Below are positions 1 through 64,000 of a DNA stretch of 64,000 bases, piece by piece; the first letter of the stretch is position 1; every line of letters begins with the position of its first letter. The position numbers and the translations under genes were made by a program. The notes under the pieces are model-generated. The model searched no databases. It had not been told where the DNA came from and saw nothing but the letters and a program-made list of their open reading frames with translations. The DNA comes from Opeltia flavorubescens (lineage: Eukaryota > Ascomycota > Lecanoromycetes > Teloschistales > Teloschistaceae), in contig KE546969.1 in the NCBI GenBank assembly GCA_000442125.1, positions 186,001-250,000 on the forward strand, in the 5' to 3' direction.

Positions 1-318
1 CTTAGACCGTGGGGGGACTGGAAATCTGGTCAACCCAAGGTTTACAGTTGACGCTTTGATTTCTTGAAAATGCTTGCAACGTTGTTCGAATCAATACTCG
101 CAGCATCCACATATATCCTTTAATCCCAATAATACCATCAAACAATGTTTCCCCGCAGTTCTCGTCTCAAAGGTCCATTTACTCTACAAAGTACTTCACC
201 GTTAGCGTCAGGATTCGGAGATTTCACGAAAGTGAAAGTATACTCCACCGCCTTCCACCTTCGTACCCCTCTATTCCTAGCTCCCTCAAATTGTAATACC
301 AATTCCATAGCACATCCC

Positions 319-1086
319 TCAAACAAGGCATCTCCCAAAAACGCCAGAGTCCTCCCGACTCGATTGACTCCGCTCAGCATCACCGCCGACGCCAGAGCTC
401 GTGGTCTTCTCCTCACTTGGTTGATCCGGTGCAAGAGCACTACCTTTCTCCGCCTCGGAAGCTGTGCCAATGCCCTGATCAGTTCCTGGAGCAGGCATCT
501 CTCTTCGAGTCGATGGGGCACTAGTTTGTTGCTGACTAGAGTTATCCGTCGCTTTCCCTGGTTCTGCCGCGGCGATACCTTGATCAGATCCGGATGCGTT
601 CTTCTGTGCGTCACGTGCTTGTTTTGCTGAGAGCAGACGCCTCTGATTCTCTTCTTCGAGATGGATGAGTTGAGATTGATAATCCTGTGGAAAGTGATTA
701 TCGTTAATGGGCTTGGCTATTACTAGGCTGTGCCTTCAGTGAATATGAGATCTTACCATTTTCTCGGATTGTTTTGGTATCTCTTAAGAAAGCGACTTAG
801 TGTAACCTTCAAAAAGATCCTTCCGAGCCTTCGAGAGATGGCATTCGGTTATTCCGCCTTCAGTCACTGACGATGTTTTCTTCACCAGCTTTCCTCTGAA
901 TCGAGAAACAGGGTGGTTTCCGATCGAAAGATAAACAGGTCCTGATGGATTAATGTTCTTCAACGTTTCCAGGTCTCGTGGATGTTGAAGTGCTGCCTGG
1001 CGGTGGCACAGCCGCAAGGCTGAAGGATCATGTTGACGCGGGTAGCCCCGCTGATATAGAGGGCGTACGGGCTTTCTACCAGTCAC
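319..1086 (-). CDS. Unresolved fungal gene, 3' part only well supported
   Basis: The supported part is the last exon (about 319-707). It starts with a DYQSQLIHLEEENQRRLL segment, very like the short 'DYQMQL..LEQQNK+RL' coiled motif found in many ascomycete proteins, followed by a Ser/Gln/Glu-rich tail and a stop at 319-321. A good intron (GTAAGA...CCACAG, about 708-757) joins it to a short exon ending EIPKQSEKM. Upstream, an open minus-strand frame reaches about 1086 but has no ATG, and its relation to the 3' exon is unclear. The 5' end and any catalytic domain are not recognised. It could be a real multi-exon gene with missed 5' exons, or a decayed one. Confidence 0.35.
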
Positions 1087-1504
1087 ACGAAGAAGAGAAG
1101 TAGAGCGAAGAGGGAGTAAAATGAAATTGGTATTGGGAAGTTGCTCAAGCTATATTCTATAGTCATCTTTCACATGTTGTTTGTGCTGGTATCATTCGGA
1201 ATGCTGCCGATTCTGTCACGTGATGGTGCTCACGGAGCTGTAATCGGAATGTGCCAATGCCATCAGCTTCGCTGTTCCTGCACAAGTCGAGCATTATTAT
1301 GGACAAATGCCAATGAAATCCAATGATATGATATACTTTCACAGGACAGTGATCTCATAATACGGCTCTCCGACAAAGAAGGGAGTTTTCCCGGCGACGA
1401 GGTATCCCTCGATCGGTTGATATGATGCCTCTAGCTGTCTGTGGGCGCTTCGCCCTGATAGAGTGTGGCCGAATTTTGAATCGAAGTATCGACTCATCGA
1501 CATC
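1087..1504. other. Intergenic, nothing recognised
   Basis: No ORF with a family resemblance or convincing splice pattern was seen. It would hold the 3' flank of the DUF7580 gene and the 5' flank or missing exons of the gene to the left. Confidence 0.5.
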
Positions 1505-3382
1505 CTATATAAAGCTCGTTGATCGTTGATGACTCTTACTTGAGCAATTATCCCATAACGGCTTCACAAGGCTTTCGCAGACGGATGACTGGAATTGCCG
1601 ATCGTTCCATTGCAATACAGGAGCCGAGCTAGCAAACGTCCCTTCGATACATCGACATACAGGATCCAGATAAAAGGGCAATATGTTGTCAGCAGTGTGG
1701 TTCAACCATCGCGATGCGACTTCATAGCGCGCTCCGTATGTGGTGTCCAGTAGCAATCCTTCCTGTTGGGCGTACACTTCGGATGGTGTTACGTGCCAGA
1801 TCTCTAGGAGGAGGATACCAAGGTCAAGCAATGAAGATCTTGCCTTTGTAGTGTGGGTTGCAAGAGTAGGCACTGGGCTGCTCTGGAAGTCGTGAATGAT
1901 AAACGGACTGTTGGCGTCAAATTGCCAGATGTCCTTGCCAGATGGATCGGCAACAGCGTTGTTGGGAAAGAAGATCGACTTTTTTTTCCAGGAGTCCTCT
2001 AACCAGGGAGTAGATTGGAACTGTAGCAGACAAGAAGCAAGTCGGTATGCCAATACCATTCGATGAGTCAAGCTCCATCTCACGGAATATTCTCTTGACT
2101 CGTAAGCTTTCTTGATGATGGTCTCTAGGGTCAGAGCACCGGCTACAAGACTTGTTGATCTATTGGATTGGGCCTGGGGATCTATTGGTACGTGGCAGGA
2201 AGCTAATCTGCCCCGTTCGGCCAAATACAGCTTCAGCACCTTGTTTGAACTCGATGCTTTCGTGAACGTGGCGCACAGATCTTGGACCTCACACTTTGGT
2301 GGCTCTCGAGACTCGGTTGGAGTGAAGTTAACCGTCGGTATCTCCTTAGAGTGTGGTTCCAGCGCTCTGGCTTAATTATCAATTTCATCATTGGTCACTT
2401 TACCTGGAAGAGACTCACGATTTTGTCTTCGTCCCTGTGTACTCTTCTTCTAGGGTCTCCACATGGGCGTAATACCATGCTCTGAGTTCAGCAGGAGTCG
2501 GAACAGGGAGAGCCTCAATACGAAATGATATCTGGGGCTTTTTCCGTAGTAACGGTGCTGATTGATCCTCTAGGTACAACTTGAATCGGTGAAGGGTGTG
2601 GCAACTCGTAGGACAACTCTCTCTAATTGCCGAGTAGAGGTCGCTTGTATATCTCTGAGCCTTGTTCAAAAAGCCGGTCAAGCGACGAATCCTTCCAGAC
2701 GATGGCAGCTGGTCATCATCTTGCAATAGGCCGCCAGCCACTCTGAGCCTGCTCAACATGGATGTCGACATATCGAGTTCAGAGATCTTTTGATCTAACT
2801 CCTCCTTCTCGAGTGCGAATTTGAACTTTTGGCTCGTTTGACGCCAGCGGGACGTTTTAGTTGAGTTGGCATGTAAATTGATCAAATCCAATAGATAGCT
2901 TCCCTGAGCTTGCTAATCCATGTAAGTCTGTATAGACGTAATTACCGAATGTGGGATAACTCTGGCTCGAATATTAGACTCACTTGGCTTTGGGCTTGAG
3001 ATGTCAATCCTCCAATGCTCTGAGCGATATCTATGACTATACGTTCGCATCGCTCTAGGGCACCACGGTACGGCCCATAGACTCGACCCAGATAGCGAAT
3101 GAGAGGTTCGGCTAACCGTTTGTCTAACAGCAAGTCGTAACAGTTAGAGGTCTCTAAACCTGCTATCTCGTCGTCTTCGAAGTCCGCTGCTCTTAAGAGT
3201 ATCTGCAAGTCAAGTTCTATCAAGATTCTTTGCTCTTGTAGAGCATTAATCAGGCGGTCCACAAGCAAAGCCTTACTGCGAGACCGCCGCCATATCTCGC
3301 GTGTGACCTGGTAATTTTGAAGCCCCCAGATCACGATTGGAATCGCTCCAAGGACTAAGCCTGCTGCTTCAATGCCGCTCAT
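1505..3382 (-). CDS. DUF7580 domain protein (fungal HET-s/STAND-associated type)
   Basis: Three exons (3382-2984, 2903-2419, 2366-1505) join in phase to about 581 aa. The N-terminus, MSGIEAAGLVLGAIPIVIWG then a helical segment, is the usual hydrophobic start of fungal proteins with HeLo-like or DUF7580 domains. The middle exon carries the WRQTSQKFKFALEKEELDQ helix. The last exon carries a kinase-like 'HRMVLAYRLASCLLQFQSTPWL' region (residue string shortened in families to LA..L..+..TPWL), then LLDLGILLLEIWH and a C-terminal helix. DUF7580 proteins resemble degenerate kinase folds and are expanded in filamentous ascomycetes; function is unknown and catalysis is doubtful. It is divergent from the C2H2-WD40 gene at 3746, with which it shares a 363-bp promoter region. 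The splice acceptor of exon 2 could also lie 9 bp upstream without changing frame. Confidence 0.82.
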
Positions 3383-3745
3383 GGATGAATCGTTGTATCG
3401 TTATTAGATCTGTCAACAGCGGGCAGGGCAGGCAGGCTGGACGCTCGCAGCGTCGCGACGCCAGCATAGGAAGGTGGTACAACAGGTTCTGTAGCGGGCT
3501 AGCGTCTACTGCATTGGGTAATTGCACGCGGAAAGCATCAGAGCTGATTGACAGTGATGCTGTCCTTTGTGATGGAATAGAAAGGCTTTTATGCTCAATT
3601 GAAGGTCGCTGATATCGTTGGGGTCGACGATTCCGGATCCGCTAATGATCTATGAAGAAGGCGCGGTCTGTTATTTAAGCTCTGAGGGCTTCTATTATGC
3701 AAATATTGACAAGATCAACTCCAAGCACAGCAGCTGAGACTACAG
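3383..3745. promoter_or_regulatory. Shared divergent promoter region
   Basis: This 363-bp gap separates the start codons of two divergent accessory genes. A TTATTTAAG element lies about 70 bp upstream of the plus-strand ATG and could act as a TATA box. A G/C-rich stretch with short inverted CGCGACGCC-like words lies near 3440-3470. Regulatory roles are inferred from position only. Confidence 0.35.
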
Positions 3746-6700
3746 ATGGCGCTTGATCGACCGTTGCTAATGAGTATGGAGAAGGAAGAGCAACTGTCTA
3801 AACTCGGCTATCGAATAAGCGCGACCTTCAGTTCTCTGGAAATACTTCTTGCTCGATCCGGAGAGCAGGACATCCTCTCAGCTCCGCTGGAAAACGCAAA
3901 GCAGCGTTTCAACCTTTGGGCCATTAACCTGGGTTTGTATGTGCCTGGACACAGCTCTTTGGAGTATCGCTTGGGAGATGCCCCGTTAGTCTACAGCTAC
4001 ACGAGGAAATCGCTTGCTGACCTACAAAAATACCTTGAAATTGGTATGGACTTATTCTGATACACCGTCTCAGCAAGCCTACTGCTTCCCAATGCTACTT
4101 TGGTTGCACTGCTAATACACCTTCTAAAATCTTCTAGTTGTCGAAGCACTGCAAAAGAAGGATAGAGATGAAAGTGTAACATCTGACTTGTTGCATCAAT
4201 CTCGAATTTCAGAGACACTCGAGAGGTCTCACAAGGAGGATTCTGATAGTTCGGACGACGAAGATTTCGAAACCTACCAGGATGACTCGTTTGCTGCGAC
4301 GGCGCTTGAGAACGTAAATGGACTTGTTGATAGACTTTACCGCTTGGGTTTCAAGATCCGCAATCCAGCGACTAGGGTTGGATTTACAAAGGCACAAAAT
4401 TATCAAGAAATCGACCAAGAAACTGATGTGGACCTCATACATATATTTGCATCCTTTGATCTTCAGCACGTTGAGCAAGTTTTCCTTCAATCACAAGGAA
4501 GCTTGGATAGGGAGAGTATCAAGAAGAATTTTCTGGTCAAAAGATTAGCCAGAGCCAACACACGACGGCGACAACAATTCAAGCAATGGAGGTCTCATAG
4601 AATCAAGATCGAGGCAAGCTCTAAGCACGCACGGGAGTTCAATTTCTTGATACCATCTTCAAAAGAATTTGCCAGCGGAGAGACACCAATACCGGAAGCA
4701 ACGGTTACAGCCGCTAAACCAGCACCGTCTATGCCGTCAACAGCTACACGAGTTGATCCAGCCATGGTGGCTATAGACGATACGGCGTCAATCGTATCAT
4801 CGTCGACGTACGCAAGATTTTCAAATGACCCTAGTCTTACTTTGGAGATACCACAGCTACCTAGAAAGCTACGTTTGCAGAAGGACTTCGAATGTCCATA
4901 TTGCCACGTGTTGTGCTCAGGACGAACTGGCGACCCAAGGTCTTGGAAGTAGGATCACCAGATCCCTTATTGCAGTCCGTATGAATACTAACATCATAGT
5001 CAACATGTTCTCCGTGATTTACGACCATACATCTGCACTTACAAGGACTGCAAGGACGGGGACCAGCAATACGACAGCTTCAAGCAATGGCTTTCCCACG
5101 AGACTCACAATCACCGGATTGCAAGGAGGTGTAAGGAGCATCCAGAGGAGTCTTTTCCATCACTAAATGAATGGCGGGAGCATGTAGCATCTCATCACTT
5201 AGATGCAGCCAGCTTAGATCATCTCGACATCAACGAGACGTGCTCGAGCTCAAGCGACAAGAAAAGATGCTGTCCGATCTGCGCCGAGGAAGCGGTAAAT
5301 CATGAACATGTCGGCCGTCACCTCCAACAGATAGCTCTATTTGCTCTGCCCAAGTCAACAGGCTTCGAAGATGACTCGGCTCTTGACGATAACAGTTCAG
5401 TTGCAACCGTAGATGATCTGGAACAAGAACAATTGGACAATTCGGATATGTTGTCAGTATCGAACGAAGAAAGACGGCCACCGGAAGCGGTATATGGAGT
5501 TGACTTCAACGACGTGGGTAATATGCTCGGGGAACTTGATCCATTTCAATTGGCTTACAACAACCGAGACATCGACGGTAATCGGTACACAATCTACAAC
5601 CCTAAAATTCCCCGCACACTTGATGTTGAACTCAAACACAACTTTTCCTTTGATGATTGTTTAGTTACCTGTGTTAAGTTCTCGCCCGATGCTCAATATA
5701 TCGCTGTTGGATTAGATCAGACCGCAATCGTTTATGAAGTTGAGACAGGATCAGAGAGAACAAATCTCAAGCTTGGCTACGATCTCAATGATGACGAAAT
5801 GTTCGTTCGAGGCTTATGCTTCGATGATTCGGGAGTCTATCTGGCGATTGCTTCAGACCGAAAACCAATCAGGGTATTGTTTTCCTGTCCTGTGCCAATC
5901 AGATGTGTTGACCTAATCCGTATCTCTACAAGATCTTTCACATTGATAGCGGTAAACTTCATGTCACTCTGACGGGACACGAGGGAAATGTTTTCAGCGT
6001 CGAATTCATCGCAAATTCTAATTTCCTTCTTTCGTGCGGCGAAGATTCTACCGTTCGACTGTGGGACGCTCAGACTGGGGCTGAAATATCAAACTTTCTC
6101 ATGGGAAGAAAGCATGTGAGCAGTATCGCCACTTCTACTGATGGTCAATTCTTCGCTGCAAGCACCCTTGACGGAACAGCTAAAGTTTGGAATCTGGAAG
6201 GCGAGCTATTACATGCTCTATCAAGTGCTAGACCACGATTATACAGTATCTATGACATTGATTTCTCACCAGATGGTCGAACCGTCGTCATGGGATATTC
6301 AGATGGGATTTGTAAAATTTGGAATCTCTCTGACGGCATGGCAAGTCCTTCGGGGAGAATTGATGGACTCAAACCAACACTCATAGGCCACAAGGTGATC
6401 ATACATCTTAGTCGTAAAACTCTTCTACCTACACGACTAAAAGCACACGCAGGAACTAGTACGTGCTGCAACTTTCACTAAAGATGGCAGATGGGTTGTA
6501 AGCGGTTCTATGGATCGGGGCATACAAATCTGGGATCCTGTTACAGGTGACGCAGTTCTTCGGATCGAAGGGCATGGTAGGGAAGGTAGGATATCTGCAG
6601 CAAGGTATCATGTTCAATGGCCAAATACTAATCTTCCACTCCAGTCGTGAGTCTGGACACAAGCTCAATTGGTAATTACATTGCTTCGGGTAGTTTCGAT

Positions 6701-6807
6701 GGATCGGTGAATATATGGCGGTATGTCGCTTCCTCTTTGCCCTTTTCAACCCGAGACAGTCGACAGACACTAACGACTTCAGGTATCGTTATCGACGAGA
6801 AAATTAG
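3746..6807 (+). CDS. C2H2 zinc-finger (acuF-type) fused to Tup1-like WD40 propeller
   Basis: Seven exons (3746-4043, 4138-4948, 5000-5873, 5933-6394, 6453-6585, 6645-6720, 6783-6807) join in phase to 892 aa. Residues 1-350 match the N-terminal half of fungal acuF-type C2H2 proteins: a helical domain with FNLWAINLGLYVPGHSSL, an acidic SDSSDDED patch, then ECPYCHVLC. After the next splice come YICTYKDCKDGD, HETHNHRIARRC and CCPICAEE, i.e. several zinc-finger pairs. The chain then continues through YNPKIPRTLDVELKHNF, the linker that precedes the WD40 domain of Tup1 corepressors, into seven WD repeats (endings include VRLWDA, AKVWNL, CKIWNL, IQIWDP, VNIWRY). The reading frame is open across the junction (exon 3 holds both parts), so the fusion is in the genome, not a model artefact. 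It may be a chromatin- or defence-linked scaffold; that is inference. Confidence 0.85.
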
Positions 6808-8249
6808 CGGATCAAGGGATGGGTAATGAATGAATAGTGAAGGTGGATACTTGAGATAAGTACTGATATATTTTGCGTGTCACTTTGCGAGCCACGTAAG
6901 CCTTCGTGAATCAATTGCCTTTTAGACCGTTGTAAGATACTTGTGTCTCTCTCTATCGTCTTCTTCTTCTTCTTATAGCGATCACTCTCTCAATCAAGAA
7001 ACCCGAATATACAGATCTATACTCGCTTTGCAGACATTCAACTTAGTCCTTCCTGAGAGCGGCCTTGGTATCGCGCCGTGGCATGACAAGGTTCAAAAAA
7101 CAATAGACTGTTATCAAGAGGTCATTTGGAAGACGATACAGTATTTTCAAAAAAAGGATAAGGCTAGAAAATACAGAGGCTTTATTCTTCAGAAAATCTT
7201 GAACGATACCCCAAACCATCTACACCGACTCGCGGACTCTATGTGAGAAAATGTATAAATGTTTACTACAATGAACAGCCAATCAGAGATTTAGTATACA
7301 CTATGCACCATCAAGTACCCGTCCATTACACCTGTATCCACGATTCGAAGCACCATGATTGAGAAGAGCTACCTTGGAAACCGAAAGTCCCCCTTTTAAT
7401 GATAAAAAAATAAGAGAGTATGGGCGGACCGCTACGCCAACACTTCTTTGCACTCATTTTCATGCACTCTGATCAGTCCTCAACAACCAACTCTATTTCC
7501 ACCACCGAAAAGATCAACCATTCAATGACTTCTCCAAGAGCTATCCGATCCCTAACCACATAATTCCAGCAAATACTATCAATCAACGAACTTATCTATA
7601 GCATATCATATGCATATTCAATCATATTTAACACCCCGACCCAACCACAGCTCTAAATATATATTTATGGACGGGACAATGGCGTGCCCTTGAAACTGAT
7701 TATTTACATCTAGATACACGGTCAGGATATAAGGATCTTCTCCTACCTACCTCTTAAAGATACTGCGCTTTCGCGATATGCACAAGTCTAGAAACTTGTA
7801 GAGTCGTAATATAACGGCTTAAATATATCCAGTGGCTGATCCACACTATTATGCCTTATGCATGTAAAAAGCCCGGTGGCGCTGCTGCGCCTCATTGAAA
7901 GCATCAAGGCATACCTAAAACCTAAACGGCCTCGTTGATAATAACTTCATCTTCAACACAGAAGAATTTCTTTGTTACAGTAAATAATGGCGAAATCCTC
8001 ATCAATATGCTTCAGGGCTGAATAATCGTTTTGAACGGCGTTGTTGATCGGTCCTGCCTGAATACAAGACAGAAGCACGGCTGTCATTGGACGTTGCTTT
8101 ATTACAAGAGTCCAAGCCATTATGTCGTTGAGATTATGAGTGATTTCTATGGTGGATGATGACAGCATACTTGTATTTGGATAGGCTGAGAGGATTCCAT
8201 GATAAACGCGCCTCACCGAAATAGTGTATTTTGACGGGTCTCAAGAACT
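6808..8249. other. Long intergenic stretch, no supported gene
   Basis: Short ORFs exist on both strands (for example 6941-7246 plus, 7953-8216 minus), but none resembles a known family. The plus ORF begins in a TCT/CTT microsatellite near 6945-6980. The region is A/T-rich compared with flanking genes. Confidence 0.5.
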
Positions 8250-10265
8250 ATGACTACCACAGACTTGACCAGAGATCTAGTGGGCTGGTATTCCAATACC
8301 AGTAATAATACTACCAGGTAAGACTCGCTTCCCACAACGATATGTTCGGAACCAGCCGCCATTTCAGCATATCGATCTTCGTACTTATCATTTATTTAGC
8401 TCTGAGGAAATCCTCTCCTCAACCTTCACCCACGCAAAATCCCTCCTACACAAACTCCTCAACCCCCAAGATTTCTCAACTTTATTTCCTCCAACAGCAG
8501 CGAGTCCCCCAAACACAGCAGCAGGCCAAAAACAGCATGTAGCAAGCCACAGTATCTTCGACGTACACCGCTGTCTCAAAGACGCACAAGAATCATACGA
8601 ATCTCGAATCGGACGTAGTTCTAACGAGTTCTCGACACTCACGCCCTCTGCTAACGCGCCCAGCCATGGATTGCGGATGGCGCTGGGGAAACCGAGGCCG
8701 AAAGTGAGAATGTGGTTGACGGGTTTATCCGAGAAGTTGCTGTATTATGGGAATATCTTCGATACGTTGGCGCAGCATCATCCAGAGTATGTTGCGCTGG
8801 CGTGGGGGACGTTAAAATTTCTATTTGTCGTAAGCGCTTTGATTCTTATCCATGATCGTATTCAATCGAATTACCTCCGTGTACTCCTACTAGATCACGG
8901 TAATGACACTCGATAGGCCATCATCAACCATGCCACAACAGCCTCCAAACTCGCTACCTCGATCTCCCAAATCGCCGATATCCTCCCCCAGCACTCTCTT
9001 CATTTAATCCTCTATCCAACTCCCGAGATGCAGGCGGCAGTCGCCCGGCTCTATGCTACCATCATGAGGTTTTTCCTCTCTGCCCTGCAGTGGTACAACG
9101 ACAGCCGCACTACCCATGCCATCAAATCAATCTTCCAGCCGTGGGATATCAGATTCAAAGGAGAACACGAAGCCATCGCGGCCACTGCGCAGCGTGTTGA
9201 GCGATTGGCTGATGTCGCCCTGAAGGCGGAGGTGAGAGATACGAGGTTAGAAGTCGTCAAAGGCAGGGGAGACTGGGAGGTCGTGAGGCGGGAGATGATC
9301 GAGTTGAGGGAAGAGAATCGGCGTTGGCATGAGTTGTGGAAGGAGAGCATCCAGGGTATGGAAGGGTCGGTTTTTGGTGAGTCGGAATGTTTGCTTCAAG
9401 GAGAATGTAAAGAGATCCAGTGGCGGGGTCAATCTAGGTCCTTCCATGTCGATTGAGCCAACGAAACTGACCAACTGTGGCTGCAGGCATGTACAAGGAG
9501 ATCCGCCTTGACCTCGCTTCTCAACGCGCGACTCTCAGTCGAATCCACCTAAACCAAATGCTCACACTGCCATTCTGGAACTCCCTCCCCACCTCCGGAG
9601 AATCGTTGCAATTTTGCCGATCCATGCGTAGGAGACGTCGCGAGCGCATCAAGTTACCGCTCCTAGACATTGACCGGCTAAACTCCTGGAACGCACAGCA
9701 AAGTAACGCTGTACTTTTCATTGACGCGCAAAATTCCCTAGTAGCCAAGACATTCATGATTGATCTGGTCAACCTAGCTCTGGAGAGTAATCTGGCTATC
9801 ATATGGGCCTTACGATTTGCCAATTACTGGGAGAGATCAATGAGCGCGACGGATATCGCACGGATGCTGGTCTTGCAAGCGATGCAAGCGGGCGCTGACC
9901 AATTGCTGAACAGTCCTTTCCCAGTGACCGTAGAGCAGCTGCGAGAAGCAGCTGGTCTCGACGAGTGGGTTGCGATCTTGAACCATCTGATTCCTAATTC
10001 GGGTCACGTATACATCGTCCTTGACGCCGATCTTTTAGCCCATGCGACAGCGCATGAACGAAGTCAAGCAATGGAGATGCTAGATTTGCTTAGACTGAGA
10101 CTGTCGGGGAACATTAAGATCGTGGCTGCAACTTCAAGCGTCAGCCGAGGCTACGCTGAGGATCTCGAGGATTTGAACGCCTGCATCAGGATACACACCG
10201 GCACTGTGCAAGGCCGGCGACAGCCGCGAAGGTCGCGGCGACCAGCATCGCGGTTCAGGTATTAA
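8250..10265 (+). CDS. DUF7708 protein with degenerate P-loop NTPase half
   Basis: Four exons (8250-8317, 8400-8829, 8917-9376, 9487-10265) give 578 aa. Residues about 85-300 are the DUF7708 domain common at the N-terminus of fungal STAND proteins: a WLTGLSEKLLYYGNI helix, HHPEYVALAWGTLKFLFV, LILYPTPEMQAAVARLYA, and a helical RLADVALKAEVRD end. The second half has the order of a P-loop NTPase. However, the Walker A position reads VLFIDAQNSLVAKTFMIDLV, with no GxxxxGK[ST]. A Walker B-like strand (HVYIVLDADLL) and a sensor-like strand (NIKIVAATSS) remain. It therefore looks like a pseudo-NTPase or signalling platform, as in related DUF7708 proteins. It ends 72 bp from the convergent AAA gene. 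The N-terminal exon is short and inferred from splice phase. Confidence 0.8.
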
Positions 10266-10337
10266 TGAGGGCTGCCGGACTCAGGAGAATTCCGAAATCG
10301 ATATGTCAACGTCCATCTGCCGGAGAACTCGAGAAAT

Positions 10338-13085
10338 TCACCTCAGAGACTCGTCTCGCATCCTCTGATCATCCGTGTGGCCCTGCATGCGGTTTAAATA
10401 CTGAGTGAAAGCAGAAGAGACCGATAGGGCCTGTTCGAGATGGCCATAATCAAGTCGTTCCTTCCTGAAGATGGCCAACTGCCGAGCAGTCGTGAGAACA
10501 TTCCGAATTTGACGCCCATTGAGCTCTTTACCAGCAAGATCATCAAGTCGGAATTTGATCTCATCAAAATTGACATCTTCCTCATCCTCCTCAAGCATAT
10601 CTAGGAAATTCTGCCAAATTGTCTTGCGAGCAGATCGATTAAGATTTTCATAATGAAGCGCGACCTGGATTCGTGATTTGAAAGCTTCATCAAACATGCC
10701 GATGCGATTGCTGGTTAGAATTAAGATCCCATCATAGTATTCGAGAATGCGAAGGAAAACGGAAACAAGGCTGTTTCGCTTCAGATCAGATGTCGATCGC
10801 TCCTCCAGAAATACGTCAGCCTCATCTAGGAGGAGTACACAATTCCAAGTCTTTCCGAGATGCAATACCGTGTTCAGGTATTTCTCGACGGCTTCTGTGT
10901 TCGTTCCAACATCTCCACATGTGACACGATAAAGAGGCATTTTGGCAATTTCTGCAACACTTTCGGCAGTCAATGTCTTCCCAGTCCCTGGGCCACCGTG
11001 CATGAGCATAATCAAACCATTGCCTTTTCCACTGGTGATATCTGTCCGCTTGCCTGCAACTCCGAGGCCTTGTTTAACGCCCCTCTGCAAAGTCCGGACC
11101 ATGACAAGGGCTCGAACGAGGTCTTTGGTTTGGGAGGGGAGGACTAGTCTTTCGAATGCCATCATATTCCAAGACACTGGGTAGATGTCATCAACGAAGA
11201 GCTTGATCCATTTCTTCTCATTTAGATAGAAGCCATGGATATCTGACGGCATCAGAAGTAGGGAAGTCTCTGAAGGCTGTTGCTCAATGTTAAGGTATGC
11301 TGGCATTCGATCAAAAGCATGAGTGGGAAATGGTCTGGTGAATTGAAACGTGTTCGCGTTTTCATGCATCTTTTTGTAGACTTTATTGTCCACCATGAAT
11401 CGAGCATCGGGCTTCACTGATCAGATTCATTGTTCAAAGTTGACTGAGTATTGGACTTACATAGTATTGATCTCTTGCAACATTCCATCCCTTGTACGTT
11501 ATTTGCGTTGCGGTCCGAAGACTCCAATACTTTTGGCCTCGCTTGCGAACCGATTCCTTCGTCTCGGGCGTTGCAAATGACAAGGGATATGCAGCTAGAT
11601 CTTGAATCTTCATGGTCTTCGCCACCATGGGCAGGACATCGAGGATACTCTGTTTACGAGCGAAGCCTGAGCCGTCAGTCTGGAAAGACCAACATTTGAG
11701 TTCTACTCCGCCGGTGCTGCTAATAGTAGGCCATTCCTGCAAAACAAAGACTGCAGGCTTTTCATTTGCCTCACTTAGTATTAGATCGTTGGGTTTGAAC
11801 AAATATAGAACATGCTCTTGGTCGACTAATCCACCTTCGAAAAGGCTCTTAGCTGCGAGGAATTCTGCACAAAATCGTTGATCTATGTATCTCAAAAGGG
11901 CATGGACATGTTGCGTTGTTTCGTTATGCTCTGATGCACATTTCTTAAGTAGTTCTAGATGGTGGAAAAGGAATAGGTTTGCGGGCTCGATTTTGTTCCG
12001 GTTGGACGAGTCGTAGTCGCTAAAGGGCTGGAAATAACACGTGGCGATCGTCCGCACTGTATCTTTCAGTAGCTTTGACTTCAGGTATATAGATTCGGTC
12101 CAGCGAAGAGGACTACCGGCCCTAGCCGCGAGAATAGAAGCTTCAGAACACTCCACCAATCGAATGACAACGAATGCAAGACCGTCTGTGTCATTGACGA
12201 TCAAGGCTTCTGGGTCAAACACGGGTTTTGTGCCTTGTAAGTGGGATGTTCGACGAGTGGAGTTGTTAAAACCATCCATTACGCTGGGGGCATCATGGAA
12301 CGCTGGCACGGTGTGTATGTTCGCGTGAAGGTCATTGCACGAGATCTGGTAGAGAAGTTCATAATCGGGTGGTGGAGGACTCTGATCTAGATTAGCAACT
12401 GTAAGCGACGGTCTACATCCTTGCAAACGTGAGGATTACTAACGTCGATACTCCCATCTTGACCGGCGTCTCTTATCTCGGCATTGGTAGCATCATCGTT
12501 CCTCGTACTGCTAAGTTGACCCGATCCATCGGCACCATATTTCCGTTTTTTAGACTGTGGGCCGCTACCCATGTCAACACCTGACGCGGACATCTTGAGT
12601 GGAGTCTGCGACGTCTTGAAATCTGGCGAAGGTTGTCGAACGTGTATAGTCGGCCGCTGCCCCCTGAGATGCATTTCGGCAGCAGTCTTGCCGAATAGGA
12701 ATGGGTTTTCTGGAATATTCTGTTCTTGCCTTGCCCCCCAACTTCTCGTTTGACTCTGTTGCTCCATCATCAAGGGTGGGCTCTGTGATTGCTGAAAAGC
12801 ATGGAGCGGAGAGGAATGAAATGATGATTCGATATAGCGAGGTGGAGGGAGAGGAGGAGGGGCGGGGTATGCATGAGGTTGTGCTTCAGCCGAATGGAGT
12901 TCGCTATCGTTCAGGTCATTCGGCAGATAAAGCTTAGGATCTTCTCCGCTAAGCAGCTTCAGAGATGCGTCTAGACTGGCATTATGGCCTTCAGAAATAT
13001 CCTCTGAGATGGTCGCCTGCACGTTGTGAATGGACTTGCGTTGTTTATCTGAAAATAGGACCTGATAGTCTCGAGTTTGAACCAT
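10338..13085 (-). CDS. AAA ATPase with DUF7025-type N-terminal domain
   Basis: Three exons (13085-12440, 12398-11461, 11411-10338) give 885 aa. Residues 1-215 are low-complexity, rich in Pro, Gln and Ser. Residues about 220-530 form the DUF7025-type region seen before fungal AAA domains (YELLYQISC, DPEALIVNDTDG, PANLFLFHHLELLKK). The C-terminal AAA domain has Walker A GGPGTGKT near residue 664, Walker B LLLDEADVF near 720, a sensor TSNR, and the arginine-finger region FDEAFKSRIQVALHY. All key ATPase residues are visible, so it is probably active. Such ATPases are numerous in filamentous ascomycetes; the substrate is unknown. The first intron (41 bp) is unusually short, so the exon 1/2 boundary is the least certain point. 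Confidence 0.85.
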
Positions 13086-13545
13086 GCCTAATTAGACCCA
13101 TCAATGCTGAATCACTCAAAATGCTCGTCTTCCCCAAGGAAAGTCATGGGACTTCAATTGCATCAACGTAAAGCTAGCGGATCGAGTTCAGCGCGATGAA
13201 CTGAGATTGCCGCGCGCTTGGGAATATCCGGACGGAGAAAGCCGCTGGTCGATTCGGCAAATGAGCACATACCCTCACATACACGAGACAGTCCGAGGCC
13301 AATTACTTGTTGTTTGCCCGATCATCAATTTTTTAGATACATTAGGTCTTTGCTGTGAGACATGCATGCCAATTCAGCTCGGTCTTCGATGCGCAGTGAC
13401 AGCGGGGATATGGGCCCTTCACCGGAGAAACGTCTCAGTCTCACGGATCCTGGTATTGTTGCTTTACTTCCGAAAAACGCCTGATCTTTGGTTGACCATC
13501 TCCTAGCCATACTTCATCATCTATCAACGCGACCATGCTCCGGAG
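13086..13545. promoter_or_regulatory. Divergent intergenic region
   Basis: This 460-bp gap lies between the minus-strand AAA gene and the plus-strand helical-repeat gene and should hold both promoters. No specific binding motif could be assigned. An out-of-frame ATG at 13532 lies 14 bp before the chosen start of the downstream gene. Confidence 0.35.
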
Positions 13546-16500
13546 ATGCACCACCATAACGCTTATCCGTCTGGTCTCTCTCCACACCAGTCTCCTGTTC
13601 CTTCAGGACGAAGGAAATATTCATTCGTGCGTCAAGAAAGTAACAAAGGGCAGTTAGGAGCAATTCAGGGGCCACAGAGCCAAGATAAATCTTTGGCTTA
13701 TGTCAAAAACCTCACCGGAGCTTTGAGTGAAAGTCATGGCTCGTACCGACGCCGTCGCCATGCTCGAAAACTGGATCTTGGCTGCGTTCACCCCATGGAG
13801 CTGGAAAGACGACACAATTCAATCTCTGTGCCCGAATCTTCCAGGCGACCTTTGAAGCCTCACTTTTTCAGTATACGGCGAAAGAGCAGGCGCCTCAGGA
13901 TCAAGTTATCGAGTATACTTGCAACATACATCAAAGGCGTTTCTCATCTACCTGATACTGGTGGTGATATACGTCTCCCACCCGATACAGGATTGGTTGA
14001 ATTTGCTACTCACGAAACAGCCCTCAATGCGGCCTCCTTTGAGAAATCTCATCTATTGGCGATGATCACGCGTGAGGAAAGTGACCCTCAAAATCTCACG
14101 ACCCCGCAGAAAAACTTGGCAGCGAGGCGAGAATTGGAATCTCTCAACCGAATAGCTGCCCATCAGATTGAAATAGTTGCCGAAGAGTCTTTGAATTATC
14201 TTAGGACTCAAGGCTATGATCTTCGTGATCTTGCCGCCTGGCGCTGGATCTTGACTGGAAAGACTGCTGAGGAGGCAGCAAAGCGATTGGAATTCCTGGT
14301 GAAGCCAATGGGAGGGTTGTACTATGACTTCGGCCCTGTCCCCATGTTTGTCCTTTTTCGTCTATTGTTGAGGACTGATATGAGTTGGCGAGCTTTTTCG
14401 ATCTTATTACGACAAAGTTGGCAGATATTAGGATCGTCTGCTCTGGGCAAGCTCGACAATGATCTTGAGGATGACATGCAACCGGCAAGTACACAACGGT
14501 CTTTGGAGTTTATAGGACTAGATGCGCTGGTTATCCTCGTAGTCAGGCTTTTGAGACATGCACGCCGGGTTTGGCCCGCTGCTTCTGTGGAGATTGCAAA
14601 ATTATGGATTTATCACGCTAGGGTTGGTCGGAATTCAGAACAAACAGAGCTGAAAGCCATGACCGAGAGAGATCATACGAGGCTCTCATTCTGCTATAAC
14701 CGAATCTTATCACTACTTGCCTTGCCACCGAGCCAGTCGCCATTCCAGTCTCTCCAATACCGACAGCAAGCACAATTTATCATAATTCGGCAAATGAACG
14801 CTCTTGATCCACCATTGGTCATTAACAGCGAAGGTTATAAAGCAGTCGCCCTTGTTCAGCTAGCGCATCGTAAAACGCATCAAGAACAGAGGTGGGCCAG
14901 GCTGAAAGCAAAATCATGGCCACCATGGAAAGAAGACAAGCTCGGCGTCGATGCTTATGTTGGTGTTGAGCAAGGCATCAGCCGAGCTTCCAATTTCCTT
15001 AGCCAAGCGGCCGAAGCCGGGTATAGACCTTTGGATTGGGAAAAGTCCTCTGGTATATTGGCTGGCTGGGATACAGATCGCAGCCCGACAATTCAAAAAA
15101 GGTCAGTGATCGTCCCACGCTCTTCATCAGGCCGATTGTCCAGGAAAGGAAAGAAGGAGTCGGCATCTATGGGCAGGGATGAAGAGAATGACGCAGATGT
15201 CATTTGGGCAGCTAGGATCGCAGCTACGCGGACTCTTCTGGAAGCATGGACCTGCTTTCTGATGTGCAAAGAACAAAGTACGAACCTGACGTCGCTGATC
15301 TACCACGCAATATTCGAGAAAGTGATTTTCGAAGAGAAGCGAAATCAAGGTGAATTGCTCAGCAAATTCGAAGGGCAAGCCAACGCAGAGGATGAGATGG
15401 TGTTGCCAGGAGACGGCAAAGAAGTCTTTGAGTCCTCGATGTCCCAAAATCAAGCGATGTCTACTCGAGAGCCACTCCCAACGTTTGACACTCTGTTAAA
15501 TCAAATACTCAATGATCAGGTCCGGCCTTCAGGCAGGTTCCTGGCACTTCTCCTCAATCACGCAAGGTCATATGACGAAGGCGTCAAGATCTTGGAAGCC
15601 TCCGAACTGAGCGACTCGATGAAGGAAGTTCTATTGTTTTGGAGAGAGCAGCCAGTTCTGGATGTCGATACGCTTCTACAGAATCTACCTGACTGGCTTT
15701 TTGCTGCCTATATAGGCTTTCTCTGCAAATTTGCATATGTTCGGCAGAGGGATGAGTCGCCTATCCGTCAAGATCATCGAGTCCATCCGCAAGAAGTACA
15801 TGATGCTACTCTGCTGTTGAGGCATGCATTTAAGCTGGTCGCTAAACGAAGCCCCTTTTACCTACCTCCGTGGATCTCGCTACTGAAGTTGCTTGCTCAG
15901 CCAAAAAGCGTAGTCGTCCTGAAGAAGGTATCCTTGCATCCCAATAAGCAGGCTATCCCTAAGTTTCACAAGGCATGCCGGTTACTGGAATATATGGATG
16001 CACTAGATTTGGACCTGGACTTTGCCGCGTTCAAGCAATTGTGCAAAGTCTTCAAGAATTCCATGGTATCGGCCAGGCGTCTACTTGCAAACAGCAGCGA
16101 CGATCAAGAGAGAAGCGAGGCACAAGTCATCCTTAAGGACGGTCTTTCTTTAGTGAAGGCACGATTTTGGCGAATCGTTCAGACGACTGACACTCTGCAG
16201 GGAGACGAGAGGTCCCCAATTGAACCTTCCGGTTTGCTTTCAGGGCATTTGGATGTTTCGGAGGAGACTCTTCGACTCCCTAGGCTAGCTCGTATACCCC
16301 ATCCAGCCTACCTTCATGATTACATTCGATTGCTTGGCGAGGACGCAGACTCTAACGGCATCCTGGACCTCGTACGATGGATGTCCTTTTACTCCGCAGA
16401 AATTCTCGAAGAGGCACGAGAGTCGTCAAATGGGTCGACAGCGATGCGGAAATGTCTCACAGCTATAAGGGCCGTTATGGAGCAGCCTTTGGTGGAATCG

Positions 16501-16677
16501 ACAGAAAACGAAAAAGATGCTGCTGGAGAATTGGGATGGTGTAAAAATTGCTCGAAGCATTTGGAAGAAATTCGTGCAATCATCGAGAGCAATGAACTCT
16601 GGGATGGATGGCCTACGGATGAGGAAGTGGAGCATTATCTGTCTGTAGGCGAAGAGCGTTCAAAGATGCAATCATGA
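13546..16677 (+). CDS. Large helical, PPR-like conserved fungal protein (probably mitochondrial)
   Basis: A single uninterrupted frame of 1043 aa. From about residue 180 it is almost wholly alpha-helical in character, with repeated Leu/Ala/Trp-rich segments (DLAAWRWILTGKTAEEAAKR, DWEKSSGILAGWDTDRSPT, GRFLALLLNHARSYDEGVKI, LVRWMSFYSAEI). These resemble the pentatricopeptide-like alpha-solenoid proteins that ascomycetes import into mitochondria. No catalytic motif is visible. Residues 80-130 are Arg-rich. The N-terminus is uncertain: the 13546 ATG frame starts His/Ser-rich, while an overlapping ATG at 13532 in another frame begins MLRRCTTITLIRL, which looks more like a mitochondrial presequence but stops after about 40 codons. 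A missed 5' intron could join the two. Identity as a PPR protein is inferred from character only. Confidence 0.6.
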   Translation: MHHHNAYPSGLSPHQSPVPSGRRKYSFVRQESNKGQLGAIQGPQSQDKSLAYVKNLTGALSESHGSYRRRRHARKLDLGCVHPMELERRHNSISVPESSRRPLKPHFFSIRRKSRRLRIKLSSILATYIKGVSHLPDTGGDIRLPPDTGLVEFATHETALNAASFEKSHLLAMITREESDPQNLTTPQKNLAARRELESLNRIAAHQIEIVAEESLNYLRTQGYDLRDLAAWRWILTGKTAEEAAKRLEFLVKPMGGLYYDFGPVPMFVLFRLLLRTDMSWRAFSILLRQSWQILGSSALGKLDNDLEDDMQPASTQRSLEFIGLDALVILVVRLLRHARRVWPAASVEIAKLWIYHARVGRNSEQTELKAMTERDHTRLSFCYNRILSLLALPPSQSPFQSLQYRQQAQFIIIRQMNALDPPLVINSEGYKAVALVQLAHRKTHQEQRWARLKAKSWPPWKEDKLGVDAYVGVEQGISRASNFLSQAAEAGYRPLDWEKSSGILAGWDTDRSPTIQKRSVIVPRSSSGRLSRKGKKESASMGRDEENDADVIWAARIAATRTLLEAWTCFLMCKEQSTNLTSLIYHAIFEKVIFEEKRNQGELLSKFEGQANAEDEMVLPGDGKEVFESSMSQNQAMSTREPLPTFDTLLNQILNDQVRPSGRFLALLLNHARSYDEGVKILEASELSDSMKEVLLFWREQPVLDVDTLLQNLPDWLFAAYIGFLCKFAYVRQRDESPIRQDHRVHPQEVHDATLLLRHAFKLVAKRSPFYLPPWISLLKLLAQPKSVVVLKKVSLHPNKQAIPKFHKACRLLEYMDALDLDLDFAAFKQLCKVFKNSMVSARRLLANSSDDQERSEAQVILKDGLSLVKARFWRIVQTTDTLQGDERSPIEPSGLLSGHLDVSEETLRLPRLARIPHPAYLHDYIRLLGEDADSNGILDLVRWMSFYSAEILEEARESSNGSTAMRKCLTAIRAVMEQPLVESTENEKDAAGELGWCKNCSKHLEEIRAIIESNELWDGWPTDEEVEHYLSVGEERSKMQS

Positions 16678-16868
16678 TTATCATCGAACGTTCTGAAACC
16701 TGTACATGATACGACGTACTCAATTGAGCTTGATTTACGTACCCTTTTACATCTGATTTCTTCTGGATTTAGCCGGCTAGAACCGGCTTATGACGGCTAG
16801 TGAAGGCACTTCATAGCTCCGCTTCCTTTACAGGAACCTCCACGTTCAACTCTGTATTTTACTGTAGA

Positions 16869-18064
16869 ATGCATAGACTTGCCATTGTGTCCTTCAAATG
16901 TAATTACTGCCGACCAATCCTCCGCTCTGGCAGCAATGCATTCCAATTCGAGCCCATAGCACAATTTACAGCTCGGCGACTGCTCACGACAAGTACCCGA
17001 CTTCGAGATACACAGCAGTCACCGCAAGAGCAATCATATGAGAACATTCTCGAAAAGCAGCGGGCAGATCCCCTTATCAAAACCTGGGATGTACCTGCCC
17101 CTCATGTTGGCCACGTCCGAGTTCTTGCTCTCAAAAGCCCCCGCAACAAGAATGCCATCTCACAACAATTACTCGCCGAGCTAATTCACCACATCGAAGG
17201 ACTGAACAATGCGACAGAAGCTCAAGCTCGTGCATTTGAGAGAGGAGATGTAGGAGCTTCTTTGGGGAGAGTGACAAGAGCTCTTGTCATCAGCAGCGAC
17301 GTCGACGGCGTCTTTTGCGCTGGGGCTGATTTGAAGGCAAGGATGACAATGACGATGGATGAGTATGTGCACTCCGGTTTTGCCCCCAATCCATCCAGCA
17401 CACATCAGCCAGGGTTTTTGGAGTCAATGCTTCCCATGACGCTCCTCTGCGCTGTATTTGAACACCTTCTGACTATTTCCGCAGGACCAACCGATTCCTC
17501 GAACGATTACGCGGGACATTGAATCTGCTCCAAAGACTCCACATACCCACCATATCCGCCGTCTCATCTATCGCTCTCGGCGGTGGTCTTGAGCTCGCCT
17601 TAGCCACCGATTTCCGCGTCTTCACGCCTACGACTACTGTCGGCCTCCCTGAGACACGTCTAGGTATTATCCCCGGCGCTGGCGGCGCTCCAAGACTTCT
17701 CAATCTATTGGGGAAGACAAAAGCATCAGACATGATCCTTACAGGTCGGCGTATAAAAGGGGAAGAAGCTCTACGTATAGGTCTCTGTGATCGATTGTGC
17801 GGACCAAGCCTTGGAGAAATTCAGGAAGGGAAGATTGGAGATGATGTGCTTCGACAACATGCTTTGGATGGAGCACTGGAGATGGCGAAGGCTATATGTG
17901 AAGGTGGCCCTGCGACGACGTTGCCGTTGATGCGGTTGATGAAGAGTTCCGATCCGGCGGGTTACGAGAAGGAGGCATATGATATGGTGGTGAAGACCGA
18001 GGATAGGAATGGGGCCCTGAAAGCTTTCGCTGAGAAGAGAAAGCCGGTGTTTGTTGGGAAATGA
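16869..18064 (+). CDS. Mitochondrial enoyl-CoA hydratase/isomerase (AUH-like)
   Basis: Two exons (16869-17362, 17485-18064) give 357 aa. The start is the first ATG, MHRLAIVSFKC; the frame is open 69 bp further upstream but without an ATG. A basic presequence ending near RRLLTTSTRLRD suggests import into mitochondria. The crotonase fold shows GVFCAGADLK (first oxyanion-hole loop), ALGGGLELALATDFRV (second loop) and PETRLGIIPGAGG, which carries the family glutamate. The best relatives in character are methylglutaconyl-CoA hydratase (leucine breakdown) and general short-chain enoyl-CoA hydratases, which add water across trans-2-enoyl-CoA. The exact substrate cannot be read from sequence. The 122-bp intron falls after MTMDE in a usual position. 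It lies 191 bp after the PPR-like gene, on the same strand. Confidence 0.9.
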
Positions 18065-18296
18065 AGAATTATGAAAATTGCTTGATGATGGTGAAGAGGC
18101 AGATCGAAACAATCATGATTGGAAGATATCCTACTATGGACGCTATCGAGGGGCAAGAAATCGCCATCCGAGTAATCAGAAATCGCAAGCATCGAAATTA
18201 CCAAACAAGAACCGCCGCAGGAATCCCATAAATCCTCAATCACCCCGACTTTCAAACTACCACCACTGGTCTTGTCCTCCCTCCTCCTCTCAACGA

Positions 18297-18984
18297 CTAA
18301 TAAAGCCCCTCCCCCCCCTCACCCAACCCTCTAACCAACCTCTCCCCCTCCCTAACCACCTCATCAATCTCCACTTCCTTCCGATCCGAACACACAACCC
18401 ACATATACTCCGGATCCCCACTCATAGCCCAGACATCAAAAATATTCCGAATCTCCTCCGCCCTGGTGCGAACGGCGAATTTCTGGAATAGCACGGAGGA
18501 GATGGATGTTGCAGGGAGGGTGGTATGGTGGGTTAAGATCAAGATGTAGGATTTTGGGGTTGGGGGGTTGGGTGCTTTGAGGGTCATTGTGGTGGTGGTT
18601 CTGAGGGGGGATGGGGTTGGTGATGGAGTGGTGGTGTGGGGTTGGTAGGTCTGGTTCTTTGGGTGAGATGACGGGGTCTGTGTATTGATGTTCTGGCTCA
18701 GGGGTTTTGATAGGGGGGACGAAGGAGTCGTCGCGATGGCTGTGCAGCACTTGGCGTGGAAGATGGAAGATGCACTCGACGATGGTGACGGGTCTTTCAA
18801 GATATTGATCGATTTGACAATAATGTCTTGAACACTCCGAAAACAGAATTTTCTTGTGTAAAGCTGGATAAGTATTCGCAGTATATGCAGAAGCTGGAAG
18901 GATCTCTCTCGCAAACGCTGCATGATTTATATACCTGCCATCTCCGTCATCACCCCTTCCACTCCACTCGTTGTAGGGAGTCAT
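18297..18984 (-). CDS. Conserved fungal protein of unknown function
   Basis: Two exons (18984-18751, 18677-18297) give about 204 aa from MTPYNEWSG. Exon 1 encodes a compact conserved-looking part (GDGRYINHAAFAREIL, ILFSECSRHYCQIDQYLERP, VTIVECIFHLPRQ). Exon 2 begins with a Pro/Thr/Ser-rich linker and ends with a folded segment (SYILILTHHTTLPATSISSV, EEIRNIFDVWAMSGDPEYMW, then EVDEVVREGERL-like helix). A 73-bp intron with a GTGCTG donor and an ACACAG acceptor removes a frame shift between the halves. No domain is recognised. It converges on the enoyl-CoA hydratase gene. Confidence 0.55.
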
Positions 18985-19879
18985 CTTTCCAGAAAATCTT
19001 TGATTGAAATGCGGGAACAGAGTCAAATATCTTTGTGTTCACCCCTCGTGCTTCTAACATAGGACTAATATATTGTTGTTTTGATTAGCAGAACTCGACT
19101 GTAGACGTGTGGAGATGTCATCTTGATGCATAATTTTGAAGTGGAGTATTGATGCCGGGAGAGTGTATATCCTTAGTTATCAATTCGGAAACTACAGGTA
19201 GATAAAATCAATAGTTGAATCACCCAATAATTGTGAAACCCTTTAAGCTTTTCACTCCTGCCACATGTTGACACTTTTGCATATAGTGAAGTCTAAGAAT
19301 CGCTTAGTATATCGGCTAGACTCTCCTTCAGCGCTAAACCTTTCATAGAATTCTTCAAATTCTTTTTTTGTTGAGGATGTGTGAGCGGTTGGCAAGTATG
19401 AAACACCCATGTATTTTGTAAAAATGGGAGAATGCAATTGAATGTAAACACTTGAATTCTTCAATACTATAATTCTTCTCTATCCAAGTAATCGTGATAT
19501 GGACTCACTAGCTGGGGTATGTTAGTATCTTATCCTTTCAGGGGACTTTTTTAACTCACATATACAGTGACAGCATAGAAATGGCTGGTATACAGCAAGA
19601 TCTCTCAAACCTTCGAGTTACTCAACCTCCACTTGAGTATCCTCAACCTCTTGATATCTTACGGCTTTTCTCCTGAGACCAACGGATACCGCCTAAACTC
19701 TCAACCAATTCGCGCGATATTCGATTCTACTTGAGAACTGGATGCCGACGGCACGGATTGCCGCACTGCGGTATTATACTTCCTGCGGACGCGGTATGCC
19801 ATTCAACAATACATTGCAGGAAGGCATATATTCCCGAATGAAGCTGAACACTGACAGCGTGGCCCTACAATTGGGAGCG
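18985..19879. other. Intergenic, one weak minus ORF
   Basis: A 70-codon minus ORF at 19252-19464 contains SAEGESSRYTKRFLDF but has no known relative here and no clear splice partner. Otherwise nothing was recognised. Confidence 0.4.
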
Positions 19880-21423
19880 TTAAGTTATATTCTTGCTATA
19901 GTAGCGGCAGGTCGTTTCGTGGCTTTCATTGCCATGATCTCGAATCGGCTCGTAGGGGGCGAGACATTGCCAGCAAAACTCGAACCCGCAGCTGTAGCCT
20001 TTCACGACCACCTGTGTCAGAGATAGGTTTTTTTCAAAGGCGGAAAACATACGCCTTACATGTCATATGGTCGCAACCTTTATTCTTCTCGATTGGGGCA
20101 TTACACCCACGACCAGGACATCTCTTTGATACTCTCTCAATGAGCCACAGAGATGATTCATTCTCCATCCGGTGCTGGTTCTCCCTCTGGTGCCTGTTCT
20201 CTATGTCGTCGTATTGCGAGCACGTCAAGCCTTCATGCCATGGTCTTGAGTGCATGTAGCACATTCTAAAGCCACACTCCGCGCATGTCATCAGCGGTTC
20301 GGCCTCTCCGGCTTCATGGATCTGGCCCATTTGGCAGGTGCTGCGCAAACACTTGCGGTACCGCGGCTCGTTCTTCAAGGTGTCACTGACCATGTATTTC
20401 TGGTACCTTCACTTCGTTAGCGAACTCCGCCATCGAGGGGGTTGACGGCAGCTACCTTTGGACAGTCTCTTCGGACGAGTATCTTTCGACTGTATTGCTA
20501 TCCAACTTAGCAGGACATAGAGGGCAGGTTAATTCATCCCAGCGTTTGCAGTCTAACTGTGCAGCAATGGCCCGAGCAAGGCAATCCAGACAAACACCGC
20601 CCTCGTGCTCACATTCCCGAGTCAATGGAAGTCGCTTTACGTCTTGATCAAAACATACCTCGCATGGGGAAGTCGTCTCGAGCGGAAAATCTTGGTCCTG
20701 GATAGGAAGTTGTGCGTCTGGTGACAGAATCAGATGCAGATTCAGAAGAAAGTGCTGGTCGTCTGATAGATCGCTGTATGGATTGATGTTACAGCAGGAC
20801 TGACGATTGATCCAAGCAAAGATATTTCGAAAGCACGTATCGCGCCTTGCCAGCTCGTGCACGGAAGTAGAAAAAGGCAGTCCGATGCTTGACAGATTTC
20901 CTAACAGTATTTGGAGAAAGTACTGTATTGTAAACTGACAGTTTGGGCACCATGTATCGTATGACTCCTCCTTGGCGAGGGTCCGGGTTCGCTGCCACGC
21001 ATCTTTTATCAAGGTTTCGAAGATATTGAACGCGAGCGATTCCTGTTGAGGCTCTCGCCCAGCGAGATCGTCCAGGAAGCTTACAGCGCTCTCGAAGGCT
21101 TGGTTGGAAGCGTGTATCGCGCTGAGGAATGCCTCGTAGCTAATAGCACTTTCATGGTTTGCGCCGGTTGCAACCGGTCTAGGACATCAGAGTCAGCCTG
21201 GATTTGCTCAAAAGCTCTCTGGCCTGGTCGAGTTCGAGCGCTGTAAATCATGCTCCGTCAATCGCACCAAGATATTTCGAACCATTATCAAATCAAATAA
21301 GACATGGTAGGGAAAGAAATGAACGTACCTTAGCATACATGTTTTGCATTCAAAGGAGCTTTCGACGTCCGTCTTCGATCGGGTAAAGATGCTCAGGACT
21401 TTGGATACGCCTTTGAAACGCAT
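19880..21423 (-). CDS. RBR-type E3 ubiquitin ligase (RING1-IBR-RING2)
   Basis: The C-terminal half carries a full RBR module. RING1 is CEVCFDQ...CEHEGGVCLDCL...CPLC. The IBR is CLRSTCQMGQIHEAG...CAECGFRMCYMH...C. RING2 is CPGRGCNAPIEKNKGCDHMTC followed, after a 61-bp intron (19992-20052), by KACGFEFCWQCLAPYEPIRD and a stop at 19880. The Cys in GCDHM aligns with the catalytic thioester cysteine of RBR ligases, so transfer activity is expected. Another intron (GTAGCT...GTGAAG) precedes YQKYMVSDTL. The N-terminal part begins MRFKGVSKVLSIF at 21423 and includes a helical stretch (YEAFLSAIHASNQAFESA), but exon joins between about 20880 and 21330 are unresolved. Fungal RBR proteins of this type are numerous and mostly uncharacterised; the substrate is unknown. 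Confidence 0.8.
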
Positions 21424-22831
21424 CACAGCATTACTGCTTGTCGATTGGACCTTGGTTTTCCAAGCTGAACTTATTTGTTAGCGAGGGCGTCTGGATGCTC
21501 CGTTCAGTCGAGGGAGCTTCGTAGTATTTGACGTCGAAACAGTCTACGAGCAACCTACCTCAGCCTTGCTTCCACTTTGGGAAATGCCCTCCATACATGC
21601 TAATCGTAGATTGGGCCACGAGTAAGCGATCTCGGACGAATGTAGTTAAATTGCTGTCATTCTATCATGCCCGACAGTAGGCCTGCATTCTCTATTCGTT
21701 CGTAATTATCCACGATGCACGGTCGACGTTCCACAAACCGGGACACCACTCGTTTGGCTATACTATCCGAGCCACCAGGAGGGTTGTTCTGTCACCCCAT
21801 TAGTGGGACCCTCGCTCCTGCTTTGCTTTGATGCAGAATTGAGCGTTCGGGACGCAGCTAAAGCTATTTAGGCAGAGCGTTCCCCTGAAGCACAGGTACC
21901 AATGGCTGCCTGCGAGACCGCCTCCCTCCCCTCCACTGCCCCCACGGCAATGAACCCCTCAATCTGGTCAGAAGAGCTTCCGAAAGTTGTAAGCCTGAAA
22001 AGTAGGGACGGTGAGAAGTAGCAGAAGCCTGCATTCATGCTCTCCAACCGCTAGCTAGCCGACCACCGTCAGGCTTCGAGAGGTGTCCGGATCCCGAAAA
22101 TCTAGCACCCGCGCAGCCTTACGGTCACTCAGCTCACCTCTGCCATCCTGTGTAGCACCTCACGTCGCCTCACGGCATCACCTAAGTAAGGTGAGAGTAG
22201 AGCGGCGAGTCGAAACTTTACCAGACCCAGGAATCCAGGGAACGAAGAAGTCGACACTAATATTCTTTAGATCGTACATTCAGAAGGACCATAACTCAAA
22301 GAAGCAAGTATTTCCCGCTGAGCCCATGAATATAAAACCTAACTCCATGAATCCACGGGCATGACCCATGGTTCAATGTCTGTGGAGAATTTTCACCTTC
22401 CACTATGTTGAGAATCATTTCTTCCAGCCATTTATGTTTTACTCCCAGCAAAACAGATGGTATCTCAAAGAGGGTTAGCCTTGCGGGTCTACTTCGGCGG
22501 GAATCTTAGCCGCACTAAACGCTTTTAAGGCATCACAACTGGNCTTTTTCCTATGGGAAAAGCCTGAAGAGTTGGCAGGTATGAAACGCTGGCGATTTTT
22601 TGAGAACAAAGGAATCGGTTTGACCATAGAATCATATCTGATAGCAATATATATATATGTTCTATCACTATTCCTAAATTATAATCGGAAAAGCCTCTTA
22701 CGCCATAATTGACAATTCCTTGCCATGTCGTTATGCTGTCGTCCCTAGGATCTCGTCAATAGTATATTCCAAACCTGAACGCCCATGTATACCCATCCTT
22801 CCACCTCCCATCCCTGTCCCCCAGACGCCAT
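21424..22831. other. Long intergenic stretch
   Basis: About 1.4 kb without a supported gene. An ambiguous base (N) is present at 22543. A 94-codon plus ORF at 22083-22364 has no recognisable relative. A short TA repeat lies near 22648-22658. No inverted terminal repeats or transposase remnant were seen. Confidence 0.5.
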
Positions 22832-24156
22832 TCATTTCGCCTGCTTAAGTCCATCAACAGCCTCAAACAACTCCCCCGGGTCTTCGAAAATCCTCCAAAG
22901 ATCCCTTGCTACGCCCTTGAACGCCTTCTCAAACCTCTCATCAGAATTCTTCTCCCCAACATTCATCTCCGCCACATCCGTAACCTTCCTTATGAACACC
23001 GCCCGAACCCACCCCGGAAATCTCCTACAAACCTCCCCATAAGCCTCGGGATCACTCTGCGTGCTATCGCCCACGCATATGACCTTTCTCTTTCCCCAAG
23101 CTCCATGCAATCGCACCATTCGATCGACTTTGTACTTCTCCGTTCCTTGGGTGAGACTCATGAGGAAGCCGCTCAGATCCATCCAGCTAGCGTCGCGGAG
23201 GAATATGGGGCCGCGGGGGTAGTTGGTGTGGATGAAGGAGCGGAGGAAAGGGTGGAGGTTGTAGGGGGAGGCGGAGAGGTAGAAGAATGGGGGGGAGGAG
23301 AGGGTGGATTGGATGTGGCCGTAGAGGGCGGGCATGCCTTTGATGGGGGTGGGGGTGGAGAGGAAGGTGGTGCGGAGGATACCGATGGGGGAGGGGGTGA
23401 GGGTGATTTTGATGGTGTCGTCGATATCTGTTGTTCAGAGGTCAGGTTAGTGGAAATTTTGAGGGGAGATGGGGAGGGAAGTATGAACTTGTACGTACCA
23501 GAAATCACCATCCAACCTTCCGGCTCTGCGAATCCGATTTCCATAGGCCCATACGGTGTCACTGCTTCCCTTACAGCGTCTACCTTCACGACATCCCCAT
23601 CTTTGTGTTCCCCATGGAGCACTATAGTCTGCTGAATCGTCGCACTCCTCCCACCTGGTCCTAATTTCTGAACTTTCCCACTGGGTAGTTGGACCTCGGC
23701 ATACCTCGCAGGCGCCACGGCATCCGTAAATGGTTGTAAACGCTCCGCAATCGTCTGCTCGCCTTTCTCCCTTTCTTCGCCACTTCCCTCCTTCAACCCG
23801 ATTTTATCCGCGATATCCGCTACCATCTTGCTAACATCGCGGCCTGTGTCCTTTTTGAAGAACGCTGCGCGAACTTCGGCTTGCCAGGGTTGCGGTGCAT
23901 GCGGGTAGGGATGGACGGGGCGGTAGGCTGTGGTGTCGAGAAGCCAGACGCTCTCGGTCTTAGGATCGATGAGGCCAGCGAGGGGATTAAGGGTGCCGAG
24001 GTAGGACGAGAGATTCTGTGCTATAGGGATATCGAAGGCAGAGGTAAGACGAGGCAGGCCGCGCTCGGTGGACTGGAACCCTTCGGAAGTGCGAGTGCGG
24101 CGTTCGCCGCGGGTTTCTTCGAGCAGTTGACGGGTGCGATCGAATGCGCGCTGCAT
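22832..24156 (-). CDS. APP1-type phosphatidate phosphatase (DUF2183)
   Basis: Two exons (24156-23499, 23427-22832) give 417 aa. The catalytic motif DIDDT (DxDxT), typical of HAD-like phosphatidate phosphatases such as yeast App1, is assembled across the intron: VIS from exon 1 plus DIDDTIKIT from exon 2. Further hallmarks are FFYLSASPYNLHPFL (S.SP.N), FLRDASW and the C-terminal KRKVICVGDSTQSDPEAYGE with the metal-binding GDS.QxD. Exon 1 carries SVWLLDTTAYRP near residue 70 and a beta-rich stretch before the catalytic domain. The expected reaction is dephosphorylation of phosphatidate to diacylglycerol, coupled in yeast to actin patches and endocytosis. The start is the first in-frame ATG (MQRAFDRTRQLLEETRG). 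It is on the same strand as GGA, 446 bp apart. Confidence 0.9.
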
Positions 24157-24602
24157 GTTGAGAGATGACGCGCGCAATTACTTATACAAGGATCGTTAAG
24201 AGACGTATATATTTTTGATTTGTGAGAATACGAATGCGCGTAGGAAAGAATTGAGAGACAAAGGAATATAAAAGACTTGACACAACATGGCGTCAATATA
24301 GGTTGGAGTACACGCAGCTGACTCGCGCACCACGGTCGTCACTGCCACACTGTCCTGATCAGATGGAGTGTTGCTCGTGGTCTGCGAAGCGCTAGGCAGA
24401 TGCCAAGGAAAGTGGCAAGGGTGTTGGTTGGCGCGTGGCGTGCTTAGGGGTGGAGCGGAGATGTCCCTGCCAAGAAACATTCGGATCTGACTTGAAGACG
24501 TACTTCAGAATTGCTCCGGAAGTCAAAATGAATAAATACCCTGTATGGCCGCCTTAGATGCTCAAGCACAGTTCATAGCGCCGTTCAACGCCCCTCTTGC
24601 CG
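24157..24602. other. Intergenic between two minus-strand genes
   Basis: 446 bp holding the 5' flank of the APP1 gene and 3' flank of the GGA gene. No further signal was identified. Confidence 0.4.
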
Positions 24603-26997
24603 CTATATGATCCCTAATGGAGGTACCTCTCCCTGTTCCATCTTCATCTCTCCACCAAGTTTATAGCTGGCTTTCCATCTCATCTTAACATTATTGCCTG
24701 AGCCTTTAGGGACGCCTTTGACTTCTATGGGCTGTGTGACTCCATTCTGTTGCTTTGGCTGCAATGTGCGACCGGACTGTGGTGTGAGCTGGAGTGTATA
24801 GCCCTGTCCAACCGTGAGTATAACTACGTGCCAGCGTCTGTTTGCTTAATGTAATACACGTGCAAAAATATTACTAGGATGCGAGAATAGTCTTACCTTT
24901 GTCACCGCAACCTGGAAGGTGTACTCAGTGATGAGAGCAGGCGTGTTATTCGAGTACGAAGCCGAAATCAATATCGGAGAATCGGACTTATCTGATCGAT
25001 TGGCTTTGAATTTGATTGTTACAGCGGCTTGAGAGACCGTTATTTCATTGGAATTAGGCAAGGAAGAATTATCGACGGGAAGAGCAGAGGCGAAATCCCA
25101 ATCATCCTCAGTTGCCACTGAAGCACCGTTGCTTTGCTGACCTGGCTGAGATATCGTGGAAGGCGGAAGTTTCGGAGATGCGAAGTTGAACATCGAGGAA
25201 GATGGTGCTGGCGACGGCTGCTGAGGTGGTTTCGAGGCTAGAGCTGCGAAAGGATCTGATGATGTGGGTTGAGTCTGTGGAAACGAAGGAACGGGTGTGT
25301 TTGATCGTGAGGCAGGATGAGAGCTGCTGAGCGAAGCAAAGGGGTCGTAATTGGGTTTACTTGATGGAGGAGGGGGTTGCACTTGTGGTGTGGGCGCTGT
25401 TATGGATGATTTTGCGGAGCTTTGCTGAGTAGAAGATGATAGAAGTGACGGGCCAGGAATATCTAGGCACATCGTCAGACAGGAATTATCCTATTTTCCA
25501 AATTGCTCACTTGTGTTGGCTCCGAAGCCAAGGGCGATCCCACCGGTTTGGCCATATGGTTTATCCTGAAATGAAAGCCCAAGAAGATCATCTTCCAATG
25601 ATTCGCCTTTGGGTGGTTCAACAAAGCCACTGGACTCTGGAGCTGAAGTAGGCTGAATGTCTCCATCAAAGTCAATCAAGGACAGCTCGTTGTCCGCGTT
25701 TTTCCCTACTCCAGTCGATATTCCCACAGTACCCTTCTCAATCTTCGATGCTCCTTCTAAATCGCCCTTTTTGACAAGTTTGTATCGGTCAATCGTACGA
25801 TGGATACTGTCGTTAATTTGGAGTAACTTATTCACTGCTTCTTGGTCATCGGACTCTTCCTGACACATTTTCTGTATCTTAGGCTGCGCATTCTGCAGTG
25901 CAGTTGCCAACTCCTAGCTAATTATTAGCTTCATCCACTGGTTTGACGGATCGAAATTGTACTTCATAAATATCACCCTCTTCAATGCTGTCACCGGCCT
26001 TAAAGTTTTGAAGCCTTTCCTCGAGCAGCCGAGCTTTCTCCTGGATCTTGGAAACCTCCTCGGCAGCCTTTGCTCGATAATCCGTCTTATGTTTTGTGTC
26101 ATACCCGGCCATGACCTTCATCAAGCGATTGGCTTCTTGGAGGTCTTCAGGTCCGCCCCGTCGGATTAATTCTTGCAGCTTTGCCGATTGTGCAGCCTTT
26201 TCTTCTTCTTCCATCTCGTCTGCGGACTGGAGGTTCTGCTTTGAATCAGAATCAACCTAATTCCAGTGAGGGAAACAGCATACATCACTAGGATTCAACA
26301 CCGCTGCATCTTCCCTTCTAATCTCTGGAAACATGTAGCCTTTGTAGCTCAACAATCGATGCATGTCCCGGATGAAACCAAGATCTTCCTTGTACCGTGA
26401 AGTCTGACAGATGGTCATTCTCCATTCTTCAATCGCTTCCAGTATCCTCATTTGAACCCGAGACGGCCGTATTGGCGGCCTTTCCGGAAAGCGTCGAACT
26501 AATTCATTGAGAAATTCTTTTGTACTGATCTGGAGATGGAAGGGATATCCACAATTTTTGACGCATATGTCCAAAAGCTAGTCAGTCGTTAGCTCGTCGA
26601 CCATCGTGGAGCCCATAGCGGTTGTGTCATACTGAAATGGCGAGCAAAGAGACGTTCGGGTTTCGGTGATTGACATAGTTCACAATGGCTATAGCAGCTT
26701 CTCGTGGTCTGAGAGAAGTCAGCAACAGATCGAGGACCATATAAGCCCAATTGCAGGGCACTCTCACGCATTGCCTTTCTTCGAATTTATGAGGTCCGAT
26801 ATTTCAAGGTTGAGGGCTAAATTGGGCTCGAAGTTTTGTGGATCGACAGCATTCTCTGCAAAGTATCAGCGGAGATGCTCTTGAAAGAGCTAAAAGGACC
26901 AATTCTTACGTATATACCGTTGTAGGGGGGTCATGGCTGGTTCTCCCCAGGCTCCAAAGCGATCTCTCGTCGCATACCGCGCCGAGGCGGCCTCCAT
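24603..26997 (-). CDS. GGA-type clathrin adaptor (VHS-GAT-GAE)
   Basis: Eight exons (26997-26910, 26855-26768, 26708-26633, 26577-26284, 26256-25963, 25913-25511, 25462-24897, 24803-24603) give 669 aa. The N-terminal VHS domain (about 22-170) shows NAVDPQNFEPNLALNLEISD, NYVNHRNPNVSLLAISLLD and FLNELVRRFPERPP. The GAT domain (about 205-330) shows LQEANRLMKVMAGYDTKHK and MCQEESDDQEAVNKLLQIND and binds Arf-GTP and ubiquitin. A Pro/Ser-rich hinge follows with DPFA-type repeats. The C-terminal GAE domain (about 540-669) begins ITVSQAAVTIKFKANRSD and ends MRWKASYKLGGEMKMEQGEV. GGAs sort cargo from the trans-Golgi to endosomes. It is divergent from TSR3, with 377 bp between start codons. The exon sum is in phase throughout. 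Confidence 0.93.
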
Positions 26998-27374
26998 GAT
27001 TTCAACCCAGCCCCAAGTGAGTGCACTTGACTGTACAAGAGGTTGATCAGAGTAGCAGTATTCAGCCTAGATGTTTTGTCCTAAAAGGCTCAAGGTATAA
27101 GATGAATGTCAGATGTGGGAGGATGGATATTGCTGTCCCCACCTAAAAACTACGTCCGAGCTGTGCCACTGTGGCTCGTGCGTTGATAAAGTTCCCGCCC
27201 GCTTTTTAGCCCCAACCTGCATATCATCGTAGTGCACCGATATCCACTCCTAGTCGTCGTGCTCTAGGTTGCTTTGCCACGTAGAAGATACGTTTTTCTT
27301 TGCATCAATCATCCATCTACATACATCTATATTAGTGGAACTATTTCCTCTGTTCGTCTCTCCAACGTCCCACC
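26998..27374. promoter_or_regulatory. Bidirectional promoter between GGA and TSR3
   Basis: 377 bp between two divergent housekeeping genes. It contains a TTGATAAAG word (GATA-like) and a CCCGCCCGC G/C box near 27185-27205. Roles are inferred only. Confidence 0.3.
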
Positions 27375-28568
27375 ATGGTCCGACACAAGAAAGACAATTT
27401 CTCCAAGAATCGTCGTGGGAACCAAACACCCCGCCATCGCCCAGCTCACTCACAACCCGATGATGGAGACGAACCTACATCCCAAAGGCCTCCATTCCGA
27501 GCTGCCTGCTGGGACCTCGAACATTGCGATCCGAAACGATGTTCCGGGAAACGTCTCATGCGTTTTGGTATGATGCGTGAGCTCTCTGTTGGCCAGAAAT
27601 TTCCTGGGGTAGTTATCTCGTGGGTCTCTTCCTTTTTCCTCATAGGGCGTGTGCTCACTCAAATTAGTCCTAACGCCAAGACCGTTATCTCTCCCATCGA
27701 CCGCCCCCTCCTCGAGACCCATGGTGCCGCTGTCGTCGAATGCTCTTGGGTCCGCATCTCTGAAGTCCCCTGGTCCAAGATCGGCGGCAAGAATGAGCGC
27801 CTCCTACCCTATCTCGTTGCAGCCAACCCCACCAACTACGGTCGTCCATGGCGGCTTAACTGTGCTGAAGCCTTGGCTGCGACGTTCTTTATTCTAGGTC
27901 ATGAAGACTGGGCAGAGCATGTACTACAGCATTTCTCGTATGGAAAGCCTTTTCTAGAAATTAACGCACAAGTGTTGAAGAGGTACAAAGCTTGTAAGGA
28001 TGAGGAAGAAGTCAAAGAATGCGAGAAGAGGTGGTTGGAGAAGATTGAGCAAGAGTGGAAAGCTAGCCGTAGCGGAGAGGGTGATGAAGACGATCTATGG
28101 AAGGGGGGAAACTTGAATAGAAGAGAAACAATTGACTCTGAGGAGGAGGAGGACGGTAGCGGAGATTCTGAAGACAATCCTGACGATCAAGTTGATGGAG
28201 ATGAAGGTGGTGTTAGCGTCACACCTTACCAACTCGAGATTCCTGAATCAGAGGATGATGATGAGGAAGAGATGATAGAACTTCGCAAGAGGGTCCTTGC
28301 ATCGAAACCGTTCTCCAATCCATCAACAGATACAAAACCGCAACTAGAGACGATATCTCGGCCCCTCGCTCCACCCATTGAAGATTCAGATGCTGAATCC
28401 GATGTTTCTGGGATAGAGGATAATAGTGCTTTTGATAATATCATCGACGCAACACCTGTCACAGATCGATCAGGTATACAAGCGAAACAAAGGCTGAACA
28501 GTAGGCCGTCAAAGATCAACAGCGTTTCATTTTCGAGGACGGATGTTGCAGCGCCAAAGAGATGTTAG
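27375..28568 (+). CDS. TSR3: 18S rRNA aminocarboxypropyltransferase TSR3
   Basis: Two exons (27375-27619, 27668-28568) give 381 aa. The RLI-like N-terminal part, AACWDLEHCDPKRCSGKRL, and the DUF367 core (PIDRPLLETHGAAVVECSW, NPTNYGRPWRLNCAEALAAT, GHEDWAEHVLQHFSYGKPFL) are diagnostic. TSR3 transfers the aminocarboxypropyl group of S-adenosylmethionine onto a hypermodified pseudouridine of 18S rRNA late in 40S maturation. The C-terminal 150 residues are acidic and disordered (EEEEDGSGDSED, SEDDDEEEMIEL), as is common in fungal Tsr3. The 48-bp intron is a multiple of three without a stop; removing it restores VVISPNAKTVISP, the conserved family sequence. Confidence 0.94.
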   Translation: MVRHKKDNFSKNRRGNQTPRHRPAHSQPDDGDEPTSQRPPFRAACWDLEHCDPKRCSGKRLMRFGMMRELSVGQKFPGVVISWVSSFFLIGRVLTQISPNAKTVISPIDRPLLETHGAAVVECSWVRISEVPWSKIGGKNERLLPYLVAANPTNYGRPWRLNCAEALAATFFILGHEDWAEHVLQHFSYGKPFLEINAQVLKRYKACKDEEEVKECEKRWLEKIEQEWKASRSGEGDEDDLWKGGNLNRRETIDSEEEEDGSGDSEDNPDDQVDGDEGGVSVTPYQLEIPESEDDDEEEMIELRKRVLASKPFSNPSTDTKPQLETISRPLAPPIEDSDAESDVSGIEDNSAFDNIIDATPVTDRSGIQAKQRLNSRPSKINSVSFSRTDVAAPKRC

Positions 28569-29509
28569 AGCTAGGGCTGCTGGATCAGGAAATTGTATTC
28601 TTGGATGAATGCAAGATGTAGGAGGTGTCAGCAGTGATGTCAGTCCGAGAGCTGCAAACGACGCCCAATGCTGTCCGAGGTTCACCATTCAATCATGTAC
28701 TTGAGTGCTTTCAAAGATGAAGCCGATGTATCGAATACGACGATTATGGTCACTGTCATCATAGCTAATTATTGACAGAGGATTAGCTTGACTCTTTGGT
28801 AATATTTTGATCTTGGATTTTCGATCTTAGGAGAGCATGCAGAGTTTGCACAGCCAAGCTACTACAGGCCATGTTACCTACCCTAATCTCGTTGAACCCC
28901 TCTTCCATTTCAAGCATCTAGTCAGACGTGGCTGTTCTTATCATATTTCGGACATGGTTTCTGGCGGGGTATTTGTCGTAGTCTGGAAAACACTGGCTAT
29001 TTGTATATTGAGAGGGAATAATTAAGGGGTCGCCTTGCCATGGAAACTAATACTGGATGGCCAATACTAATCTATCGCGTGTAAAACGGAAGCAAAATGG
29101 AAAGAGAGGGAAGGCTCGAGTCAGAACTGACGATTCCGAAGCCACCCGTGTGAACGACCTGTACAGACTGCGGTCTTGGGTTGACATTGGACCAGGTGCT
29201 TTGAGCCACGATGACTTACATATGCAGCCAAGGCAGTCTAGAATGGAATCTCCTCCAGATGAGGTTCAACCTGATTTCCATAGGCTACGCCGACATGGAA
29301 AGTCTGCAGTGCAACCTCGCTTTCATTCATATAAAGCATACCGCCTCAAATGCTGATAGCGGCGACAAGGATTTAAGTATCCATATTTTCTACATATCAG
29401 ACAAGTCATATTATTCTGGACGACCAACGAATAAACAGAACCCGGATCAAAGGAAAGCCTTCCTTTCAGTACCGGAGTGCACAACTTTTCCATCAGGTTA
29501 TCCTTTACG
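28569..29509. other. Intergenic, no supported gene
   Basis: 941 bp between TSR3 and the HET gene. Two overlapping plus ORFs (29057-29356 and 29211-29552) show no family resemblance. The second runs into the HET start in another frame. Confidence 0.5.
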
Positions 29510-32500
29510 ATGGCTTCTTTCGATTATGTACCCCTTTTATATCACCCGTTGAGCATCAGACTGCTCAAGCTCCTGCCCAGTGTTGATTTCAGAAGCACCT
29601 TATGCTGTGAAATTTTCCATGAGAACCTTGACGACGAAGGTACCGTTCCCTATGAAGCATTATCCTACACATGGGGCGACGATGGCGAGACTGTGGATAT
29701 TCCTGTGAGCGGCCGTCCCTTTCCAGTGACGATCAACCTCGCCGCTGCTCTAAGAGCCCTTCGATTCAGCGACAGGCCGAGAAACCTGTGGGTAGACGCA
29801 ATATGTATTAACCAAAGGGACATTGAAGAGCAAGGAAGACAAGTAGGCATCATGTGGAATATCTATCAGACTGCGTATTGTGTTGTGGTTTGGCTTGGTC
29901 CAGAGGATGGAGACAGCTCCATAGCAATGCATAACTTTTCTCGACGAGAAGCACAAATCCGACTTCCACGTCGTCAGGTCATGGATAGAAAGTGGCCGGC
30001 AGAACTTGAAGGCAAGAGATGCAAATGCCATGCGGGAGACTGGTATTCGTATCCTCCAAGACCTGGTGTTCAAAAATTGGCCGAAAGACGCTGGTTCACA
30101 CGGATCTGGGTAGGTCTAGATTCAAACAATATGAGCGCGATTAAGGAGACAGTGCTTATCTTAGTTGTAGGTCCTTCAAGAAGTCGCAGCTGCGAAACGT
30201 GTGGTGGTAATGTGTGGAGACATTGCCGTCGACGGGGACGATTTCTGCAATGAGATGATAATGTCATCGCCATGGAACAGAGTATTCCAAAAGATCCTGC
30301 CCAGAGCGCACCCAGCTTTAGAGCTGATGAAAAGGTCTACATCAGACTCAAGGCTTGAGAAAAGGCTACTCATAGAACTCGTCGAGAGTTTTCGGACTTG
30401 GGAAGCCACGAGAGCTGTAGACAAAATATATGCCTTACTTGGGCTCTCTTCTGATGCCTCGGCTATCCCGGAGCTGCGACCAGATTATACTATATCACCA
30501 AGTGTTTTAGCCCGGAAGCTTGTGAAGTTTGCTTTCCAAAATTCTGTTATTAGCTCACAGAATGCAGATCAGAGCGAGGTTCATTTCGAAATCGACGGCC
30601 TCGTACTCGGGACACTTGGTGGCTCAGAAATGAATGGTGTAATGCTATGGTCAATTGAACCAGAAGAATCAAGCCCTTCTGCTGGTCTGTTTAAACCCGT
30701 GGTATCGTCTTCCGCAAAAGATACAGATCGCGTTGAATGGAACTTCTTGATTGCAGGTGAGAGGCGATTACAAAGAGAAAGCCTCGTTGTCTTGCTACGA
30801 GGTGGCTCTTTACCGACGGTGTTGCGCTTTCATCAAGGCAAATACATTGTGGATATGCTCGCGACACCGGAACCTTTCAAGGATGGTATGTCATTGATGA
30901 TGAAGCATGCGAACTTGCCGCCTCCGAGGCTCCGAGATAGAGGATGGAAAGACGCTGTAGAGTCTCTTTCTGCTCAGCCTGACGGATGGACGAATTTCCA
31001 ACTATCTTGGGATCCATTTCGACCACTCGACTCTTCTGAATACCACAGGTACATACCGACTCCCAACAGCACTGTCACACAATGGGATGCCATATTGGAG
31101 TCATACAAAGATGCTGCTCAAAACGGAGAAGTGGATGATCATGACTGTGGCACTTTCGGAATGCTAATGGGCCAGATAGAGCTTAACAAAGACAAGATCG
31201 AGAAGGGCACCTGGTTGCCTGCAATGACGATCCACAAAGCGGCATATAATGGGTATCTCGGAGCATTGAGAATTCTGCTTGACGCAAATGCGGACATTGA
31301 TAGCCGATACGGCGAATGGTGTTCCACGGCATTACACTTGGCTGCTGAGCAGGGTCATACAGATATCGTGGGATTTTTACTGAAAAGTGGAGCTTCAGTC
31401 GATCTAAAAAATGACCTTGACAAAACTCCACTTTGGCTGGCTGTCTATGAAGGTCATAATCAAATCAGCAAGATGCTTTTAGACGCTGGTGCAAGTCCCA
31501 GTCCTTGGGGGACTGAACATGAACCACTTCTCTTTGCCGCAGTTGGCAACGGCTCTGTTGATATTGTCGCCTCACTCCTCGAAGCTGGAGCAAATGCCGT
31601 AGCCGTCCTACTATTCACAGGAATAACGCCGCTTCATGTGGCAGCAGAAAATGGCCATTCAGCACTAGTCAAAGTCCTACTAGAGGCAGGTGCCCAAGTC
31701 AGTCCACGAACAGTAACTGGTGCCACCCCATTGCATCAGGCAGCAGTGCACGGTCGTACTGAAGTCGCGAGAATCCTCCTTGACGCCGGTGCCGATATTG
31801 ATGCATTAGAAGATGATGGAATGACGCCTCTGGATAACGCGGTATATTGTGGCCAGCTAGACACGATGCGGGTAATCGAGCAGGCCGGTGGACTTCTCAG
31901 CGTCGTAGATATGAGAAGAGATGAGCAAAATGAAATCACCATATGGAAACACGTGGGCGACGAGGACCATATCGACAAAGAGCAATACGACTGCGAAAAG
32001 GTGATTTCTGATTCTGATTACCATTACGATGAAAAAAATAGGTTCTTCGTCAATAGCTTGAGCAGTGGAGCGGGAGCTACTACTAAATATGAAAAATCCG
32101 TTAGAGAAGGAGTCCAGGAAGATAAAGACGACGGTATGAACGAGGAAGACCATCATGATGAAGAACTCAGCAGAGAGGAGGATGTGAACTCGAATGAATT
32201 AGATATGAACAGGATCGAGTTAAACCTCCAGAAAGCATTCTCCGACAAGAAAGATGAAATAAAGAATCTTATGTGGCCGCAAATTAACAAGCTGATGAAC
32301 CAGTCACGAGATACGAGCGGCGATCTCGAGGCGCAAGATGCTGAATTGGACAATGTCGACGAGGAATGTGATGAGCACCACGAAGGCGCTAGGGACGAAG
32401 AGCAGTACATCCGCGGAGAAGAAAATCTCGAAAAAGATGATGCGGCGAAGGTGGATATGTACCGAGAAGGGATTTCTAGCGATGAAGAGTATTCGGAGGA

Positions 32501-32696
32501 AACAGAAGATTTCTCCCATGAAACAATCGACGGATCAGTGAAAATTACCTACCCAGAAGAATGGAACAGCAGCAATATAGACCGTCACAAGAAGAAGCTG
32601 TTTAAGAAGGAGTTTGATCGAATGATACTCGAATTTAAATCCAAATGGCGATTTGAAAGAGACGATATCCCTAAGATAGAAAATCACGAGGAGTAG
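29510..32696 (+). CDS. HET-domain protein with ankyrin repeats and acidic tail
   Basis: Two exons (29510-30109, 30171-32696) give 1041 aa. The start is ATG MASFDYVPLLYHPLSIRLL; the frame is open upstream only from a GTG. The HET domain occupies about 40-230 with VPYEALSYTWGDDGE, RNLWVDAICINQRDIEEQ and, across the intron, RRWFTRIWVLQE, the three blocks typical of heterokaryon-incompatibility proteins. A DKIYALLGL motif follows. About six to seven ankyrin repeats span about 545-770 (TALHLAAEQGHTDIVGFLL, TPLHVAAENGHSALVKVLL, TPLHQAAVHGRTEVARILL). Unusually, the last 270 residues are a charged Glu/Asp-rich tail ending in a basic LYS-rich helix (KKKLFKKEFDRMILEF). HET domains trigger cell death on non-self contact. 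The partner is unknown. Confidence 0.9.
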
Positions 32697-33231
32697 TGTG
32701 ATGATTGATTATGATGGAAAAGACGGAGAAGGAAGAGGCGCATTGTCTAGTCAGAGGAATAATCGAAGGAATCTCCTCTCTCTATGAAGCTTTGACAATT
32801 TCTACCTAGACTCCAGTGTATTCCCGATCCTTCAAGAATGGTGATTTGATAATCAGCCATCTCCAGCGATGTAGAGTTGCGCTCTGCATCCGACAATTTT
32901 CTTGTCACGCTACGGGTCCACAGATCCGAAACCCTGTGGAGGAAGACGTTAATAGAAGGTAACTTGACACTTGGGTATTTAGCCAAAATTCATCGAGTCG
33001 CGTGTGAGAGACTACCAATGGAGCGTGGACAGTACATCTTGACTGAATAATCTAATATTGAGGATAGGGGTCAAGGGCTGTCTGTGGAGCAAGTCCGGCG
33101 GGGATCTGCGTGCCAAGGCGCGCCACCACGCGAAACGACAAACGCAAGCGCGCTATGAATTTTGAAAAGCGGGCCGTGCGGGCGAATCCAACGAATTGGT
33201 CAAAACTTAAAGTTCCAAGCAATTGACAGTC
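32697..33231. other. Intergenic between HET and SNIP1-like genes
   Basis: 535 bp holding a 3' flank and the upstream region of the FHA gene. A G/C-rich stretch with GGCGCGCC near 33118-33125 was noted. No gene seen. Confidence 0.4.
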
Positions 33232-34335
33232 ATGGCACGTGAAAGTTTCGAGGGGCGAAGAAACAGAAGGAACAGCTCAGTTGATGCTGCAATAGAGTAC
33301 TCTCGCAGAAGCTCAGACAGAAGAGCCCTTGACCGAAGCAGCAGCAGAGACCGAGATCGCCGACGACACGCTGACGCAAAGAGACATCGGAATCGTTCCC
33401 GATCTCCATACCACAGAGATAGTGGATCTAAAGACTCTTACAGCGATCGCCAGAGTCGAAAGCGTGACAGTTCTCCCGACAGATCCTACAAGCGACAACG
33501 CCGTTACTCCTCTATGTCAAGAAGCTCTCGCGATGACTCTCACGAACCAAGGCGACGCTACAGCCGGCCACGGTCTCCAAAATCACAGCAAAAGAAATCG
33601 GGTGATACCAATCGACGCTACAGCGATCGCAGCATGTCACCGCCCCGGCGAAAACGATCTTCGTCCCACAAACACCACAGACACTCAAGACACTCACCAA
33701 GTCTCTCTCTCTCACCACCACCTCGTCCCCGCTCACCCCCACCATCAAAACGCTCTTCCCGCCCCCTCCCCTCTCAGCAAGACGCCTACACATCCACCTC
33801 CACCTCCACCTCTCTCGAAAAACCCACCTCCCCACCCTCAAAGGAAAAGCCCAACTACGCCCCTACCGGTATCCTCGCCGCAGAAACCAACACCGTAGCC
33901 AACACATCCATAGTCCTAAAATACCATGAACCACCCGACGCCCGCCTCCCTCCCCCTTCCCTCCCTCACCTCCTCTACATCTTCAAATCCTCCTCCCTCC
34001 TCCAAACTCTCCAACTGCACGAACGCTCCTGCTGGTTATTCGGCAGGGAGAAAGTCGTCGCGGACGTGGCGATCGAGCACCCGAGTTGTAGCAAGCAGCA
34101 TGCGGTGCTGCAATTCCGGTATGTGGTTAAGAAGGATGAGTGGGGGGAGAAGAAAGGGGGGGTGAAGTTGTATGTGTTGGATTTGGATAGCGCGAATGGG
34201 AGTTGGCTGAATGGGGAGAGGGTGGAGGGGAGGAGGTATGTGGAGGTTAGGCATAAGGATGTTTTGAGGTGGGGGAGTAGTGAGAGGGAGTATGTGGTTT
34301 TGGTGCCGGAGAAGGAGGGGAAGGAGGGGAGTTGA
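33232..34335 (+). CDS. FHA-domain splicing factor, SNIP1/Pml1-like
   Basis: Single exon, 367 aa, from MARESFEGRRNRRN (an earlier in-frame TTG is not used). Residues 1-210 are an RS-like region with many SR, RS and RD dipeptides (RSSSRDRDRRRHAD, RRYSDRSMSPPRRK). Residues about 230-360 are an FHA domain in the SNIP1/Pml1 pattern: KYHEPPDARLP, then CWLFGREKVVADVAIEHPSC, SKQHAVLQFR and LYVLDLDSANGSWLNGERV. Yeast Pml1 belongs to the RES complex, which helps retain and splice pre-mRNA; human SNIP1 is the homologue. The phosphothreonine-binding Arg (GRE), Ser (SKQH) and Asn (ANGSW) positions are present. It converges on the UNC-50 gene, 161 bp apart. Confidence 0.9.
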   Translation: MARESFEGRRNRRNSSVDAAIEYSRRSSDRRALDRSSSRDRDRRRHADAKRHRNRSRSPYHRDSGSKDSYSDRQSRKRDSSPDRSYKRQRRYSSMSRSSRDDSHEPRRRYSRPRSPKSQQKKSGDTNRRYSDRSMSPPRRKRSSSHKHHRHSRHSPSLSLSPPPRPRSPPPSKRSSRPLPSQQDAYTSTSTSTSLEKPTSPPSKEKPNYAPTGILAAETNTVANTSIVLKYHEPPDARLPPPSLPHLLYIFKSSSLLQTLQLHERSCWLFGREKVVADVAIEHPSCSKQHAVLQFRYVVKKDEWGEKKGGVKLYVLDLDSANGSWLNGERVEGRRYVEVRHKDVLRWGSSEREYVVLVPEKEGKEGS

Positions 34336-34496
34336 GGAGGGGGGTTTATAGGCTTGGTTGTGGATGAGTGGATGGGGAGAGCTCGAAAAATTTGTTTTGA
34401 GATAGATGGAAATGCTATACCCAGATTTTTTTGGCCGCCCGCGCTATGCATCCGTGATGTGCAATCATAAACTCTATTCACCTGCATATTTCGTTG

Positions 34497-35720
34497 TTAT
34501 CTTGCGCCTATAATTAACAACGGCCCAATATGCTTTGGTATATTGAAACCGAATAGGCTCGCAAACCACAATATCGCGTATAAAAACGTCGGACTGAGCA
34601 GCAGCTCCGTGTGGTGTAGAAATGGCAAAGCTTTCAATTTTTCCTTCATTAGCCTTGGTCACCCGCCAACGAGAAGTTATTGGGAGGAAGCTCACCGTTA
34701 TATCCCAGGAAGAAGATGATGGTGTAATATCCGAATGCAACGAGATATAGCGTATTGCCCAGCAATAGGGATATCCTGCTCTGTGTTAGAATTCCCCGTA
34801 TATCATTTTGGTAGCGCGAGGGAAAGGAAAGGAGGATCCGCAAGGGCCGGACTGACCAGTAATCCCTCGATATCAACGGTAGGAGCACAAATTGCAGCAC
34901 ATAGAGGAAAATCCAAACGGGGAAAAAGGCTCGTATCGCAACCTAGTTCGGCCCCAGTCACATTAGCCCAGTCTCCACTACCAGCTGTCTTCCGCTTCCC
35001 TCATCCCCCCAACCTTCTCCTTTATCACCCCCATAACCAAGAACACTCACATCAAAACAATACCCAAACTCCAACGCCTCCCCATCATCCCTTCCCCCCG
35101 TACCAGCCGTAGCATCTCCAAACAATCCTCTCCTTCTCCCACCTCTTAAACCTCTACTTCCCGGCCCTAACAACCTTCCGATGAGAAAATAGGCCGCAGT
35201 CGCAATGAGAAGGGAGAATAGTAGGAAATGTATAAATATGAAGATGAGTGTAAGACGGATTGTGGCGCCGATGGAGGTTGTAGAGGCGATGCCCCAGGCG
35301 AGGCCGGTGAGGAGTTGGAAGGCGGAGAGGAGGTAGGTGAAGGAGGGGTCGGCGAGGTGGTATGTGTTTTTTGTTTCTGTTGGGTAGGATCGTTAGGGGG
35401 TTTGAGATGTGGGAGTGGGAGGGGTGGCGGAGATGAGGAGGGGAGTGTTACGTTTCTGGGGGTGATATATTAGTTGAGTGATTGGGATGAGGGCGGGGAG
35501 GAGGTACGTACATGGTAGTATATCGATCTGAAGACTTTCTTGGGTGCGATGATTAGGTGTGTCATTTCCCAGATTGCCATTTCGAAATCCATCTGGGGGA
35601 ACTTGAAGAGTCTAAATCAAGGCTGATCAGCTACGTGCGCTCCTTTTGGGTTCGTCTCGGAGCACGTAAGAGGGGGTGGGGATCGAGGGTTGTGGCGGAC
35701 CTTTTGAAAAATCGTGGCAT
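34497..35720 (-). CDS. UNC-50/Gmh1 Golgi membrane protein
   Basis: Six exons (35720-35701, 35611-35508, 35376-35051, 34942-34857, 34775-34696, 34630-34497) sum to 249 aa, close to the usual 250-300. The protein starts MPRFFKRLFKFPQMDFEMA and continues IWEMTHLIIAPKKVFRSIYY and NTYHLADPSFTYLLSAFQLL, all typical of the family. Hydrophobic segments follow (LTLIFIFIHFLLFSLLIATA, VWIFLYVLQFVLLPLISRDY, LLGNTLYLVAFGYYTIIFFL), with about five membrane spans. It ends LPFLHHTELLLSP then LLIIGAR. The yeast homologue Gmh1 resides in the Golgi and interacts with the Arf exchange factor Gea1; UNC-50 is needed for receptor trafficking in animals. The basic GRRRGLFGDAT loop (exon 3) is an insertion typical of fungi. 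The 20-bp first exon and six exons in 1.2 kb are notable. Confidence 0.9.
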
Positions 35721-37031
35721 GCGCAGGCTTTCGGATCGAGACGCCGGTGTCGTACCACCGAACGTTGGAGTCCCGCCATGTTGCCGCGGGATCGAAATAT
35801 GGGGGTTCATCGAGTTGTGTATCCGTTGAAGGCAGATTCGCTATGAGCTTTGCAGCCTAGAAGTGTGCGGCGTATGAGAAATTGACTGTCGTAGAGTATT
35901 CGCGAGTGGTAAATTGGAAGTGGCACTAGGGTTCATCGCTGAGTGAGACGAGGACAGGACACTGTGAAAAGATGCAAGGCACCCGTCATACGAAATAGCT
36001 ACGTCTCCGCCCGGGCTTGGCATCTTTTCCGCTCCGCTCTCGTAGGTCTCATCAGCCCGGCACACGTGATGGAAATTCTTGTGGCTATCTCAAAATCCAA
36101 TATGCTACTTTTGGTTCACCCGGCATAGCATTCCAGAGATGCGTCATGCATGTGGCATAGTGAGCTGGGAAATTCTATCTCATTGGGGTTTTGTATGTTA
36201 CTGCTAGGCTAGTCTGATTCCATGCACTGTGAAATCAGACAATGATTGTACAAGCAGATGCTTTCATCTCAGCCGTCATCACACTTGATTTCCACTAGTT
36301 TATGAAGTTCCCATCGGACTCAGCGTCTTCAAAGTCAGAAATAGCTGCCAAGTCTTCTAGAAGTAAGACAGCAATCATGTTGTGGGGTTAAGCAAGCGAA
36401 TGGATTACTAGTGGGCCAATCGCAATGAATCCAGAGATCCACCCAATTTCGATCTGCATTCGGGCGATACTCCTGCAGCTGTGGCTAACGAAAGGAAGCC
36501 GCAGGAGCCTGATTGGTGTCACTACGACCGGCTTGACGGGAATTTGCATCGTTTCAGATTCGTGTTTGGTTAAGCGGGAGTGGGATATGCAATGGAGAAT
36601 CCCGAACCAGACTGACAACTTCTGCAGAATATCATTTCAGCCATCGAAAGCTGAGCGGTTAATATGATGAATAGCAGATGAGAAGGTCCCAGAAATTGTA
36701 TGAGCGATATATTATCGATGAAGCGATGGCTGCCAACTGTCAAACGCTACGTTGACAGCTAAGTGTTGGTCCAAGCGTTTAGCAATTTTTGGTGCATCAA
36801 GTGTCAAAAGTGCCCACACCACCACCTCCACCACTACTGTTCTCCATACCCCTGAGAAGCACGAACCCACCACAACGTGTCATTCCATTTGTCGTACGAA
36901 GCTTGACCCACAATTCAATGCAGAGCTTCACTGCTATGCTGTCAATGGATGATTGAGCCACCAACAGCCCGTCGGCTGCCGACTCCGTCTTGCCTTTCCC
37001 CAAATAACACTCTCAATCCTCTGTCGACATT
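35721..37031. other. Intergenic between UNC-50 and Sec7 genes
   Basis: 1.3 kb between two divergent genes. Short ORFs at 35841-36065, 36388-36618 and 36797-37003 show no family resemblance. A CAC/CCA trinucleotide run lies near 36812-36835. It probably contains both promoters. Confidence 0.5.
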
Positions 37032-40000
37032 ATGAACCTCCATCGGAAAGATACGCCTGCGCCGTTCGCTCGCAGCGCTCAATCGCCTCCTCGTACTCCT
37101 CCTCGCACTGGTAGCAAGCGTGCTTCCAAAGTGCATAAGTCCCCGCGCGACATCTATTTCGAGGGTCTCACAGACGACGCAAGGGGCGCCGAAGGAGATG
37201 ATACCACCCCAAAGGACAGGATATCACATGATTTGTCTCTCACGGCCAACATTGGACGCAGTTCTGTTGTCGACAATATGCTACTATCCCTCAATCCAGA
37301 CCAGCCAAAATTTGGGAGCCCTCCATATTCCTCCAACTCTCGCTTGACCTCGTCCGAAAGTCCCCGATCGCGAGGCCACCTGCCAAGTTCATCGCTAACT
37401 TCTGACTATTCCTTTCCATCGCCTTCTTCTGAAAATCGTCCAGACTCCCATCGATCAACCCATCATCCTCGCGGCCGCCGCAGCAATAGCTCCAATTTCC
37501 AATCGCTGAGTCGGATTGATAGCTTGACGACAGATGAAGAGAAGCCGGACAATAGGCGTACTCGGACGTATCAGTCGCAGAGAGCAGGCTTAGGTGGGCG
37601 GGCTGCGCTTCCGCCTTCACGTAGCGGCAGGAAAAGTAGTAAAAGCAGTGGAAGCTCAAGCGTGGATTTTGGACAAATGATGCGGCAATCTACAATTGGT
37701 CGACGGTCCGCCAGCTTCGATGATGGCCGTAGAAGACCATCATTTCCATTGGGCACTACTATGTCACAACCCATCATTTACAACAATATCGAGGCTGCTC
37801 CAACACCCACAGTTCCCTCCGGACCTCGCTCGCCGGTGATAATTCCTCCTGTGTTGGCCCAGCCTGCTTCATCATCCAACAAAAGATCTTTCCGTAATTC
37901 CGGCACGAAAAAGAGCAAATCGAGTGGGTTTAAACCAGCAACCCGTCAAGAGATGGACAGGCCACACGATGCGCGGCATCCTCCCCTTCCAGCCTCGAAG
38001 GAAGCGCGACCAGCTAGCCCGGTCAAGGACCACGAGGATACTTTTGTCACTCAGCAAAGACCACCAAGCCAATCGAGAGACCATGCGAAGGAGAGGCTAG
38101 GGTTCTTCCGAAGAGTCTTCATGTCGTCGAGAAACACCAATCCTCCTGCTACCGATGATTCTACTCCGTTCCAATCTTCTAGGAATAGCGTGCGAGCCAA
38201 TAGTCAGGTTGCCCCAGCTTCTTCAAGTATTGCAAAGGCTGGTCAATCAGCCGAGATAAGCCAAGCACCTAGAGGAACCATGCCTCAACCTTTAGCAAAG
38301 AAGCCTTCATCGTTCTTCAGGCGACGCAAGAAATCTATCTCCGAAAACGTCTTTGCTCCAGACCCTATACCAATTCAGCATCCAGATCTTCGACCACCAG
38401 ATCCAATAATGAAACACAATCCCTCCATGAGCAGCTTGCGCGAGCTTATGAATCCCTACCTCAGTAGCTCGATAGAATCAAGGAAAGGTTCCGCCTTGAG
38501 CCAGACTGACACAAAGCTCAAGAGTGGTGCAGTACCAATAGAAAAGTCCACTGTCAAGCCGGTGTTCCCTCAAACAGCTACCCACAATACTAACAACAAA
38601 CCTTCGTCTCGCGGGCAACAAGTCGAGGAACCGACATCTCAACATGCGGCAAGCGCTAGAGCAGATGCTTGTCACGACGACAATCTCCTTCAAGCTCATG
38701 ACCAATCTTTCCTCCATGATAATAGCAGCAATGAAACCCGGCTTACCGCATCCAAACCTCCAGTCTACGACTCAACGGAACCTCCGACTATGGAGATATC
38801 CAAAAGCAGCCGTGTGACACAGAACGAGCTACAGCACAATAGTGACGATCAGAAAGCCCCGTTCAACGACGGATCGATTCAATCCGCCCGGCCTCTTGCA
38901 GACTACACGCAGAACTCGGCTCGAAGAAAACCCCGAGCCACGAAGTCCAATCGCCCAAGAGCAGCTTCCGAAGAGACATTTTCAATGACCGAGAACGAAC
39001 CTCCAGCCCCCATAGATTCTGCTCCCGTTCAAGAGACAGTCCTTGCAGAGGTCACAAATGATGAGTCAACTCCACGAGTTTGGCTTCGGCCAGAAAGGTC
39101 AACTGAAGACCTCCGTAAGCTAGCAGAAAGCTCCGGATCTGCTGCAAACAACGAACAGCCGCAAGCCAGTGGCCGTCGGCCAACTTCCTCGAGGCGACCT
39201 CCCGTCCTAATTTCGATCAAGACTGCCCCTGAGACAGCTACTCCAACGGCATGCGATCCAAGAAGTCCTGATTTCGACGTGACCCTGCCCTTCCGCGAAG
39301 ATCGGGTACTAGCTCAGCGAGTCTTCGAAGGGGATGAAACCTTGGTGTCAAAAGCAAAGGCTGCCGCTTGGCTGGGTGAGGCAGGACCCGATCGTGCTCG
39401 AACACGGCGTGCATACATGGAATTGTTCGACTGGCAGAATCTGAATATACTGGCGGCACTTAGAGACTTTTGCGGTAGAGTTTTGTTGAAAGGAGAAACT
39501 CAGCAGGTCGACCGTATTCTTGATGCTTTCTCTTCACGATGGTGCGAATGCAATCCAAATCATGGGTTCAAGGCAACAGGTGCGGAACCCCCATCGAAAT
39601 AGTGGACACCGTTTAGTAAACTGACTAAGAATAGATGTTGTGCACACCATTTGCTACTCCATTCTGCTCCTGAATACTGATCTACACATGGCCGACATCG
39701 AACAGAAGATGACACGGGCACAATTCATCAAGAACACCCTTCCTACCATCCGCCGTGTTGCTGTAGATGCTGCCCCGGACGCGTTTGAGAGCAAGCGAGC
39801 GTCGACCTTACCGACCAGGAATTGGGCTGAGTCACCATCACGTCGTTCAAGGTCACCCACGCAAAGAAGGGATTCATCAGAGGGCCGTCGGTCATACGAA
39901 GGACCTCGGCCTACGTACCGACTGTCTTCTCGACCATCAGATCAAGCCGCGCAAGTGGTCCGGCTAAGTCAATCACCTACGCCTCTTGATTACGAAGCAA

Positions 40001-41628
40001 TTACCGATGATTGCGGCCCACTTGTCAAAGCCCCTTTCCATGGAAAGATGAACACGTGGGAGGTTCAAGTTGAGATTGTATTGAAAGACTTCTTCAATTC
40101 GATTCGTCAGCAGCGGTTGCCCATACATAAATTCGACAATCATGAAACTGCTGAACCTCCACCACCAGCAAGTCACAGCCTTTCAGCCATGACTTCTAAC
40201 GTTCTTCGTCGGACACCAAGTATGCTAAGTAAAGCAGGTTCGGAACATATGAGCTTCCGTGGCCGCTCGACAGAATCACGGCTTGGAACGGGTCGATGGA
40301 CCTCCAAGACGCGGTCACGCCCAAGACTGTATCCTTCTTCCACTGTTGGTTCAAGTCGGACAAGTTTGGAGGACCAGTCGTCTGCATGGACTCCTTCTGG
40401 ATCGAGTACCTGGAGCAAGTACTCCTTTGGCAAGACCCAGACATCCATGTCGGTTGACTCTTATTCTTCGACTTTGCCTTCCAATGACTATCAGCAAAGC
40501 ATAGGATTCGCCAATGCACTTAGTCAGGCCATCATCCGAGAGGAAGGTATCGTAGATCCCGCGGAAGACACCCTCAAGGCAACACCATTGCTCGAAGACG
40601 AGAGTCTCGAATTAGCAGGCGCACCGTGGGCGAAGGAGGGTATTCTGAAACACAAGCATCACCTCGAGGCCGTGGACAAAAAGTCGAGAGATCGAAACTG
40701 GGTCGAAAGCTTTGCCGTTATCGAGAAGGGTTGGATGAGGCTTTTCTCCTTCAACATGAATGCTAAGTCGCTAAGGCAAAAGGCCAAGCATCAAAAGACG
40801 TTTGGCGGTGTCGTGGGCGGTGGAAATTGGATGGACAGTGCGGAAGATTTGGGCAAATTCCTGCTACGCCAGACCATAGCCAGCGCCTTGCCTCCGCCCG
40901 GATATTCGAAAGCGAGACCTCATGTGTGGGCGCTGAGCCTGCCTAACGGAGCTGTTCACTTATTCCAAGTCGGGACACCTGAAATTGTGAAGGAGTTCGT
41001 GACGACCGCGAATTATTGGAGTGCTAGGCTTTCGAAAGAGCCTCTTGTTGGAGGGATCAGCAATATGGAGTATGGCTGGAGTGAGTCTGTCATCAATTCA
41101 GCCCTTCTGCAGCAAGAGAACGTACCTCCCTCCACTACCGGTAATGCGCGGCCGAGCTTGCAAAGTTCGATCCGTAGCTCGCTGGACCAAGGCAACGTTC
41201 GGGCCAAACTTCCTGGTGATCGAGTTGTCATAAGTGATTGGACACCGCCACAGCAAAGCATGGTCGCCAGTGTGCTATTGGAGGTCGATCAACTCAAAGC
41301 GCTAACGACGTATGTCCAAAACATTGAGGAGGAGCTGCAAAAGCATAATGAGCTACGAGCACCTGTGTCCTTGGCTTTTTCCACCAGACATCCAAATTCC
41401 ACCAAGGCGATGGCGAATTGGGAGCGGAAAAGCAGCTATCTCTTAAGGGAGATTGTCAAATTTCGGACATACATTGACTGTCTTCAAGCTGCGCAGGCGC
41501 AGAAAGAAGTCTTCTATGCTAATCGAAAGCCGCTCACGGACGAAAACATTGATACGGTAGCTGGTGCTGCAGAGGCAGAAGCACAGACGGAGGTGGAGCA
41601 GCCCGCCAGGGAGATGACTACGACATAA
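37032..41628 (+). CDS. Sec7-PH Arf guanine nucleotide exchange factor (Syt1-like)
   Basis: Two exons (37032-39579, 39635-41628) give 1513 aa. Residues 1-740 are disordered, Ser/Pro/Arg-rich. The Sec7 domain runs from about 750 to 950: LAQRVFEGDETLVSKAKAAA, WLGEAGPDRARTRRAYMELF, LLKGETQQVDRILDAFSSRW, whose Glu is the catalytic 'glutamic finger', and HTICYSILLLNTDLHMADIE assembled after the 55-bp intron. A disordered insertion (RRSRSPTQRRDSSEG) sits in the C-terminal part of Sec7 before FHGKMNTWEVQVEIVLKDFF. A split PH domain lies at about 1177-1315 (EGILKHKHHLEAVDKKSRDR, WVESFAVIEKGWMRLFSF, HVWALSLPNGAVHLFQVGT). A helical C-terminus with a coiled coil follows. The architecture matches fungal Syt1/EFA6-type GEFs that activate Arf at the plasma membrane or Golgi. 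Confidence 0.92.
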
Positions 41629-42187
41629 TTGATTTCGCTATATGAGTTTTGGGGGATGGCTCGACTCTTCGCTCACGACATGAATGTATAAAAGTAGTGG
41701 CTCTCATTCGCTTGAGGCTTGTTTTTGCTTGACGGATGGCTGATGTCTTTTGAACTGCGTATACCACCTTTGCCTTCTACAATGTTGATTTACATCTATT
41801 GGTTTGCTGTAATGGTGTAAGGCATGGTAGAAATGTATGATTAGAGTAGAATACCAGTCTATGGGGATCTCATCGCTGCTTGCTTTGGAAGGAGCGAGGG
41901 ACATGCGCTAGGAAGGTAATAGATTACTGTCGCTCGTCCCACCGTTTCGAACATGCTTACTTCATATTTGCCTCAACTATACCTCTCGATCTCTCTTTAT
42001 TGCTGAGCTTTGATTGAGACCTGTCAAATGTCGTTCTATTTTAAGGTACATAGCCTTGCTGCAAGTTGAGGATGGTGACCAATGGCAAGTGCAGCCTCGC
42101 GGTAGCTTTACACAACAGAGTACTTCTACTTTCAGCCAACAATCGTGTCTGAGCTGTGAATCATTCCAATCCTATCACACAAGCAAA
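41629..42187. other. Intergenic, no gene seen
   Basis: 559 bp between two plus-strand genes. It is A/T-rich near the downstream start and no motif was recognised. Confidence 0.4.
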
Positions 42188-45073
42188 ATGTCAGGACTGG
42201 AGATCGCTGCCAGCATAATCACATTCATTGGAGCTTCTAGGAAGGTTGCAGATGGCATCTCAAGGCTCGCAGGCCTAGAACATGCGCCAGATGTTTTACT
42301 GGCCTTGAATAACGAAGTATCGGACCTTCAATGCGTCATTGTAAGTAAACTCGTACCCTGGATCTGATGACTTCGGCTACCATCATTTAACACTATAGTC
42401 TTGCTGTGTACCAGGACGACATATCCGAACTCGAGCAGCAACATGAACACGTGCTGAAACGCTCAGTCACCCCAAGCTTCTGTCGATCCATAGAGAGAGC
42501 CAAGGAAATCATCTCAAGCCTAGAGAAGCTGATCGCATATGATCTCACCATCTTCGATGAGCGGACTGGCAAGCTCAGGCTCGATCGGTCAACGTGGCTG
42601 CGAGCGCAGAAGAAGGTCGAACAGGCCCAACTAGATGTCCGCGATTGCCGCCTTGAGCTTTCTACGGCCGTCGGTCTCATAACATCGTACGAGACATGGG
42701 AGCAAATCTTCGATGTGTGCCCAATGCTGATATCCCACAAGATCTGCGTCTATACAGCTATGTAGTCAAACGAATCGCTTCGGTATTGAACTGGAAACTT
42801 TCAAAACACAGAATGCTCAATTCTGCCATGATGTTTCCACCCGTATGATTGGTATCGAAAGCCATCTACATGAATTGACTGGATATATCAAGAACTCGGA
42901 TGGTGTCAAACATCGCACTTCGACACAGCCGCGGAGATTTGCCACTGAAGTTGATGCCCATATCAACAATATTCCTGCTGTGAGCAGTAGGCTTGATCAA
43001 GCCCGTCCTCTCCCCTCGCTCCATTTCCAGGTTCTCAGGCGCCGCCCTTGTGAGGGTGTTTGTCCCTGCATCTGTCATCAGACAATTCGGTTGCGATCAC
43101 CTGGATTCACCGAAAAGATCATCGGCCATCTGTTTGTTGGATACGCTGGCTTTCCGTCACTGTTCCAGAAGTGCGACATTTTGGGATGCAGCCAAGCATC
43201 GCCAAAGGTTGCAAAGATTGCTTATAAATTCCCGAGGTGGTTTTGGCAAAGAGCTGTCAATGTTGGCTTCTCTTGGAGCACCCCGGAGGGCCCAGAGCTG
43301 CTTCTCCGGTTTCCTTGCATACGCCCTTCTTCCTGTGAGTGGTTCAGTCTTGCAAGAATGGGAGATGCCAAGGGCATGCAAGATCTACTTGAACGAAAAC
43401 AAGCTAGTGGTGCGCTCCTCCAAATCTACAAATTGAACCATGACAGGTCATTAATTGATGACAAGTTCACGATATCGACGCTTCCTATGGCATGACTGCT
43501 CTCCATGTAAGCAACGGCTAACATTCCTCGGGCTAGTGGATGGCTAAGAAAATAAGTGGACTGTACATTGCCATAAACCTCGAGCGTCCGCCTTCTTGAT
43601 AGAGTCTCGCGCCGGTCAGTCTTTACACCTGCTCATGAAGATCTAACGAAACGATGCAGAGAAACAGATTTGAGTGCCGAGGATCATTTCGGACTGTGAG
43701 TTGCGAACCCCCAGTCCTGCTGAGGCTGAGCTCAGAAAAGCCAGCACACCAAGTCATTGCCTGCTTTTCCACAGCTCTGGAGTCGCTCAAAGACAAACGG
43801 TCGGGCTTATGATGCAAGAATATAATTTTGCTAACATGGACTCGGTTGATGATCTCCTGGACTCGCCTCCAATTCATGCCCTATACCGTCTGGAGGGTAA
43901 CAGCCCAACTTTTCGGATCATGCTAAAGACATTGTCTCGCTCGGCCCTAAATGCTCAAGACGCCATTGGCGAAACGTTACTGTTCAAAGCTATCAGGCGC
44001 AGCGATCTGGATTCGGGTGAGTTCGCGTCCTATCGGTACAAACATGAACTCATGAAACCTATTCGTCTAGTGCGCAAACTTCTCGAGTATGGCGCGAACG
44101 ACTTGAAGAAGAACACCCATGGCTATGCACCTATTTCAATCGCGTGTCCCATTGGAAATATTGCTATCGTGACTTGTCTGCTAGATCATGGAGCAAACCC
44201 AATGGCTGGGAACCTCTGGAACCCAAATTCATGTGCCTTGTGTTATACCGTTGGCTCAAATCGACACGACATACTTTTTCTCCTTCTCCAACATCTTTCA
44301 TGCTTTATCCGATGTGGGCCCCAACGCCAAAACCAAGCAAACGTGGTCAGTCCGATCAGCCGTCGTGCTTTTGAATTGTACCTCTACCTGAGCTAACGCA
44401 GACTAAGCTCCATTATGCCGCTTGTTATGCGGATGTCCAGACTCTTCAGATTCTATCTAGAGTACGGTGGGTCACGAACAACGTGCAGCAGCTTATCAAT
44501 GGTATGCATCAAGATGTGTGGACACCTCGAAGAATGATCGAAGCTCGTCGATGCAACATTATGGCGTGGGGCAGTGGTGATGTTCAACCTTTGAAAGAGA
44601 AGGATCCTGAAGAAGTTTATGAAGCTTTCATCCACCTTATTCAAAAGATCGTTGATGATCACCACGAATTCGATGGGCATCATCCAGCAACTCCTCCTTT
44701 CCCCGGACCATCGAGACCGAGAATGGTGCCAGTGCCACAGATAGGGACATGGCGATGGGATCTACAAGCGAAAGACACGGAAGTGGAGCAGAACCGTCGC
44801 GACCCTGGGAACATGATGGAGCCTGTTGTCGATGAGAGTACTGTCAGTGCTGCTGCTCCGGCTATTCTGGACATACCTGCACAGCCAAGTTCCATAGGCA
44901 CACAAGTACCGCGCATCCTCAAGGGCACACAAAACGAATATACAGCCGAGGTGGTATTATCGGAATGGCGTCGAGACGAATTCGAATGGGTAAGCCTTGG
45001 CCTGTTGGGAGGGGATCATCTTATGATTGATGGGCGGAGGGTCATGGCCCACTGCGCTTGCGCGTCGGCGTGA
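42188..45073 (+). CDS. Ankyrin-repeat protein with fungal N-terminal helical domain
   Basis: A multi-exon gene. Confident joins are 42188-42340, 42415-42714 and 42758 to about 43400, with later exons near 43465-43500, about 43620-44345 and 44401-45073. The N-terminus, MSGLEIAASIITFIGASRKV, is the hydrophobic start of a fungal domain (often annotated 'N-terminal of fungal STAND/ankyrin proteins') with a DDISELEQQHEHVLKR coiled coil. The middle has WFSLARMGDAKGMQDLLERK, a repeat-like capping helix. Ankyrin repeats follow: a partial ASYGMTALH, then IGETLLFKAIRRSD, HGYAPISIACPIGNIAIVTC and KLHYAACYADVQTLQILSRV. The C-terminus (HPATPPFPGPSRPR onward) is disordered and ends near GGDHLMIDGRRVM. Splice joins between 43400 and 43674 are unclear and may hide a broken exon. 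Function unknown; such proteins are expanded accessory genes. Confidence 0.7.
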
Positions 45074-46304
45074 GTTCATGGGGGAGGAAGGGAAAGTGTG
45101 CTGATTCGGTGGTGTTTTTTTTGATATAGGCTCGGTATATCGATGGTGATTATGTGGAGGGGGGGTGGCGGGATTTGGGAAGGGGGGTTGGGGTGTAAGG
45201 GTTTTTTTTTTGGTGGCTTTAGATGTTTTGGATTTTTTTGTTGAATCGCGTATTTCGGATTTTTGGAGCTGGATCGTAAAGGGTACGGCTCTCGGTATCT
45301 CACGCCTGAGGGTCGTTGACCAACGTTTCGTCCGATATAAGTATTTTGGTTGTGCAGGCACCTTTGTTACCTCGTTGCCCAGTGCGAAGTTCCATGATCG
45401 AGTAGTCGTGGAATTATGGAAAAACAAGGAATGTATGAATCGTTGGTTAAATGCGCTCAAGTCGGGTGCTCTCGCGTTGTAGTGAAATTTCGTTGTATCG
45501 ATGACGGACGGCGTGTGATTGTGTCTTGGTATGTAATATGGAAGGGTCTTGTTAAGGGGGCTTGTTGGACAAGACTCTTCATCCTTGATTTTATGTATCG
45601 ATTATTTGTTTTGAAGATTCTGGGGGGTGAATCTAAGAGGGAAGGTAAATATATTAAGGGAGGGAGGTGTTCTTGTACCTATCATCTGCGCGCCGCCAAC
45701 ACTCACTTGCGAACTTGAATCCTGACGACATATCAAATAACATAATATACTAGAGAAACATAATTGAGTTCGGCCTTTACGGATGAACTCTTAAGTTTTT
45801 CTTTCTCAAAAATCTCCTGTAATTGCTATAAGTATACGAGACTCATTTGAGCCCACAAATGCAACGAGGCCTGCGCGGCTTAGTGGAAATGAAGCTTAAA
45901 TAACCCTAATGATTATTTTCCAGGAATGGAGTATACGGGAGTCGACTTGACTTGGGGTATAAATGTGGAAGTTTTGACAGCGCGTGTAATTTTTGAATTG
46001 ACTCTTTGGGGAATTTTGGGGGGTTTCAAGCTTGATTGAGAATTTTTGTCCAGTTCGTTGGAAATTGTAATTAGGTCAGAAAATATTGGATCCTTCAAAA
46101 TGACGGAAATTCAATGAGCATGGCATGGTCTATATCAAAAAAGAATTGATTGAGATATGCCAAATGTGTGGAAACTCCTAAAGATTTCATAAATACCAAT
46201 ACCTTCTTCCCCATTGAAAAAATCACCTTGCCTTGGTGAAAATCATGAAAGCCATAAAGCCCCTCTGCAAAACTCATCACCTACTCTCGGCATCCCGCCC
46301 CCAG
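45074..46304. other. Intergenic, G/T-rich plus strand, no gene
   Basis: 1.2 kb between the ankyrin gene and SPT10 (convergent). Plus-strand G and T runs (near 45110-45230) give long open but low-complexity frames on both strands. None resembles a protein. Probably 3' flanks. Confidence 0.5.
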
Positions 46305-48197
46305 TCAAAAATCTACTAACTCCTCACCCATTCCATCTTTTTTCCCTAGCTCGAAGCCTCCTTCCTCCCCCGTCTCATGTACGAACGCCATCGGCTCATC
46401 ATGATCCCTGATATGCCTCCCTGTCGCCAAACTCCCATCATGTGGATGGTGCGAGCTAGGTATCGAGAGCCCGAAGTGCGGGTCATCGACGTCGGCAGTG
46501 GCACGACGGAGCTGGTCTTCGAAGTTGAATTCTTGTTCTTGTTCTGAGGTGTGCGAAGGATGGGACTGGGTAGGTTGATGGTGATGGTGGGGATTTTGCA
46601 TTATCTGGGGGTCGAGCGGGAGATTGTCGTAGGGGGATGAGTGATGATGGTGGAGGGCGGAAATGTCGTGGTGGGGGTGTTGCGGGGGGAGGGAGAGGGT
46701 ATCTTGTATGCTGGAAGGGGGATGAGGGGTTTGGATATCTGTGAAGTCTACGAGGCGTTCGATCATGCTTGCTGGGTCTTGGGGGTGATGGTTTGTGGTG
46801 CTGGTGTTACTATTGTTGTCTCCTCTTCTAGAACGAGATTGTAATGTCCCTGTTGCAGATGGCTGCTGGTTGTCGTTGTAGGAGCGGGAAGAGGGTGCCT
46901 GTCTTATACTTTCTTTGCAGTCGGGACAGTTTTTGATGACGAGGCTAACGGTCTCCTTGATACGTACCCAGTGGTATTTTTCTGCGATTGTGGCAGTGGT
47001 TTTGTTGATACCTCCGTGCTGGGACGCATGGACTTGGCGTGCGATTTCGTATTGTCGCTGAGGGTCGGATACGACTTCTTTGTCCTTTAGCATCAGTCTC
47101 TCTCCACCGTCCGACCCATTTTCCGCAGGAAGTAGTTTGTAATGTGTTGCTGCGGAACGTAACCGCGACTTCTCCGCGCGGTCTGCACCATTGGGATATT
47201 TGCCATGCTTAAGGTAGAAATGTATTTTGTCAAATCGTTCTTCGCTAACGAAGTCTTCACCTTCAGGACCAAGATCTCGGCCGTAAATGATGGCGTCAAC
47301 CAGTTCATTTGGGTAGGAGCGGAGGTTACCGCATGCTTTGATACGGCCAACGCGCTTGAAGCCGAGGGCATCCCAGATGCGGCAAGAAGCTACATTGGTC
47401 TCATAGACGAGATTGAATACAGAGTATGTGTAGCCCTGTAGGCAGATAATGAGTGAAAGTGGTTATGAGGTCCATCACATGAAAACTTACCAATTTAGGA
47501 GCCCATTCCAGGTACCCTATCTCACATGTTTCAGTAGGCTGCTACATCAAGCATTATCTTGATGACTAACCTTCGCCCATCAGTCTCCCGACCCCTCGAT
47601 TCCTAGCCGCTTCTGTGACCAGAAAGCCGCCGTTACATACATGGCTGCTGCGACCTGTTGCCAATGATAAGAATCCTATTCTCCTTCTATCGACGCTGAG
47701 CTTACACATACCTGGATAATTAGGCTTGACGTAGAAGCTGCCAAGACACACTTGTCCCCAATCCACGCCGCCATTCTCTAGATTTCGGACATCGTCCAGA
47801 CTCTGTACTTCTCCAAGAATCATGATAGCAGCGAAGTTTTGAAACCAGTAAGTGCCGAATGTAGTTAGTGGCATAGGGGAAATCATAGGATATGTATCGC
47901 CCTTTTCTATCTCAAGGTTCAGTTGGGAGCAAAGGTAGTTGAGTAAAGTGTGTGGAACATCATTGGGGTTAGAGAACGGGATGAGAGATGCGATGGTAAC
48001 CCTGTCTCGTAAAGTGACTTGGCGAGGTGTAATGCTCGACGGGATCTGGGGGTCGGACGGTGTAGGATAAGGAGGCGCTCCGCTCGTGCGGTAGATGATT
48101 GGAGCTGTTGGATCATCGAGCTGATAGAATCCATTAGCTGGAATTTTTTCTGAAGGAGCAAAGGAAATGCGGAATGCCCAAGTACCATAGCAGGCAT
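46305..48197 (-). CDS. SPT10: SPT10-like GNAT acetyltransferase with H2C2 zinc finger
   Basis: Five exons (48197-48186, 48120-47712, 47654-47571, 47516-47491, 47435-46305) give 553 aa. A 12-bp first exon (MPAM) is joined through a 65-bp intron with a CTAAT branch-like site to LDDPTAPIIYRTSG. The GNAT domain (about 60-250) shows YWFQNFAAIMILGEVQSLDD, CLGSFYVKPNYPG, CNGGFLVTEAARNRGVGRLM (acetyl-CoA loop), EWAPKLGYTYSVFNLVYETN and SCRIWDALGFKRVGRI. The H2C2 zinc finger follows: QYEIARQVHASQHGGINKTT then WVRIKETVSLVIKNCPDC. The GNAT plus integrase-type H2C2 finger is the diagnostic arrangement of Spt10, which in yeast binds histone-gene upstream sequences and drives histone transcription. The C-terminal 220 residues are disordered and rich in His and Pro. 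An SPT10 gene is expected in ascomycetes. Confidence 0.9.
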
Positions 48198-50330
48198 ACT
48201 TGATGCTGGCCCCTGGCTCTGAATTCCGATGCGTGAGACGGTGGTCGAGAGATAGATGACTAAGCTGTGTTATCGGGCAAGCGGATACACCTTCCTACCG
48301 GAGCTTTCCGGCCCTTCGACCGCTCACCGAAATGGCCGGTGGACTTGCCAAGCTCGTCGTCGTAATAAGGAATAGGGAATAGGGGTCAATACCAGTACAG
48401 AAAGTCAACACCTGCGCGCAGATTCTGTCATGGACTTGTTCGGCTCGAGAAGTGATGAAAAGTGCAGGAAGTTCTGAGTCCTACGGAAGCATTTCGTAGG
48501 ATGACGCTAGACAGAGGCTGAGTTAGCCATTTATGGCTTAGTCAGGCACGTGCCAATTTTCGATACAGATACTGTTTGAGTTCAAGTGGAAGCCTGTTGG
48601 TGTGTTGGTGTTGCAGAATTCGTAGGCTGCCGATGGTCAATGAGCCTTATGGTCTTGACGTATATTGATTTCCATACATAGCCAGAGGATTTTTGAGTTC
48701 AAGGAAAGTGTCCACTAGGCGACACCCAGAAAGCCTTGTGTAACTTTAGCTTCGGCCTTGTCAACGCCCTCAAGCCTCGATCACAACCAGATATCGCAAG
48801 AGAGCTTGATCACTCTGATTGCTGAGTATGTTGAGGCTCGGTGCAATGAGTTGGCTGTAGACAAAAGCACCGTCCAGACAGAGGATAGGGATCTTTGGGG
48901 AAGCTGAGGCTCTCGTGCCTTTGGGAATTATCTAGGAAGACTAGCATAGAACGTTAGAAAGCCTTAAAACAGTTTGCCACAACTCTTGAGAGCAGTGCAA
49001 TCGGCCTCGTCCGCGCATTACTCATTCCTTGATACTTTAGCCTTCACGTGTCAGAGTAGCCACGACAGCCTGGACAGAGGAACAGGGCGGATTGCAAGTT
49101 TTCGCAGATATCCATTCAATGAGACCGGCACTTGCTGTCGGCTGAATGGACGATGACTGAGCAAGGCTCCGAGAATGAGCGAACAAACACGCCCTCCGCC
49201 CTCGACCGGAATGTTTGGGTGTTACCGGTGTACCAGGAGGGCGACTTGGCTTGCAATTCAGAGTAGCAGATAAACGAATCAATTCGATGACAGAGCGAGT
49301 GCAGGGCAAATGAGAGCTAGAAAAGAACGTAGCTGTGGAATACGGACAGGAGCAACATGAGAACATGCACGCCATCTTTGCAGCAAACTTACCACAGTGT
49401 GCAGACTCCACTGCATTGTGTTGTACTCATACGGCCGGTACTGCAGCAAGTGATGCAATAATTCTTGCCAATATGGAGCATCTCATGCTTGCTGTCGTAT
49501 ATGAAATGCATGCGTTCTCAAAAAGAAAGCGGTTCTCGTTTAAAGGAGGCAAGAGGAAATGCAAGTTACCGTCTCTTGTGACAAACATCGTCGACAGCCT
49601 CGGTGTGAAGAGATTCAGGAAGGAAACATTTCTAAAGCAGTCAATTGCAGCGCATTGCTAGGCTACTAGAGTGAACAGGAAAATGCTTGTCCCGAAGTAA
49701 ATTGGGATTCTGTTGGTATCCGAAGTGGGTGTGGATAATGTTGAAGCTCAATGCAATGCTTAGTTCTGTCGCAAACAATCACGAATGGCACTTGACTCGC
49801 ATCAACGAAAATCCTCAACGAAAACAGGCTGAGTAGTACAAGTAGAAGGGCGAATAGACCAGTAAATAGTCTTGTTGACGGTGTCGCCACTAAAGCGAAA
49901 GCTCTAGGCGGCTAAATCATCATACCCCTGTGACCTCTTTCAAGCCTCGATCTACCAACGACGTCGCCCTTGACAGCCCCTGCAGCACCACCGAATAGGG
50001 GAAGGCCCACAGCAATGGTCTCCACTGCGCCTGCCTAAAACGACAGATTGACTGTTGCACCGTTAGCCAGATGACTGGAGTCTCGAGGCTCTGTCATGTA
50101 CCCCATCCCCGTCGTCGGCCCGCCTTCCATCCCACTGCCGCAAAAAGTGATGCAGGTCACGGTTGGTATGACTCGTTTGACACGTCTTTACCTATTCAAA
50201 TACAAATAGCCTGGGGGTGCTCTTCCAATTTTTGGGATCAACATCTGCGTTACCGGTCAACATCCCCGAAAGTGACCACACGTGTGCGATGACCTTGAAG
50301 CGTATTATTGCAATTTCATAGTCTGTCGCT
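48198..50330. other. Long intergenic stretch between divergent genes
   Basis: 2.1 kb with no supported gene. ORFs at 49037-49411 (minus, Cys/Ser-rich), 49335-49661 (plus) and 49666-49890 (minus, GTG start with a hydrophobic start) lack family resemblance or splice support. It should hold the SPT10 and NLR promoters, and could hold a decayed gene. Confidence 0.5.
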
Positions 50331-53300
50331 ATGGTGAGTCAAATGCAGCCCCTACATTGGGATGGCTCAAGATCTGACGAAAGCAGAGCAATTCGAGCGG
50401 CCAGCGCATTCCTGTCAACAGATATGGCTTGACCGAAGTCTCCTCTCCTACCGATTCCACACCGAATGTCGATGTCGTCTTCGTCCATGGCTTGAATGGA
50501 GACCCTCACAACACCTGGACAAGCGAGACCTCAAAAGTCTTCTGGCCTGCTCAAATTCTACCTCCTGTTCTTATCGATGAGAAGCCACGCGTGCTGGTGT
50601 ACGGTTACGACGCCGATGTTACAAGCTTTACCGACGGTGCATCCAAGGACAAGATCCACAACCATGCCGAGCAATTGATCGCCGCGCTGCAGTCCAATAG
50701 GCGGATTCGGAAAGCCACTGAACGCCCCATAGTATGGATCGCCCATAGCTTAGGAGGTCTAGTGGTGAAAAGAGCGTTGATATACAGTTCAGAGATCAGA
50801 GGCGTCAAGACGGAACATCTGCGGTCCGTCTTCGTATCGACATATGGCATTCTATTCCTGGGAACACCTCATCATGGTTCGGACATTGCTCAGTGGGGTA
50901 ATCGGCTGGAATGGATATGCTCTGTCATGCTACCTAAGAAAATTGTGGACACTCAGCCCCAACTTGTCGATGCGCTGAAGACAAACAATGAGACCTTGCA
51001 AGTTATCGACCGCCAATTTATCCAAATCATGAGTCGTTTCCACATCTACTTCTTCCATGAAGGAAAACCCACCAATCTCAAGGGTACTCTGAGATTTGTA
51101 TGTATGGCCCATACCCTGTGCAATCGCACTCACGCTAATTGTACCTGTAGATTGTCGATGAGACGTCAGCATCGCCTACAGTGCAAGACGTCGAACGGGC
51201 CGTCATTCAAGCCGATCACTCCCACATGTGCAAATTCGAGAACGACAACGCTCCAGGGTTTGACCTTGTCGTCGAGGGTATCCAACGCTACGCTGAACAG
51301 GCTCCTGGAACGATCACGCAGCGTTGGAATGCGGAGAAGAAGGAGCGCTCAACTATCATGCAAGCTGAGGCAGCTGAATTATATTCAAGCACGTACAGTT
51401 CATCACCGAACCCTCCGCCGTTCCTCTCTAACATCATCATAGAAGCCACACCCCAAACCGATTCGTCTAGTACATTTGAGGGCTCTTCATTAGGTAAGGA
51501 GCAGCAAGCTCTTCCAGCGCCTGACAGCGAAGCAAGATTTGATGATCAATACACCGTGGAGGAAGTCACCAACGAGGAAATGATGAGATGAAGGATCTAT
51601 AATTCTTGGATTTTGCGGCGTTGGTGGAGAGTAGCGATTTTGGCATTTTGTGTTTTCTTGACATGGCGGATTTTGCTGATTTGGGTCTTTGTATGTAGGT
51701 AATTCATCGATCAGTCTTACTGGCAGCAATTCCAAACCTGATCTCAAAGACGCTGCAACGACAACATCTGATCCGCAACCATCAAAGCCGTCTGAACCGT
51801 ATTTCATTGTTCCTCCCGGGTTTCGTCCAAACACTTTTTTCGTAGGAATGGAAAAGTAGGCACCAAGCATTCAAGATGATTCTCAACATTGTACTAACAT
51901 GAGGGAAAGAGAGCTACAAGACCTTGATCGCAGGCTTTTCGATAAGCGAAGACATGACGGGACGGCTTGTGTCCTCGTACACGGACAACCTGGTTCCGGA
52001 AAGTCGCACCTGGCCCGGCAATATGTCAATAAAAATCGGAAGAAGTTTAGCGGAGGAGTGTTCTGGATTGTTTCACACCTGAAGGAAGAAAGGTAAGGTC
52101 CCCTAATTCAACTGTGTTGGCAGTGATTCTGATAAGTGGATTTTCTAGAGATCAAGCTTTCGAATCCATCTACCAAAAGGCGGTTGCTCGAGAATCGCCC
52201 GACGCAGGTACCAAGCTCAACAAACGTGGACAATCTTTCGTTGCGTCGGTAAAAGCATGGTTTGAGTCAAGGCAGGAATGGCTTATCGTCTTCGACGGAG
52301 TAACAATTGAGACCGATGAGGATGTGACAGAACTAGCCAAGTTCGTACCGGATAGCCGGAACAGCAGGTGAAATGACACTCGACTCCTCTTCTTCTAACG
52401 ACGAAGATCTAACAGGAAGATAGTCTCATCTACGTCTCCAGGCAACGCAATCTAGAATCCAAGCAACGTCTTTTACGGCCACATGCCATTCGAGTGCCGG
52501 TGCTGAAAGTAGATGACGCAAGGAAGTTGCTTCTCAAGGAGCTTCATATCAGGAAACCAACAGAAGATCAAATCAAGCATGCGTCCAAACTCGTGAAACA
52601 GGTGGACTGCTTGCCTCTGGCGATCACGGCAATAAGTCATCGCATTGCGGACACTCACGAGCCCTTGATGCGATACTCCATGAAGTCCTTTTCCAATAAT
52701 CCAAAGCTTGAAGGAACCTACAATCAAATACTGGACGACATGCAAAGGCTGGATCACATGGAAGCTTGGAATCTTATCAATGTCTTAGCTTTCTTTGGTC
52801 AACATGTACCAGTTGAGATGATACACCTCGGTATCAAAGATTTCCAGGACGTCCCAATCAAATCTGGCGAGGGCATGGGGAAGCCAGATCTCAATGGTAC
52901 TTTAGGAATCTTGATAAGACATGGTTAGTATTGCAAGTTGTACAGTTGAATGATCAGCTGATCAGCCTACAGCACTGCTTGAACGAAACGAGCCAGATTC
53001 CGACACGTCCTCAAGTCGAGACAGCCTTGTTGAGCCTGAACCTATCGACATGCTTAAGATGTATGTCATCTTGGGCCATGTTAATTTCCCTTAGCTGACA
53101 ACGGAAACAGTCACAGCGTCGTCCAGACATTTTGTCGTGACAGTCTAAACAGCAGAGAGATGCTCCCCGAGTGGCTCCAGCATGCGACGCAACTTCTCCA
53201 ACGCTCATATCACAATGCAGATTCCAAGATTCAAGACAAGGAGCAACTGGCTCGTGTGAGCGATTACAGATACTACCTTGTGAGTCCAGAATATTGACCT

Positions 53301-55371
53301 TTCCAAGCCCTGAGTATCTCCTGCTAACCCATCCTAGGTCCATTGCCGACGATTGTATGAGCATGCCCAAAATTACGAGAGCAAAAAACAAAGTCTTGCA
53401 CCCATCCGTGCCGACCTCGAGCCGCTACTCGAGACCATCGAGAATCAGATCCGCCTACTGGAGCCAGGGTCATCCCAAGAAAGCGTAAATAAGACCTACC
53501 AAGTATCTATCTTTGACAGAACAACTAGTAGCTCGGATTCGGTACCCTCTGCTCCCTCCGTCAATGAAGCTCGGACGCCTTCCCATAGACCGAGCCCTCT
53601 CCCACTGGCACACGAGACGCTTTGGGGCACTGATGCCCGTAAACCATCATTGGAGTCCCCTGCGAGCATCGGTAGCGCCAGAACACCCCATGTAGTAGGG
53701 CATAGTCCATATCAAGGATTCTATGACGATTTTGGTTATGAGAGCGATCGAGAGGCGATTCGTTATACATCGCAACCAATGCGGAAGAACCTATCTGAAG
53801 CCACGGCAATGCCTCATGCCAGTGGAGGGGAGAATCGGGAAGGTGGATGGCAGGTGGTGCAGACCACTAGACGTCAAAGAAAACCTCGTATTGGTCGCGA
53901 TCTCGGCTCGTTTCGACCAACACCTGCAAGAGCAACTCGTGCTGAGGTCGATAGGAGATCAGCGACTGGTTTTGTTTCTCGAAGCTCGGATCGTGCTACG
54001 AACAGGAGCTCGGAAGCCAAGGCAGCTNTATCCGAGGTGCATTCAAGAAGTCCTCCTTCGTCACGTGGAAGTCTGACGGATAATGTTACGTCCTTTTGGC
54101 AACGAGGACCTCTAGCTAATACTACTAACTCACAGCGAACGTGGGCTAACGTAGCGGCAGCACAGAATCATCAATCTCGAGTCCAGCCGCTCGCTCCAAC
54201 CGCAGTACCCACGATTGCTCCCACAAGCTCCTCACCAGCAAGGCCATCAAGTCGCCATGCAAATCCGTTCTCATCGCCCCTCGCCTCAGAGATCCATCAG
54301 GGGGAATCCGACCACAGGGACAGTTTAGCGAACAGTGTTCAGCTTTCGATGAGATCTGGCCACGAGGTCAGTCCTCCAACGCGGGCAACGCCATCGTACT
54401 ACACCACACCACCGACTGGTTATCACCCAAGTCCCTCCCAGCCGCGGTACATAACAAACGAGAACTACCACAATCCACCTCCAATCCTTGGGCCTAATCC
54501 TGCCAGCCTCCCGTATGATACCATCGACGACAACATCTCCATTTCCTCAAAGCGGCGCCTCCCCGACGAATTCCGCAGCGAGGTTCAGCCAATGCCTTAT
54601 CCTACAACCAGCCCCTCTCATCCCAACCCACAACATTCTCCGAATAATACTTCTCCCTATCCCCCCTATGAAGCTTATTACCCCATGCCATCAGGCTACA
54701 CTTCCCAGCCCATGAGCCGGGACAATAGCCACCTATCCCGTGGATCGATTGCTGAAACCGAACCTTTGCATTTCCAACAACATGGCGGCAGCAGCAGGAA
54801 CTTTTCCGTCGAACCCCCTTCTCCACGCGATAGGCTTCCTGACGGACGTCCGCTGAGGAAATCCCCGAGATCGGATAATGCGTTTCCGCTGTCGTCGTCG
54901 GGTGATAAACCGTCGCCGCAGTATGAGCATTTAAGTCGGTCGCTCCCTGGGATTGGGGGATGGAGCTATCAGCGAGGAGACGATTCTTATTCTCATAATC
55001 CTATATCGAGGTCTTCCTCAGGTCCGGGTGTGGCTATTGAAGATCATTATGGGCATGGGTTGGGGATTGTGCCGTTTGATGGCCATTTGAGGTTTGGGGA
55101 GCATAATCCTATTAGTGTGGAAGAGGCGAGGATGAGGACGCTGGAGTGGGAGGAGAGACTTAAGAGGGAGGGGGAGGGTGGGTGGGGTAGGGGGTGGGAT
55201 GTTAGGGGGGAGAGGGGAAGGGAAGGGGTTGTGGAGAGGGGGAGAGAGCGAGGGGGAACTTTTCAGGATGATGGGAATGCGTTGAGGGCGTATCCGGAGA
55301 TCAACCTTATTCCTACGAGGAGTAATCCTGAGGCTATGAGAGGGATGGTTGGGGAGGTGGAGAGGCGGTGA
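50331..55371 (+). CDS. NLR-like protein: SERAC1/SesB-type hydrolase, NB-ARC-like NTPase, disordered tail
   Basis: A multi-exon gene. The hydrolase domain (about 50430-51090) has VDVVFVHGLNGDPHNTW, VLVYGYDADVTSFTDG, the nucleophile elbow WIAHSLGGLVVKRAL and ILFLGTPHHGSDIA, i.e. an alpha/beta hydrolase of the SERAC1/DUF676 group used as an effector (SesB) by fungal NLRs. After a linker and FRPNTFFVGMEK, the NTPase has Walker A GQPGSGKS, FSGGVFWIVSH, WLIVFDGV (Walker B), SLIYVSRQRN and CLPLAITAISHRI (the GLPLA-like motif of NB-ARC). A winged-helix-like part follows to MLKIHSVVQTFCRDSL. From about 53460 to the end the protein is a roughly 600-residue Ser/Pro-rich disordered tail with no TPR, WD or ankyrin repeats. 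The N-terminus is inferred: an ATG-only exon at 50331-50333 before GTGAGT, then a phase-0 acceptor at 50392-50410. An N lies at 54028. Confidence 0.78.
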
Positions 55372-56261
55372 CGGGGTAAAGGGTTGGGGGATGGTTTTTA
55401 GCGATTTTTTTCGGTTCATCGTTTTGCGATTTACTTTATCTTTTGGGATTGATCACAGATGGTTTGGTCATGTATGCATAGCGTTCTTTGAGGGAAGGCA
55501 AAAGTTTCTTACTGGAGGTATGGGTATGGGACTTGAGGGCTTCTGTTAAATTAGAAATTTTTCAGGGAAGAGGGGGGGTAGGTTCATTGCGTCGTTTAGT
55601 ATTTTGTAGAGTGGGAAGCATGCATGCGTGTGAGTGGTGTGTACGATAGAATAGGAAGAAGGGATTTAGTGGAAAATTTCGATTTGAGTGACTTTTTTAC
55701 TACTTGATGTCTGTATCTTGGGACGTAATTTACTAGTGTGAAGAAATTATGAATTGGATTCTGTGGGATGGGTAAGGTATGTTGGTTGGTAGAACTGTAG
55801 GATAGATTTTGAGATGATTACGGAGACATCTTTTCTCCCTTCATACCTCCCCTGAAGAATGAAAAGGTTATTGGGGAAAGATTAAGGCCACGGCAAATCC
55901 ATTAGACGATTTGAATGTTTGCAGCGGAGTGTACTTTTGCCGCGTGGTAAACGATGTTAATAGATAAAATAAGCGATATGTTGATATCGAGTATTGTAGG
56001 CAAATGTTGGACACTTATACATAGGGGTAGGGATATAGTGTATACCGCAATGACGGATCTTGAACAGCCACAGTGGAATTAAAAAGCACTGTGGGAAGGC
56101 GTCTCATTCGATGATAATGTTGAGATGAGTGTATCACTGACACGCTTTTCCCACCGGCATAGCCTGTATACAAATCTAAATCCGGGGTCTCGAACGCCCC
56201 TTTCCAGCCCCCTTCCTTAAATCCCGATGAACATCTCAGTGCAATCAGTACATCCCTTCAA
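55372..56261. other. 3' flank and spacer, no gene
   Basis: About 0.9 kb between the NLR stop codon and the first pyrimidine-rich tract of the tandem array. It is A/T-rich with no family-like ORF. Confidence 0.5.
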
Positions 56262-56410
56262 CCCCCATCCCCCCTAATTATCCCCTTCAAGAAATTCCTC
56301 ACTCCACCCCCCTTCTCACAAGATCCCAAAACCCCCATCAGCACCCCCCTAATCAAATCCTCCATCTCCATCCCCCCTTTCACACCCTTCCATCCACCTC
56401 CTATAAAAAA
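56262..56410 (+). repeat. Pyrimidine-rich tract of unit 1
   Basis: C/T-rich plus-strand DNA with C runs immediately downstream (minus sense) of the unit-1 ORF. Similar tracts recur in units 2 to 4. Confidence 0.6.
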
Positions 56411-56416
56411 TAATCA

Positions 56417-56686
56417 TCATCCTTCCCTCCACCCCCTCTCCCACATCTTCCCCCTAACTTTCTTCCATTGCCCATCCTCGATGATATAAGCCGGTGGATC
56501 AAATCTCATCCATTCTCTGTATGCGAGCCCAACTCTCCACTTTCCGAGAATCATCGCTGGCGTAGGTCCCGATGAGTTGAAAATGGGAGGTGGAGAAGAG
56601 GCGAGGGAGAAATCGAGGAAGAGGTAGCAGAAAAGAAGGATTTGGAGGAGAATGAAGATGGTGGTTTTGAGAGAGGGAGTATGCAT
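56417..56686 (-). CDS. Short putative secreted/membrane peptide, unit 1 (89 aa)
   Basis: The ORF runs from MHTPSLKTTIFILLQILLFC (a signal-peptide or signal-anchor-like start, hydrophobic about residues 8-28) to a stop at 56417, 89 aa. The mature part is rich in Trp, Arg and Lys (GKWRVGLAYREWMRFDPPAY, DGQWKKVRGKMWERGWREG). The frame is open for 45 more codons upstream, but that extension is Thr/Ser/Pro-rich and less convincing. It belongs to the tandem array. No known family was recognised; it might be a small secreted protein or not expressed at all. Confidence 0.35.
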   Translation of the reverse strand: MHTPSLKTTIFILLQILLFCYLFLDFSLASSPPPIFNSSGPTPAMILGKWRVGLAYREWMRFDPPAYIIEDGQWKKVRGKMWERGWREG

Positions 56687-56979
56687 TATTGTTTTAGGGA
56701 GTGGTTTTTGTAAATTTTGAGTTGTGGTGAAGGAAGTTGGCGAGAGAAGGGTTGTGGTGGTGGTGATGGGGGTTGAGATGGATTTGTTTGATGTTGGCTT
56801 TGGGAATGAGATGGTGTTCATATGAGAGATGAGCTTGGTATGTCCCGTCTAGAGGAGAGAGCAACATTTATTGAGAACATAAAATAATCATTGCGTATGC
56901 GCTTGAATCCCATATCTTCTATAAGAGATGAAGAGATGAAAAAGGTATAGAGTCTAGAAGGAAGGGATTAAAACCAAGT

Positions 56980-56999
56980 GAGCAAGATTGAGCACGATT
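56980..56999 (+). repeat. Repeated 20-bp element, copy 1
   Basis: GAGCAAGATTGAGCACGATT, identical to copy 2 at 57998-58017, 1018 bp away. It lies 294-313 bp upstream (minus sense) of the unit-1 ORF start. Confidence 0.85.
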
Positions 57000-57282
57000 A
57001 GTAGCGGATGCCAAATTCCCCCCTTTCGTAAAAAAAAGACGAAGGAAAAACAAAATGAACAAAAGAGAAGAAAAAGCCGAACAAAAACAGGACCGGCGAG
57101 ATTCACTACCGCAACTACGATATGCAATCTCAAGATATTCATTATCAAATGTTTAAATTGATAGCACGGTAGCAATGGCGAAATGAATTCTGCCGTGTTT
57201 CTACAAGACCGCGACTAGTTCCCTCTGCGATAAACCCCCAATTTACATCGAGCAAGTCGCCGATCTCCATCCTACGCTCATT

Positions 57283-57425
57283 CAACCATATATACCTCCC
57301 ACGTACCTATTCTAACCCGCTGAACCACCTCCTTTTACCTTTCCTCGCCTCCTCTTTTACTCCTTCACCTCCATATTTGTCCTATATTCCCCCTTTCCCC
57401 CATTTCCCCCCCCCCCTCTCTGACA
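57283..57425 (+). repeat. Pyrimidine-rich tract of unit 2
   Basis: C/T-rich plus-strand DNA including a long C run (about 57409-57420) just downstream of the unit-2 ORF in minus sense. Confidence 0.6.
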
Positions 57426-57504
57426 TCTATGACATGAGCTGGGGAATCAATCTTCACCCATATTTGACATAAAGACATGACCGTATCGCGCCCTATCTTT
57501 ACTC

Positions 57505-57681
57505 CTACCAATCCTCATCATTCATAAGCTCTAGAAACAGATCCGTCGCCAGAAAAAACGCTATCTCTTTGCCCACCTCTTCTGAAAACAAACCGGCGGT
57601 ATATAAGGATTCGCGGAAGATGTAGTCGGAAAGAGAGATGTATATGAAGGCGAAGAGGATGTTGCGGAGGGGAGGCCACAT
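57505..57681 (-). CDS. Short putative membrane peptide, unit 2 (58 aa)
   Basis: The ORF starts MWPPLRNILFAFIYISLSDY and stops at 57505 after 58 aa; it is shorter than a usual gene-calling threshold. The N-terminal 20 residues are hydrophobic; the C-terminus is acidic (FLELMNDEDW). It sits in the same position within its unit as the unit-1 and unit-4 ORFs, about 0.2 kb downstream of a TATA-like run near 57908-57918. No known family recognised. The hydrophobic-then-charged design resembles unit 1 only loosely. Confidence 0.35.
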   Translation of the reverse strand: MWPPLRNILFAFIYISLSDYIFRESLYTAGLFSEEVGKEIAFFLATDLFLELMNDEDW

Positions 57682-57997
57682 CGTTATTGGATTTCTAGGT
57701 ATTGATTTTAGGAAAATGTGAGGTGTATGAATGGTGATGAGATATGGGTGGCGAAGATACTGTTGACGATGGTGGTGAATGATGACTTTGGAGGGTATAA
57801 TTCAAGGAGATGGAGAGTTTTGCTGTGGTCCTGATGTGGTGAAGAAGAAAGGAGAGGAAGGAAAAACCAGAGCAAAAGTCTTTAAGAAGATATGTATGTT
57901 TAACTGAAAAATATATATGCGCATGATTCTCGTATGCTTTTTTCACAAGGATATAGAAAGGAGAAAAAGTAGATCAGGAAAGGGGAGTTCATCAAAC

Positions 57998-58017
57998 GAG
58001 CAAGATTGAGCACGATT
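57998..58017 (+). repeat. Repeated 20-bp element, copy 2
   Basis: Identical to 56980-56999. It lies 317-336 bp upstream (minus sense) of the unit-2 ORF start. The next 100 bp in both copies share imperfect words (ACCGGC..G, TGC.AA.TC.CCC). Confidence 0.85.
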
Positions 58018-58327
58018 CACAGTACAGTGCAAAATCTCCCAAAAAGGGGCAAGAAGAAGAAAAGGGAAGTTTTTAACGACACAGAGTATACAAACCGGCC
58101 CGGCAAAATCTGCTACTTTAACAAAACTCTGCATGTATTTTTTAAGTATCCAGTTCAGTATACAAGCAGGCTGTTTCGTTATCATCGATGTTCTTCATAA
58201 TCAGGAAATATCATATACCAAAAAAATATATACAAATCACCAAAGATGAATTCTGTACAACCTCCTCGCCATTATATTAGCTTCCTCCAGGTTGAACACG
58301 CGTTATCATATACCCACACCAGCCGTT

Positions 58328-58560
58328 CTACATTCTCTCTTTGCCCCCTCCCCCTCCCCTCATCCCTCTCCCTCCCTCACTTTCCTTCTCTCACTAACCG
58401 CCCCCGCATTAAAAACTAATCCATCCACATCCTAATCCCCCTCCCCTACCATTCCCTCCCACCCCCTTCCCCCCCTCTTCTTTTCTACCCCCTCCCCAGC
58501 CCTTCCCCCATTCCCCCTCCTTACCCGTCTCCCCTTCCCCCTGCCCGTCTCCCCCTCATC
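58328..58560 (+). repeat. Pyrimidine-rich tract of unit 3
   Basis: About 230 bp of C/T-rich plus-strand DNA (many CCCCTCCC words). It corresponds in position to tracts of units 1, 2 and 4. Confidence 0.6.
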
Positions 58561-58645
58561 TTATGTATTCAACACCAATCCATCCCATCTAACCCCCCCA
58601 CTCCAGCAACAACGCACGGAAAAGTCTCAGCAGGCGCTCTTATCG

Positions 58646-58726
58646 CTAGAATAATAGAGATGTAAATAGCAGCCAGGGTAACGAGGAAATTTTGATTGTG
58701 GGGGATGTATACTGCGTTGATTGCAT
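58646..58726 (-). pseudogene. Unit 3 short ORF, possibly decayed
   Basis: A 26-codon ORF from MQSTQYTSPTIKISS ends in a hydrophobic LPWLLFTSLLF at 58646. Another minus frame stays open across 58580-58815, with an IYISIILAI hydrophobic stretch, but lacks an ATG. At this array position a peptide ORF of 60-120 codons is expected, so this unit may be shortened or degenerate. An unseen splice could also explain it. Confidence 0.25.
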
Positions 58727-59104
58727 TGTTTGGTATAGGATAGGGGTCAAGGTTGAAGGGGTTGTGTTGAGGATGTAAGAATAGGAGGGTGGCTGATGTT
58801 GATTATGATTTGGGGGATGAGGAGAGGAAGTTAAAATATTTGTAATAGTAATAGTATAAGAAGCGTCAAGGAGATCTGAAGTGATTGCAGCGGTTTCAAA
58901 AATAGTCTATATAGTAAAAAGGAAAGAATAAGAAAAAGATAATACGTAGAAGCCTCGAATGTATATATCCCTCCTTTCAACATAAGGGAGTAAGTAAGCG
59001 AGTACAGCAGCACAATATGCGGCTATTTACTATAAATCGGTCTGAATTTTTTTGGCAGGACGGATATGCAATTTTGACCTTGAAATATTAAGAGGAAATC
59101 TACC

Positions 59105-59235
59105 ACCCCCAGACCATCCTTCCCTCTCCCCCTTCCCTCCCCTCATCAGCTCCTTCCTTTTCCTTCCCTCTCCCCCTCTTTCACCCCCCTATATTCCCCC
59201 CATACTCTCCTATTCCCCCCTTTACCCTCTATTCC
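59105..59235 (+). repeat. Pyrimidine-rich tract of unit 4
   Basis: C/T-rich plus-strand DNA just downstream (minus sense) of the unit-4 ORF. Confidence 0.6.
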
Positions 59236-59236
59236 C

Positions 59237-59605
59237 CTACCGGAACCACAGTGGATAAAACCCAATCCACAATGGTAAAATACCTGCCCTCATGACCCCC
59301 TGTCCTACGTCCACCTTAACAATGCCCTTGGTCCCTAAAACCTCCCCCTCCATCTCTACGACCTCCCCTTTTACCCTTACCCCTACCCCTACCTCACCCC
59401 CGAAACCCGTAGACCCCATCGCGCTCGCCAGTGGCTGAACCTTCGAAAAGGACTGTATCTGTGGAAGCGTCTGTATCTGTGGTTGCAAGTCCCCAAACGG
59501 AAATACCTGCGGGAGCGGCCGGGCGGATACTGGTGTCGAAAGGCCAAGGACAATAATCAGGACGAGGGTGAGGGTGAATAGAGGGTCGGTGAAGTGGAGA
59601 TGCAT
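59237..59605 (-). CDS. Putative secreted protein, unit 4 (122 aa)
   Basis: The ORF starts MHLHFTDPLFTLTLVLIIVL with a good signal-peptide character; cleavage is plausible after VSA or SAR, before RPLPQVFPFGDLQ. The mature part is Gln/Pro-rich, then Gly/Val-rich (GEVGVGVRVKGEVVEMEGEV), ending RAGILPLWIGFYPLWFR. No known domain recognised; no cysteine is seen. It is the longest ORF of the tandem array. A short TA-rich run near 59809-59822 is 204-217 bp upstream and could act as TATA box. Confidence 0.4.
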   Translation of the reverse strand: MHLHFTDPLFTLTLVLIIVLGLSTPVSARPLPQVFPFGDLQPQIQTLPQIQSFSKVQPLASAMGSTGFGGEVGVGVRVKGEVVEMEGEVLGTKGIVKVDVGQGVMRAGILPLWIGFYPLWFR

Positions 59606-60461
59606 GGTCTTTTGGCGGATGTGGGTATCGATATATAGATTTCCAGATGTTTTGAAGTAGAGGAGGTGAGGTACGGCGGAGAAACGTGGCTGGTGATGAT
59701 GATGGTGATGGTCTTGTGGGTTGAGGAAATGGATTTTGCAGTGGGTATTGTGTGTCTGTGTTGTAGAAAGGAGAATAAAGAATTAGGTATGAGTATCGTT
59801 GACGAATATTTTATATATATTTTTGAAAGTTATTTGCGAAGACGAATTATTGCGCAGGATTTCCATGTATTCTAAAGAAAGGGGAGAAGTCTACAGCTGG
59901 ACAGGAGGAAGAGCACGTTTTCGGTGTCAAGTAAAAATGAGCACATTTAATGCAAGTCCAATATCACACTCTACCAATTGGACAAGTAGGGCCAAGGATG
60001 GGACAAGCTTTAAAGTAATGCTACCATTCTTTCAGAGACTCAATACATACGATGACAAAAACCAAAACCAAAACTATGTAGTAACACATGTCGCTCGAAG
60101 TATAGGCCGTAAAATGCATTCCTTGTGCTTGCAAATATATGATGGGTATCTCATGAACAGAAATGATACGCCGCTGAACGCCATAATGTATGAAGTAACG
60201 TGATCGTCTTCGCTTGAAATGATGCCAAGAATGAGCGCGGTTATATGGTAACGGACGAGGTTGAACAATCCTTTTGATGAGTGACATAGCAGTTGTGGGC
60301 GGAACGGCTGCTTGTTGGCATACCTTCCACATCTGAGGTGGTTGAAATGCATGATTTCGACTCGACTGGCATCGAGAGCCTCTATCGGCGAATAAGTTGC
60401 TTTGATCGCATAACGACGAACGCCATAGGGGAATCTTTCGTCGATTCGTCCGAAATCGTTT
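59606..60461. other. Upstream part of unit 4 and 3' flank of DUF6594 gene
   Basis: The first 350 bp hold the TATA-like run and GAGCACATTT words resembling the repeated 20-bp element. From about 60020 an open minus frame extends into the DUF6594 gene but has no usable ATG start at its beginning, so no gene is called. Confidence 0.4.
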
Positions 60462-62155
60462 CTAGTCGACAACAATTGCTAGCATGAGCATGACACCCGC
60501 GTATCTACGATGCAAGTCAGCATTGAGATCCTTGTTTCCCATAAATTCAAGTGAAGATCAAGAACATACACTCCAAGCCCCTTCTTCTTCTCCTTCAGCA
60601 GCTGCAAATCCAGCAACGAGGTCGGCGAAACCATACACATCAATGCCAATCCAATCACTGCACTCATCACCAATCGAGCGAAAAATTGGGGGACGAATTT
60701 GAAGACGATGATGGTCGTGAGAATGGTAAGCGAAACCGTAACGGGGGAATATTTGAGGCTCGTGGGGCTCGACTGCTGTCGGGTCTGAGCCACTGTGACC
60801 AGGTCGTTATCGTGATTCAAAAATAGAGCTTCGGGTTTGGCGATTGGATTATGCTTCATGATCCATCTGCGATAGGCTTTGACGTCTGATCTCGAAGAAG
60901 GGGAGAGGGTTTGTGTGAGATTGGAGTATGATGAAAGAGTCCGATCTGATGAAGCTCTTATTAGCTTGACAATAGGGTTCCCTGATCAATCAATTCACTC
61001 ACTGTAAGTATCGACCTTGCTCGCACATCGGTCCAAAAGATTTTTCCTATGCCATTGCAATTGACTTGGTGCCTTGGCTTCTTCCCGCCTTGAAGCTGGG
61101 CAGCGACTCCTACCCATGCATTGCTCCTCTCGTACAATCGAAGCGTCCAATTGCTCCAATTCAGCCTCGATTTCTGCAATTTCATCTTGTAGGTACAGTA
61201 GAATGCGATTGTTGAGCGTTTCAAACTTGCGATAGACAGGCTTAAGAACAGCATCCTCCTGTGATGAGATCCTTGAGGCTAGCTCCGAATAACCATGCTT
61301 CATCGTAGACGACTCCTTTGCTGGTTGCTGTTTACGGCTCCGGGGTAGTTGAGGCGATAATTCAGGCGGTGTTGCAGATAGCTGGTAGGAGGTATTCTCG
61401 AGAAGCTTTGGGGGCTCTCGGGTCCTTCGTGCATAGTAAGCCTCCGGGGTATCGCTGGGAACTGTGCTCAGCTGAGGCCAAGCATCTGTCGCGGCATTGT
61501 TGTTCTGAACCGCAAAAGGCTCGTAGGAGACATTCAAGCCATGGTCTTCCGGGATTGACGGTTCGTGTGTGGAGGCCCGACGTATACTTGGATACTTGTG
61601 CTGTTGAACAGGGGAATCTCCATCACCACTGCTTGAACCCATCGAAATACCAGAGTCCGAGTGAAAGCTACCAGACTGGTTGAAACCGCCGTGCCACGTT
61701 TGTCGCTTTGACTGCTGAACGGCATTGACTTCTAAATCGCTGTAATGTGATGACGGGTGGTGAGCCGAGACCGGGCTTGAGGCTGCGGTATCCGGTCCAG
61801 TACTCTCCAAGGCATCATCGTCCTCATGTTCATCGTCCGTATGGTGATGGTCGTCACCCTCCTCCGAATTATCCATGAATGCAAATACGTCAATGTCCCT
61901 TTTGATCTTCTTCTTGGTGGTTGTCTCCTCGGTTGGACTGCTCCTCGGGGTTATTTTGGAAACAGGAGTAGCTCCTTGACGTCTCGAGGGTCTCAATTGG
62001 GCATTCGAAGCATTCGAGGCATTGGAAGCGCCGGAAGACTTCTTGACTTCGATGGGACTTGTAGATTGCATCACGGCAGGAGCTAGACTTGTTGGCTTTT
62101 GAGAGATGGACGAGTGACGTGAAGTCCGACGAGGACGATCACTGAGCCAGGGCAT
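60462..62155 (-). CDS. DUF6594 membrane protein
   Basis: Three exons (62155-61003, 60945-60570, 60504-60462) give 523 aa. The N-terminal 280 residues are disordered with Ser/Asp/His runs. The DUF6594 domain then starts at HGYSELASRISSQEDAVLKP and RKFETLNNRILLYLQDEIAE, with a coiled coil (IEAELEQLDASIVREE). The C-terminus has RRWIMKHNPIAKPEALFLNH and two to three membrane segments (VSLTILTTIIVFKFVPQFF, LVMSAVIGLALMCMVSPT, VMLMLAIVVD). This is the usual fungal DUF6594 layout: an N-terminal helical part and a C-terminal membrane bundle. Function unknown; several members occur per ascomycete genome. Start MPWLSDRPRRTSRH is the first ATG of the frame. Confidence 0.88.
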
Positions 62156-63216
62156 CGTTGTAGCAGGTATATCAACGGAAGATGTAGAGATAGGTCTCCC
62201 GTACAGGAGTCTTTGAAGGAATTGCTCCAGATTGTCTCAGTACTCGATGCCGGTGTCGAGGAAATGGGCCGAAGTCGTCTCACCCGATACTGCCCGACGG
62301 CTGCAGGTTGATGGGTCGAGTCGATGTAATGTGGGACACGATTGGTGTGACGTTCAAAGATCGGAGTTGATGATAAAAGGCAAAACAAGAGACGGGAGTG
62401 AGGAGGATGAGAAACGCATTTAGCAACAGGTGTTCAGCTTGCGACTCCCATGAAACAGGAGGGGGCCAAAGCCACGGCGATACCTTTTCGTTCACCATGA
62501 CCACTCCGAGCACAGCTGCTTCTGCCCACATCCGCTACCCCATCCAAGCAAGCGCTGCAGTCTGCAAGCCATCTCTTTTGATTGCGGCCCGCTCATGGGC
62601 TGCAAAGTGCATTTAGGATGACGATGTCTTACCTCGCCAATAATTGTGCAATTAAATAGGTCCAATTGGTGCTGGAAAAGGTGTTGGTGGTGGGCTGGAT
62701 GCGGCGTTTAGAGGCGTTTCAATATTCGGCAAGCCCAAGTGTCTGTCACTGTTAACGCTGTGTTGGCCGCGCATCGCATCTTCGGCCTACTCCAATAGAT
62801 GCGGCTTCATGCGCTCAACCGTCTGAGCTTCCGACAATCGAAGCGCTCTGATAGGAATGTTACCTTCAATAGATTCGTGTTCGCTTCTCCGCTACTCCGA
62901 GCTTCTGTGCTTGTGCGCATTCATATGGCTCGGGCAAGACCTGTTGTGCGATGACGCCCAAGATGATGATTCATTCGTACTGTTATGATCTCCCAATGAT
63001 AATCCTCAACGACGGATGTAAAGATTCTAGTGATGAAACTTGACATCTGCATTATGCTAACCAGAAGATATTTACAGGGTAGAATTGAAATCGATGGTGC
63101 CTACACTACAAGACCCTTCGAGGCCACATGTCTTGCCTAGTACGCCGTTCACTCCAATTATATCATGGTCTCTTGCCTAGAGACAAGCAACGCCTCACAT
63201 CCAAACTCGTATAACG
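62156..63216. other. Intergenic, no supported gene
   Basis: 1.06 kb between two minus-strand genes. Short ORFs (for example 62398-62616 plus) show no family resemblance. Confidence 0.5.
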
Positions 63217-64000
63217 TCAAGCGTTTTGCGCCGCCGTTATTCCATTTTGCTGCCCTGATTCTTGCTGAGTGACGCTGGCTGGCTGTGGCGTATTACTATT
63301 CGCTCGTGCTCCCTCTGCCAATTGTGATTTCTGTCTATCCATATTAATCCCAAGTCCATTGTTTGCCTGCGGGCCTTGTGAGACGCTGTTTCCATTAATT
63401 CGAGGTAATGATGGAGTATGTGAACCGGGCTGAGGAGAATTCTGTTGTTGAAATGGTGGCCGCCCTTGGCTTGGTGTACTGTTCTGACGTGAATGGCTTT
63501 GAGGCATAAAGGGCATGGCAGCTTTCGAGGGTGATGCGCTTCCTCCAGGTGGAGTCGGGGTGGGAGCATAAGGATATGACTGTTGAGCCCGACTCGACTG
63601 TTGATATGTTGGTTGTGATATTCTGGTATTGGTCGATGACTGCTGCGAATGGCCGTATCCTTGTCCATATCCTGTTCCATTCTGGCTGGAATACTGGTTA
63701 TACCCATTCACGTACGATGGCCGTGCTGACTGCTGACCGTGTTGAGTCGACGAGTATGAATATCGATCTGGCGTGGACGTAGTAATCGGTCGCTGGGATG
63801 TGTAAGAAGATCGGGCATTATTACCGTAGTACTGATTTGCCGAGATTGGTTTGGAATACTGTTGATTTGGGAGATATGGTGGAGCTGCTGTCGATCTAGT
63901 TGGTACGGTTTGTGGCGTGTAGGATGATCGATGAGGTAGTGTACCTGGTGTACTCGTTGTTGCAATATAGTTATTTCGTGGTGCCAGGCCGGTAGCAATG
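63217..64000 (-). CDS. Q/P-rich protein, partial (5' part beyond the window)
   Basis: An open minus frame reaches the window edge and stops at 63217, so only the C-terminal roughly 260 residues are visible. They are rich in Gln, Ser, Tyr, Asn and Pro (YTPQTVPTRSTAAPPYLPNQ, NQYSSQNGTGYGQGYGHSQQ, YPYAPTPTPPGGSASPSK, RQNSTPSQGRPPFQQQNSP). Such Q/N/Y-rich low-complexity tails are typical of transcription or chromatin factors and of prion-like regions. No domain is visible and no name is assigned. It could be the tail of a SWI/SNF- or SAGA-type subunit; that is a guess. Confidence 0.6.
   Translation of the reverse strand, partial: IATGLAPRNNYIATTSTPGTLPHRSSYTPQTVPTRSTAAPPYLPNQQYSKPISANQYYGNNARSSYTSQRPITTSTPDRYSYSSTQHGQQSARPSYVNGYNQYSSQNGTGYGQGYGHSQQSSTNTRISQPTYQQSSRAQQSYPYAPTPTPPGGSASPSKAAMPFMPQSHSRQNSTPSQGRPPFQQQNSPQPGSHTPSLPRINGNSVSQGPQANNGLGINMDRQKSQLAEGARANSNTPQPASVTQQESGQQNGITAAQNA

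Follow-up and report, generated by a model that had tools for sequence, protein, structure and literature searches.

The 64-kb window, by which we mean the whole stretch of DNA analysed here, looks like chromosomal DNA of a filamentous ascomycete and carries on its minus strand four short units, A to D, with ATG codons at 56686, 57681, 58726 and 59605, respectively. We interpret these units as probably an old tandem gene family in decay, whose small products are probably secreted; in this reading A and D plausibly still work, B is frame-broken and C is a doubtful relic. The units lie between an ORF at 53338-55371 and a DUF6594 gene at 60995-62155. The ATG positions reproduce the ORF-start spacings (995, 1045 and 879 bp) given by an earlier, sequence-only reading of the same DNA; its proposal of an old local duplication of a small-peptide gene holds for A and B, is likely to extend to D and is not borne out for C. 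No tRNA genes were found in the 64-kb window.

We picture short transcription units on the minus strand of a filamentous-ascomycete chromosome, together making up an old tandem array. The upstream region of each unit would drive its own transcription, and would be followed by a C-rich leader, by sequence predicted to encode a small protein that begins with a signal peptide and, last, by a G-rich tail. Alongside the A/B duplication, which is established by alignment, D would be a likely third copy and C possibly a decayed copy or an unrelated segment; A and D could plausibly still be functional, B would probably be broken, and C would be either a relic or unrelated. The products would most likely be short secreted proteins that act either at the surface of the cell or on its neighbours, a role that we infer solely from the signal-peptide-like starts.

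Units A and B are tandem duplicates

Searching positions 55000-61500 against the whole window aligned 57126-56608 of unit A with 58133-57606 of unit B (both on the minus strand, and spanning the upstream region, leader and ORF start) at 57% identity over 553 columns, with an E-value of 1.65e-10. This self-comparison shows that the homology extends well past the 20-bp word already known to be shared by the two units. The local alignment score of 41 compares with averages of 17.1 and 16.0 for two sets of 200 shuffles that preserve local composition, none of which scored above 27; for pairwise alignments of the segments upstream and downstream of the ATG, two sets of 400 such shuffles were used. 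Downstream of the ATG, the A-B score was reached by 1 and 0 of 400 shuffles, and for A-B, B-D and A-D alike the downstream signal is weaker than the upstream one. Units A and B are therefore true tandem duplicates, homologous copies in the same orientation; D is likely another such copy, whereas C was not shown to be one.

An upstream element is kept in A and B and partly in D

The identical 20-bp word noted in the sequence-only reading, GAGCAAGATTGAGCACGATT, was recovered at 56980-56999 and 57998-58017, 1018 bp apart; read on the minus strand, its outer edge lies 313 nt before the ATG in A and 336 nt before it in B. The word occurs at no third place in the window when up to 3 mismatches are allowed (0.01 expected). 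A diverged version that matches at 14 of 20 bases is present upstream of D (59929-59948, minus strand), where the outer edge is 343 nt from the ATG, and a match of this quality was reached by 12 of 2000 local shuffles; the window as a whole holds 5 matches of 14/20 or 15/20, the D element among them. The word's inner 12 bases, when up to 2 mismatches are tolerated, occur 11 times in the window against 6.3 expected, and 5 of 100 shuffles gave as many. The full word was also found in 2 bacterial contigs of the genome_contigs collection (257 billion bases), where about 0.5 occurrences are expected, and we took these to be chance. Retention of the element in A and B, and in part in D, suggests that the units may share regulation. 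A search of the literature for conserved promoters of tandem small secreted paralogs found nothing. As to the TATA-like region that had been described upstream of the units, B, C and D each have a strict TATA[AT] within 400 nt, but A does not.

Unit D is a likely third copy

The upstream region is the basis on which unit D is likely to be a third copy of the A/B family. Upstream of the ATG, the B-D alignment stands at z-scores of 4.5 and 5.8, a level that no shuffle attained in either set of 400, and the A-D alignment was reached by 1 and 4 of 400. Downstream of the ATG, the corresponding counts are 1 and 4 for B-D and 14 and 9 for A-D. As proteins, the N-termini of A and D match marginally (34 of 1000 shuffles as good), and a match between B and D is absent (587 of 1000). 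When the A C-terminus is compared with six-frame pieces of the window, unit D is not represented in the top 12 matches, and G-rich tracts elsewhere in the window match the tails as well as A-D or B-D do.

These observations bear on a competing explanation, which we judge unlikely though worth weighing, that only A and B are duplicates. In this view C and D would be short neighbouring genes of other origin, or else non-genic DNA, and would look alike because a C-rich start and a G-rich end are common to many genes of this fungus. It draws weight from the unaligned N-termini of B and D, from the occurrence of 14/20 matches to the upstream element elsewhere in the window, from the A-D local alignment score, which was reached by 8 and 3 of 200 shuffles, and from local alignments of C to A, B and D that lie at shuffle level (94 to 135 of 200 shuffles reach the scores). 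The strength of the B-D upstream alignment, the position of the D element at a matching distance from its ATG and the near-regular spacing of the units speak against it.

For unit C, membership of the family is doubtful, as the unit has no credible ORF and its similarity to the others is weak. Its frame (58646-58726, minus strand) encodes 26 aa; the length alone was matched by 687, the hydropathy by 285, and both together by 206 of 2000 shuffles. Upstream of the ATG, scores were reached by 118 and 70 (A-C), 10 and 4 (B-C) and 2 and 6 (C-D) of 400 shuffles, and downstream by 192 and 214, 42 and 59, and 106 and 141, respectively.

The reading frames of A and D exceed local composition

Frames with a hydrophobic start stand above what local composition yields in A and D, marginally so in B, and not in C. 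ORF A (56417-56686, minus strand) encodes 89 aa with a signal-peptide-like start and a C-terminal motif, WMRFDPPAYIIED; the 122-aa product of ORF D (59237-59605, minus strand) would begin with a strongly hydrophobic stretch that resembles a signal peptide. When length and hydropathy were considered jointly, neither was equalled in 2000 shuffles, and the 58-aa ORF B (57505-57681, minus strand), which also has a hydrophobic start, was equalled in 4. Length alone was reached by 8 (A), 11 (D) and 129 (B) of 2000 shuffles, and so is beyond chance for A and D only; start hydropathy, the sole measure by which signal peptides were judged, was reached by 0, 1 and 34, respectively. Translation and secretion of the products are predicted on these grounds.

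Comparison of A with B at the protein level revealed similarity at both ends. The N-terminal 30 aa align with a score that 2 of 1000 shuffles equal. The counterpart of the A C-terminus lies in a downstream piece of B (57368-57514, minus strand) that carries the motif WVKIDSPAHVID in another frame; the score of 50, for a piece that was picked after being seen, compares with a shuffle mean of 21.9 (sd 5.0) and was reached by 0 of 2000 shuffles. Among 2863 six-frame pieces of the window, this B piece is the top match to the A C-terminus (score 41, next 37), and the same match by blastp, with an E-value of 0.065 to 0.13, is modest by itself. The signal-peptide segment of A, compared with the whole window, places the B piece fourth, with a score of 35 behind three other pieces at 36. 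Since the conserved C-terminus sits in another frame, B is probably a broken copy. Under a loose consensus, intron candidates number 0 in A, 2 in B, 1 in C and 0 in D, and occur elsewhere at 1.55 per kb; both candidates in B end at 57439 and would excise over half of the motif shared with A, so that splicing, though possible, is not supported.

The units might instead be non-coding, representing duplicated promoters of long non-coding RNAs or dead gene remnants whose frames were left by stop-poor, pyrimidine-rich leaders. We regard this explanation as improbable. The similarity of A and B detected by DNA search does lie mainly in the upstream region and leader, the frames of B and C are short or broken, and codon scores are not coding-like in B and D (reached by 382 and 499 of 500 shuffles, respectively, and by 5 of 500 for A, in a genome whose codon bias is too weak for such scores to settle the matter). 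Against this stand the frames of A and D, which exceed local composition, and the C-terminal protein similarity between A and B, in which differences number 10, 4 and 11 at codon positions 1, 2 and 3, fewest at position 2; the N-terminal block, with 13, 10 and 9, has no codon-position signal.

Nothing in Pfam scored above cutoff for ORFs A, B or D, the weak matches for A being Gaa1 (E 0.089) and RMF (E 0.12). A PDB sequence search with A and D gave one weak match each: 8frf_A (RBL7_C2_3; E 0.0076, residues 20-48) and 3l1n_A (cell wall antigen; E 0.34). Comparison of ORF A, the only query used, with viral_contigs gave 13 pattern stretches, none confirmed as relatives. Alignment-free structure models are low in confidence and of too little quality to compare by fold, with pLDDT values of 57.9 for D and 68.6 for A.

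The array lacks an overall signature of repeat-induced point mutation

Several diverged tandem copies in a filamentous fungus could also be what is left of a transposable element after repeat-induced point mutation (RIP), a reading that we disfavour as very improbable. The TA/AT ratio is locally raised, reaching 0.90 in the kilobase that begins at 58000 and 0.85 in the one that begins at 59000, and among the kilobases that begin at 56000 to 59000 TA/AT rises to as much as 0.90 and (CA+TG)/(AC+GT) falls to as little as 1.10. Over the whole array, however, TA/AT is 0.74 and (CA+TG)/(AC+GT) is 1.28, near the window values of 0.64 and 1.31, so that the raised TA/AT and lowered (CA+TG)/(AC+GT) expected of RIP are not seen in the array as a whole. 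The differences between A and B comprise 62 transitions and 114 transversions, A, B and D have no Pfam match above cutoff, and when each unit was compared with the rest of the window in 234 tile comparisons, the single top tile inspected per unit was in all four cases a strongly G- or C-rich tract.

The array resembles known small secreted protein genes

Tandemly duplicated small secreted protein (SSP) genes are a known kind in filamentous ascomycetes. The array resembles them in its short frames with signal-peptide-like starts and no recognised domain, and in its local tandem duplication, divergence and one broken copy. Unlike SSP genes, ORFs A, B and D are almost cysteine-free, and it is the upstream region, more than the protein, that reveals kinship within the array. 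As a gene family the array is real but of an ordinary kind, and much of its repeating pattern is a base-composition trend that nearby genes have too. The A/B pair, with its upstream element kept and its protein changing fast, offers a small example of the birth and decay of short secreted-protein genes.

The shared unit order partly follows a general skew trend

All four units are C-biased at the 5' end and G-biased at the 3' end of the coding strand, such that GC skew rises along the direction of minus-strand transcription, a point in favour of reading them as minus-strand genes. The G-rich 3' tracts, which correspond to pyrimidine tracts on the plus strand, lie on the minus strand at 56254-56454 in A (two G-quadruplex motif loci, one within ORF A), 57389-57416 in B (one locus), 58344-58555 in C (three loci) and 59122-59417 in D (three loci, the last within ORF D). 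Of the 11 minus-strand G-quadruplex motif loci in the window, 9 fall within these tracts.

The common order of leader, ORF and pyrimidine tract had been taken as a sign of kinship among the four units. That order is indeed seen, but it is partly an effect of base composition, and C was not established as one of the copies. All 17 hand-picked gene models of the window have a skew that rises from 5' to 3', changing from negative to positive in 14; among all 34 listed ORFs of at least 200 aa, an unselected set, it rises in 27 and not in 7, with a change from negative to positive in 17. Random intervals on random strands gave rising skew in at most 15 of 17 across 2000 draws. Because the trend is this widespread, unit order by itself does not demonstrate kinship, and a C-rich leader with a G-rich tail is weak evidence of duplication; the same prevalence favours the view that A and B are the only duplicates. 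More generally, a repeated leader, ORF and pyrimidine-tract order in fungal DNA may largely reflect this ordinary skew trend and is no proof of duplication alone.

McLean and Tirosh (2011; PMC3315797) described GC skews of opposite sign at the two ends, 5' and 3', of fungal genes, and Fujimori et al. (2005; PMC555766) an excess of C close to the start in fungi. The former account matches the array in having a coding strand with a C-rich start and a G-rich end, reaching promoter and 3' UTR, and covers unicellular fungi, whereas the array looks to be that of a filamentous ascomycete; the latter, in the part drawn on here, likewise has a C-rich start of the coding strand that reaches into the promoter, treats 5' ends only and includes filamentous species. 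In the array the trend is extreme: the change in skew is greater in A (1.56), C (1.41) and D (1.37) than in any of the 17 hand-picked models (largest 1.24), and B, at 1.14, surpasses 16 of the 17, the intervals used for units and models differing slightly.

It is conceivable, though we consider it very unlikely, that the G-rich tails are structural terminators that insulate packed tandem short genes from read-through, and that the upstream element drives a co-regulated and undescribed kind of secreted-protein family; a literature search linking skew in filamentous fungi to R-loops and G-quadruplexes found nothing related.

Two units of the array are clear copies and a third is a likely one

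The sequence-only reading had interpreted 56262-60000 as an old local duplication of a small-peptide gene family; its ORF-start spacings lead to ATGs at 56686, 57681, 58726 and 59605, all on the minus strand, which define four units of about 1 kb (A, B, C and D). The 20-bp word it described in two units is indeed exact at 56980 (A) and 57998 (B), and no further copy with three or fewer mismatches occurs elsewhere in the window. Blastn self-comparison aligns A with B at 57% over 553 columns (E 1.65e-10); another alignment, with 494 ungapped columns, has 318 identities, 62 transitions and 114 transversions. Because the leaders (C-rich unit starts) and tails (G-rich 3' ends) are strongly biased, we used shuffles preserving local composition, which reached at most 27 (means 17.1 and 16.0, two sets of 200) against an A-B local score of 41. 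Anchored on the ATGs, the A-B comparison gives z of 7.6 and 8.0 for the 480 nt upstream, and 3.1 and 3.4 for the 480 nt downstream. This analysis rests almost wholly on the 64-kb window itself.

Shuffles equalled or exceeded the A-D local score of 26 in 8 and 3 of 200 cases, and the B-D score of 30, from an alignment within the pyrimidine tract, in 3 and 1 of 200; local alignments of A-C, B-C and C-D did not rise above composition-preserving shuffles. Against 1-kb tiles elsewhere in the window (234 comparisons per unit), best scores were 32 for A and 29 for both C and D, roughly equal to A-D and B-D, and all three alignments pair tails with tracts of 57 to 64% G. Since G-rich tracts elsewhere match the tails about as well, tail similarity carries little weight. 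In mirror image to the array tails, an extreme G-rich tract at 55101-55300 (+) lies at the 3' end of ORF 53338-55371; it contains a plus-strand G-quadruplex motif and scores 29 with the C and D tails.

Upstream (480 nt), B-D gives z of 4.5 and 5.8 (0 of 400 shuffles in both sets) and A-D 2.9 and 2.4 (1 and 4 of 400), with B-C at 2.2 and 2.5, C-D at 2.6 and 2.1, and A-C at 0.5 and 1.0. Downstream values are 2.7 and 2.6 for B-D, 1.9 and 2.2 for A-D, and -0.1 to 1.3 for pairs with C. Among 1800 random 480-nt window stretches, a control without composition matching, none scored as high as the upstream A-B, A-D or B-D comparisons, and 1 to 20 scored as high as pairs with C. Unit D also carries a 14/20 version of the word 343 nt upstream of its ATG (12 of 2000 shuffles as good); the corresponding distances are 313 nt for A and 336 nt for B. 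A four-way alignment places the three copies in register, and the best version in C is 11/20 (744 of 2000). As the window holds five matches of 14 or 15 of 20, the D copy included, the weight of that copy comes from its position. The array is real but was partly overstated: two copies are clear, one is likely and one, C, is doubtful.

Leader and pyrimidine tract point to transcription more than to duplication

All four units share a change in composition: the coding strand is C-rich around the start (GC skew A -0.77, B -0.59, C -0.61, D -0.59) and G-rich at the end (0.79, 0.55, 0.80, 0.78). Skew likewise rises 5' to 3' in 17/17 gene models hand-picked from long ORFs of the window, in 14 from negative to positive (random intervals: at most 15/17 rising in 2000 draws). 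It rises in 27 of 34 unselected ORFs, comprising all of at least 200 aa with exon pieces and overlapping ORFs included; 17 pass from negative to positive and 7 show no rise. This trend is known from the literature: McLean and Tirosh 2011 (PMC3315797) describe 5' C-bias and 3' G-bias in almost all unicellular fungi, with skews reaching into promoters and 3' UTRs, and for Aspergillus, Fusarium, Magnaporthe and Neurospora, Fujimori et al. 2005 (PMC555766) describe an excess of C upstream of the translation start; the array units have the C-rich start of both papers and the G-rich end of the first. This trend, together with the rise in window genes, indicates that the GT-rich leader and pyrimidine tract are more plausibly marks of minus-strand transcription than of duplication. 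The skew changes of the array units (1.14 to 1.56) are extreme among window genes; only one of the 17 models, a short gene at 34961-35392 (-), comes near (1.24), the next being 0.90. The array holds 9 of the window's 11 minus-strand G-quadruplex motif loci and none of its 3 plus-strand loci.

The ancestor of A and B may have been protein-coding

Frames from the ATGs span 89 (A), 58 (B), 26 (C) and 122 (D) aa, and their length and N-terminal hydropathy were jointly matched by 0, 4, 206 and 0 of 2000 shuffles, respectively. Compared over their first 30 residues, A and B score 25 versus -3.4 (sd 8.3; 2 of 1000 shuffles as good, compared with 34 for A/D and 587 for B/D); when the A signal-peptide segment is compared with the whole window, the B piece ranks fourth at 35, behind three at 36. 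The C-terminal piece of A, with the motif WMRFDPPAYIIED, matches a piece with WVKIDSPAHVID that lies in another frame of B. None of 2000 shuffles reached this match, and across its 26 codons the two differ at 10 first, 4 second and 11 third positions. Among 2863 six-frame pieces of the window this B piece is the top match of the A C-terminus, scoring 41 against 37 for the runner-up (blastp E values 0.065 to 0.13), and it sits where a duplicate of that C-terminus is expected. These results suggest that the common ancestor was protein-coding and that the frame was later lost in B. The end of D (LWIGFYPLWF) looks similar by eye; we do not count it as a motif copy because D is absent from the 12 best matches of the A C-terminus in the whole-window comparison.

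Pfam returned no fitting family for the predicted proteins of A, B and D, PDB sequence matches were weak, and structure models built without relatives were poor. The signal-peptide-like starts, the shortness of the frames and the birth and decay of copies in tandem lead us to infer that the predicted products would be small secreted proteins. The array is ordinary in kind.

Genomic setting

The window has a G+C content of about 48.5%, and a Pfam scan of 17 chosen proteins found genes of filamentous-ascomycete type: HET with ankyrin repeats, an AAA ATPase with a fungal lid domain, a Sec7 and PH protein, and DUF6594. Overlapping ORFs at 29435-32696 (+) encode the HET domain, then the ankyrin repeats. 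ORF 46305-47462 (-) has integrase-type H2C2 zinc-finger matches, and the adjoining ORF, within 46305-48294 (-), appears acetyltransferase-like by eye, without Pfam matches; we take the pair to be reminiscent of the arrangement in yeast Spt10. To the left of the array, at 50378-52096 (+), an alpha/beta-hydrolase (DUF676) region is followed by an ORF (51899-52096) with a P-loop-like motif by eye, and the two are perhaps one NLR-like fungal gene.
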